Below, piece after piece: positions 1-64,000 of a DNA stretch of 64,000 nucleotides; the first letter of the stretch is position 1, and each line of letters starts with the position of its first letter. Where the stretch lies: positions 62,001 to 126,000 of the forward strand of contig CAMPDV010000846.1 of NCBI GenBank assembly GCA_946699065.1, in the 5' to 3' direction. This stretch comes from Loxodes magnus. Taxonomy: Eukaryota; Ciliophora; Karyorelictea; Loxodida; Loxodidae. The notes beneath the pieces are model-generated. The model was not told where the DNA came from and did no database searches. It saw nothing but the letters and a program-made list of their open reading frames with translations. A program made the translations under genes and the position numbers.

Positions 1-289
1 AACTTGCTGATGAAATATTAGAGATATAACTTCGTAAAAAATGATTGCGATACAGAATGTAAAGTATTATGTTAGCTATGTCTAAAACGAAGAAATTGAA
101 GAGATATAGTAGTTTAATTAAATGGCTATACCTAAGTTGGCTTACCACTTTATTTATTATTATTTAATTGAAAAAAAACAACAATTTAGTCTACATACTC
201 ATTGGCTTCATCACTTAAGGCAACTCGACATTGTCCAACTAAAGCGCTTGAATCGGTTCTCTTCCATTTATTATATCCTTTCTCTCCTC

Positions 290-1150
290 ATTATGTACCA
301 CACGAATTATTGATTCTCAAGTAGTCTTGTCCATTTCAGTACCATAACTAACAAGATTTACAACATGGTTAAGATGAGCATTATCCATTATAAAAGTCTC
401 AAGAATAAAATGACCTATTTAAAATATCAACTGCAACTAAGACAATATGTCCATTTACTGCATTTTTCAAAGCAGCTTCATTAGAGAGAACTTCTAAAAA
501 GTTTGCTATTCCGATAATAGTCTTGGATGAATCATATTTGCAGCTTCCATCTTAACCAGTATATGGATAATCTTGTTCAATCTCTTCACTATTCTATTGC
601 CAATATTGGAAGGCATAGTCCATCCATCCACCATTGCATCCTTGGTTGCAAAATGAATTAGAACAGTCAATTAGTTCTTATTCAGAGAAGGATACCAATT
701 TCCCAGTCTTTTGGAAGTAAGCTCCTTCCCAACTTCTACAACACTGAAAGCACAGCAGCTTTTGAATTGGTTTTAATCTTTGACAGATGTTAAAGCTCCC
801 TTCTATTCCCAATCAAGAGAATCAGCAACATTTTATTCATATTAATATATTTAGTTCTATGCCCTGTTTAAGTATCCTTGTATCCTAAGCAAGACTTTCA
901 GAATTCTTCGTTAGTCAAATCAGCGAAGTAGCTAACTGCGAACTTTTTAATAAATTTCATCTAGTTCTAGACTTTAATCCAGTAATAGTTGTCATGGAAA
1001 ATATTGTAGCTTTGCTATATCTCTTAGAAAGAACTAAAAGTCTTGTTGGATTCTTATCGAAGGCTTGGAATTAAATCTATGATTCTTCAGCACTTTCTTG
1101 AAACTAAAATTTTCCCATCAAAGCTCTTCCGTTATTTGGTGTTGAAACAT
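290..1150 (-). pseudogene. Papain-family (C1A, cathepsin L-like) cysteine protease, decayed
   Basis: Read on the minus strand with UAR=Gln, the segment shows an I29 propeptide end (FADLTNEEF near 915), the mature N-terminus (DWEQKGALTSVKDQ near 790), the active-site block (SCCAFSVVEVGKEL near 740), the family signature CNQGCNGGWMDYAF (615-655), the catalytic-His block (LNHVVNLVSYGTE near 360) and the catalytic-Asn block (INNSCG near 305). The catalytic Cys, His and Asn are present. The Trp after the active Cys is now Cys, and the Trp of the usual NSWG is Cys. A frameshift separates the block before 'DCSN' (about 670) from the signature, and there are others in the propeptide. An in-frame TGA follows NEEF. 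Such proteases are secreted or lysosomal peptidases. Family assignment is firm; loss of function is inferred from the frameshift and the Trp losses. Confidence 0.8.
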
Positions 1151-1684
1151 CACTAAAGCGACTAAACTGTTTAGGAAAGGCAATAATTTACTAATTAGCT
1201 TGGTAGAAGGCATTGAATTTATTAAATTAGGTATTATTAATTGGCTAACTAGTAAAATAAAGTTAAGTTTAATAATCTAAGCATTAAATACACTTATTTA
1301 TGTCTAATACTTTACTAGTTTAAGGTTTTAATCCTTTTAGCTTGCTTATTACTTCGTTCATTTTTCATTCTTTGTTGATTACAGGGTAAAGGGTATAATC
1401 TTTTTAGTTAAAGGAAAAATTATATAGCTTTGGTATGGAAAAGAGTGTTAGATTATTCTAGAATTGATAGTGTAAATAGCAATTAAGAGGTTAGGCTAAG
1501 ATATTTTTCCAGTTCAGGTAATGTGTAAGAAAGAATTTAAATGGGAAAATCCTTCTAATAGTCTGTTGTTGGTATACATCAGCATGACAATAAAGCTACA
1601 GTTATGAGATATAAGTGAATGCCTTACTCTTTTAATTTAAGCTTTTGATGGAGCAAGAAATGCGTGAATATCAAAAAGCTAAAT

Positions 1685-2242
1685 AAAAACTTATCAATAA
1701 ACGCAGTCTAATTGATATAGCTACATCAGCTACTTAATTTCTTAGATTTAGCTAGAAATATTCAAGTTTCTGAACTAAGTTCAAAAGTAAAGCATCAACA
1801 AAATCCTAAGAATGAACAGAAAGTGTTCAAATATTAGAGTATTAAAGAAGAAATGATAAGGTATAAAAGCTTAATAATTATAAATTAGGTTGAAAGGGAA
1901 AAAAGTCTGAAAACTGGTAGTTCAAGCAAGGAGTTATTTAGTTCATGGATGAAAAATAAAGCAGATCTGTTGAGAGTTAGTAATACTGAAGGTATTTTAG
2001 AATTTTTTGATATATTACCAAATTAGGACTTGAGATTAAGAGGCTTAGTTGTAGAGTGAAGGAAGATATATTTAGTCTAAGTAAATGAATAAAATCAACC
2101 AAATGAAGAAGAGTAGAAAATGCAATAACTAAGCAAAAACTTATTTCAAGATCAAGCGAAAATTAATGCTTCAAGAAGTGAAGTAAGCCTTTTTAGACTT
2201 GCTTATGTTAGACTAAAAATAGAGAAGAGTATTAAAGAATGA
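1685..2242 (+). CDS. Unrecognised Gln/Lys-rich coiled-coil protein fragment
   Basis: With UAR=Gln one frame stays open from about 1,685 to the TGA at 2,240-2,242 and reads like a charged helical protein (for example VSELSSKVKHQQNP, RLAYVRLKIEKSIKE). A TGA at 2,057-2,059 lies inside it and would be Trp under the code proposed here. No ATG was found in this frame; the nearest ATGs (1,648 and 1,660) are in another frame, so either the start is upstream after a frameshift or this is a gene remnant. I do not recognise a family. Composition and heptad-like spacing suggest coiled coil only. Confidence 0.4.
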
Positions 2243-2329
2243 AGCTCTAAGTTACTCTTAGGCTAACAAGTTAGATAGACAATTTACATCTATTAATACT
2301 AATAAATAATCCTTTATTTTCCAATTTAA

Positions 2330-3500
2330 TGAATAAGAAGCTATATTACTCCTGCATTTTATACTCTAAAGCATAAAAAGAAAGTTAGTCAGTATTATAA
2401 ATAAAAGGATTATAGTTAACTATGAAGGGATTAGTGAATTAATAGCTTTAGTTATTAAATAAGTTTGAGATTATATAACTATAACTAAAAGTATAAATAG
2501 ATATGCTTTCTTTATTCATATCTCTATTTAATATTTGAAGCATATTTCAAACTATTTAATCAGATAGTTATTAAAAAACCTATTAAGATTATTATTTTAG
2601 CACTAAAGAGAGACTTTAATTCAATCTCCTTAGTAATTATTTAAAATTAGAGTAGTCATTTCTAACTTAAATAGAGCCAGTATAACAAGGATAATTTGTA
2701 TTGATAAGATGAGAAATATATGAGATTCCAGTCATTGTCCAAAGACTCAAATTTTATAAAGCAGAATTAAAATAATTATTAAACTGCTTATTTTATTATA
2801 TCTATAACTAGAAGCTAAGACAAAAGTTTATCTAGTCTAATAATCTTATTTTAGTAATTTTTACAGCTGAAACAGATCTAAAAATGGTATACTTTAGTGA
2901 TTTCTTTTTCGTTTAAATGATAAATGCAATGCTAAGTTAATTAGTTAATTCCTATTTATCAATGACTTTCATTATATTAAGAGTATTGATATTTAACTAA
3001 GGCTTGTTGGATTTTTTTTGTCTTATCTATTGTTATTAATTGTGGTAATGGAATGGAAATTTGAATAGAAAGCTTGTATTTTTAAATCCTAATTTGTACT
3101 CTTTTTTATGCTAAAAGGTATTTGCTTTTGTTCTTTTAAATTTGATAAATAAGTTCATTGGATTTTTCCATCAGTAGCCTAACTTGTCTAAAGCTACATT
3201 GGATATAAGCTTATATCCCATAAGTTTTTTCTTATCTAGTAAAGATAACTTTATATACCCTAACTGATCCATGAGTTTAAACGATATCAAAAGACATTAC
3301 AAAAATATATCTCAGAGGTAAGATTAGTAGGCTTTAATAATACTGGCCTTTCTCTTAATGATCTACCTAAAAGCTTTAAAGGGGAAAAATATTACTCATT
3401 AATAGAATCTCTAACTCATTAAAAAGACATCGAGTCAAATAATTTTAGACTTAATATTTCAAGGTAAGAGACTGAAATAGGATTATGAAGGTCTAATTTG
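2330..3500. other. AT-rich stretch without recognisable gene
   Basis: I see no family motif, tandem repeat or structured RNA here. It is the spacer upstream of the REJ/GPS gene. The 3' part (about 3,400-3,529) should hold that gene's promoter and leader, but no clear element stands out. Confidence 0.5.
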
Positions 3501-3529
3501 TAATTTTCTTATTTCAAATTTCTGGTAAA

Positions 3530-5812
3530 ATGAAGATTTTAAATCTTCTTATGCTTGCTAGTTTAACTAAGACGATGAAGGTTTATATCTCTGGTGATGA
3601 GTATAGAGAGATGACTTAGTAAGATAACTGGACGTTGAATACCATAGTGATTGATAGTCCGAGTGAAGAATTGAGATATGAATGAAGTTGCTAAGTTTTA
3701 GACTAAAACTGAACTTCATATACTGAGGCAATTAAAAAAGAAGTAGAAGAAAAGTGTCATCTCTTTACATCTTCCATTACCTTAAAAGGATAGTAGTTTC
3801 CAGTATGAACATTCTTAGAACTTGATGTAAGTGTCTTTTTCAACAACCGAAAATAAGCCTCTGATAAAGTGTACTTAAATATAACCAGTAATAAGGTATC
3901 TCCAGTATCTATAGTGATACAGAATAATGAATATAACATAGTAAATCCAGCTAATGTCTTTATACTGTATGGAGTTGCTTCTATCTCAAGTGTAGATATC
4001 TAGACAGTTTCTTGATACCAAAGTCCTGGTAGCATTTGATAATCTGCTACCTTCCTTGCCACTACATTGTTTATATAAATAAATGCTTAATAACTGGAGT
4101 AAGGGAACTACTATACATTCACTTTTGAAGTATAAGGAGTGACTAAGTATACTAGCCAAAAAGTAATCTATGTTAACAGAGCTCCTTAAGCTGAAAATTT
4201 TATAGTGAGCTCTCAAAAAGGAAAAGCGTGGGATAGCCTATTTACTCTAAAATGTGATGATGCTACTGATTTAGATGAAGATTATCCATTAAGATACCAG
4301 TTCTTTTACATAGGATCGTTCAATCAGGAGTTTCCTTTAAATTAGATAGAGGAATATTACATCAAAAGCTTTAAGTTACCTTAAGTAGATTATAACAGTT
4401 CATTAGTAGTAGGAGTTACCATCTATGACTAGTTTAACGCATCTACTAAAATGTTTTTCACTATCTAAGTAGAAAGGACATTATAATCCATATCACAGGA
4501 AATCTAAACCCTATAAACTAGATAACTCGCCTCAGATGTAGAAGCTTAGAATTTTATGCATGACTTAGCTATTCAAATAAGTACCAGTGCTCCTAATCTT
4601 TCTCCTCTAGATATGAAACAGTTCTTATGATATCTATCCTAAAAAATAGAGAACCAAGAATAGATAACAATAGCAGTTTCAAGCTACTATGAAGTAAGAC
4701 TAAACGTAACATCTGAAAACCTGCAGAACTATATAGACAGCATCTACCAATGTCTTAACTAGTAAACAAAGTACCAGATATCCTAAAATTAGATGTCTTA
4801 GCTTATGCAGATCATTAAACAGTTCTACTATATAAAGCTTAACATCGAACAAGAAGTATAAGCTAGTCTAATAACTAGAAGAAGTACCTTTAACTATACA
4901 AACGATCATACTTTAACCTATCAAACTTCTAAAGTCTAAATTTGATAAATCTTACAAGTAATTCTTCTATCCTATACAAAGGAGAAGGAAATACCTACTT
5001 AAGAAATAGAGCTATGAGACTAGAGTCTTTTCTTTTTTATGATCTAAACTGTTGAAACTCCAAAGGAGAAGTAATGATAGTAATGGAATTTCTCTGCCTA
5101 AGTACTAAGCTACTCTAATGATCTCTAAGGAAGCTTTGTTGTAATCTTTACTATTTGAAGAAACAATCCATGTGAGATGGATGATTTGAGCTATATCAAT
5201 TATTTAAGTCTTGAAGTATACTAAATATCTGAAAAGACGTAAGAAGGATTCTATATCAAGAAGGATAGTCTGAAGAAAGTGAACATCTAAGTTGAGTATG
5301 TTCTGAACTATACCCAAACTTAGACATCTTCAAACGTAGTATGCCAAATGTGAGATATCAACGAATATAAGTGAGATAATGGAACTTCATGCTCTATTGA
5401 AAAAGCCCAGCTAACTAACTATTACAGGTGTAAAGGTAACTAGTCAGGACTTATTAGACTCGCTTCAATTGTATAAGAGGTAGAAGAATAAGAAAATGAG
5501 GAGCAAGAGGAACAATAGGAGGAAGAGAGTGGAGAAGAGCAAGATTAAGAGGAATAAGTTTAGGAAGAAGAAAATGAAGAAACGTAAAATGAAGAAGAAT
5601 CAAACTTAGACTTTAATTTAGATGAAAAAAGAAAGCATGAAAATTAATCAAGCTATAAGCATCCAGTTCCTGCTTACTTATTAGTAATCTTATGTTTCAT
5701 ATTTTTTCAACTTAGATGCTTATAATTCTGATTGTAGTGTCAAAAGACAAAAGAAAATTTAGATTAAGCTTTAGATTTTAGTTCTATAAATCTACCAAAA
5801 CTATTCCAATGA
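3530..5812 (+). CDS. REJ/GPS-containing polycystin-like membrane protein
   Basis: The ATG at 3,530 opens a signal peptide (MKILNLLMLAS). The same frame runs about 750 codons; I checked phase at 3683, 4013, 4286, 5342 and 5669. Blocks in order: Ig/PKD-like strands with ELRYEWSC (about 3,670) and VSWYQSPG (about 4,010); a REJ-type core with GKAWDSLFTLKC and DEDYPLRYQFFY (4,220-4,310); a GAIN-like middle; a GPS motif C-x2-W-D...W-x4-S-C at 5,342-5,392; an acidic Glu/Gln spacer (5,480-5,640); and one membrane helix (AYLLVILCFIFFQLRCL, about 5,670-5,720). Both GPS Trp are TGA (5,351 and 5,372). The frame has about 14 TGA against about 3 TGG. The usual H-L/T cleavage site is absent, so autoproteolysis looks unlikely. 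Known relatives are sperm REJ proteins, polycystin-1 and large ciliate REJ families in surface or ciliary membranes. Continuation past 5.8 kb is in another frame. Confidence 0.75.
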
Positions 5813-6480
5813 GCATCTTATGCTTCCATAATAAGCCCTTGAGTAAGAGTTCAATCCCAAACTCTAAGAAAAACTTCATTTTTATATATAGACTTTACTA
5901 TTACCATCTGATACTTACTGATAAATCTTATAACTACTACTTAATAGACAAGATTAGGGTAATTTAAAGGTTAAGATTTTGGAGTTGCGGTTTTAGTAGG
6001 TTTAGGAATGTCTGTATGAAAGTAGATATGCAAAAAGATCCTAATCTAGTGTTAGAAAATCTAGTAAGTCCTTATTTTCATCTACTGCGTTTCATGCTTA
6101 ATTGTCATTTCTTGCGTTTGCGCTGCTTTTAACACAGCAGAAACTCTTCCTTGAATACCTTGTCTCTTTATCAGCTACTTTTTCTACTATCTCCTATTTG
6201 ATCCTATTCTGGTCTTTTGATTATGATATTATGCTCCAATAAGATATTTAGATCTACAAGTGAATAAACCAAATCCTAAGTGTCATAGCCAGTGCATCCA
6301 TCTTAAGATGGTAAGTAGATGAATGAGGGTTAGAAGGAGAAAAAGAGCGACATAGCTAACCTGATAAGTAACTTCTAGATCGATGTTATGGTTAAAGATA
6401 ACACTTCCTAATTGAATAAAGACACACTATAGCAAACATAAATTACTACCCAACGTGATGCTAATGAATCTTATTTCCAT
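5812..6480 (+). CDS. Possible membrane-domain continuation of the REJ/GPS gene
   Basis: After about 5,810 the frame used above becomes less protein-like, while a frame shifted by one base is coherent to about 6,480. It includes hydrophobic helices (FLEYLVSLSATFSTISYLILFW near 6,150-6,220, and a second near 6,270) and a basic/acidic tail (VDEWGLEGEKERHS). Two such helices after a long linker fit the membrane part of a polycystin-1-like protein. The join could be an intron, a frameshift mutation or a sequence error; I cannot choose. A further charged stretch at 6,540-6,800 is in yet another frame. Confidence 0.4.
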
Positions 6481-6879
6481 CAGAAAATTAAAGGTCAATA
6501 TTTGGATAGTATTCATATCAATAATGGTGGACAGATAAAGGATAAAGCAGATAGAGGGACAGACCATTGAAAAGGAAAACCCAGAGATTAAACAGGAAAT
6601 TTTAAATCAGTCTGAAGACGCATAAACCTGTATGCAAAACTAAGAAGAAGTAATCATTCCTTCTTACTCTAGTTCTTCACTTAAATATCCTCATTCTAAA
6701 AAGGAAGTTTAGAACCCTCAAGATGAAGAAAAAAAAATGATAAATATGCTTTAATTTAGATCAATGGATGTAGAAGACTATAATGAAAGAATCAACTTAG
6801 ACCCATTGAAAAATAGCCAATATTGAAAATGAAATCTATACTTAAAACAAAGATATTGATTATCCTTATTTCTATAAGT

Positions 6880-8200
6880 CTATTTATCTTCAAGCTTTTA
6901 AAATTGGTTTAAGTATCTATTATCAGTATGTAAGAGCAACCTAAATAACAGGTAGTAAGAGCTAACCTGTTAGCTTAAGTGAATTGAAGTGAGTAATTAT
7001 AGCTTCAGTTTAAACTTATAATAGGCTTTGGCCTAAACCATCCTATGAGGAAAGCAGCAAGAATGAGACTTGATATCAGGAACTTTATTTTATGTCATAC
7101 CGTTTCGTTCCAAATCCAGGTATTAAACACCAAACACTATGTACTCACTTTAAAAAAGGCTTATCAAGCTTTGCCAAAAGCTGCTTAAATTGTTGTTTCT
7201 TGTCTTTCTTCTTAGCTAACTTTTTTCAGGACTAGCAAGACAATAAAGTAGAGTTAGGGGAGATAAGGAAAGGAGAGGGAAATAGATCCCAATAGGACTC
7301 TTTGAGCTAAACTCATAATCCTAGGCTAAAAAACTAGGCAAGAAAATGGTTAAAGAGCTAAAGACAAAGGAATGCAAGATGCTTAGATTTTATGCTTAAT
7401 GGTATGAAGATTTAGTAAGGAGATCAAGAATACTAAGCTAGTAAAAGGAACCAAAAGTAGGAGTTGGATTGGAAAAACTGGAGTAACTCTCATATCAAAA
7501 TATCGGTTTTAATGGAAGAGTAAGGAAGCTTATACGATCATCTTAAAGGTTTAAGAGAGGTATAAAGAGACTGGGGTAATATCTGGAAAAATATCCCAGG
7601 CGGTAGCTTTCATTGCTAGATATAAAAGCGAAAATATTGTAAAGCTACAATTTTTACAAGCTACAATACAACAAAGCTTAAAACTAAGTTCTAGTTTATA
7701 TTCTAAACATCTTAGGATTAGATAAAAGAAGGATAGCTCAAGAGTCTTCTCTTTTAGCCCTTCTCAAACACATCATTCTTATTTAATAGTAAACCAGCTA
7801 ATGGAGCTATAAGCTAAACCTTTTAAGGAGTATGAGCATCAGCAAATCTCCAGAATGACTCTATCTTCATCTACTTCTCTTCAGCTAAAGCATAAAACCT
7901 CAGCTTTATACTTAAACATTTCAAACTTCTTCCACTTTAAGCTTAAATATATTAACCTTGATAAAATAAACCCCTAAGGTGAGGTAAAAAAGGACAAAGC
8001 ACCTCTTAAAGAGAAAGCCAAACACCAGCTAAACTCCACATACTTCATATACCATCTAAAAGCTCCTTTAAGGGCATCAAATCATCTAATATCCAGCTTT
8101 CAAACCTTAAGACTAGAAAATTCCCAGATTTATATTGAAATTCAATTGATTTCTGATCTAACAAGCTTAGTTTCTTTAATAAAGGTACACTATAAATTTG
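6880..8200. other. Spacer with no assignable gene
   Basis: Base composition is a little richer in G+C than the surroundings and several frames read in protein-like fashion on the minus strand (about 7,560-8,000), but no family motif is visible. It could be an unrecognised gene remnant. Confidence 0.4.
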
Positions 8201-8222
8201 CCTTACTTTTATACCCTTAAAA

Positions 8223-9242
8223 ATGTAAACTAATTAAGCTTAAATTTAAGGATTGTGCTGCTATTGTAGGAGTAAGACTGTATATGAAGCTTAGGTTTTG
8301 ATATGTAAGCATGGGTATTGTAAGGACTGTTTCTTGGAGGTTTATGTAAAGAGTAGGTAGAGTTAGCAGAAACTCTAGGAGTTGGACTTTTTGTGTCAGG
8401 TTTGTGAGTAAAAATCAGAAATTACTGACACAGAGTTGATAAGTATACTCCTAGCCAGAGCTAAAATACCATTCTAAGGTAATAGTGAATTTGTATCTAC
8501 CTAAGGAGCTGAGTATAGATAAGCACCTATGATCTGCTAGCAATGCTAGAGAAAGGATTAGGAAATTGAATTCGTAGAGACTAAGTTAGACAAGCAGACT
8601 TAGGATTACTAGGAGCTTTATAACCAGAACTAGTAGTATATGGATTTAATAGAGCAGATGAATGAAAAAAAGGAGAATTAGCAAAACTACTAGCACGAGT
8701 AGGAGAAGCTAATAGAGTGATATGTAAGTTTAATTTAGCCTTGGTATATAGAAGTAAGACCACTAAAGCTATAAAAATAACTATTAAAACTTAATGCAAG
8801 AATATGCTTAATTCAGGAGCAGCAAGTCTAATATAAGGAGAAGAACTAAAGATTATAAAAAGAGTTAGATGAAATTGACTAAAAAATTCTGGAGAGCAAT
8901 TAGATGCTCCTAAACTATTAGCATGATAGTGCTCTAAAATCCTAAGAGCTTGAATCCTTTATTTAATAACTATAAGCAGAGTTAAATAAAAAGAAAGGGC
9001 TGATTATAGAATAAGAGAAGTAAATAAACCAGGTTAAAGAGGATAAAACCAAAGTGTTAATATCTGACTAGCAGTTTTAAGATTTGTAGTAGGAGAGTTA
9101 AAGCCTCATTGCTGAGATTTTGAAACTTAAGAATGAAAAAGAAAAATAATTGAAGCAACTTGAGTGTGTAAATCAAGGCTTGAAATTAAAAGGTCTTAAG
9201 TATGCATTCCTAATATTAAAGAAAATAAGATTGAAAAAATGA
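8223..9242 (+). CDS. RING-finger protein with long coiled coil (putative E3 ubiquitin ligase)
   Basis: The ATG at 8,223 starts MQTNQAQIQG and leads at residue 13 into a RING-like array: C-x2-C (CCYC), then C-x-H-x2-C-x2-C (ICKHGYCKDC), then C-x2-C (LCQVC). A further C-x2-C pair (ICQQC) follows near residue 97. From about residue 110 the protein is Gln/Glu/Lys-rich coiled coil to the end. RING domains bind two zinc ions and recruit E2 enzymes, so ubiquitin transfer is the likely role; the coiled coil may drive assembly or target choice. One TGA lies in frame at 8,718-8,720 (codon 166). The coiled coil continues without a break after it and uses TGG a few codons later, so readthrough as Trp is favoured over two genes. 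The TGA at 9,240 is taken as the end, but could also be sense. Confidence 0.7.
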
Positions 9243-9244
9243 GT

Positions 9245-10650
9245 ATTTAAAAGAAAATTCCAGTAATTTGGATTAAAAATAAACGTTATAAGATAAGCAA
9301 CAACTTATTTCAAGTAATTTTGAAATGATAAGATAAAGCAGGATCAGAATTTTAATTAGCGAAGCTTTATCTTAAATTTACTTATTTCTTTTGAATTATT
9401 GACTGTTATCTTAAAGAGATATAATTGATAAAAAATTTAAGATATGCAGCTTTTTGTTCTTTAATTTTGTGATAAAAAATGAATCAGATATATCCAAAGA
9501 TAATTAGATTCATAGTTTAATCAAAATCCTACAAAGCTAACAATTCTAAGGTCAGAAAAATAAAAAGAACGTAATCATCTAAACGAAAAAAGGTCATAGC
9601 TTATAGATTTTGACTAATCATTTAAAATGTCAGAAAGTGAGTTTTAGTTCGAAGAGAATAATTAATTCCCGCATGAAAAAGACTGAAAGTTGTTTAGTCT
9701 CAGTAGGTTTCTTCTGTACTCTCTTTGAGTAAAATAAATTAAAAAATTAAATTAAAACATAACGAGTGTTTAAATTTCCAAGGATCTTGTAGAAAGCTTT
9801 GAGGTTAGACAGTTTATAAGTAAACTATCTTATTTTTTAAGTTCTTTAAAAGGAATGATAACTTTGCTTCTTTAAGATGAAATAGGAGAATAAATAAATA
9901 TAAAGAAGATAATTATCCTGACAGACTCGATTCTATCCTTATCAGCAACTTTTTTTAGCAGTTAAGCAAGTGAAAATAACGTCATGATAATTTATTCTAT
10001 CCCTTCTAATCTCATGAATGATTTAAGAATGAAATTCAAAGATTAAGTAAGATAAAAAGTAAGAAGTAAACAGCTAAATCTCCTTCGCCATAACTAAGAT
10101 ATAAAAATAAAAAATAAGTTCAGAAAAAATTAAACGAAGAAAAATTTTAAGTAGAAGTGTGAAAGATAGAAAACAACTATAGCTTAAGTAATATGAGAAA
10201 GAAGAACAAAAAAGTCACAAGTCCCATATTCAAACATATCTAGTATATTTTTTATTAATATATCATTATCGTAAAATATACTCACTTAGTAAGATAAGGT
10301 TTTGTACTATTTTTAATAAGTCTAATTAAGTAACTATGAAAATAATAAAGAATGAAGTTTATTTATAGATGTTAACCTACTTACTTTTAGTCTAATGTTT
10401 TGTAAAGATATATAGCAATTAGCTGGTATAGCTTTAAGTATTTGAACGATATGAGTACTTTAAAAGTATTAAAGAGATTTGAGTGAATGAAGATAGAGAC
10501 AAAGTTAAATGATGAATGATAATGAGGATAATATGTTAAATAATAAGAGCCAGGATCTATATAACTATGCCAGCAAGAAAAAGATTTGACTGATACAGAT
10601 AGGATATCAAACATTCTAATCCACTTGATCATGATCACATGATGTAATAT
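9245..10650. other. AT-rich spacer without recognised gene
   Basis: No motif or repeat family was recognised between the RING gene and the 3' tail of the LINE. The only long standard-code frame (minus strand, 10,387-10,656) has no family features and is treated as chance. Confidence 0.4.
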
Positions 10651-10717
10651 AGCCAATTAAATTAAATTAAATTAAATAATGTTCGCCTTTCAGCTTAATA
10701 AAATAATTTTTATGATA

Positions 10718-11392
10718 TCACTCTCATTCTGAAACTCTTAGGTCTTCATTATTGTTTTGATTTGATTTTTTTTAGTTTAGTTTCTCTTCTTCTTGTATCT
10801 TCGTTCATTCTAAAAATAATTATTTTAAGTCTTCTTTATTCAAATATTACTAATGGATTTATTTTTCCCTCAATCATTCTTAAAATCAAGTTATTTGTTA
10901 ATGCTTTTGTTTTATGCTTGACCTTGCTTTTTTAATTTTAAGATCAATATCTTCTAGGATTTATTTATTCTTTTTTGTTTCTTAATTTATTAATATTTGA
11001 TTATATTCTAGCATTTCTTTTAAATTTTTCTCTATTTTTTATTAGTTTCATTGTTTATTGTATATTTATTATTTCCTTCTTTTCAGATTTATGCTTATGT
11101 GTAAGTTTTATAATGTTTCTTGTATCTGAAGACTGTTTTCTTATATAATTTATCTGTAATACTAGCAATCAAAGACGTGTTCAAATTTTTCTTATTGAAA
11201 ACAAATGCATAGTATCTACTCTTAATCAATATGACTTTCTGAGAGATCAGCTCTAAAAAATATTAATTGCGTTCTTAGTCTATAAATTAATTTTTATTCT
11301 TTTATTAATTCTTTGTTTGTTGTTATATCAGTAATTTTTTTGAATTTAGTCTCATTTTTATATTGTCTATAAATTATTTCGGCTATTTTCAT
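10718..11392 (-). CDS. C-terminal zinc-binding and coiled-coil region of the LINE
   Basis: This frame starts with an ATG (11,390-11,392) overlapping a TGA of the RT frame as ATGA and runs to two closely spaced TGA (10,724 and 10,718). It carries a Cys/His cluster C-x-C-x7-H-x3-C (CICFQQEKFEHVFDC, about 11,165-11,215), typical of the region after the RT in many LINEs, then a long Lys/Gln/Glu-rich helix. It may be a second cistron, but a one-base frameshift in a once continuous ORF is equally possible. Confidence 0.6.
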
Positions 11393-13272
11393 ATCTTATA
11401 TTCTCTATATTGTTTCCTTGAGAAATTTTTTTGTATTTTTTTTTAGATTTCTTTAGTATAATTGTTTATGTTAAAATCTTTTATTTATTCATTGTTTATT
11501 TCATAGTATTTTTCAATTTTTTAAATACTTTTTTTATATTTTGAGTTTTATTTTTAACTCTGTTTGAAAAGTTATTAGAATTTTGTATCTTATCTACTTT
11601 TTTCTTTTTCTTGATAATTTCTGAATTAATCTTATAACTTTTTGTAGAATTTTAAAAATCTTTATGCTGTTGAATCTTCAAATTTACGTCAGTTGAAATC
11701 TATATACTATATTTCTTTAAATGATGCTTGTGGAATTTTCAAGTATTTTCTTAGGATTTATCTTTGTGCTATTTAGATTTTATTTTTTCATTTTGTTATT
11801 CCTAATTGAATACTATATGGGATTAATTCCGAGCAGTATTCTAATTTTGGCATTATAAATAATTTGAATAAGTTTTTAAAGTTAATTGGCTATGTTTTGC
11901 TATAGTTTTTAAAGAATTAGGATTAGAATATAAACATCGATTATTAAAATTTCTTGAAGAGGTACTCAATCTGAACCTTTTCTTCATTAAGTTAGTTTAT
12001 TTGATATCCTAGGTATTAAATTTGTTATTTATATTAAATTATTTTTCCTAATAGAAAAAGTTCAATCTCTTTGTTCGTTGTGTTTCTATTCTTGAGTATT
12101 TATATAAATTCGCATTTCTCCGTGTTAATATTAAGTCTTATTAATTTAAAAATGTTTTCAGTTTCGTTTAGTAAGATTTACATATTTTTTTGATTATTTG
12201 ATATTAGTATTAAATCATCTGGTCAAGCAAGTTTAGCATGATAAATTTTTTGAATTTTATGCCCTAGTTTTTCATATTTTTCTAAATACCTTAATACTAT
12301 ATCATAGTACATTATTGCTAATATTGGTCCACTTGAGCTGCCTTGTAAGACTCCATTTACTTACCGAATTTTTCTAGTTATTTCTTCATCAAGATAGAAG
12401 TTAATTTATACTTTTTAATATGTATCTTTTATTATATTAATTATATTTTACGAAATGTTTAATCTTTTCATCTGGTCAAATAAAAATCTGCGATTTATTG
12501 TTTCGAACATTTTTTCTACATAAATTAACGTGATTAATAAGTCTTAATTATAATTTTATTTTTTCTTTTTATTTTTATAGTTTTCTATTATTTGTTTTAA
12601 TTATCATATATTATTAGCAGTTTGCATCTTTTTTATAAATCCTTTTTAATCTTTGTTTAATATATTTTAATATTATATTTCTTAGTATAATTGGTTAGTT
12701 ACTAATTTATCAAATATTTTTTAAATTACGTTTATGAGTGCTATCGGTCTGTAATTTTTTCAATTTTATTTGTTTCCTTTTTTGTGAAGCATTATTACTT
12801 TAACTTTGTTCATATTTTTAGTTAGTTTTTATTGCTTCTAACAATTTTAGAAAAATTTGCATAGTATTTATCATAGTTCGTATGATGCGTTTTTTATTAG
12901 TTCATTTGATATTGAATCAAATCCTTGAGCCTTATTGTTAGGTAAAAATCTTATTACATCTCATACTTACTAGTATAGAATATTTTCTCATTTTTTATTT
13001 TTTTTAAATCTTTCTTTAATATTTGTTCCATAGATTTTGTCAATTTCTTTATTAATTTTGTTATTTTAGTTTAGAGAAAGATTTTATTATTTATTAAATA
13101 CATTTTTCTCCCAATTTTGAATGAAGTCTTCTTATTACATTTTCGTCAGGTTAATTTTTGTTCCTTTTTTTGGGTTTAAAATATTTTTGGGTTAATTGGG
13201 CATTTCTTGATTATTAGCATTTAGGAATATTGATTAATAATTAGTATTTTGCTGTTGTTGTTCTTTTTACAT
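11391..13272 (-). CDS. LINE reverse transcriptase
   Basis: With UAR=Gln and UGA=Trp one frame reads from the ATG at 13,272 to about 11,391. Motifs in order: fingers (LPNNKAQGFDSISNELIKN), NWKNYRPIALINVIQKIFDKL, the palm block LIYVEKMFETINRRFL, NGVLQGSSSGPILA, and AWPDDLILIS in place of the usual YADD. The frame contains at least eight TGA and one TGG (QNWEKN); TGA at 12,760-12,762 (before KNYRPI) and 12,223-12,225 (before PDD) fall where aromatic residues belong. The catalytic Asp of palm motif A is Tyr here (IYVEK), so the enzyme is probably dead although the frame is intact. The product would copy element RNA into a nicked genomic target. Confidence 0.75.
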
Positions 13273-13358
13273 TTTGGTGTACTAGTTTTTTTCTTTTAAA
13301 TATATCTTTTTGAGTTTTAATATGTAATCGTTATTTCTATTATATTAATTTATTTCTT

Positions 13359-13935
13359 ACCTTATTTACTGATCTATAGCTACTAATACTTGACTATTAA
13401 CTTAACTATCTAGCCAAGTATTTTAACTCTCTCTATTTAACTCTCTCTATTCTTGAAAACATATTGGTTGAGATTATTTATTAGGTAAAAAATAAGATTT
13501 CCTTGCTACTTAAACAATAACGTCTATGCTGAAGGGATTTTAGTCTAATAAGCTTAAAATAAAGTAATGGTACTTTGTATCCCCTTTTGCTCTAAAGGTT
13601 TAAGTAATTATTCATCTTTCTGTAAATTAAAAGTATGTGTCTTATGGATCAATTAGCAAGATTAGTCTAAACATTTGATGCTCAAATTTTTCTAGAAATA
13701 ATAAGATGCGCAAGTGAGAGAAATATTGTGGTTACATGGAAGAAGCATGGGGACTTTGATGTATCGATATCTGGGTTGGAAGATTGACATTTAAGGTAAT
13801 GAGTTTGATGATGATTTTTAGAAAATGAATGGTTAGCTTAGATGAGTAGAATTAGCAGAATTAAAGAAAAAGAATAATAAAATATTAAAGTTACTATCTT
13901 ATTTTATATATCTATTACTATATAATAATTATTAA
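13359..13935 (+). repeat. Repeat-borne ORF fragment, copy 1
   Basis: About 575 bp matching 28,779-29,367. One frame stays in register in both copies for about 190 codons: LFTDLQLLIL..., ILENILVEIIYQ, MD-x-L-x-RLV near 13,640, and NIV-x-TWK-x-H. I do not recognise the protein. Compared with copy 2 this copy is poor in C and rich in G at many differing sites. A short direct duplication (ctctctattta-type) lies near 13,430. It abuts the 5' end of the LINE. Confidence 0.6.
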
Positions 13936-13939
13936 AAAG

Positions 13940-14520
13940 AATTAATTTTTATATTAATCTTAAGCAATAAAAATATAATTAAAATATCATTTTATTAAAA
14001 AAGGGATTTTTGAAAACTTTAATTATCATAAATACTTTCTTTATCAAAAGATCTTTGCTAATATTTTTAATCATTTAACTATTAACTTTTAATATTCCAG
14101 AAAACTAATTCTCTTCCTACTCTTTTTTCTGCATGTATTTTTAATGGTCATTATATGTAAATTCTGCTAATTGCTGCAAACAGAGAATACATTAAGTAAT
14201 AAATATAAATTAGAAAATTTTAATATATAACCATTACTAAAACCAGATAATCTTCAACATTTACCCTTCAAAATCTTGGATCCAATCAGAGAACTCTCTT
14301 AGATTAGAAATATAATCACATTTAAAAATAGTTGTATCACAATTTTTTGATGATGGTAATTTTTGTAATTATGCCTTATATCTGATAATTAATAATTGGA
14401 TCTTTCTGGTGTTCTACTTGTTGAGGTTTGTTGATTTCTAGTATTGAAAATGTTATTGATTTTAGCATGGTGTATATTTTGATTTATAGACAATAAATAT
14501 TAAATTAATGATTTTACTAA
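13940..14520. other. AT-rich link between repeat segments
   Basis: Nothing coding was recognised. The segment joins the repeat-borne ORF to the start of dispersed-repeat copy A. Confidence 0.4.
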
Positions 14521-16321
14521 ATCAATTTAATTTTTTTACTAATATTATTATTTTTCTTCTAATTTTAGTTCAAAAATCTAAATTTAAAATAAGTACCTTT
14601 CATTATGTTAATAGATTTAATCTAGTTCAAATTTATAAAAATTAAGGATATTTAAAAAATTTAGTTTTATAAATTAAAAAGAGTAATTTATTAGTAACAT
14701 TATAAAATATAATTATAATTAACAATTGTATCATTTAAAAAACTATTATTCAAATTATGTCTTAATTATACATTTTTTAGCTCACATCATTGTGCACAAA
14801 GCATAAACTTCAAATTATATCAAACCTTTATATTTTTAAATCATAGATATTCAATTACTATATTCACATTTAGAATTAATCAATATCCAAATTCTAAATT
14901 TATCTTCTATTCAAAAATTCCTTAAACAAATCAAAAATATAACCAAGTCTTTATTAGTGGATCAACAGATATTCATAAGTTCTAACTTGAAACATTTTAA
15001 CTTTTTTGCTAATTAATATGTTTTTTCACTCATCTATTTGTTAAATATTTATATTCAATTTATTTAACAAAGAAAAATACATTTTTAGTTATAATTTTAG
15101 CAATTCTCAATTCATAAATATACATATCAAATCATTAATTGTCTTTTTATTACATTATCTTTACCTATATTAAATATATAACTAAATTCATCAATTCTTA
15201 TTTTAAAAAAACTAAACATTCTATCAAATCACTAATAGGATCAATATTTCAAATCCATTATTCAAATATATATCCAATATTTACTATTAAAACACTAACC
15301 TTTTCTTCATCTAAATTCTTACCAAAAACAATAAATTAATCTTATAACTATTTTTAAATATTAAACATCCTCTAATACTTATTATCTAATAATTTTTAAC
15401 TTTATCATTATTTTATTTTTATTATCATTTTTTGAGCCTAAATAATAAAATTAAATAATTCAGTACAAAAATCTTCTTTAGTATAAAATGCTGAACAAAA
15501 AGCGAAAATTATTTGTTTAGTTTAAAAATAACTAAAAGTGAATATAAAAAACTTTCTTAGACATATTATATTCAGTTTTAAAATTTTATTTTATTTTCAC
15601 AAAATCTTTAAAATTTCTTTTGAATTAAAAATGAAATTTTGATTTTCAAGTTTTCTAACACATAACATTAAAAAAATTTTATTTTTTAACTTGTCGATTT
15701 CTCAACTATAAAATAATTTTTATACACTTTTAATTTCCAAAAAATTAAGAATTTTTTAATTATTTTAAACCTTTAAAAAATTTAAATAAAAGAATTCGCA
15801 CATTCTCTTTAAAACTTTTCGAATTATATAATAAAAAGCATATCAATTTATACTTTGTATTGAAAAATAAAATTTAACTCTAACATAAAAGTAAATTTTT
15901 CTCTTTTTTATTAAATTAAAAAACCTTAAAATATTATTCTCTTATTTGCATATAATATATAAACATTTTTTTAGTTTTAAATATATATTTTTCCAAAACT
16001 AATTTTTAATATATTTAAACTATTTTTTTCAAATATTTTTAAAATTTTAACTTCTTCATATTCATATTTAGACTTAAAATAACAGGAAATAAATCAATTC
16101 GAAAACTTTTTGGCATTACTTAAAATTTTAATTAAAAAAAATTATATAAATACACAGCACTCTTTACATTTTTGAAATGTTATTATGACTTGCATCTCTT
16201 TATCCAGTTTTAATTTTATTATTCCGTTAAATAAAGACCTAACTTGTGCTAATTGATAAGTTAAAAAAAAGAAAATGTTTGTAAATGTTTTATGCAAAAT
16301 TTAATTAAAAAAATCAATATC

Positions 16322-17262
16322 TAATTAACCAAATTAGCTAAATTAGCCAAATTAACCAAATTGACCAAATTAACCGAATTAACTGAATTGACAAAATTAT
16401 ACGAATTAACCGAATTAACCGATTTAACCGAATTAAATAAAGCAACTAAATTAACCAAAATGAACAAATTAACCGAATTAACCAAATTAACCAAATTAAT
16501 CGAACTAACCAAATTAATTGAATTCACTAAAGTGACCAAAATAAACAAATTAGCCGAATTGAACGAATTAGCCAAATTAACCAAATTAACCAAATTAACC
16601 AAATTGAGTAAATTAACAAAAATAAACAAATTAACCGAATTAACCAAATTAACCTAAATAAACAAATTAGCCAAATTAACCAAATCAACTGAATTTTACG
16701 AATTAACCAAATTAACAAAATAAACCGAATTAACTGAATTAACCAAATCAACCAAATTTTACGAATTAACCAAATTAACCAAATTAACCGAATTAACTGA
16801 ATTAACAAAATTAACCAAATAAACCGAATTAACTGAATTAACCAAATTAACCAAATTTTACGAATTAACCAAATTAACTAAATTAACCAAATTAACCAAA
16901 TTTTACGAATTAACCAAATTAACCAAATTAACCGAATTTTACGAATTAACCAAATTAACCAAATAAACCGAATTAACTGAATTAACCAAATTAACCAAAT
17001 TAACCGAACTAACCAAATTAATTGAATTCACTAAAGTGACCAAAATAAACAAATTAGCCGAATTGAACGAATTAGCCAAATTAACCAAATTAACCAAATT
17101 AACCAAATTGAGTAAATTAACAAAAATAAACAAATTAACCGAATTAACCAAATTAACCTAAATAAACAAATTAGCCAAATTAACCAAATCAACTGAATTT
17201 ACTGAATTAACCAAATTGACCAAATTAACCGAATTAACCAAATTAAACGAATTAACTAAATA
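16322..17262. repeat. 9-bp minisatellite (AAATTAACC type)
   Basis: About 940 bp built from nine-base units such as aaattaacc, gaattaacc and aaattgacc, with occasional ttttacgaattaacc variants. Because the unit is three codons, one phase encodes Lys-Leu-Thr / Glu-Leu-Thr repeats on the plus strand, while the minus strand encodes Leu-Val-Asn type repeats. Long open frames on both strands are thus a by-product of the unit length. No flanking gene claims the repeat as a domain. Confidence 0.9.
16501..17190. repeat. 504-bp higher-order duplication inside the minisatellite
   Basis: The irregular block beginning cgaactaaccaaattaatt at 16,501 recurs at 17,005 and matches for about 190 bases, including its unusual agtgacc and aacaaaaataaac variants. 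The offset is 504 bp, exactly 56 nine-base units, so the duplication kept repeat register, as expected from unequal exchange or slippage. Confidence 0.8.
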
Positions 17263-17264
17263 AA

Positions 17265-17800
17265 AAAATGATTTAAAAGTATAAAATTTTCAAAAAGCTC
17301 TTTTATTTAAATTTAATAGATTTAAAAATATAAAACTAATTAAAGATAAAAATAACTTAAATAGCTTTATAAAATAGTATAATTAATTAAAATCATAATT
17401 GATTGTATTTTGTGTTTCAATTTTATAAAATAAGTAAACTTAGGCTTTATAAACTGGATATTTTTTCTATTAATACTATTTAATAGTTTTAAGGTTTAAA
17501 TTCTTACTTTTATAGCCATCTTTAGCAATAAAGAATCTACACACTGATATTAGGAATTGGCGCTGTGCTTGAATAAAAATAGAGGATTGCGTTTAAGGTG
17601 ATTTGTTAGGTTTAAAGTATAATAATTGATATATTAAATTTTGGTTAATTAGGTGTATTTAAATGATATTTGGAAAGTTGTATAGTAGTGAGTTAAAAAA
17701 ATATAGTTAGAGCATGAGGAAAATAAATGATAATTAAGGTTCTAGGTTGTCTACAATTATAAATGATAAAATTTATCAAGCATCATAAGTTAAATTAAAT
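17265..17800. other. AT-rich flank of the minisatellite
   Basis: No gene, RNA or repeat unit was recognised here. Confidence 0.4.
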
Positions 17801-18850
17801 TTTATCAATAAATATATATATTTTATTATATTTGCTATTTTCATTAAATATATAAAACAACATAAATAAACTACAATAAAAACACTTTCTAATGCTCACA
17901 AATAAAGCTAATAATTGTTTATTATATACTTATAACCAACCTTTGAATACTCAAATAATCATTCTATCATTATATCTGATACTAATATAAACGTATAAAA
18001 AGAATAATTATTAATATTTTTTAAAGATTTAAATTAATAAGATTCATAATTAAGTATATAGTTAGCCTCCTTATTTTATCACTAAAGTAAATCAACACCA
18101 CCTTTATTTATATTAATCCACAAACTTACCCCCTTATTTTTTTAGATATTAACTTGCATTCTATTATAATAAAAAATAAATATGTTACCACCTAAAATTA
18201 AAATAATCATAAACAAATTACAATCTATAAATGGAAGATATTCTATAAACTTTCTTACATCAAAATTAATTAAATTCCAATTACATTATATATTGGATTA
18301 TTCAAATCAAATTACCTCTAATATTGTAAAAAGTACAATCACTTTTACCAACTTTAAACATATGTCAAATTTTAAATTACTCACTTATTAGAATTTTAAA
18401 TATTTACTTTATTGGTCCATACAATATTAAATGTCAACTTACATCCTATGTGTAAAAAATCTTTAATGTCAACTTACTTCCTGTGTTTTAAGACAATATT
18501 TTTAAATAAACCTACCTATATTAAAAATAAACTTTAGAAATGTGTCCTACATCCATTAATAACATTATTTATTTTAAACTTACCATCTACATATTATTAT
18601 TATTTTTAAAACCATTTCCATTACAGCTATTACCCATCATATTATAAGATCGTCTAGTTTCATTCTAACTCATTATTATTCTTAACCATCTTCAATCACC
18701 ATGAGTATAACTTATTATATCATGCTCTTTAGTTACTCTTAGTAGTATCTTATTTAACTGCTAGATTCACATATTTATAATTCGGTGATATCGATATTTA
18801 GATTTCTTTATTTAAGACCTTTGTCGGTTAAGATTAGGAAGCTTTCTCTT

Positions 18851-19560
18851 AGGTACTTTAATAAATTTTTAACTTAATATTTTAAGAAGTATTTATTGCT
18901 AGACTTGCTACTAACTTTATTAAACTTATATTTACATAATTTGAAGCTCATTCAACTAACATGTATGCTATTTTCTTTCCTGCAATAAACTTTTGATCTA
19001 TTTGGTAAATTAGATCTCTCCTATTATAAATTGATAATTTACTAACTTAACTCCCGATTGTATGAAAGATGATTATTGTTAAGCTTAGTAAGTAAATAAA
19101 TTTGGCTTCTACGTATTAATCTAGTTTGTAGATGATTATGGTTTCTGTAAGTGTTATGTTTGTGTTTTTGATAGTAGTGTTTTTAGTGGTATAAAGATAA
19201 ATTGCACTTATGGTTTTGTTTAAGAGTCTGTAACTGGTTGTAATGAATATTATGGTTTTGATATAAATTTTGGAATTAAATCTCTTAGACTATTCCTTTA
19301 ACTTATTTTTATAGTTTTATAATTTGAAGTTATTTTGTTACAAGATAGTATTTTACTGCTAGAACATTCTTTTACTCTATAATTCTATTACTTTCTAGTT
19401 GTGAGATATTTATATTCTTAAGTCATTCAACACCAAATCATCCAAATCATACTCATTAGTAGCTTAAAGTAATGTTTAAATCTATTCTTTAATAAAAAAG
19501 ATGGACGAAATATAGAATTAACTAGTTTTTAATGTGACTCTTCTTTAATTAATTTCAAAA
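18851..19560. other. Spacer, possibly a diverged continuation of the repeat
   Basis: Leu-rich plus-strand translation resembles in character the Leu-rich part of copy B after 28,250, but I could not align them with confidence. No other feature was seen. Confidence 0.3.
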
Positions 19561-19847
19561 AAGCTAGAAATTCATAGGGAAAGCACAAACAGATGCAATA
19601 AACCTCCAAAAGATCTGGAGTTGCTATAAATTAAATAAATAAACCTAATAATTAATTTATTAAGGTAACTACTTAAAAATTGTAGTCAAAAACCGGAAAA
19701 CTAATTCATACGCGTTCAATTTAAACTACTTAGAAACTCTCTTCAACGTGGGCATTAATCGTAATTAAAAAGTAAGACTCTATTCAGGAACTTCAACCAC
19801 ATCCAAAGCATCAATAAAGGTAACGATTAAATCTTTTAAGACTTAAA

Positions 19848-20693
19848 ATGGAAGAAGCATGAAGAATTAATAGGCAATATAAAGATACTAAAGTTGATAC
19901 TGGACAATGAGAAAAAGCATTAAGAATACGCAGTACATGAACAAACTTTAAGCAGTACTATAAATATATCAAAAGACTAGAAGAGTATTAGAAAAAGCAT
20001 GCTGCAATCTAGACTTTTTATTAATTATAAATCTAATCTTCCAACTGTGTGCTTATAAGCCACCTTATTGGTGTCTCAAGTAATCTTACATAGTTCTTAT
20101 TTAAAAACAGTCAGTGGTGTTTTAATGATTAGTTAAAGGAATTAAGCAATTAAATAGAAAAGCTCAAGGATAAAATTAAAACAAAAGCAGTAAATAAGTC
20201 ATTTACTTTATGGATATATTAGCACATAGCATAGAAGCAGAATGAGCATCTAAACTAGGCAGCGCTAGTCTTTCGTTAATAATTCATCCAATTAAACGAA
20301 GACAAATGCATGAATTTCTTAGTTTTATAGGTGATGAAATGCTAATAATAAGCATTAAAAAAGGAGAAGGGCATAGAGTAACCTCTTTAGTTAATGACTA
20401 AGAAAATATAAGCAAAAGTACTGGCAAAAACTGGATAGAGCGTATTATGAAAATGAAAGGAAGGTATAAAAAGATAAATGGCCTAAAATAGACAAAGGAT
20501 TAGGAAATGTTTGTAAAAATAAGAAATAATGGTAGAAATTGAATTCTAAAGATATAGTTAAAATGGTAAATAAAGATATGCTTTGATGGTAGTAAAAAGA
20601 AGATAAAAGAGTAATTTTGGAATAATAGTAATGAATAATAGTATTAAATGTAAAATAATGAAATTAGTGATAAAGCAATATTACTAATGCTGA
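19848..20693 (+). CDS. Coiled-coil protein of unknown function
   Basis: From the ATG at 19,848 (MEEAWRINRQYK) one frame runs 281 codons to a TGA at 20,691-20,693. It reads as Gln/Lys/Glu-rich helix with heptad-like stretches (LKELSNQIEKLKDKIKTKA, ALKKEKGIEQPLQLM). At least five TGA codons lie inside (for example A-W, Q-W, T-W, L-W and K-W pairs), so the frame exists only if UGA is sense. No enzymatic motif is visible. It lies 1.2 kb upstream of the zinc-knuckle ORF and could belong to the same retroelement, but nothing in the sequence proves this. Upstream sequence from 19,560 is also open in other frames, so the true start is uncertain. Confidence 0.45.
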
Positions 20694-20699
20694 TAATAA

Positions 20700-21930
20700 T
20701 ATTATTTACCTTTAGCTTAAAATTAAACTGGTGACTTAAGAAATGTAATATAATGAATTAGTCTAATGAAAAGTGATTTACTTAATAAGATAATATGACT
20801 AATAGATAAGAAGCAATAATGAAATGCTAATTAATATAGCAAAATATGAACGAGATATTTAAACTTTGATAAGTAACTAAGAAATATCAAAAGTATATTG
20901 TAAAACTTATATAAATAAAATGTATTAGAAATATAAACTATTATAGAATTATTTTTAGTCACTCAAATCTGATATATATCACAAAAAACTACCAAAATAA
21001 CTAGTTCATTACTTAAACTAACTTCTCCACTTATTACAGTAGCTAAATCATGAAATAATTAGTATAGTTTAAGAAATGTAATAGCAAAACTATGAGAATT
21101 AAGTAAATTCAATAGATGAACTATAATCTAATTAAGAGATTTAAATTGAAGCCAATGCTAATTAAAGCTAAGCTTAAATGATAGCAGCAAATAATTCATA
21201 ATGATAAAACTTTAATAAAATTGAAATTTTACTAAACAGATCACTTTCTAAATAAAACTAATAATAGAATACAACTAATACAACAAATTACCTAATAACT
21301 AATAATAACCTTAACTCATACTGTATCATTCTTAATATTCTATAAAACTAAAATAACTTTATAGATACAAAGCTTAAATGCAAATCTTTTCATCTTTAAT
21401 TACATTAGTAAACATTATCAATTATCAAATTAATATCACTTTTCTAAATTCAATTCTATTCAAATCACCAAATTCAAATTATTAAACTATTATTTTCCAA
21501 TCTAACATACAAAGGGAATTAGTAATTTTAGAAGAAGTAATATGTAAATTCATAAACTTAAACATTATATGCAAATATTTAAACTAAAGATAGTATTATC
21601 TAAACAGATTATTTAAATCAATAATCAACAGTTCTTCTCTAAAATTTCTCAAACTAATATAATCAAACAAGTTAATTTCAACCATTAATACCAACCATTC
21701 AATCTATTATAACATAATATAATAACTAATACTCTCAAGATTAACATTATACTATACCATTAATATCATTACTTATATTTACAATACCCAAAATATCTTT
21801 ATATTCCAGATAAAAAACACCACTTTTACAAATTTAATTCCAATTTTATAATTATTTATTTAATTATCTACTATAACCTGAAAAAACCATTAATCAAACT
21901 AAACTTATTTTATTTACGCTATCTATTATT
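20700..21930. other. AT-rich spacer between two ORFs
   Basis: C-poor then C-rich AT sequence with no recognisable coding motif or repeat unit. Confidence 0.4.
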
Positions 21931-21935
21931 AAAAA

Positions 21936-22670
21936 ATGCAACATTTCTTGTAAAAAGTCTCTTAGGATCCATCCCAATTTATTTTCGATTAGCAAAAAAT
22001 GCTCTAAGAATTCAAAGCTATGTAATAGGAGAATTTTAAACTTTAAAGAAACGTATAAGAGCTTGAAGGAAGAATCGCATACCTAATGTCTAACACATCA
22101 ATACTAAAAAATGAAAATTCCTAACCAGTCAATCTGAGAATTGAACAAATGGAAGTCAAATTCAATCAATTAACAGAATAGACTGAAAGCTTATTTCTAA
22201 AATATAAAAAAACAAATGATCCCATGGATGTGGAACTGAATACCCAGCCAGCAAAAATTCCGATAGTAAAGTATAGAAAGTAATGCTGGTATTGCAGGAA
22301 ATGTGGTCACATTTAAGATATTACTGAAAATTCTTATAAAAATAAAAACTCGAAGCTTTGAGTTATGAAAATCCATAAATAATTTATACTTAACTCCTGA
22401 AGGATTATTATACAGAAAAACATGTACAAAGGAAAATGAACTCTTGAAGGATATTGCATTTGCTCAATAAAGAAAAATATTGATATATTTTGAATCGAAC
22501 TCGATTGAAGCAAGATACCTTTAAGTAAAAAGGATGAATGGAGTACTGCAAGATATGTATCCTAAGAAGATGAATTAGAAAAAAGATTTAAAATAGGATA
22601 ATACTTAAGATAATTTTAAACTTTAAACTTTTTGATTAGGGGCAAACCAAATAAAGGTGACGCCACGTAA
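21936..22670 (+). CDS. Zinc-knuckle (gag/ORF1-like) retroelement protein
   Basis: The ATG at 21,936 begins MQHFLQKVSQD. A coiled coil follows (residues about 20-50 and 70-95), then a CCHC-like knuckle C-x2-C-x4-H (CWYCRKCGH, 22,285-22,313) whose fourth ligand position is Thr (QDIT) rather than Cys. The first TGA is at 22,359, which would give 141 residues. The same frame continues with plausible Trp at that and four more TGA to the ending GKPNKGDAT and a TAA at 22,668. The continuation is favoured because its last 40 residues have a relative at 29,985-30,190. Coiled coil plus zinc knuckle is the layout of nucleic-acid-binding gag or LINE ORF1 proteins that package element RNA. Whether it belongs to the LINE at 10.7-13.3 kb is unknown. 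Confidence 0.6.
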
Positions 22671-22689
22671 ATAAATAATATTATGTTAA

Positions 22690-23325
22690 GTTATATTATC
22701 TATATATTTGAATTAATGATAGTCTATGTTAATATTAAATAAAAATTTAAGCTGATTTATTAGGTTAATCTGGTAATGTCTATCTTAGTAAAGTATGTAT
22801 TTAAATATAATGTTTATATAATTATTTATTAGTTTATAAATTTTAAGATATTTTAGTTGGAATCAATAATTATAAACATTTAAATATTTAACAACATTAT
22901 TTCAAATTACTATCTAATTTTACTAACTACAGATATCAAAACTATACAACATTTTAAATCACTAATTTCATTAACTATATTCAACAACTAATATACCAAA
23001 ATATCAATCTTCAAATTACCTATTTATTCTTATACTTTAAATACTTCCCACATAAATATACTAAATATATGTGTGCACCAAAATACATACACACATTTTC
23101 AATCATCTCTACTTTTTATACATTTCCTTATAATAATTTGTAAAGAATACAAATATAAGACACGATCTACTTAAACTAACCATTTATTTTTAATCAAATA
23201 TCAGAAATATATTTTCAATTATATTAAGATTTTACAAAGAAAAAGAAATTAAATATTTTAAAATATCTATTAAAATTAAATAGAGTTAAAGATATAATTA
23301 AAATATAATTTTATAAGCGATGATA
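22690..23325. other. AT-rich spacer before repeat copy B
   Basis: No gene or RNA recognised. Confidence 0.4.
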
Positions 23326-23483
23326 ATAAGCAAGAAGACTTAAGAAACAACATGAGAAAAGAAGTTTTATATTTTTAAACATACACTTAAATAAAGTGAT
23401 GTTTCTGAATAAAAAAAGCTTCATTTAATAGCAATTTTATTAAAGTGAAATAATTATAAATTTTATAGTTTTAGATATATTAA

Positions 23484-23868
23484 TTTATTATATATAATTT
23501 TTAAAACCGCCATAGTTGTTAGAAGGTGAACAGCAAGGTCATCTTCATCAGAGGTTGGGGAAGTTAAGTACCCATAATTGACACATGTCGTCCTCTGCTT
23601 TGGTGATGCAATGAGACACAATCCTGCCATGTCCTTGGACCTCCAGCAAGTATTAAAGATTACGAGTATTCTAAAATTATATCAGTATTGAACATTTTTA
23701 TCAGTACTGAATAATTATATCAGTATTGAACAAGATTTATCAGCATCTGATAATTTTATCAGTAACAAACATTCTTGTCAGTATGAAACATTTTTTTTAA
23801 AGAGGTGCGCACCAACGAGAGTGCTACGCGCTCTATAATCAAATTTATTTATTTATTTATTAAAGATA
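23484..23868 (+). mobile_element. SINE-like insertion in repeat copy B
   Basis: Copy C has a simple site here (gttttaggtttatta...ttattaaagat near 54,985-55,020), while copy B carries about 385 extra bases. The insertion has a G+C-rich RNA-like head (23,507-23,650), a body of about six degenerate units of ttatcagtattgaaca (23,675-23,790), a 10-bp palindrome ggtgcgcacc (23,804-23,813) and a tail of four tttatt-like units (about 23,845-23,865). Both edges carry aatttatta-like sequence that may be a target-site duplication. Head, body and simple-repeat tail fit a SINE moved by a LINE. Confidence 0.55.
23507..23650 (+). ncRNA. 5S-rRNA-like sequence (probable SINE head)
   Basis: This is one of the few G+C-rich islands of the window. 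Short matches follow the order of 5S rRNA: gccata near the start, gtgaac, a gatctcgtctgat-like stretch (gtcatcttcatca), the box-A region (ggaagttaagtaccc, 23,559-23,573) and a box-C-like ttggtgatgcaatgagac (23,600-23,618). Spacing between the two promoter-like boxes is longer than in 5S rRNA, so it is not a normal 5S gene. An unrelated pol III RNA is the main alternative. Confidence 0.35.
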
Positions 23869-24971
23869 AATCTCTGAATTAATCTTATTTAAATTATATT
23901 TAATATGAAATATAAGGTTATTTTATTATTTCTTATGATTTAATTAAATATCTTGTACTTACTTTAAATAATATAAAACATTTATTCTTCTTTATATAGA
24001 ATACTTATTTAAGATCTTTTATTTTATTCTTAAACAAATTTATTACTAACCTCTTTAATTATTCGTTAAGTTAAAAAATTATTCCCCTTTTTTAATTTAT
24101 AAATTCTAAAATTACTTAATGAATATTTTTAAGAAATAAAATTTTATTTTTTATTTTTTTAAATACGACAAAATAAAATTTCTAAGAATTAAGAATCAAC
24201 AAAATTGAAAAATTTGGCATAAAATGTTAGATTAAGATTTATTACTTTATTTTATTTCTGAGTTTTTATAATTTATGATATTATATCAAAGTTATAGCTT
24301 TTTTATATTCAATTTTTATTAATTTATTAAAATAACTTTTTTATATTTGTTTTCTTATCATTATTTTTATTTATCTTTCTTAATTTTTTGTTGTATATAA
24401 TTAAAGCTTTTAAAAGATGTTTTTATTTATAATTGTTCATTTATTTCTCTTTTTATTATAATATTTTATTTTTATGCTTTTGTTTTACTTTAATATATTA
24501 TGAGAGTCAATTCTTTAATGATTAAGCCTCCAATATTATTAATTATGTGTTTTAATCAGTTTAAATAATACAATTTCATCTTTTTATTTTTTTTATTTTG
24601 TTATATTTAATGCTATCTCATTCTGTAGTTTTACCTCAAACTTTCTTTTTTTGTTCTTAGCTAATATATTTATCTTATAAAATGACTTATTCTGATGTAA
24701 AATTAACATATATTATTATTTTATAAAGATTAGTTTTAATAATGACATTAATTAATTTTATTTAATAAGAATAATTAATTTTAAGTCTACACTTACAAAT
24801 ATAAATATTTCACAGGATTCTAAATTCAAAAATCTTTTAATTGTTGAAAACGGAGAAAACTTACAAGGAAGAAGTAAAAGGTGAGAAGTAAATAAGATTT
24901 ATTAATAAATGATTAATTTAAGGTGTAATAAGAAAATGAAGTAACTAAAATTTTAAATTGTGATAATATCT

Positions 24972-25166
24972 CTAATCTTGGAGAGTTACCCGGTGTATTC
25001 CAAGATTTTGAAGAAAGTTTGTTTGAAAATGATCTGACTTTATAAGGGTAAGAAGTTTATGATTTTCGAATTTATATTCATTACTCAATGTATTCTCTGT
25101 TTGCAAAAACTGATTAGCAGTAAATCTGTTATAACTATTTAAAATTTCATTAAGAAAAAGAAACAT
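24972..25166 (-). CDS. Small repeat-borne ORF, copy in B
   Basis: A 64-residue frame free of TAA, TAG and TGA (MFLFLNEILNSYNRFTANQ...) that recurs at 55,839-56,072 in copy C with the same start. The differences are mostly Phe/Tyr, Glu/Asp, Leu/Ile and His/Tyr or His/Asn. The C-terminal ends differ after LQNLG because of an indel. No domain was recognised. It may be a real short protein of the repeat or a chance frame in conserved DNA. Confidence 0.3.
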   Translation of the reverse strand: MFLFLNEILNSYNRFTANQFLQTENTLSNEYKFENHKLLTLIKSDHFQTNFLQNLGIHRVTLQD

Positions 25167-25247
25167 GATGAGAACTACTTTTCACAAACATTAAAAGTTA
25201 ATACTTCATTGACTAAAAAAATTTACAAGCATCTTTTGACAAATAAA

Positions 25248-25303
25248 AAAAAAAATTCATAGCTATTAAGCAAACTACATTATTTTTAATTTAATTTAAT
25301 TTA
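25248..25303 (+). mobile_element. 56-bp 5'-truncated LINE insertion
   Basis: The insert is flanked by a 17-bp direct repeat, atcttttgacaaataaa (25,231-25,247) and atcttttggcaaataaa (25,304-25,320), with one mismatch. Copy C keeps the empty site with one copy (about 56,137-56,153). The insert ends in taatttaatttaatttaa-type units and carries attaagc...cattattt, matching the 3' end of the LINE at 10,654-10,710 in its own sense. This is the classic product of target-primed reverse transcription that stopped early. Confidence 0.75.
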
Positions 25304-26884
25304 ATCTTTTGGCAAATAAAGCATTTATAATAATAAACATTTTCAAAAACTTTTTTAGTTAAAAAATGTAAATTTAAAATTACTAATTAACTTTTATTAT
25401 GCTATGAGATTAAATCTACACAGAATAAGTTCAAACTTAAAAAATTAACTTTATTTAAAATTTTATCTTATAAATAAAAAAAGTAATCTTTTTTAGTAAA
25501 ATTATAGAATAATTATTTTAAAATTAACATTTAAATTGTATGACTTGAAAAAATTATTCAGATTATCTTTGTATTAATTAGAAATTTAGAGCTAGTATTA
25601 TCGTTCACTAAGCATAAATTTAAAATTATTTAAAACGAACGATCTAAATTTTTTAATAAGTAGATATTAAATTATTATATTATAATTTGTTTAGAATTAA
25701 TGAATATCAAAATAATAAATTTTCATATCTTCAATTAAAAAATTAAATTATTTTCTCAAATTAAAAAATTAAACCTTTTAGTCTTTTATTAGTTGATCAA
25801 CAGACATTCAAAAGATCTAACTTGTAAGATTTTAATTTCTTTATTATTTAATATATTATTTTCTCTCATCTCTTTGTTAATAATTTATAATTAATTTATT
25901 TTATGATGAAAAATAAATTTTTAATCATAATTTGTTTTTTAACATCTCTAAATTTCATAAATATACATGAAAAAATTAAATATTTTCTAATTGTCTTTTT
26001 ATTAAATTTATAATCCTTACCTATAATAAATATCAAAAATAACAAAGTCAATAAATTCTTATATTAAAAAAGTAAAAATTGTATAAAATAAATCTATATT
26101 ATAAATATTTTTATTTTTAATTTAGAGAGATATAATTAAAAAATTTATGTAGATAAAATTATTTACTTATTAAAATATATCTAAAAATATTTACTCTTTT
26201 TAATATATATCTCCTTAAAAATTTTGTCCATCCTTAAAATTTCCCGAAGTGAAAATTCTGAGAAAAATAAGAAAGAAATTTTAAAAATATTTTTTTAATT
26301 ACTAACTTCTCTAATACTTTTTATCTAAAAAATTTTATACTTCTAATGACTTTATCTTTATAAGAATATTTTAAGCCTTAGCATTAAAATTTTAAAAATT
26401 TTTATTCCGTCCGAAAAATCTCTTGTAGTGTAAAACGCTTAGCAAAAAAACAAATTCTTTATTCTCATAATTTTTATACTATATAAAAACATTAATTTAA
26501 ATATAAAACTATTACACATCCTTAAATTATTAAACGTAAAATCTTTAAAATAAATAATATATAATAACTTTAAAAATAATAAAATTATAAAATTAAAATA
26601 ATAAAATAATAATAATAAAATCAAAATTATAAAATTCTTTACTTTTACCTTCCTACCCTTATCCACGAAAAATTAACTTTTATTATCTAAAAAAATACTT
26701 TTTACTCATTAAAAAAAAATTAATACCTTTAACACTCTTTATACTCCCTATATCCTAAATTCTCTCGTCACTCTATCACTCTTATCACTCTTTATAACCA
26801 ACTTTTATTAACTAACCATCCGAACACTTTCCACACACACTCTCATTACATATTTTATTAAAATATTTTCATTTAAACTTATAC

Positions 26885-27130
26885 CCAATCTTTCATATAT
26901 AAATATATAAACTCATAAACTTCTAAAAATATTTACATATATAAATATATACATATAAACATATAAACATATAAACATATTAACATATTAACTCATAAAC
27001 ATATAGACATATATATACAAATATACATATATATAAATATATATAGAAGAAGAAATCACTTTAATAAAAATATTTATGAAAACATATATATAAATATAAA
27101 CATATAAACATTTATATATATAGTAATTAA
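26885..27130. repeat. TA-rich microsatellite
   Basis: Runs of acatataaac, catatt and tatataaatata units. Copy C has a shorter version at about 58,065-58,130, so length varies between repeat copies. Confidence 0.7.
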
Positions 27131-27524
27131 TTTAATTTTTTTAATTAATAAGAGTTATTATTAAGTATATTGTTAATCACTATCACTATCAAAATCAGAC
27201 TTCTTCATCACTAGAACCATGAAATTCTTACAACCTGAATTCACATTAACAAACTCACCCCCTTATTTCACAAAACATACACTCTATAACATTATCTTTA
27301 AACTCATTTGTACCAACTTATATTAATTAAAACTTACCATCTATTTAATTAAATCGTAAAAAGCAACCTTACATACTAATATTTACTCCAATTATTACAC
27401 CCTAAAATTAATATCTAATTCTTAAATACCTCTTTCTAATATTGATTAAAATATATTACTTGAGTAAACTTATAAGCATATGTTAAATTGTATATTACCA
27501 TCTGATCAGTAAATACTTACTTTC

Positions 27525-27905
27525 TATACAGTTAAGAAATATTAAAATGTTTACATCCTATAAGTTAAGAATATTAAATGCTTACCAGCTATAAGTTAAG
27601 AATATTAAAATGTTTACGTTCTATAAGTTAAGAATATTAAATGTTTACCAGCTAAAAGTTAAGAATATTAAAATTTTTACGTTCTATAAGTTAAGAATAT
27701 TAAATGCTTACATCCTATAAGTTAAGAATATTAAATGCTTACAATCTATAAGTTAAGAAATATTGAAATAACTTACGAGCTATAAGTTAAGAATATTAAA
27801 ATGTTTACATCCTATAAGTTAAGAATATTAAAATGCTTACTTTCTATAAGTTAAGAATATTAAAATGCTTACATTCTATAAGTTAAGAATATTAAATACT
27901 TACCT
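27525..27905 (+). repeat. Short tandem array (about 32-nt units) in copy B
   Basis: About 12 units of the form ataagttaagaatattaaa followed by atgcttac and a variable 4-5 base linker (attct, atcct, cagct, gttct). The same unit, plus a 27-nt derivative lacking the linker, makes the huge array of copy C. In copy A the site holds only scraps (about 18,420-18,530, 'atgtcaacttac' repeats). Confidence 0.85.
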
Positions 27906-28250
27906 ATTTTAAAAATAAAAGCTTAGAAATGTAACATACGTCCTTTAATTAGATTATTTACCATCTACTTATATTATTTTGAAAAATTAACTCCATCTCA
28001 TTTATAATTATTCCTCATCCATTATATTATAAGATTGCATCTTTTTGTTGTTCTCTAACTCATTGCCATTCTTATATATGTCCAATGACCATCATCATAA
28101 ATTTGTTTATTCTTATATCATGTCCCTAAGCTATCCAATAATAGTGTCTTTCTTAACCACAAGCTTCACAGATTTATTATTCGGAGATACTATCGATATT
28201 TAGATTTCTTTATTCGTGACCTTTGTCAATTAAGATTAGGAAGCTTACTA

Positions 28251-29450
28251 CTATTATTATTATTATGGCTTAACTTTTTATACCTTTTAAGGAGTAACTG
28301 ATTTCAACATATTCTACTACTTAACCTCAGATAATTATTATTAACACTAATGATGCTATGTCGCAAGTACCTATTTCTCATTCAACAGATCCTAAACCTA
28401 TCTCTCAATATTCATCTTCTACCTCTATAGATCCTATAACTACTATCCCATCTACATAATCTTTCTCTCATTATCACCACTAAAGTAGTTAAGCTTTCTC
28501 AAAGCATCCTTAGTAGCAACCAGCTCATTTACTATTTATGTTCTCTCCTATTAAATACTCAAAACTTGCTAATTCAACTACTAAATCTAAGTAAGATAAC
28601 TATCGTTAACCTGACTTAATGTATCCATTTAAACTTTCATTCTATCTCTCTCCTCAAACACATTAACCGATACCTAGGAGATCTATTAAAAGATTTCTTA
28701 AGCTTGCTTAACTAATTTTGATACCAACTACTCCACTCTAGGATGAATACTACTTTCTTAGGTGGCTTATTAAACATTACCCTATTTACTGATCTATAGC
28801 TACTAATACTTGAGATATCCTAACTATTAACTTAACTATCTAGCTAACTATTTTAACTCTCTCTATTTAACCAAACTATTCTTGAAAACATATTGGTTGA
28901 GATTATTTATTAGCTAATAGAGAAAGCTAGTCTGCTACTTAGACAACATAGTATATGCCGAACGGATTTTAGTCTAATAACCTTCAAATAAAGTAATGCT
29001 ATTTAGTATCCCCTTTTACTCTAAACGTTTTAACAACTGAATATCCTCTGGTAATTAATAAGGACGTAACTTATGGATCTATTAACAAGATTAGTCGAAA
29101 CATCTGATACTCAAATTTCTCTAGAAATATTCATTGACACAGGTATAGCAAATATTGTGCTAACATGGAAGCACCATAGGGACTTTCCTCTATCCATCGA
29201 AATCTCCATTACAAGATTGACATTTAACAACCTAGGACATTTCTTTTAATATTATTTTTAGAAATTTTCACCCTTAAAACAAGAAACGCTTACTAGACAA
29301 AAATTAGCACAATTACCAGAATTAAACAGAAATAATAATAAAATATTAGCCTTACTATCTTATTTTATGAATTATATATATTTTTATAAATATAAACATA
29401 TAATAAATTATTAATATTAAACAATTAAAATATTATTATTAAATTGACTA
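28251..29450 (+). CDS. Repeat-borne ORF, copy 2 (unknown protein)
   Basis: One plus-strand frame reads from about 28,370 as Leu-rich helical protein (for example RYLGDLLKDFLSLLNQFWYQ), passes through the segment shared with copy 1 (LFTDLQLLIL, ILENILVEIIYQ) and continues through MDLLTRLVETSDTQISL (ATG at 29,073) and NIVLTWKHHRD to about 29,430. Register is kept in both copies over about 190 codons, suggesting a once-functional protein. The stretch FIDTGIAN loosely recalls a retroviral-type protease motif, but I would not call it on that alone. C is enriched here at sites that are G in copy 1. Confidence 0.4.
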
Positions 29451-29454
29451 TTAA

Positions 29455-29980
29455 AACACTTAGCTAATTTAAAAATTTACTTCTAGTTAAGATATTTTTT
29501 TTTTATTTTCCTTTTCTTCTCCTTAAGTTATTACTTGTTCTACTTTAGATCTAGTAATTATTATTATTTGAATAAAATTAAATTAGTTTTATTCCTTTTA
29601 CTACAACATTCATTTATAGTATTTTTACGTTATTAGCTTATTTTTATTTTTGGTTCTTCTCGTTTTTTCTCTATGCAAATAATATAAAAAATTAACCAAC
29701 TCCATTTTAAATGTAGACCAAGTTAATTGAATCTGAATGTATCTACTTTATATAAATTAAGCTTTTTACAAAGGTATTTACTTTTTTACAGTTCTTAATT
29801 CTTTTTAAAGGTTTCTTAAATATTACAGTAGTTATTCGTTAAAGGATAACAAAGCTATATTAAGTGAAAAAAGTTAAAGTGATACTAAAGAAATTGATAA
29901 AGATAAAAGGTTTGGCTACCTTTTCTTTATTTTCTAGTTTGTTTAAACTTAAAGAAAGCTTTTTTTTGTGAAATAAATGA
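29455..29980. other. AT-rich spacer
   Basis: No gene or repeat recognised. Confidence 0.4.
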
Positions 29981-29984
29981 ACAT

Positions 29985-30190
29985 TCTTAATGGAAATTTT
30001 TTAAGATAGTTAATAAAACTGGAGTATATACTCTCAAATTAGTAGGTATTAGATATGCTAGAAGAAGAACTTGATGAAGCACAAGAAATTCAAAGAGACC
30101 AGATGAAGCTAGAATAATTTCTAGGCTATTATTAACATATAAATTTTGTTTCTTTAACTTCCGTGATGATCCAAATAAAGGTGGTACCAC
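29985..30190 (+). pseudogene. Fragment of the zinc-knuckle ORF C-terminus
   Basis: A helical stretch (VLDMLEEELDEAQEIQRDQ, then LGYYQHINF) followed, one base out of frame, by RDDPNKGGTTII resembles the end of the 21,936 ORF (EDELEKRFKIGQYL, QTLNFLIRG, KPNKGDAT). The DNA of the last motif is also shared: ccaaataaaggtg at 22,648 and 30,171, then gccacg or accacg. An AT-rich (ttta)n-like tail follows. It is probably a truncated, decayed copy of the same retroelement. Confidence 0.5.
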
Positions 30191-30199
30191 GATAATTTA

Positions 30200-31095
30200 A
30201 TTTATTTATTTATATAAAAATTAAAAAGATAATTAATGGGAGTAAAAAGAATAATTATATTATAAAGATTTAATGAAACTAAGAAGATATGAGATGAAAA
30301 AAGTGATTGTATTCAAAACCTTTTCTTGATTAAAAAATTCGGATATGAAACTTAATTTATTAATTTTAGATTTTCAATATAAAATGTAGAATCATACAAG
30401 CTTCATCTATTTTTTGCGTTGAGTAGATACATTTTAATAGCATTACCTTTTAAACTTAAATAGAACTAACTTTCCTTTTAATATCCTTATTTTCTATTTA
30501 TTGCATAGAATAAAGTGAAGGTTATATAATGATTAAACTTATGAAGTAAATTAAATAATTTCCCAAGTCTGAATTTTTAAAGAGTAAACTAAATTTTGCA
30601 GGTTATTTAAGAGTGGAAATTGTAGCTTCGTGATATTTGGAAGGTAGAAATCTTAAAAATTGAATGGAAAAAATATGAAAAAACAAGTGAGAATGAAGCA
30701 TTATTTTAAGGGTTTTGATATTAATATTTTTATTCCTTTTCGCTTATATCATAATTACCTAGACAAATTGGAATCTTTTTTGTGGTTATTTCCAAGAAAA
30801 AAATTATATTTGTCATAGGATTTAATTTTGCTAAATAAAAGCAAATATACCTTACTATAAAAAATAAGAGATAAATCAATAATTATGCTCTAAATAAAAC
30901 TTAATTTTAGCATGTCTAGAGAATATTCTTCAATTCTTAACTTCTAGTAATGAGATAAACAATTAAAAGGAAAAAATAAAATTTTAAACTTACGCATTTT
31001 AGAAAAAGATATAATTATTTCCTGAATCAACTAACTGATTTTGATTAAAAAAGGAGATCACTAAATTTTATACTTATAGTATCTTTATTTAATAA
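30200..31095. other. AT-rich spacer
   Basis: Nothing supported between the ORF1-like fragment and the tRNA-like gene. Confidence 0.4.
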
Positions 31096-31102
31096 AATAT
31101 AA

Positions 31103-31174
31103 GCCAGGCTAGCTCAGTCGGTAGAGCGTCAGACTCTTAATCTGGTGGTCGTGAGTTCGAGCCCCACGCTGAGT
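31103..31174 (+). tRNA. tRNA-Lys (CUU), degenerate
   Basis: A full cloverleaf can be drawn: D stem gctc/gagc, anticodon loop ctcttaa with CTT (Lys) at 31,134-31,136, T loop ttcgagc. Both internal pol III boxes are well preserved and a T run follows (31,174-31,178). The acceptor stem is poor: C3-A70 and A4-G69 do not pair, and 1-72 and 5-68 are G-U. The T stem has an A-C mismatch. This suggests a tRNA pseudogene or tRNA-derived repeat rather than a working gene. It is a G+C-rich island in AT-rich DNA. Confidence 0.75.
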
Positions 31175-31178
31175 TTTT
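31174..31178 (+). terminator. Pol III T-run terminator of the tRNA-like gene
   Basis: Five T residues directly after the tRNA body, the usual pol III stop. Confidence 0.6.
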
Positions 31179-31179
31179 A

Positions 31180-31525
31180 TTCAAAAAAAATAAAAAAAGA
31201 GAAAAAGGAAATTTGAAAAAATCCTTTTTATTAGCATTTAATAAAAGTAAGAAAGAAGATGAAAGTGAACATTTTAAGTTGAAAATACTAGAAGTATTTA
31301 AATTTTAATCCTTTGCATAATTTATTAAAAATAAATAAATGCTTACTTACAAAAAAGAATAAGAGATATTAGATTATATATTTTCATTTTAAATCAAATT
31401 CCCTTAGCATTCCTTAATTATTTTATTGAGCTTATTTACTTTCTTTACTTGTTAAATCATAAAAATAAAAAATATTTTTACTTTACTAAAAGCATCCTTT
31501 GATTAAAAGCTTGCTTTTTGTATTC
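31180..31525. other. AT-rich spacer
   Basis: No feature seen; it is the downstream flank of the large minus-strand gene. Confidence 0.4.
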
Positions 31526-31528
31526 CTT

Positions 31529-33045
31529 TCAATTTAAATGGATGAAATCATAAACTTCAATTTCTTATTTGAAGCCTTTTTAATTCTTTTTTAAGTTAAA
31601 GTCAATTTTCTCTTCTTTTTAAGTTTCTTATAAGTCCTATATTATTTATTAAGTTACTTAGACATCCCCAGAACTAAGGGAGTTTAACTCAAGCTAAGAG
31701 TTATAATTGAAGAATTGATTTTCTTAGCCTAACTCATTATATTAATTATTTTACACTTAGAATAGCAAACATTTAATCTTTTAGGGACTTAGTGAGATAG
31801 ATTTCCTTATTTTGAGTGTTCTTCTATTTCTCTTGCTTCTTCTATATCTTTATCTTTCAGATATCTTTTAACTATTTCTTCTTTTTATTTCTGGAAGTTA
31901 CTAATTTTTAATTTTGCTATCTTTGCTAGTATTTGTTTAATTTATATTATCAATTATCAAAGATGATACATTTTAGATATCTTATTGTTTGAATAAATCT
32001 TCAGGTAAGTTTAATTTTCTCTAGTTTTCTATTATAGGATTCAATTTTCTAATGCTCGAAATAGATTTTTTTCTATCTCTTCCTTAATTTTAATCTTAAG
32101 ATTCATCAGATTAATTGTCTTCAATTCAATTTAAAACTAGATTCTTTCTTTCTAGTAAAGAGCTTTAATCGCTTTAAATAGTTTTAAACTATTACTAAGA
32201 TTGGTTTTACTCTACTGATTCTGATTTTTATTTAAAAGAACCTTCAATAAGTTTTTGAATATAAACTCCTTAGTTTTGTATTTTTAAAGGGTTATTTATT
32301 CGATCTGTAAAGTATTAAGTCAAATCAGCTTTCAAGCCACTAAACTCCTCACTTACATCATGAGTTTTACCTCAAGCAGTCTTTTTTCTAAATGATTTAT
32401 TAAACTCTATAGAATTCTAAAAATTCTTTAGGTTTTAACTTGTGTCTTGCTTCTATTACTTTTAAGCTACTAAAGAGTCCTCAAAAATTTACTCGCTGGC
32501 ATTCCAAACATTTAGATTAACTTATATTAGCTTGTCCAAGTCTTCTTTTCCTTGTCTGAACAGATCGACATACCAAATCATTTATTTTCTTTTCAAAGTT
32601 CCAATTTTAGTCAAAAGCTTGACTTTCATTAGATCGCTGAATAATTATTCTTGGTGTCTTTCAAAATCTAAGTTCTTATTGATGAATTTTTTGATGTATC
32701 TTTTACGATGCTTGAAGTTTTCTAGGTCCATTTCTCCAATCATATTTAGGAGTCTGCCATTGGACACATAGAATCATGAACAAAAAGTATTAAAGAATTT
32801 ATGAGACTTGAACATTATTACTTGCATTATGCTTGACATCATTTGTCTAGCTTAGAATTATAAAAATATTACATTTACCACTATTATTATAAAGAACAGA
32901 ACCAAACCTGCTAAATTGTTAGAGCTCTAGAAAGGAAAAATAAACCACAATAGATAACAACTCCACTTACTAGTATACTATACTGCTCACATTTGTTTAG
33001 AGAAGTTGCCTAGAAAGGTTATAACAAGTGCTAATAATAAAAAGC
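31529..33045 (-). CDS. Frame-intact 3' part: last membrane helices and cytoplasmic tail
   Basis: From about 33,045 to the TGA at 31,529-31,531 one frame is unbroken (about 505 codons), with phase checked between 32,776 and 31,531. It contains helices (LLLALVITFLGNF, LVLFFIIIVVNVIFL), the juxtamembrane Trp (FCSWFYVSNGRLL, with TGA at 32,774-32,776) and a Lys/Glu/Gln-rich tail. Just upstream, one base out of frame, lie the family hallmarks GLPGLIIWGIGIP, KYGFLQVGYKKNFLYWEF and IECWTPEH. The Trp of IECW is a TGA (33,330-33,332). Confidence 0.65.
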
Positions 33046-34849
33046 TAAGGCCAAGACTAGCAGTAAACTCAGAGCTTGAATCTGAACATCGAAGGACTGG
33101 AATAAAACAGATATCGTGGATATTAATATTTTCCTATATAAAATTATAAATTCCCAGTATAAAAAATTCTTTTTATATCCAACTTAAAGGAATCCATACT
33201 TTGGTTTTACCTTTATAAGACTAAAGGCATCTTTATTTCTTCTTATCATTAAGAGACATGGAATTCCTATTCCCCAAATAATCAGACCTGGTAATCCAAC
33301 TGCAATGGCTACGTTTTATGCTCTGGAGTTCAACATTCAATTTAAGTATCATAATTATTGAATAATTTGCCATCGATACTCATACAGGAAAATACTGGCT
33401 GCATACTTTTCACCATATTTAGATGAAATGTAAAAACTGCAATTACAACGATATTTATGTATTTATTTTTCAAGTAAAGAGTAGATTTTTTAATGTAATT
33501 AAAAATAGTTGAAATAACAAAGATAAAAATGGGTAAAAGCGCCATTAGAATTAATTTTCTATAAAACACTTAATAAGCTTGCCCCTAAGATTTAAACTAC
33601 ATGAATTAATCAAAACTAAAAAATGATTAACTCGCATTTCCTGTTTGTTTCTGTATGCTGAATAGCGATACAACTGAATCATGCCAATTAAACTTAAACG
33701 AAGCTGTTAACACTGATATCTACAAGTAATTCATTAAAATTTTGAAATATACTGAATATAACTATTCAGCTCTCTTAGCAGTGCTTATATGCTTTTTGCT
33801 ATGACAACAAGAGTTACAATAATGATTACTATAATCATGAATATTCTTATTATATTAGTTTAAGAGTCAGGACAAGGTCCACATTTATTTTCTCCTACTC
33901 TTTCGTAGTTTAATAGGTAAGAGTCGCATAAATTACTTGTATAACCTGCAGCACATTCTTCTTTTTAGTTAATGGCACTTCGATAGTTTTTATCTGCTAA
34001 TAAATCAGAATTAGGAACGTTAGTTCCAAGAAAACTGCTAACACCAGGACATTTTATAACATTATTACTTCAGTATCCTGATTATGGAAAAATATCAGCT
34101 CCTTCTGGGCATTCAACTCGTCTGGACACGATTCACAATCAATGGCATTTAGCTTTAAAGAGTATTTTTTTAATCACAAACGTAACAGATTCTAGCAGAC
34201 TGATAAATTTCACCTTCTATACAATATCTTAAATTTATGGTAAATACTTAAGAAGTTCAACCCTTGAATGAAAATGAATCATTTTACTAGCCAAACTCTT
34301 CATTGATTTCTCTAAGAACTGCTTTTATACCAATATAAGAGCTTTAAGCTCCTTGCATTATCTGACCACTTACATTAAATAATCCTTAGTCAGAGTAAAA
34401 TTAGACTTGCCCAGAAAAAGTAGCTTAGTCTTTAAATCGTTCTTAAATTTAGAATAAAAGTTCAGTATGTTGAGATGTATAACTTGCTGTCCAAATGAAT
34501 CTATTAATATAAAATTGTAGGCTTCCTTTTTGGCTGTACAGGAGCGTAAACTTCTACATAATTTTTTAAGCATTCTACCATTAGAACATTTAGAAATCAT
34601 ATTGTAAATATTTTCTAATTAGCTAGAAATATATCCAAAAAAAGTAGCATAAGAGTCTATTTAATTTCCATATTTTGCTTAATTGCTCAAATAATATTAG
34701 CAGAATAGTTCTTATTCTGTAACTTCTGGATATAAAATTGGAATTTTATTTGCCCAACTGATAGCATCACCTTCACCTTTATAAGGCATAATTATTCTAA
34801 AAAGTGTTATAAGATAAATTAAATTAGCAAAGATAGCCAAACCACACTA

Positions 34850-37010
34850 ATCGGATAGCTCCTCCCTTGGGCTTATCAGTTTGATCATTTTTTCCGACTG
34901 AGTTTTAATAAAAAGTATTTTTAGCTATACTTACATTCGCCTGCAGCACTAAGATAGCACCTCCATCTTAATAAGCACTTCAATAACTAAAGTTAGAGTT
35001 AAAGATTTTTATAAAGTTAAAGTTTTCATTATTAGCGTTAGTAATGAATAAGCATCTACCAGAAGCTTCTGTAATATTGTAGAATATAGAATTTTAAATT
35101 GTAATGTTTTTACTTTCTTCTAGATAAACAGCTCCTCCTTATTTATATCCTCCTCCATCTCTAAATGTAGTTCTAGTTATAAGCGACAGTGCTAGAGAAA
35201 TTAAATAAACATATTTTAAACTAAAATTTTGGAAGAAATTTTCTTCCAATATAACTTAGCAGTTATTACAGTAAATACTTCCATAAGTATCATTGCTCTC
35301 GTACTTATTTCCCCAGTAACTTAATTGATATCATTTCCAAAAATGACTTCTCCATATTTCCCCTCAGTGGTAAAATAGGTAATATATAGAGAATGTTTTA
35401 GAGGCTGGTAGTTAAGAATATGGTTAAAGAAATAAAGAATTGGAAATAGTTAGGTATCAGTTAGTAATAAAGGATGGTTAGTTAGGTATTTAATTATGAA
35501 AGGTTTACTGAAATGATAGGTAGTACTGGTGCAAAACAGTTATTTACTTTATTTTGAGAGGTTGATTATAAATTTTGGATTTGAGCATATAAATAGTAGC
35601 TAGGCTTGCTATATTACTAGTAAGAACTGAATTTTAAATCTTATTGCTTGAAAGGGAAGATATTATAGATATAGCTGATCCTTCAGGAGTTTCAAGATAT
35701 ATTCGAATCTTTAATCTACATCTATGATTCTGACTCAGCATATACGAAGCCTCCTTGCTTATCAGCTGAGTTATTAAACGCCGTGCACTTAGATAAAATT
35801 AGCTAGGCGTTTGAAGTTAAGTAAATAGCGCCTCCTAAAGAAGCATTATTTGCAAGAAACATTCTCAAAATTTGGCTAAGTGACTTTTGCGCTTACTAAG
35901 AGCCTGCATATAGGTATGGTTGGTTTTGATTAAAAAGGGAATTTTTTACTTAGAATAGAGGAGAATGAATGATATAGAGCAGCATATTGATAAGCATAGT
36001 TACTAGTAAAAGATGAGTTTTATATATTCATTCTAACATTAACTAGCTAAATTTATCCTTTTTTATAGGCAGTGTTCCCAACTAATCTTACATTTATAAA
36101 TTAAGCTTCTACGTCTTCAAAGCAAAGTAAAACATCTTGTGATGTATTTTCTATCATTTTAGTTCTTTCAAAAGATATCAAATTAAGAAATCCAAAGCTT
36201 TTAAAATATCCCAAACAAGTCTAATAGTAATAGTTTTCCTCAAAGATTCAGTCTCTATCATCATAATTCACATCTTGGAAACCAAAAATCAAACCAATAT
36301 TCTTGAAGAAAGTACAGTTTTCCGTTCTTATTATTATTGGATATCCTGCATCCCACTTTGTCTAGATTAAGTATGCAAAATTAAATTGATTGCCTGTATC
36401 TATGTTATAGCTGAATTCACACTACTTTAAGTATATTTCTCAAACTTAATTCAGAGAGTTTTATCCCATTAATAAAGCTGGAATTTTGGTTTATTAGAGT
36501 ATTGTACTTAAACTTTACTAATATGAACTATAAATAATTCCAATTTTACAAAGCAATCAAATATTTTGTAGAGGTTTAGTTAGAAAATTCAGAATTTCTA
36601 ATTTTGCTATCAATCCTTAATAACATTCTATCCAAAATTTAGAAACTACAAATTTATTTTCCGCTGCTTCCCTAAAATTTACTGTTTATTATTTACAAAT
36701 TTACTATATTATGCATCCTGGCTAGTTTCAAATCTGCAGCTGCCATTCAACCTATATTTTCCATTAAAAAAGTGTTCTCAATTTTAAAGGAGGCAGTTTA
36801 AGTTTTTCCATTTACATTAAGCATTCTAGTTTATCTAATTATTAGATAGCTAGTCTTTATTATTTAAACTGCTAGTTTAGGAAAATGTGCAATTAGTTAT
36901 CAGCACTTATTACCAGAACTTAATTTCCATTCAAGGCTATAAATTACAATTCTTGCGCCTTATCATTCCTTATGCAGTCCTATACTCAGTTTACTATCAT
37001 TCCTCCACCT
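34850..37010 (-). other. Right-handed beta-helix repeats (Pmp-like)
   Basis: Repeated G-G-A-x turns with aliphatic strands and Asn ladders: ASLGGAIYLTSNAQ (about 35,860), GGFVYAESES (35,755), GGAVYLEESKNITIQNS (35,140), GGAILVLQAN (34,960), GGAIRLVW (34,850), and a GGG turn near 37,000. This is the pattern of polymorphic outer-membrane-protein-like and pectate-lyase-like helices, extracellular here. Confidence 0.6.
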
Positions 37011-39499
37011 CTTTCATTATAGTTATCAGAAAATATATTAAAATGGATATGCAGAGTTAACTATAATTCAACAACTAATATAGCCAAAATCTGTTTCAAC
37101 TCAATTTTGAGTCAATCAGTTATTCATTCAGATTTAGTTATAGCAAAAGCTACAATTAGTCATCTTAATATCTTCTACCATTCTTATTTACTCAAATATT
37201 ACATCTTCAACTATTCCAAAATTGTCATCTTATAGACACAAGCCACAGAAAAACCTGCTTCTTTTACCTCTTAACTTCTATATCATTTCTTATTAAGCAT
37301 CTAAAGTTAAAACCCTTAAGACTTTAAAAAACCAATTATGTGTAGTTTAACATTACTTTGCTTATGGGACAATATTTTCGGAACCTTTCTTCTGAATACC
37401 TCTAATTATGGCTCAATATATTGCTGCTCAGTATCACTTATATTTAACTACTCAAATTATTGATGTAACTAAGTTATAGCTAAACTAACCATTTTAGCCT
37501 TCTATTGCTGCTCTTTATTAGGTGCCATTCAAATCGCTCTCATACCAAGTATTTTAGTTTTAAATATCTTAATAACAGTCATTCAAATCTCTTGTTAAAT
37601 AACTTACAGTTCTGAATCAAAAAGAGAGCTTCAATTTCACTGTATAAATAGTATAAGTATGATCAAATTAAGCTTTTAGTGAAGGTAACTTCGTTTATTT
37701 AGATTAGTTGAGTCTAGTTAGATTTTAAAAGTCCATGAAACGCAATTCCTGCATAGTTTTAATCTCAACTTTTTTAATCTAAATTATGGAAATCATTTAT
37801 TTCACTCCCTCTATTAAATTTGAGACTTACACAATCAAATTCTTCGTGCTCTAATACTCAATACATGCTAACTAAATACTTTCATGAATCAAGAAACTAA
37901 AAGTCTGTCTTTAAATTCTAAATTACAAGATTAGCATTCAATCTAATTACGGTGATGCTTAGAAAACTGATGAAACTAAACATTATTTAAAATCCATTTT
38001 TCTTGAATAACCTTTATCAGAGATTATGTATTTTTAGATTTTCAGTTCCAAAAAAATAAGGCTTTTCCGAAAAATCTGTTGCTAAGCTTCACGAATAACA
38101 ATATTCATCAAGTAAAGAAAAAGGATTCTCTCTCGAAAAGAAATCTCCTGCACATATATTACAGGATCACTTATCATTTTTATTTCAATATACATTTGGA
38201 AGATTCATATTTAATACAAATGTGTGCATTTCTAATATTACGTTCTCAAATTTGAAGTAGCTTTAAAAGAAAAAAAATTGAATATCTGTTTGCATTAAAA
38301 GAATTTTAGCTCTTTCCTTAGAATCGGAAGTACATTTAACTAAGTCTTAAACTTAGTCTTTTGGATACTGAAAGCATTAAAGAGTTTAAATAGTTAATTG
38401 CTTAAATTACTTGTATAAGCTTTTATAGTCGTTAGTTTACTTTAGAAGTAAAATTTAGTTAGTAAAACTGTCAGGAGCCATTGAACTTTTTCCCTACTAC
38501 CTACTATTATTCATCTAAATAATGATTTCCATTTGTCAAAAGAATCTTAACAAAATTCTTCTAAACTCTTTCTGTCAGATCTTCAGCTGATGAAAGATGA
38601 GGTCGATCAAAAGTTCCCTGGTTTAAACTTTGAGTTTTCATTTGGTTATTCGCTAGTCGCTTCATCGCAAAATTTATAGAAAGCCCCATTTTTTGTAAAA
38701 CCTATTAGAGGATAATTTATATTCGTAACATAAATAACCAAAGGATTCTCCAAAGAGGATTAATCAGGACCTTCCTCACATCTAGGATCATTTGGGTCAG
38801 CTAAATTTTTAATAAACCCAGCAGGGAATTCACCTAGACAAAAAGAGCCGATTCTATAAATTCTTAATTACAATATCAGCAATGCCAATATTTGGAATTT
38901 TATCTTACGCGCTTTGATTTTAGTAGCATACAGAGCAAAAAGGATGAAAATGAAAATATTGATTTTCTCTAAAGATCGAAGAGTAATGTTTAATCTTAGT
39001 CTTAAGTATCATTGAACATATAAATATAATCAGCTTCATCATAAAGGCACCCTGCAATCATATATTTTTCTTGATAGTTTTAATCTTTCTATTATCATGA
39101 AAATTAAGTTTAAGAGCTCTTATAGTTTTGATAATTCTATTAAATTTAATCATAGTTATACTAAGTTCCAATATTTCTTAAAAACTTTCCTTCTCGCTGT
39201 TGCTATTCCATTTAATTCATACATTTTAACGAGCGATCTTCTAAATACACGCTTTTATCATTATTTGAAATTCTTTGAAAAGCTTATTAAAATGTGAGGC
39301 TATACTAAATTTCAAGCTTATGTGGAAGTTTAATATATAGCATGCATTCAGGTTATGGTAAGGAAATTTATCGTCTCTTGATCTACTTAACTATCTCAGT
39401 AATATTTAATGCAACTGACTTAGTAAATACTATCGCCTAAATTATTTTATTGGTTTAATCTTTTCATCTTATTTACAGCAATCCTTAAAACCAAAATCG

Positions 39500-41420
39500 C
39501 GGAACTTGTTGTTGCATATTTCATTCCTAATTCGATTTCATATAATCAACTCATTATTCTCCATCACTTTCATAACAAATGCAATCTTTCTATCTCAAAC
39601 GCAGTCTTTAGAATAGCATTTTTCATCACGTTAACCATTCCCTAATTGATATTACTAGCAGATTTAAGAGCTTAGCATTTCACTTAGTATTAATTGATCA
39701 GAATCCAGGAATTAGTTTTTCATATATTCGATTTCTTGCTGTGCTGGATTAACGCATTTACAATGGCTATTGCAATAATTGCATTCTACTACTTTACACA
39801 GTCTTCACAATAATATTCATTTTGTAAATGCAAGACTGAAGATCATTTATCATCAGAGGTATATTTACTCAAGCACAAGTCGCTGAAAAAGATGTACTAA
39901 GAAACATTATAATTGAATAATTTCATTACTCTAAGAAGAGTATCAAAGTTACAATAACTATTTCAACAATCACTATCATAATAATAATCTCCTACTCTTT
40001 TAACTATAAAGCATAAGGTATCTAAACATTTTATGCAATCTCTTCCATCTTCTAAACATTACTTAACAAAAAATTAAAGATTGCAAAATCCATTATTAAT
40101 TAACTCTGGATAGCAAGGAAATCCTTCATAAGAATCTGATTTATTCGTTACTTAAAAGTAACATTAAGCATTATCATAGCCACAGTAAAAAGAATTGCAA
40201 TTTAATCGCTTAATTATCCATCCTGAAAAATTCATCCATTGCCAGACTTATACTGCAACATTCTTTGACTAAATCTGTTGTACAACAATTCAAACCATCA
40301 TAATTATAATCAGGACTTAGTAGTTCTTCATTACATATTCAATTTCCTATTTAACTGATATTATGATAACTAAAATCATTTCATCTACATTATTTTTAAT
40401 TACATATTAAAAAGCACTCGTTAAAACACAAACATTTGTCACTAGTACAATTATTATCCTGAATTATACAAAACTCATATAAATCATTTTGATTAAGGAT
40501 GTTTCTACACTAAACAACGATTGATTCATAATTGCATTCTAAAAAACCACATTTTCTATCATACTAATTATTACATAGCTTATCTAAAGTACCTTTCGCT
40601 TGAGAGCATGACAAATAATCATCTTAGCCTTGTTGATTATTATCAAAAAAGCATTCTTCGTAATAGCATCATTATTGAAAAGTTTCATCTCCAATTTGTT
40701 CGATTTTGTAGCCTTTCTCTAAATACTCTTTACAATATTTGCCATCTCAGTTACATTATTTATTATAGCAACTTAAGTCGCATATGCTATCTCCTTAAGA
40801 TTGAAGACATGTATTATTGGTATCTATGCAAGCTTAGCAGTCATTGCCATTGTTCTTTCATAGACTATTCTAATCTCTTTTAGTATTTTTGTAGCAAACT
40901 ATATCGCATATATTGCCACCTATCAAATTCTAGTTACAATTATATTGTGGATTTAAGTTGAGAAGATAGTAAGCAATCATTTTAATCGTGGCAATAATCT
41001 TAATTGCACCTTTAATCTAATACATTTACACAATTTTAACTCATTTTCTACGGATTATTTACACAGTTCTATTGATTATTTTCATCTTACTACTAAGGTT
41101 ATTCTCAGTTAGAATAAAGCCATTCCTTATCACTGCAATCTAATCAAGTTTGGTTAGAACTTGGAGTACTTTAGCACACAGGAACTAAACACTAAGGATC
41201 GAGGTCCTTATCATCTTCAATAATTGATCTATTCATAAGGGTTGTGAAGCAGGTCGCCACTGGGAATTTGTAATTTTTTAGTGTATTATAATCGTAAAAT
41301 GAAGATTCTTTTCTACAACAATCTCCTTAATCTCACTAACAACTTTCAGTCATACAATTTTCGTTGCCTACTTACCTTTTATATTATTAAAGTTTTAATC
41401 CAAGCAGCCTGGAGAACAGA
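39500..41420 (-). other. LNR (Lin-12/Notch repeat)-like Cys-rich region
   Basis: Several short Cys clusters match the end of an LNR, the clearest being NCMTESCQWDQGDCC (about 41,315-41,360), which fits C-x-W-D-x-G-D-C. Others are SYCNFD (about 39,960) and RCNQDYCHDQNDC (about 40,975-41,015). LNRs are calcium-binding extracellular modules. The conserved Trp is a TGA at 41,333-41,335. Frame changes between clusters prevent counting the repeats. Confidence 0.5.
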
Positions 41421-41699
41421 AAGATGAGTTTTATAATAAAGATTCAAAGTTATAATTCTTATTTGAAAGTTATGAAGTTAAGTAGTCCATTGCATCTAAA
41501 CCATATTAATGAACTAAGCATTCTTAATTGCATATTTTTTTACCTATTTTTTCAGCATTACATTATCCACCTAAAGCTTATAAGCAAGTTTCTAAGCAAT
41601 CTTAACGCTCTAAGAAGGAAATGCACATTGGATTTAAATACTCTTAGTTACATGAAACGTTATCTATAAGATAAGTTGTGCAATTACTAAGAGTAAAGC

Positions 41700-43005
41700 A
41701 ACAGTCTGAATAATGGAAATGATTTTAGAATAAAAGCATTGAAATTAGAACTTTGAGTATCCTATCATTGCTTAGGTGCAAGCATCATTATTCTATATAA
41801 GAAACTAATGCTAAGTTATTTGTTCTTTTGGATTAGTTACATTAAAATATAAGCATTTAACTGGATTATTCTTCTTTTGATCGTATAGATGGGATTGCAG
41901 ACTTTAGAGGGTTTACTGAAGCAAGGTATTACATGAGACAGATTAAAGATTCCCTTAAGAAAATAAGATATTTGTATTCTATAATGGTTTATACTTAAAT
42001 TGTAATTAGCGTTCTATATGTTACAGCTAAGAGTGAAGAAGTTTAATTTAAAAAGGTATTAATTTGTTGTTTTGGTTTAGAATTAAAAGTTGATTAGCCT
42101 TTAAAAGATGGTATGTAGAGAATATAAAATAGTGGTGATAAATGAATTAGATAGTTAAATAAACTAAAAGGAATGATTAATAATTTAAAATAAAGCTTAA
42201 TAATTTTAGATATTAAAGTATTATAGCAAATATACCTAAGCTAATTAAGTTTATTTTGCTGTCTACAAAAACAAAATAAGGATTAAATTTGTTTATGATT
42301 GCTATATAAGATAATTTGCCTAAATGATTAAAATAAAAGCTAAAGTAAATGACTCTTATTTGATAGATAAATATTCTAAAATATAATCTTAATAAATATA
42401 AGGAAACTAATATTTTAAAATATTTGAGTACTAAAATTCTCCTCGAATATAGCATCTAGGATTCTTTAGTATATCTTAAACTAGCTAGATTTGCAAATGA
42501 AGAATTTTTGATTCTATTACTTTATTAAAGTTCACTAATTTGAAATTTCCTAAATATTTGTATCTTAAGATGTATTTAAAATCTTGTATCTTGCTAAAGA
42601 TTCAATAGAAACTTCTTTTGTAAAGGATTTAGATAAAATAAAATGTTAAGCTTAGGATTTGATTCCTAATTATAATGAATTATTTTAAGAATATTTAATT
42701 TCTTTTCCATTTGATTAAGAATCACAAAATTACTAAAATGATTGAAGAATTACCTTTTATAAAGTTCTCTTTAATACTATGAACATAAAATAAACTTAAG
42801 CAAAATAAGAGAAAATTAATTTATCAGCGAAATGATAAAACCAAAACTAAGAAGTTTTATTTAAAAGGCAATTTAGATAAATAAAGATATTGCACTTATA
42901 AAAAATAAATGACTTATGAAATAAAGAGAAAGCTCCTTAATTTAATTTAGAGATGAGACTGATATTTTAGTTATAAAGTATTTCTTATTTTAATTTTCTT
43001 TATTA
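41700..43005. other. Divergent intergenic region
   Basis: It lies between the start of the minus-strand giant gene and the start of the plus-strand receptor gene, so it should hold both promoters. No specific element could be recognised. Confidence 0.4.
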
Positions 43006-43008
43006 TAA

Positions 43009-46000
43009 ATGAAAACTTTTTTCCTTATTATACCATTCTCTGCCGTTATTTCTTTTAAGCTATTTTTAATTACTTCACCTTTGACCAAACCCCATTTAGC
43101 TTAATATTTATAGCTTGGATTGGAAACTAGCATGTTTAATAAAACAGATTTCTAGACTTCAACTTTGTTTATAGGAAATTGAAAATATAAAATTAGGTTT
43201 TAAAAGAGAGAAATAAATCCTACAAAGTACAAATAATCCTGGATATTACTTTCAGTGTTTATTACACTCAAAGAATAAGCAACTTGGAATTATCTGTCCT
43301 TCATCTTGTGGCATATAGAACTAATTAGCAGTTTTAAAGAGAAAATATTTATTCAATAATGCCAACTTACCAACAAGAAGGTAAAGCACTTTAAGATTTA
43401 TTCAAATTACTTAAATTTACCAAAGTCTTTTATTTTAACTAGAAAGAAGAACCATTTTATAGAGCACCAGAGGCAGATGTTTATTGATAACTCTAAATAC
43501 TGAAAATAACTTCATCATATTGGACATCTAAAAGTCAATACGCTTGAATAGTTGGTTTAGAATCTTCCAATATAATGAATCCTGAAGTAATAGCCACTAT
43601 AGATGAAACAAATTTTAGTAGTGTCCTAGATGATGGATTAATTGGATTAACTCCAAAAGGATTTATTCCCAAAAATTACCTTGAATTATCATATTACTAT
43701 GTCAATCTATTCTTAGCCTTAATAGATTAAAATTCTCAGTTTTTAAGTAAGATTTATTAAAGTAATTTGCCTAAATATTTTAAGGCCATTCAGCTCTAAA
43801 ATTTTAATGACAAAAATCAAATTATTCCAGTGTTTTCTGTTTACAATATTCAAAATAGGAAACCAGTTTAAGTTCTTCAAATTTAGAATGAAAATCTGAA
43901 AAAATTAGTAGTGTTAGTTTACCCTGGACCAAGCTTAACAGCGCCTAATTATGATTTTAAGATAAAAATGTCTTATTCAACTAATGATAATGAACCTAAT
44001 AACTAAAGCTCTAAGAAAGTTATTACCAATCCTCCTCTTTTTATGCCCTTCATTATTGGATTCATTAACAAAGAAGAAATTTTAGCGAATAATTATTCTT
44101 TATAAGAGATCCCTTATTCTTATGGGGGCTTTAATTTGATTAAAATTTTAGCTTATAAGTATTAAACGAAAAAGACTTTGATTTAGGAGTTGTACATCAA
44201 GGTAGCTTAATAATAAGAAGCTACTATTTGACTTATAATCTTCTTTAAAATATAGGAATAAGAATTCCTTACTTAATTGCTAGTAAAGAAGACGAATTAA
44301 GTAATAGTTCCATATTCACTAACGTAATTGATAACTATATCTCTTAAAAGCGTTTTAGAGATATGTATATCAAATTTATCAATAAAAATTAATGAAACTA
44401 AGTTGGAATGTTTTTGAAGAATATGAGCCTTCTAACTTTTAAATATAAAATGAAATAAAAGTTAAAATAATTGAGGAAGGCAAGAATATCTTAAACTCTA
44501 ATGAATCTACTTTTATATTGTAGAAAGATTTATTTAATCAGACTCTTTACGATGATATTGCTTACTAAATTATTTAAAGACAGATCAAAATCATACTTTC
44601 ATCTCCTACTATGGCTTTAATTTACCAGACTGTTTCAATATTTTTTTACCTAAGATGGAAAGAAGGAGATACAAATTTTATTCTTTTATATACTGCTAAT
44701 AACATAGAAGCTGTGATATAAAATAACATATGGCAAGCTTAAAAGCTTTTGCATGGTTCAATAACAATTACTCCTATTTAATATATAGGAGAAGTTGGAT
44801 AAATGCTATATCAACTACAGAAAGATAGTATAAGTAATATTCCCTAAGCTCTTTGCTACTATGTAGAATAACCATTTATAGTTGCTCATGGTCTTAAAAG
44901 TTGTATTGAACAGGGATTAAATTACTATAATTCAGATATTTTAATTACTTAAATTAAAAATACTAAATTTACAGCATGTAGCGGAACCATAAAATTCGAT
45001 AAGAATAGTAATTTTAGGGATAATTTAAACTTTTATTTCATGAGCAATATTTATGATTCTAATAGAAATCTACACTTAGTACCTTATCTTTAGTACTGCT
45101 AAATTTTTGCTATTGTATGAAATAAACATAGCGAAGCTATTTGAAACGATAATACAACTAACACTCCTAAAGATACTTTTGAACTTTATCGCGATAACTG
45201 CGATTTTTCAGTACGAAGAGTTTAAAAATATAATGAAGGATTTAGAGCGATAGTTATATATTCAGTGTTAATTATGCTGCTTACCTTGCTGGTTTCAATT
45301 TATGGAATAAAAATTTGGAAATCGACAAATTTTGAAATTTTAGATTAAGAAATGTGAATGAGTAGTGAAGATGAATTCTTTCTCAAAATTCTAGTTGTTT
45401 AGTTTGGCTTCTATATTTTGATAGGATCTGATGTAAGAAACTTACTTTTTTAAATTCCAATAATTTAGAATTTTTCCTTAGATTTCATAGTTAAACAAAT
45501 AAGTAGTTTAGCATTTTGGGGAATCATTAATCTTTGTACTGGTTTTGCTTTTTTAACTACTTCTTAATCTTGGCTTTCTTGTTCTAATTTGAAATAAGAT
45601 ACAAAAATAGTTGGATACTAAGAAATTTAGGGTAACTAACATACATAGTTTCACCTGCTTTAATACAGTTCACTTTCATGCCAATTATCTTTATTTTAAC
45701 TGAAATACTAAAGTGTAGCTATGGAAGAGATGAAAATGTTGATTTCAAAATTTTGCAATCAGAAATATTTTTAGATTTAGACTGTTCTAAGCAATGTATT
45801 TCAAAACCACATATTATAACCATAGCATTTTAAAGTTTAACTTTGTTCTTCTACATTCCTTTAGTAATAATGTTTAGTCCACACTGGTAAGAGCTGCTAG
45901 TAGTCACAATTCATATAAAGTATCACCCTTGGTATGTAATTTTGAAATACTGTTCTTAAGTTTTTATAGTAATGATAGGGAAGCTATTAAGAGAGTTTGA

Positions 46001-46700
46001 CCCCTAAATCCATGCAGCTATTTACTCTATATCTTTTATAATTTTAGCTATTCTAGTACTAAAGCAGAAGCCAATAAGATACTTAAAATTAAATTTTTTC
46101 CAATTCTTGCTGTTATTACTGATCTCTTTAATAACTGGAGCAATTGGTTTTTCTATTAAAGCAGAAACATTAAAATACTTCTCTAGATTGTATGGCAAAT
46201 TTATTTTATAGTTTAGACTTTTTAACTAGGAAAGGTTATTTAATGAATGGTTTAATTTATTGTAATAAATCTTTGTAAATGAAATAGTTATTCTAAATCT
46301 TCTACTTTAAACTTATAACTTTATTATTTATTTCCCTTTTATTTCTATTCTTTATATTAAGCCACCTCACTCTTATTGAAAGCAAAATTATCTTAAGAAG
46401 TCTTATCAATGATAGCTGTTTTAGTGCTATTTGATTTATTTACTCTGCTTGTATTTTCGTAAGATTAAAATTCTTCTTAGTTTTCTTAAACTTCTAGCTT
46501 ACTTTCCCTAGATCTTATACTCATTAACTACTATTTTCTTTTAAGTTGCATAAGCAATTTTTAAGTTTCAATGCTTTGCTTATCTACTGTCTCTGCCTCA
46601 ATTGCATTTGATAGTAGCATATCTGTTGATATTTGCAGCCTTTAGTTTTAAGCTTGGATATGTTGCTTTAATATGCTAGGATCTATCCTTAGTTTATATT
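43009..46700 (+). pseudogene. PBP1/ANF-receptor-like ectodomain plus multi-pass membrane protein, copy 1
   Basis: The ATG at 43,009 starts a signal peptide (MKTFFLIIPFSAVISF). PBP1-like blocks follow: LGIICPSSCGIQNQLAVLK (about 43,290), NPEVIATIDET...LDDGLIGLTPKGFIP (43,570-43,670), NIGIRIPYLIASKEDELSNS (44,260), IKIILSSPTMALIY and WKEGDTNFILLY (44,590-44,690), SGTIKFDKNSNF (44,980) and LHLVPYLQYC (45,070). Helices begin at about 45,245 (IVIYSVLIMLLTLLVSIYG), then 45,390, 45,500 (AFWGIINLCTGFAFLTT) and several to about 46,650. Class C GPCR-like receptors and ciliate 'receptor family ligand-binding' proteins share this order. Frame changes near 43,330, 44,150 and 45,800 mean a decayed gene or indel errors. 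In-frame TGA at about 45,118, 45,151 and 45,355 are shared with copy 2. Confidence 0.6.
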
Positions 46701-49540
46701 AGAACCTAAACAAATTAACTAAATCAGGTTCTATTTATTTTAGCAGCTTTTTATACCTAGACATGACTACTAGCCCTATAGTTAGAATGATCACTATACC
46801 TACTAAAAGTATTACTTGCAAAGTAATTCTATGATTATCACTTGCATTTATAGATATTCCTGATATAGTACCTACTAATGCTACTAGTAAAAGAAGAATA
46901 AACTATAGTCAGTTAACTTTCTAGTAAGTAATTACCTTTTTTATTAAAACTAAGCAAAAGTAAAGAAGGTAATAGAGTATATGATAGCATGACTAATAGG
47001 ATACAATTAAGTATCTAGTTAATAAGTACTAGAAATTAGCAAATCAAAGTCTTTAGAATTATGAATCATGTCTTCTACTTTATATTAATGGTGTCTTTCT
47101 GAACTTCCTATCAATGTGGACGAATCAATATAACTAGTGGAACATAGAAAAATAAAGCTAAATTACTAAATATTATAGTTATTATATGAGGTTAAGAAAG
47201 ACACTACTTGGAACAATCTAAGTCTAAAAAGGATTCTCAAACTTCTATTTCAAAGTTTAGATTACTATCCCTTCCATAACTACATCTCATTATTTAAGCT
47301 AGTAAGAAAATTACTCCTATCAAAGTTATTTCTATCAAAGCTGGAGAGCATTTATAAGTTAGTTTTCCTTTATTTCTAAGTAACTTCAAATTATAATAGA
47401 AAAGCTATTGCCAGTAATACTGTTAAGAAACCAAAACCACTTCATAGCTTTATTATACCTCAGAACGCTAAATCTGTTACTCTCGTTGTCAAATGACTAA
47501 ACGAAATAGACTAAACAGAACTTATTTAGTATAGAAGTGGTCTTAAATCAGGTCCTAATAAAATGTATTAGGCAAATTAAATAAAAAGTATCTAAGAAAA
47601 GAATTCATCTTCACTTGTCATTCATACTTCTTTGCTCAAATTTCCTATTTTCTAGATTTTAATATTTTAAATCCAAAAAGTGAAGTTAGCAAAGCTATAC
47701 TAAATAGTATTACTTATTATATTATTATTGCGTTGTATCTTCTCTCATATTTTTTAACTCTCCGATCTGTAAAATCACAGTTATCACTATATAGTTCAAA
47801 TGAATCTTTAGGAATGTTAGTTGTATTATCATTTCAAATAGGTTCATTATGTTTAGTTCAAACGATAGCACAAGTTTGGCAGTACTCAAGATAAGGCACA
47901 AGATGTAGATTTCAGTTAGAATCACAGTAATTATTCATAAAGAAGAAGTTCTGATTATCTCTAAAGATGCTATTTTTCTCAAATTTAATGCTTCCATTAC
48001 ATTCTAAAAATTTCTTATTTCTCATTTTTTAAATCAGATTAGCAGGAATATAGTAGTCTAAGCCTTCTTCTATGCATTGCTAAAGGCCATATGCTAATAT
48101 TATTGGCTATTCTAAGTAGTAGCAAGAAGTGAAATGAATAGAGCTATTGCATTACTCTTGTACTTCTAGTAATTTTTAGCCTTCTTCTCCTACATACTCA
48201 ATTGGAGTTATGGTCATTAAACCATTTAAAAGCCTTCTTACAGCTTTGAGTACTTAAGGCTAAATTTAAGCTTCGTAATTATAAGCATTATATAAAAGCA
48301 CAAAATTAGTATCTCCCTCTTACCATCCTATTTCCATTAGTTTATCAACTGAAAACCAAATAAAATTAGCAGCAGGTGAGGAAAAGATAATTTTGATTTC
48401 CCTTTGCATGATTTGATTTGCAAGTTGTTCATATACTTGAAGATTTCATACATTATCTCCTTTTATGAAAGTAGTATCATAAGAGTTCATTACAGTTCTA
48501 TAAGTTTCTTAAAGATTTTATATGCTAAAATTTCAAATTTATCGATTTGAAGGCTCGAAATCTTCGAAAACAATTCCAACTTTATTTAAATTAATTTTTT
48601 CAGTTAATTTGAGGTACATTATACCAAATAAATTTCAGGAAATGTAGTTATCTAGAACATTACTATAGAGATTGGTGTTGTTAAGTTGATCTTCTTTACT
48701 TGTAATAATATAAGGAATATTAATTCCAAGTTATTAGAAAGTAAAATAAACTGGACTTCGATTTGATATAATCAAAGACGCTAAATGGCTAATTCCTATA
48801 TCACTTTATTATCTGCAAGTACTTATAAAGTAAAGCTTAAGTTGAAATACAACCAGCCATAGGACAGTGGATTCTCTTTAAGTAAAGATCTTCCTGGTAT
48901 TATTTTTTCTGTGCTTATGTAAGAAACTACACAAGAAATGTGATAAGAGGGTAATTAAAGAATCGATTAAGTTGAAGACATTTATGATCCGTTAGAGTTA
49001 GTGGAATAAGAAAAATCTATATAAAAATTATCAGGTGGAGTGTAAGTTTGTCCTGGATATAGCACTGAATTCTTCTATATTACCCAATCCTAAGATATTT
49101 TAAAAACTTCATCAGGCTATCCTTTCTAGTTATTATAAACAGAAAACTAGGCTTTTATTTTATTATTTTGATTAAAGAGTTGTTTGAGCATTTGCTTATT
49201 GGTAAAGTAGCTTTCTTAAGAAACAAAAGTTAAGGAAAGTGTCGTATAGTATGCAGTCAATTCGAAATAGGATTTCGGAATAAATCCTTTCGGAGTAATT
49301 CCAATAACTCCGTCGTCTAGAACATTGATATGAATTTAGGTATTGGATTAAACTAATTAAGTTACTTCTGGATTAATCAAATAAGAAGATTGTAATCCTA
49401 ATATCTAAAGGTATTTATCAGCTGTAATTTATAAAAGGTAAATTTAAAGCATAGCGAAAGCTTATCAACAAATATCTGGTTATAGTAAACTACAGGAGCA
49501 GCATAGAGTCTTAGCATCTTAGTGATTTATTATGGAGTAG
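46700..49540 (-). pseudogene. PBP1/ANF-receptor-like membrane protein, copy 2 (tail-to-tail)
   Basis: A paralogue of the plus-strand gene in opposite orientation. Matching blocks include LDDGVIGITPKGFIPKSY (about 49,300), GINIPYIITSKEDQLNN (48,700), IKIIFSSPAANFIW and WQEGDTNFVLLY (48,310-48,400), NGSIKFEKN (47,985), LHLVPYLEYCQTCAIV (47,890), NDNTTNIPKDSFELY (47,800), then helices to about 46,720 (TLQVILLVGIVIILTIGLVV). Many differences from copy 1 are synonymous. It has one frameshift near 48,810 and probably one near 49,450, and at least nine in-frame TGA, including the TGA in AFWGII (47,460-47,462) that is TGG in copy 1. The N-terminus beyond 49,540 was not found. Likely a cell-surface receptor. 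Confidence 0.6.
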
Positions 49541-49549
49541 TATTTTATA

Positions 49550-52500
49550 TTTATTAGTTGTAGCATTAAGTTGAATTTAATCCATAATAAGAGTGTAGAG
49601 GAATATTAACAGTGGTAGTTAGGTTTATTTGATTAGTATCAAAAGTCTCAAGAGGTTTATAAAATGTTTATTCTTATTGATATATTAACGAAAGCTGTTT
49701 AAAGTTTAGTTTGTCTAATAAAAGTTATAGCGGTTGTGGTTCCTATTGATAGGTTGGCATAATTAAATATAGATTTTGTTGATAGAATTACTAGTCTGTT
49801 GTATAGCGTAGTGACTGTATTTAGGTTAGTTTATAGGTATAATAGACATTAAAGGTGATGTGTAGAATAATTTGAATGGTATAAGTTTGAATTTGATTTT
49901 GTATGTGTTAGATTTGTTTTGTTATAAGGATAAAGGCACTATACTGTACTTATCTATTGTATATGATACATAGTGATCTAAGTAAGTTGTTGTTGACTCT
50001 AAAGATAGCAATAAAGATTTGATTATAATGAATAAATAGTTGATATATTAAATGAACTATTGCTTTACATTAAGTATATGAGTTTGGTTTAAAAAAGGAA
50101 ACATAATAATATTTGATCTTTTATTAGTTGTTAAATAAAATTGAAGAATTATGGATAAGATTAAATTATTAGCAATCGAAAAAGATATTAATAATGATAA
50201 AAACTAAATTAAAAAGTTAAATTAATTTTAATTTAAGAAATATTTCATAAGGTGCTTATATCTATTTTTTCAATAAATGCCTTAATCATTTGATAAAACT
50301 TAAATCATTTATAATATTTAATTTTAGTAAGAAGTGATTCATAAATTTAAACAGATCAGAGTATATATGAATAAAGTATTTAAGTTGATTGATAAATTAA
50401 AATAATTTAAGTATTATATTGATTTATTAGAGGATTAGAGGAAATTAAGCATAAAGTCTATTATAATATCTTAAGCGAATCATTTATTTTCAATCTATTA
50501 GCAACTCTACAATTAACGTGCTTGAATGTTTATTTATTGTACCTAAAATGTTTATTTAATGCATGCTAATAGAATGTGGATTTAACTAAAGTTTTTATAA
50601 ATAAAATAGAAATAAATAAATTAAAGAAATAAATTAAGATTAATTTTAGAATTCATTTTAAACCTTTCAAAAGTTTTTACTCATCTGTGAATAAATCAAA
50701 TTTTGGATCATTAATTAACTTAGACATCTTTGTACTAAAGTTCGCGCTTAAGATGAGAAAAATACATTTTTAGGAAATTGAAAAGGAATTTTTTTAATTC
50801 TGGAAATAGTTGATTTGAGAAAAAAGAGAAAAAAAGAAAAGTAGATAAACTAATGAAGATAAAAATAGAAAATAAATGTAAAATTTAAATTTTATTTTAC
50901 TAGTTTATTTATAAAAAATTATTTTAGAATAAATTTATAAAAATTATAACCAAAAATTAACTGCTTAATTAAATGTGACCATTCCTTTTTACACAGTATA
51001 AGGCTTAGTTATATATGAACCTAAAATTTCTATCAGTCAACTAAAAGATTTAATTTAATTAAATTAGGAGACAAATATTTCTCAGTTTTTAGGCTTTTTT
51101 GATTTAGTTAAATGACAGTAGCTGTATTTACTTATAACTACTAAAAACTGTTAATTAATTTGAAAAATTATTATTAAAGTAAGTTGAAATATATAAAATA
51201 GTGTGCATACAAAATAATTTTTGGAATGATTAGAACTTATAAGAACCAATATTGTAATAAAATGCCATTAATTAAAATTTAATCTTTTCAATTGGCTTTG
51301 ATAAATCAGTTCTAAAGCAGATGAACAGAATAGTGTTTAAAAGCAATAGAAGATTTTATGAAGTGTTCATGAAAGCTAATTAGTTATAATGAATATATTA
51401 AACTTTGAGTTTTTGTTGAACTGTTTAAGTTTAAATTTATAAATAAGATAAATGAATCAAACCTTTAATATAAAAATTAAATAAATAAATATAAGCTTAA
51501 AGAATTATATAATAAAGCTTTAATTATCTGGTTTTTCTATTTATTTTCATTAAAAAGGAAGATCAGATTAATTAAATAAACTTACAATCCTTTAAATAGA
51601 AAATGTTTTAAAAATTATAAAACTTAACTAAAATTTAACATTTTTCTATCAAATTAATTTAAGCTTAAAATTATTTAGACTTTAACTTTATAGTTAAGAA
51701 TAAACATTTCTTTAGAAAAAAGCATTTCTCTAAATTTATTTTAGAGATTAATATTTATAAAATATAATCTTAATAATTTTTTATTAGTTTTTATTTAAAA
51801 ATCATATATTTTATGGTTCCAACTAATATATAATTATAAGTATTTTAATATTCTTTGTTCAAAGTTTTGTTTCTAGGAGCAATCATTATTCATATTTCAA
51901 TCTTTTAAGAAAAATTTAATATAGATAAATCCTAAATTATTAATAACCTTCATTATTATTCTTAAGCTTAATACTTCATTATATGGTTATAATAAAGATT
52001 TATGTAGCTTTTTTCAATTTATGTGAAATAGAAGTCTATATAAATAAATTTAAGCTATATTTGAAGCTCATCTAGAAATCTATGTCCTTATGCTATTTAA
52101 ATAAAATAAGGATTTAGTTTTTTAATTAGTTGCTTGAGTTTCTGACAGATACTAAAATATTAATTAATTAAATTTGATTTCTATATTATAAGCTTTAAAT
52201 CGTTATTTGAATGTATTCAATTACTACTAAATACATTTTCATATTTTATAATTGAAAATTCTTCCTGAATAGCTTTAAATAGAATATTTAATTTATAAGT
52301 AATTTTATAGAACTTCATTGTAAATAATATTAAGATAAATAAGCAATTTGCAGTTTATTTTAGCTATTTATTTTGATCTATATAAGTTTATAGATTCAAT
52401 TTTAGCTTAATAGACCCAATATTAATACATTTTCTCTTTAATTTCAATATCAGATTTAACATCAAATTACTATATCTTTAATAAACCTCCTATCAAATTA

Positions 52501-53950
52501 TCATCCTCTTATTTTTAATTAACTAAATCATACACTAAATTAATACAAACAATACATCAAAGCTAGAATCATTTTATAAAACTGTAAGATCTATTCAATA
52601 AATATAAAAGCGAGTGCATTGCTAAACTAATAACCACAGATACAATAAATCACTACTTTAGTAATTCATTAATCAATAGATTTATTTTCAAACTTCCAAA
52701 ACTTAAACTTATATTCTTCTTTGTATGCTCTAGTTATTATATACTCGCATCAAGACAAATACCTCAATAATAACCAAAAACTCTCTTCCTTACTCAATTA
52801 AGAAATGCTTTTTTAATCAAATTATAAGTATAAACTTTATAAAAAGCTTAATAGCTCTTGGTATATTATAATTACCTAAGCTTTTCATTATTTATTTTTC
52901 TTTTACCTTTAATACTTAAACAGCAGATTCAGAAGTTTTTTACAGATATTATTTGGATATAATGTATACTAAACTCCTCTTAGCTATTCTTTTAAACATA
53001 GTGCTTATGTTTAATATGATCAGTTTTCTTTTTTCACTTCTATAAGCAAATTTTTTCTGGTTGATCTTTAGGTCTACATCCATTGACTAATTTTAAAGGA
53101 ATATGCTTTTGGTTAGCACTACAAATTGGCTGAATTTTGTTTCTAATCATTCGATTCTAATATTTGCTGAGTTCTTATTTTAAGTCTTTTAATATGCGAT
53201 TTCCTATCAAGCTCTTATACATTTCTTAAAAGTTTAAAATTCTCCTATTACATAATTTTAGTTCTTAAAGTAAATTTTGCTATTCGTATCTAGATTGGTA
53301 TAGATCCTATTCAGCAGAGATTTTTGCGTAAAATGTTAGTTTTTTATATAGTAGGTAATGAAAGGATAAAAATAAGTGAATGATAAATTTAGTTTATAAG
53401 GTAAATAGTAAATTTTAATTGATTATTGTATATAATATTTAATTATTTAATTTAATTTTAACTTAAATATATTTTCTAATGGATAGTTCGTTGATCTCTT
53501 TAAATAAATGGTAAAACAGTTTTGCTTATAGCATAAAAATCTAAAGGGATAAGCATTATATTTAATTTAAGTTATATAGAAATAATAGCAAAAATATAAG
53601 AAAATAAAATATTTTTCTTATATTTAAATGATTTAAAAGGATGTAAATATGTTTTAATAATAATATACTTATAAGTATAATTAATTAATTAATACTTTTA
53701 TACTTAATTCTATTTAAACTAAGTCAGGATATTATTTTCCTTATATCAGATAATATAATTAAACTATTATAAAGTAAGTTATAAAATTATAAATCAAAAT
53801 AAAAATATATAATTTATTAAGAGTATCTGTTTAACTAATATTTTAAATTACCTAATTATTCTCTAGGTAAAATTACTTTTTTTCTTAAATATGAAATTCT
53901 ACCTATTTTGTTTTTTAAAACTGGAAAATATAATCAACTACGATAAAACT
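49550..53950. other. Long AT-rich region without recognisable gene
   Basis: About 4.4 kb of low-complexity AT-rich sequence. I looked for Cys/Trp motifs, membrane helices and RNA-like G+C islands on both strands and found none I could support. Undetected exons are possible, because with three reassigned codons almost any frame is open. Confidence 0.4.
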
Positions 53951-53984
53951 AAAGGTAGGTCTTTAATATTTAGATAAAATATTC

Positions 53985-54690
53985 CAAGAACATACGGTCC
54001 TGTATTATCTGTAGCGATATCTAGTAACTATAATTGAATCGTATCAGGAAGTAGAGATAATACGATTAGGATATGGGACTTAACAACTGACTAGTGTAAG
54101 ATTACTTTATAGGGACATACGAATCCTTTATTATCTGTAGCGATCTTAAGAGACCAAAAAAGGAATCGTACCGGGAAGTTCTGAAGGTACGATAATTTAA
54201 TGGAACTTAGCAACTGGTTAGTTAAAAAGTTCTTTGTAAGGACATACGAATGATGTAAATTCTTTAACGATATCAATTGATTGGAATTGAATTTTATTGG
54301 GAAGTTACGATAAATCGATCAATAAATGGGACTAGCTAATGTAAGGGTTCTTTGTGGGGAGATAAAGATTCTGTGTTTTCTGTAGCGATTTCAAGTGACC
54401 AGAACTGATTATATCAGGAAGTATTGATAAGATAATCAATATATGAGAATCCACAATTAGTCAGCTACTTCGAACTCTTCAAGGTAATTCAAATAATGTA
54501 TCAAGTATTCAATTTAGTAATGCTTCAAGTGTTTCAATTTCTGGATCATGTAGATATGGAACTTTTATATAGGTGAATGTATATAAACTCTTTAAGGCTA
54601 AAAAATGATCTAAATTCTATAGCATTGGGTAAGGACAAGAAATAAATAGTATCAGGAGGATATGATAATACTGTGAGAAAGTGGAAAATA
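53985..54690 (+). pseudogene. WD40-repeat protein, decayed
   Basis: Five WD40 units follow one another: PVLSVAISSNYNWIVSGSRDNTIRIWDL, in pieces VAISSNYNWIVSGS and DNTIRIWDL (53,995-54,075); a second with GSSEGTIIQWNLATG (about 54,170-54,205); a third with SIDWNWILLGSYDKS and NKWD (54,270-54,330); a fourth with SGSIDKIINIWES (54,410-54,450); and a last with SGGYDNTVRKWKI (54,650-54,690). WD40 propellers are protein-binding scaffolds. At least three one-base frameshifts separate the units. TGA stands at the Trp before I/L-x-x-G-S in three units (54,035, 54,288, 54,416) and at the W of the WD dipeptide in unit four (54,444), while other units use TGG there. Confidence 0.75.
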
Positions 54691-54849
54691 ATAAGTTGAG
54701 AGAAAGTAATAACTATTAAGACTTTTAATTTTACAATTTAAGAAGTTTATTATTACTATTAGGTAAAGCATACTATGTATTTAATTACGTATAAAAGCTT
54801 TAGATTATATAAACCAATTAAAAATTAAGATATTTACGCATGGTAAAAA

Positions 54850-57800
54850 ACAAAAAGACTTAAGAAACAACATGAGAATAGAAGTTTGACATTTCTAAAC
54901 ATAAACTTAAATAAAGTGATACTTCTGAATTAAATCAGAAGCTTCATTTAATAGGAATTTGATTAAAGTGAATTAATGATAAATTTGATAGTTTTAGGTT
55001 TATTAAATGATTATTAAAGATTTATCTCTTAACCAATCTGCTTTAAAACTAGATTTGGTATGAAATATAAGGTTATTTTATTATTTGTTATGATTTAATT
55101 AAATATCTTGTACTTATTTTAAATAAATATAAAACATTTATTCTTCTTTATATAGAATACTAATTTAAGATCTTTTATTTTATTTTTTAACTAATTTATT
55201 ATTAACCTCTTTAACTATTCGTTAAGTTAAACTAATTATTTCAATTTTTTAATTTTATAACTTCTAAAATTACTTAATTAATATCTTAAAATAAAGATTT
55301 ATTTTTTATAATACGACAAAATTAAATTTCTAAGAATAAAGAATCAACAAAATTAAAAAAAATAGACATAAGATGTTAGATTAAGATTTATAACTTTTAT
55401 TAATTTCTGAGTTTTTATAATTTATGCTATTATAATAAAGTTTAAACTATTTTTATATTTAATTTTTATTAATTTATTAAAAATAGCTTTTTTATATTTG
55501 TTTTCTTATCATTATTTTTTATTATATATAATTAAAGCATTTATAAAGATATTTTTATTTATACATTTTTTTAATTTCTCTTTTTATTATAATCTTTTAA
55601 TGCTTTTGTTTTACTCTAAGTATGAAAATTAATTCTTTAATAATTAAGCCTCCAATATTATTTAGTATGTCTTTTAATCAGTTTAAACAATACAATTTAG
55701 TCTTTTTATTTTTTCTTTTATTTTGCTATATTTACAGCTACTTCATTATGTAGTTTTTTCCTCAGATTTCCTTTTTTTGTTCTTAACTTGCATTATTATG
55801 CTGTAAAGTGACTTGTTTTAATGTAAAATTAACATATATTATTGTTTTTTAAAGATCGTTTTAATAATGACATTATTTAATCTTAGAGAGTTCCCCGCTG
55901 TATTTCCAAGATTTTGAAGAAAGTTTGTTTGAAAATTATCTGACTTTATAATGGTTAGAAGTTTATAATTTTCGAATTTATATTCATTACTCAATATATT
56001 ATCTGTTTGCAAAAACTGATTGGCAGTATATCTGTTATAACTATTTAAAATTTCATTAAGAAAAAGAAACATGATGAGAATTACTTTTCACAAATATTAA
56101 AAGTTAATACTTCATTGACTAAAAAAATTCACAAGCATCTTTTGGTAAATAAAGCATTTATAATAATTAAAATTTTCAAAAACTCTTTTGTTCAAAAATT
56201 TAAATTTAAAACTAAGTAACTTTTATATGCTATGAGATTAAATCTAAACAGAATTAATTCAAACTTAAAAAATCAACGCTATTTAAAATTTTGTCTTATA
56301 GATTAAAAAAGTAACCTTTTTTAGTAAAGTTATAGAATAATTATTTTAAAATTAACATTTAAAATTGTATTACTTTAAAAATTATTCAGATTATCTTTGT
56401 CTTAATTAGAAATTTTAGAGTTAGTATTATAGCGCACTAAGTATAAATTTAAAATTATTTAAAATTAACGATTTAAATTTGTTAATAATTAGATATTAAA
56501 TTATTATATTAGGATTTGAATTAATGAATATCAAAATAAATAATTTTCATATCTTAATAAAAAATTAAATTGTTTTCTCAAATTAAAAAAATTAAACTTT
56601 TTAAGCTTTATTAGTTGATCAACAAACATTCTAAAGATCTAACTTGAAAGATTTTAATTTTTTTACTATTTAATATATTATTTTCTCTCATCTCTTTTTT
56701 AATAATTTATAATTAATTTATTTTATGATGAAAAATAAATTTTTAATCATATTTGTTTTTTAACATTTCTAAATTTCATAAATATACATGAAAAAATTAA
56801 ATATTTTCTAATTGTCCTTTTATTAAATTTATAATCCTTACCTATAATAAATATCAAAAATAGCAAAGTCAATAAATTCTTATATTAAAAAAGTAAAAAT
56901 TGTATAAAATAAATCTATATTATAAATATTTTTATTTTAAATTTAGAGAGATGTAATTAAAAAATTAATGTAGAATAAAAATGATTAACATTATTAAACT
57001 ATATCTAAATATATTTATTCTTTTTAATATATATCTCCTTAAAAATTTTGTCCATCCTTAAAATTTCATGAAGTGAAAAAATAAAAAAGAAATTTTAAAA
57101 TATTTTAAATATTACTAATTTCTCTAATAATTTTTATCTAAAAATTTTAAAATTCTAACGTTTTTATCTTTATAAGAATATTTTAAGCCTTAGCATTAAA
57201 ATTTTAAAAATTTTTATTCCGTCCGAAAAATCTCTTGTAGTGTAAAACGCTGAGCAAAAAACAAATATTTTATTTTCGAGTTTTTTATACTATATAAAAA
57301 ATCCTTTTAACTTTTCCAATTACTATTTCACACATCACTCTTAAAAATATTAGATATCTTTAATTAAAAATATTTTACATTAAAAAAAATATACTATTTA
57401 ATTCATAAAAAATTATAAGCTCTCAACTAATTCCATTTCTCCCTTTAAAATTAATCCATTCTTAATCTTATTAACTTAACTTAAAAACCTCACTCTCTAA
57501 TAAAATTCTATCAACACTCACATCCCTTATCCCTTTTTTAGTTACGTTTCAAATTATTTTATCCATACTTTCACACTTTTATTTCAACAGAAAAATTTTT
57601 TAGTGCGAAACAATGAACAAAAACAAATATTTTATTTTCACAAAGATTTTATACTATATAAAAACATTAATTAACATATATACTATTACACATTCTTAAA
57701 TTATTAAACGTAAAATCTTTAAAATAATTAATATATAATAACTTTAAAATTATAAAATTAAAATAATTACAATAATAAAATAATAAATTATAAAATTTAT

Positions 57801-58540
57801 TAGGATTAAAATTCTTTACTTAATAATAATTATCTTTCTATTCCTTATCCACATACATTTAACTTTTATTATCTAAAAAACAAATTACTCGCTAAAAAAA
57901 ATACCTTTAATACTCTTTATACTCTTATCACTCTTATCACTTTTTATACTCCCTACACTCTAAATACTCTAAATAGTATTTATAACCAACTTTATTAACT
58001 AACCATCCACACACTCTCGTTACATATTTATAAACTCTTTTATTTTTCCTTATAACAAATCTTTCATATATAAATATATTAACTCATAAACATATTAACA
58101 TATATATAAATATAAACATATATATATAGTTATTAATTTAATTTTTTTAATTAATAAGAGTTATTATTAAGTATATCAGTTGTTCACTCTCAAACTTTGT
58201 GACCAGACTCATCCATCACTACAACCATGAAGTTCATACAACCTGAATTCACATTAACAAACTCACCCCCTTATTTCACAAAACATACACTCTATAACCA
58301 TTATCTTTAAACCATTTGTACCAACTTATATTAATTAAAACTTACCATCTATTTAATTAAACCGTAAAAAATAAACTTACATACTAATATTAACTCCAAT
58401 TATTACATTCTAAAATAAATATCTAAACCTAAAATACCTTTTCCTAATATTGATTAAATATATATTACTTTCCTCAACTTTATAAACAAATGTCAAATTG
58501 TATATTACCATCTGATCAGTAAATACTTACTAACTAAAAG
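54850..58540 (+). repeat. Dispersed long repeat, copy C
   Basis: It aligns in order with copy B from 'gacttaagaaacaacatgag' to the start of the tandem array, without B's two insertions, so it preserves the empty sites. It has its own internal duplication: the block ending in tatactatataaaa after 'acaaatattttattttc' occurs at about 57,240-57,300 and again at about 57,605-57,665. Confidence 0.8.
55839..56072 (-). CDS. Small repeat-borne ORF, copy in C
   Basis: The counterpart of 24,972-25,166, 77 residues, same start (MFLFLNEILNSYNRYTANQ) and about 55 aligned residues before an indel changes the end. Function unknown; it may be a chance frame. Confidence 0.3.
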   Translation of the reverse strand: MFLFLNEILNSYNRYTANQFLQTDNILSNEYKFENYKLLTIIKSDNFQTNFLQNLGNTAGNSLRLNNVIIKTIFKKQ

Positions 58541-58544
58541 TTTA

Positions 58545-61500
58545 GAAATATTAAAATACCTACCTAAGTTAAGAAATAGAAAATGACTTACCTAATTTAA
58601 GAATATTAAAATGCTTACATTCTATAAGTTAAGAATATTAAAATACTTACATTCTATAAGTTAAGAATATTAAAATGCTTACGAACTATAATTTAAGAAA
58701 TATTAAAATACTTACGAACTATAAGTTAAGAATATTAAAATGCTTACATGCTATAAGTTAAGAATATTAAAATGCTTACTCACTTTAAGTTAAGAATATT
58801 AAAATACTTACATGCTATAAGTTAAGAATATTAAAATGCTTACCTAAGTTAAGAATATTAAAATGGTTACTCTCTATAAGTTAAGAATATTAAAATACCT
58901 TACCTAAGTTAAAAATATTAAAATACTTACATGCTATAAGTTAAGAATATTAAAATGCTTACCTAAGTTAAGAATATTAAAATGGTTACTTTCTATAAGT
59001 TAAGAATATTAAAATGCTTACTCACTTTAAGTTAAGAATATTAAAATACTTACATGCTATAAGTTAAGAAGATTAAAATGCTTACCTAAGTTAAGAATAT
59101 TAAAATGCTTACCTAAGTTAAGAATATTAAAATGCTTACTCACTTTAAGTTAAGAATATTAAAATACTTACATGCTATAAGTTAAGAATATTAAAATGCT
59201 TACCTAAGTTAAGAATATTAAAATGGTTACTCTCTATAAGTTAAGAATATTAAAATACCTTACCTAAGTTAAAAATATTAAAATACTTACATGCTATAAG
59301 TTAAGAAATATTAAAATGATTACCTAAGTTAAGAATATTAAAATGCTTACCTAAGTTAAGAATATTAAAATGCTTACGAACTATAATTTAAGAAATTTCA
59401 AAATGCTTACCTTCTATAAGTTAAGAATAATAAAATGCTTACCTAAGTTAAGAATAATAAAATGCTTACCTAAGTTAAGAATATTAAAATGCTTACCTAA
59501 GTTAAGAATATTAAAATAATTACCTAAGTTAAGAATATTAAAATGCTTACCTAAGTTAAGAATATTAAAATGCTTACCTAAGTTAAGAATATTAAAATGC
59601 TTACCTAAGTTAAGAATAATAAAATGCTTACATGCTATAAGTTAAGAATATTAAAATGCTTACTCACTTTAAGTTAAGAATATTAAAATGCTTACCTAAG
59701 TCAAAAATATTAAAATGCTTACCTAAGTTAAGAATATTAAAATGCTTACCTAAGTTAAGAATATTAAAATGCTTACCTAAGTTAAGAATATTAAAATAAT
59801 TACCTAAGTTAAGAATATTAAAATGCTTACCTAAGTTAAGAATATTAAAATAATTACCTAAGTTAAGAATATTAAAATGCTTACCTAAGTTAAGAATATT
59901 AAAATGCTTACCTAAGTTAAGAATAATAAAATGCTTACCTAAGTTAAGAATATTAAAATGCTTACCTAAGTTAAGAATATTAAAATGCTTACCTAAGTTA
60001 AGAATAATAAAATGCTTACCTAAGTCAAAAATATTAAAATGCTTACCTAAGTTAAGAATATTAAAATGCTTACCTTAGTTAAGAATATTAAAATAATTAC
60101 CTAAGTTAAGAATATTAAAATGCTTACCTAAGTTAAGAATATTAAAATAATTACCTAAGTTAAGAATATTAAAATGCTTACCTAAGTTAAGAATATTAAA
60201 ATGCTTACCTAAGTTAAGAATATTAAAATGCTTACCTAAGTTAAGAATAATAAAATGCTTACCTAAGTTAAGAATATTAAAATGCTTACCTAAGTTAAGA
60301 ATATTAAAATGCTTACCTAAGTTAAGAATAATAAAATGCTTACCTAAGTTAAGAATATTAAAATGCTTACCTAAGTTAAGAATATTAAAATGCTTACCTA
60401 AGTTAAGAATAATAAAATGCTTACCTAAGTTAAGAATATTAAAATGCTTACCTAAGTTAAGAATATTAAAATGATTACCTAAGTTAAGAATATTAAAATG
60501 CTTACCTAAGTCAAAAATTTTAAAATGCTTACCTTCTATAAGTTAAGAATATTAAAATGCTTACCTAAGTTAAGAATATTAAAATGCTTACCTAAGTTAA
60601 GAATATTAAAATGCTTACCTAAGTTAAGAATATTAAAATGCTTACCTAAGTTAAGAATATTAAAATAATTACCTAAGTTAAGAATATTAAAATGCTTACC
60701 TAAGTTAAGAATATTAAAATGCTTACCTAAGTTAAGAATATTAAAATGCTTACCTAAGTTAAGAATAATAAAATGCTTACCTAAGTTAAGAATATTAAAA
60801 TGCTTACCTAAGTTAAGAATATTAAAATGATTACCTAAGTTAAGAATATTAAAATGCTTACCTAAGTCAAAAATTTTAAAATGCTTACCTAAGTTAAGAA
60901 TATTAAAATGCTTACCTAAGTTAAGAATATTAAAATGCTTACCTAAGTTAAGAATATTAAAATGCTTACCTAAGTTAAGAATATTAAAATGCTTACCTAA
61001 GTTAAGAATATTAAAATGCTTACCTTCTATAAGTTAAGATTATTAAAATGCTTACCTTCTATAAGTTAAGAATATTAAAATGCTTACCTTCTATAAGTTA
61101 AGAATAATAAAATGCTTACCTAAGTTAAGAATATTAAAATGCTTACCTAAGTTAAAAATATTAAAATACTTACATGCTATAAGTTAAGAATATTAAAATG
61201 CTTACCTAAGTTAAGAATATTAAAATGCTTACGAACTATAATTTAAGAAATATTAAAATGCTTACCTAAGTTAAGAATATTAAAATGCTTACCTAAGTTA
61301 AGAATATTAAAATGCTTACCTAAGTTAAGAATATTAAAATGCTTACCTAAGTTAAGAATATTAAAATGCTTACCTAAGTTAAGAATATTAAAATGCTTAC
61401 CTAAGTTAAGAATTTTAAAATGCTTACCTAAGTTAAGAATATTAAAATGCTTACCTAAGTTAAGAATATTAAAATGCTTACCTAAGTTAAGAATATTAAA

Positions 61501-64000
61501 ATGCTTACCTTCTATAAGTTAAGATTATTAAAATGCTTACCTTCTATAAGTTAAGAATATTAAAATGCTTACCTTCTATAAGTTAAGAATAATAAAATGC
61601 TTACCTAAGTTAAGAATATTAAAATGCTTACCTAAGTTAAAAATATTAAAATACTTACATGCTATAAGTTAAGAATATTAAAATGCTTACCTAAGTTAAG
61701 AATAATAAAATGCTTACCTAAGTTAAGAATATTAAAATTTTTACCTAAGTTAAGAATATTAAAATGATTACCTAAGTTAAGAATATTAAAATGCTTACCT
61801 AAGTCAAAAATTTTAAAATGCTTACCTAAGTTAAGAATATTAAAATGCTTACCTAAGTTAAAAATATTAAAATACTTACATGCTATAAGTTAAGAATATT
61901 AAAATGCTTACCTAAGTTAAGAATAATAAAATGCTTACCTAAGTTAAGAATATTAAAATTTTTACCTAAGTTAAGAATATTAAAATGCTTACCTAAGTTA
62001 AGAATATTAAAATGCTTACCTAAGTTAAGAATTTTAAAATGCTTACCTAAGTTAAGAATATTAAAATGCTTACCTAAGTTAAGAATATTAAAATGCTTAC
62101 CTAAGTTAAGAATATTAAAATGCTTACCTAAGTTAAGAATATTAAAATGCTTACCTAAGTTAAGAATATTAAAATGCTTACCTTCTATAAGTTAAGATTA
62201 TTAAAATGCTTACCTTCTTTAGTTAAGAATATTAAAATGCTTACCTTCTATGGTTTAAAAAGTTTAAAATGCTTACCTAAGTTAAGAATTTTAAAATGCT
62301 TACCTAAGTTAAGAATATTAAAATGCTTACCTAAGTTAAGAATTTTAAAATGCTTACCTAAGTTAAGAATATTAAAATGCTTACCTAAGTTAAGAATATT
62401 AAAATGCTTACCTTCTATAAGTTAAGATTATTAAAATGCTTACCTTCTATAAGTTAAGAATATTAAAATGCTTACCTTCTATATTTTAAAAAGTTTAAAA
62501 TGCTTACCTAAGTTAAGAATATTAAAATGCTTACCTTCTATAAGTTATGAATATTAAAATGCTTACCTAAGTTAAGAATATTAAAATGCTTACCTAAGTT
62601 AAGAATATTAAAATGCTTACCTTCTATAAGTTAAGATTATTAAAATGCTTACCTTCTATAAGTTAAGAATATTAAAATGCTTACCTTCTATATTTTAAAA
62701 AGTTTAAAATGCTTACCTAAGTTAAGAATATTAAAATGCTTACCTAAGTTAAGAATATTAAAATGCTTACCTTCTATAAGTTAAGAATATTAAAATGCTT
62801 ACCTAAGTTAAGAATATTAAAATGCTTACCTAAGTTAAGAATATTAAAATGCTTACCTAAGTTAAGAATATTAAAATGCTTACCTTCTATAAGTTAAGAT
62901 TATTAAAATGCTTACCTTCTATAAGTTAAGAATATTAAAATGCTTACCTTCTATATTTTAAAAAGCTTACCTAAGTTAAGTTAATGCTTACCTAAGTTAA
63001 AAGAATTTTAAAATGCTTACCTAAGTTAAGAATATTAAAATGCTTACCTAAGTTAAGAATATTAAAATGCTTACCTAAGTTAAGAATATTAAAATGCTTC
63101 TAAGTTAAGAATATTAAAATGCTTACCTAAGTTAAGAATATTAAAATGCTTACCTTCTAAGATTTTAAAATGCTTACCTAAGTTAAGAATATTAAAATGC
63201 TTACCTTCTATAAGTTAAGAATATTAAAATGCTTACCTAAGTTAAGAATATTAAAATGCTTACCTAAGTTAAGAATATTAAAATGCTTACCTAAGTTAAG
63301 AATATTAAAATGCTTACCTAAGTTAAGAATATTAAAATGCTTACCTAAGTTAAGAATATTAAAATGCTTACCTAAGTTAAGAATTTTAAAATGCTTACCT
63401 AAGTTAAGAATATTAAAATGCTTACCTAAGTTAAGAATATTAAAATGCTTACCTAAGTTAAGAATATTAAAATCCTTACCTAAGTTAAGAATAAAATGCT
63501 TACCTTCTATAAGTTAAGATTATTAAAATGCTTACCTTCTATAAGTTAAGAATATTAAAATGCTTACCTTCTATAAGTTAAGAATAATAAAATGCTTACC
63601 TAAGTTAAGAATATTAAAATGCTTACCTAAGTTAAAAATATTAAAATACTTACATGCTATAAGTTAAGAATATTAAAATGCTTACCTAAGTTAAGAATAA
63701 TAAAATGCTTACCTAAGTTAAGAATATTAAAATTTTTACCTAAGTTAAGAATATTAAAATGATTACCTAAGTTAAGAATATTAAAATGCTTACCTAAGTC
63801 AAAAATTTTAAAATGCTTACCTTCTATAAGTTAAGAATATTAAAATGCTTACCTAAGTTAAGAATATTAAAATGCTTACCTAAGTTAAGAATATTAAAAT
63901 GCTTACCTAAGTTAAGAATATTAAAATGCTTACCTAAGTTAAGAATATTAAAATGCTTACCTAAGTTAAGAATATTAAAATGCTTACCTAAGTTAAGAAT
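58545..64000 (+). repeat. Large tandem array of 27/32-nt units
   Basis: The array fills the rest of the window. The dominant unit is 27 nt (ttaagaatattaaaatgctt followed by acctaag). A 32-nt form has accttctataag or acatgctataag in place of acctaag. Early units (58,545-58,930) are mostly the long form, as in copy B; later ones are mostly 27 nt, with recurring mixed blocks. The 27-nt unit is nine codons, so runs of it encode a nine-residue repeat (LRILKCLPK); 32-nt units break that frame. It is non-coding satellite DNA in my view. The window ends inside it. Confidence 0.95.
61021..61690 (+). repeat. Higher-order block inside the array
   Basis: A mixed block with three 'accttctataag' units (one carrying gattatt), one aataataaa unit and one acatgctataag unit starts at 61,021, again at 61,506 (offset 485) and again near 63,501. 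This is evidence for recent segmental amplification. Confidence 0.75.

Follow-up and report, generated by a model that had tools for sequence, protein, structure and literature searches.

The window, by which is meant the whole 64,000-nucleotide stretch of Loxodes magnus DNA that was analysed, contains a long reading frame at 3530-5812 that was previously read with UGA as Trp and with UAA and UAG as Gln. The features at this locus, and at a second locus that bears on the genetic code, are as follows.

3530..5812, forward strand: table-27 coding sequence, part of a gene for a REJ/GPS-like membrane protein, from a cross-validated codon score and collinear paralogues
3581..4450, forward strand: REJ domain, Pfam PF02010
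3683..3685, forward strand: TGA, Trp of a Y-x-W-x-C strand (6 TGA and 1 TGG in seven paralogues)
4013..4015, forward strand: TGA, Trp (1 TGA and 6 TGG in seven paralogues)
4229..4231, forward strand: TGG in the window where most paralogues have TGA, an exchange in the opposite direction (6 TGA and 1 TGG of seven)
4943..4945, forward strand: TGA, facing TGG in two paralogues and Gln or Tyr in five
5342..5461, forward strand: GPS-like C-x2-W-D...W...C...C pattern, two of whose codons (5351 and 5372) are TGA, from paralogue columns
5810..5812, forward strand: TGA at the previously drawn gene end, most likely a sense codon given in-frame paralogue similarity beyond it
5888..6196, forward strand: hydrophobic continuation of the coding frame, matching paralogous loci L052 and L050, with TGA at 5909, 6017 and 6152
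53891..54665, forward strand: WD40-repeat stretch, the second locus used for testing the code, with matches to Pfam WD40 and related families in two frames

When 3530-5812 is read with table 27, it comprises 761 codons without a frameshift, close to the earlier estimate of about 750. It contains 14 TGA (13 internal and the last at 5810) and 3 TGG, as had been counted approximately before, and the TGA positions singled out by the first-pass annotation (3683, 5351, and 5372) are correct. However, table 27 has no dedicated stop codon and every frame is open under it, and therefore neither the open frame nor its number of TGA codons is evidence by itself. The TGA count per frame was likewise rejected as evidence for the code, as the two other forward frames of the same interval contain 15 and 32. 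Because a self-trained codon scan gave a flat table without signal, a two-fold cross-validated score was used instead, in which each half of the frame served in turn to train a codon-usage model that was then applied to the remaining half. The 3530-5812 frame scored +30.7 in one test half and +19.3 in the other, and the five alternative frames were negative in both; since the score is positive for this frame alone, the frame is coding. A promoter and terminator scan was uninformative for eukaryote DNA. Searched at full length, the frame retrieved nothing from the protein collection within an E cut-off of 1. NCBIfam yielded no family, and a PDB sequence search returned one chance-level match (E 1).

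Several other features were recorded elsewhere in the window. Two similar predicted proteins lie in inverted orientation approximately 2.3 kb apart (44392-45357, forward strand; 47636-48619, reverse strand); TGA occurs at equivalent positions in the two (AIVw-x-KH and Iw-NDNTTN), and neither has a Pfam match. A Cys-rich frame at 39800-41400 on the reverse strand has a sub-threshold Notch/LNR match (19.6 bits; cut-off 21.2), and in a frame at approximately 8240-9200 on the forward strand a RING-like arrangement of Cys and His precedes a coiled-coil-like stretch, both noted by eye, with Pfam RING at E 0.5 at best. Tandem repeats include a long 27-base array that reaches the window end (58538-64000), a 32/63-base array with a similar unit (27510-27904), and a 9-base array (16323-17261). 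The sole tRNA found in the window is a tRNA-Lys(CUU) at 31102-31176 on the forward strand.

The REJ-like core proposed for the long frame was borne out by Pfam. Although the domain was missed with the full-length frame as query, the piece 3530-4460 matches PF02010 over its residues 18-307 with 76.2 bits (E 2.6e-21; cut-off 25). For the GPS motif proposed downstream, the Cys/Trp pattern is complete, with both Trp, in paralogues L034 and L037, but no Pfam GPS match was obtained in 4440-5500. Within this stretch the first Trp is kept in all seven aligned paralogues, and the second in two, with Phe in the other five. Proteins of the polycystin-1 type carry REJ, GPS, and hydrophobic segments, with PLAT after the first membrane helix. 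The frame and its continuation resemble polycystin-1 and receptor-for-egg-jelly proteins in the Pfam REJ domain, in the GPS-like Cys/Trp pattern, and in the hydrophobic segments that follow, and differ from them in having neither a Pfam GPS match in 4440-5500 nor a PLAT match in the three unspliced forward frames of 5642-9300, where introns could hide PLAT.

Related sequences are numerous in the genome assembly that was searched (705,730,643 bases in 7843 contigs). Of 197 REJ candidates, 93 were scored, so that REJ occurs in at least 93 places (for example, L029-L048); this number is a lower bound, because the window's own gene is missing from the list. Twelve of the REJ matches listed are on contig C94 and five on C446, and several are closely similar. 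REJ membrane proteins form a large family here, and the interval 3530-5812 represents part of one of its genes. The published account of the L. magnus genome (PMC11441545) never uses the word REJ in its main text.

If UGA encodes Trp, then TGA and TGG should exchange at the same positions among relatives, and this is what the paralogues suggest. Of 20 REJ loci retrieved, 14 match the window frame at E < 1e-60; the alignment spans more than 600 columns in 13 of these and 406 columns in L043. Seven of the 14 (L034, L035, L037, L038, L042, L044, and L048) were aligned to the window using MAFFT with TGA masked; they amount to about four independent lines, because L038, L042, L044, and L048 are 78-86% alike. 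The proposed Trp of the Y-x-W-x-C strand at 3683 is supported by its column, as are the two proposed GPS Trp: the column at 5351 holds 6 TGA and 1 TGG, and that at 5372 holds 2 TGG and 5 Phe. Overall, TGG is present in at least one of the seven paralogues at 5 of the 13 internal TGA columns, a result equalled by none of 100,000 random draws of 13 columns. The other eight columns are without TGG, which is expected at the 24-28% identity between the window and these paralogues and is uninformative.

Two further analyses of the REJ family point to the same residue. When each of the 20 amino acids was substituted at the TGA codons, the REJ profile scored Trp highest (76.2 bits), ahead of Tyr (71.0), Phe (68.3), and the other 17 (61.8-67.7). 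Additionally, in a 12-sequence REJ alignment with TGA, TAA, and TAG masked, Trp was enriched 42-fold opposite TGA (92 of 375 facing residues), and Gln was the residue most enriched opposite both TAA (2.4-fold) and TAG (3.6-fold). As a control, the same method correctly named 51 of 57 sense codons, ATG and TGG being omitted because they have no synonym by which they could be seen. An estimator weighted by BLOSUM assigned Tyr to TGA, but it was dropped because its control failed: it identified 36 of 58 sense codons correctly and called TGG Phe.

Independent genes were also examined. From 150 scored tubulin rows, 28 loci were taken, namely the best eight, whose matched part is without TGA, and 20 picked for TGA; the reference was a 208-residue segment, with two Trp, of a solved beta-tubulin. 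In these loci TGA faces Trp at 28 of 36 occurrences and TGG does so at 13 of 15. The remaining eight TGA are opposite other residues (one each in L012, L013, L025, and L028, and two each in L026 and L027). In both REJ paralogues and tubulins, the TGA columns favour Trp. Similarly, the reading of UAA and UAG as Gln is supported by the REJ enrichment and by the tubulins, where TAA faces Gln at 102 of 205 occurrences and TAG at 20 of 46. Swaps at TAA/TAG on the REJ profile, for which ten residues were tried, hardly discriminate (Gln 76.2, Ser 76.0, and Lys 75.7 bits). In the WD40 stretch, Trp is the best of ten residues at TGA for five of the six families listed (57.5 bits in the top family, with Tyr at 55.2), whereas for the Prp19 family both Tyr and Phe outscore Trp. 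Comparison of the repeats by eye suggests that this stretch is frameshifted, and an 'intron' placed in it by a home-made gene finder looks more like a frameshift; it is perhaps a pseudogene or an assembly error. Owing to the Prp19 exception and the apparent frameshift, the WD40 stretch lends weak support to UGA as Trp.

The codon UGA also appears to terminate genes in this code, and the earlier reading is amended to that extent: UGA is, as judged from the tubulin sequences, a stop codon as well as a Trp codon. In all eight alpha-tubulin loci, which were named by eye, the first TGA past residue 380 directly follows the acidic tail (also recognised by eye) and the copies diverge beyond it, although the eight are similar copies on one contig and are in effect one observation. 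Three eRF1-domain matches were found in the genome, namely two eRF1 copies approximately 35 kb apart (L055 and L056) and a Pelota-like gene (L054), the last so named by eye. Relative to the solved eRF1 3e1y_A, L055 has RAQNIKS for TASNIKS and FLCENTF for YLCDNKF, at positions that we take to be those of the motifs taking part in stop recognition. According to the genome paper, UGA is the only stop codon of L. magnus, and in karyorelicts including Loxodes it is translated as Trp where the poly-A tail lies far enough downstream (PMC11441545). A near-cognate tRNA-Trp(CCA) with a 4-bp anticodon stem is reported for Loxodes in two further papers (PMC13092985, PMC12005148). For Condylostoma, Blastocrithidia and Amoebophrya, the published picture is one from which a nuclear tRNA-Trp(UCA) would depart.

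Both ends of the gene as first drawn are affected by these considerations. By eye, the paralogues appear to have further sequence ahead of the residue that aligns with window residue 16; therefore, the start at 3530 is uncertain and the signal peptide proposed there is doubtful. No upstream exon was found when 2300-3600 was compared with four paralogue loci, the weak similarities to L050 (27-32 bits) being in a frame that is not its gene frame. At the other end, the TGA at 5810 is probably not a stop, because 5888-6196, in the same frame, is 30% identical to L052 across 105 columns (E 6e-11) and also matches L050 (E 1e-7); the gene end previously placed at 5812 is thus probably wrong. The TGA at 6152 is opposite TGG in both of these loci, and the gene finder, which allows short introns, extends the gene to 6019, in loose agreement with the paralogues. 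That the gene nevertheless ends at 5810-5812 and encodes a single-pass protein is unlikely, despite several observations in its favour. The previous TGA is 27 codons before 5810, which suits the thinning of coding UGA over approximately 20 codons before true stops described in the genome paper's available text (PMC11441545), and scoring windows that extend beyond 5820 have a lower codon score. The 5810 column is also without Trp in the seven paralogues of the masked MAFFT alignment, and BLAST pairs this codon with Leu of L035, though with a Trp codon of L044. In contrast, a true end at 5812 does not account for the roughly 105 matching columns beyond it, and GC over 5800-6699 is 0.29-0.36, compared with 18.6% published for 3' UTRs (PMC11441545, in part). 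It is highly unlikely that UGA 5810 serves in one gene as both stop and Trp codon, yielding a single-pass REJ receptor in the former case and a multi-pass form in the latter; were this true, an ambiguous code would be acting as an isoform switch.

Two other readings dispute the code itself. If the frame were a decayed pseudogene, then its TGA codons would be true stops and the Trp coincidences would result from chance or from decay of TGG to TGA. The openness of the frame is no bar to this, since table 27 leaves any frame open, and off-frame readings of the locus also match paralogues, by up to 107 bits against L050 with composition correction off. However, in-frame matches to the same four loci reach 234-285 bits (271 for L050), TGA stands for TGG and TGG for TGA at the same columns (the window TGG at 4229 being one example), and the tubulin loci carry TGA at the same two Trp columns; decay is accordingly an extremely improbable account. 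The Condylostoma code (table 28), under which UAA, UAG, and UGA may each be sense or stop, shares with the present data the sense use of all three codons in tubulin and REJ. Nevertheless, the alpha-tubulins end at TGA in eight of eight cases, these being similar and non-independent copies from one contig, and UGA is called the only stop codon in the L. magnus paper as far as its available text goes (PMC11441545), so that table 28 is hardly credible here.

The explanation favoured with high confidence is that the window derives from a nuclear genome using table 27, that of a karyorelict ciliate and almost certainly of L. magnus, and that translation of the REJ piece continues through its UGA codons, 5810 probably among them, into hydrophobic sequence to at least 6196. 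Under this code, UAA and UAG specify Gln, and UGA specifies Trp within a gene but stop where the gene ends; the sequence comparisons above show these codon meanings. The ribosome would tell coding from stop UGA by how close the codon lies to the end of the mRNA, a near-cognate tRNA-Trp being involved; this mechanism is taken from published work. The first-pass annotation had attributed the DNA to a ciliate with all three stops reassigned, or else to an undescribed lineage with such a code; the former is right and the latter unneeded. Loxodes magnus is a karyorelict in NCBI taxonomy, and its genome paper, in the text available, describes a macronuclear assembly of 706 Mbp and states table 27 for karyorelicts including Loxodes (PMC11441545).

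Among known systems, the karyorelict code of L. magnus and Parduczia has the same three codon meanings, and no difference from it was found within the accessible text of the papers concerned (PMC11441545, PMC4967479). UGA makes up 0.120% of codons in Parduczia, in which the same reassignments are described (PMC4967479, in part); it is commoner in the window frame (14 of 761), which is one gene and not a genome average. The code of Condylostoma magnum likewise gives all three stops sense meanings, with the same amino acids, and UGA as Trp is documented there by mass spectrometry; as a feature of its own, UAA and UAG can also terminate (PMC4967479, in part). The nonstop code of the trypanosomatid Blastocrithidia also reads UGA as Trp and reassigns all three stops, but its UAR codons specify glutamate and UAA is also a terminator (PMC12153298, in part).

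Overall, the reading of UGA as Trp and of UAA and UAG as Gln in this DNA is correct, supported, and already known, because table 27 has been published for L. magnus (PMC11441545) and the reassignments for Parduczia (PMC4967479), as the available portions of these papers state. Its main value is as a control, in which a rare nuclear genetic code was recovered correctly from raw sequence alone. For gene prediction in such a genome, ends drawn at UGA need to be checked against relatives, as a coding UGA within a long gene can mimic a stop, which is probably what happened at 5812.
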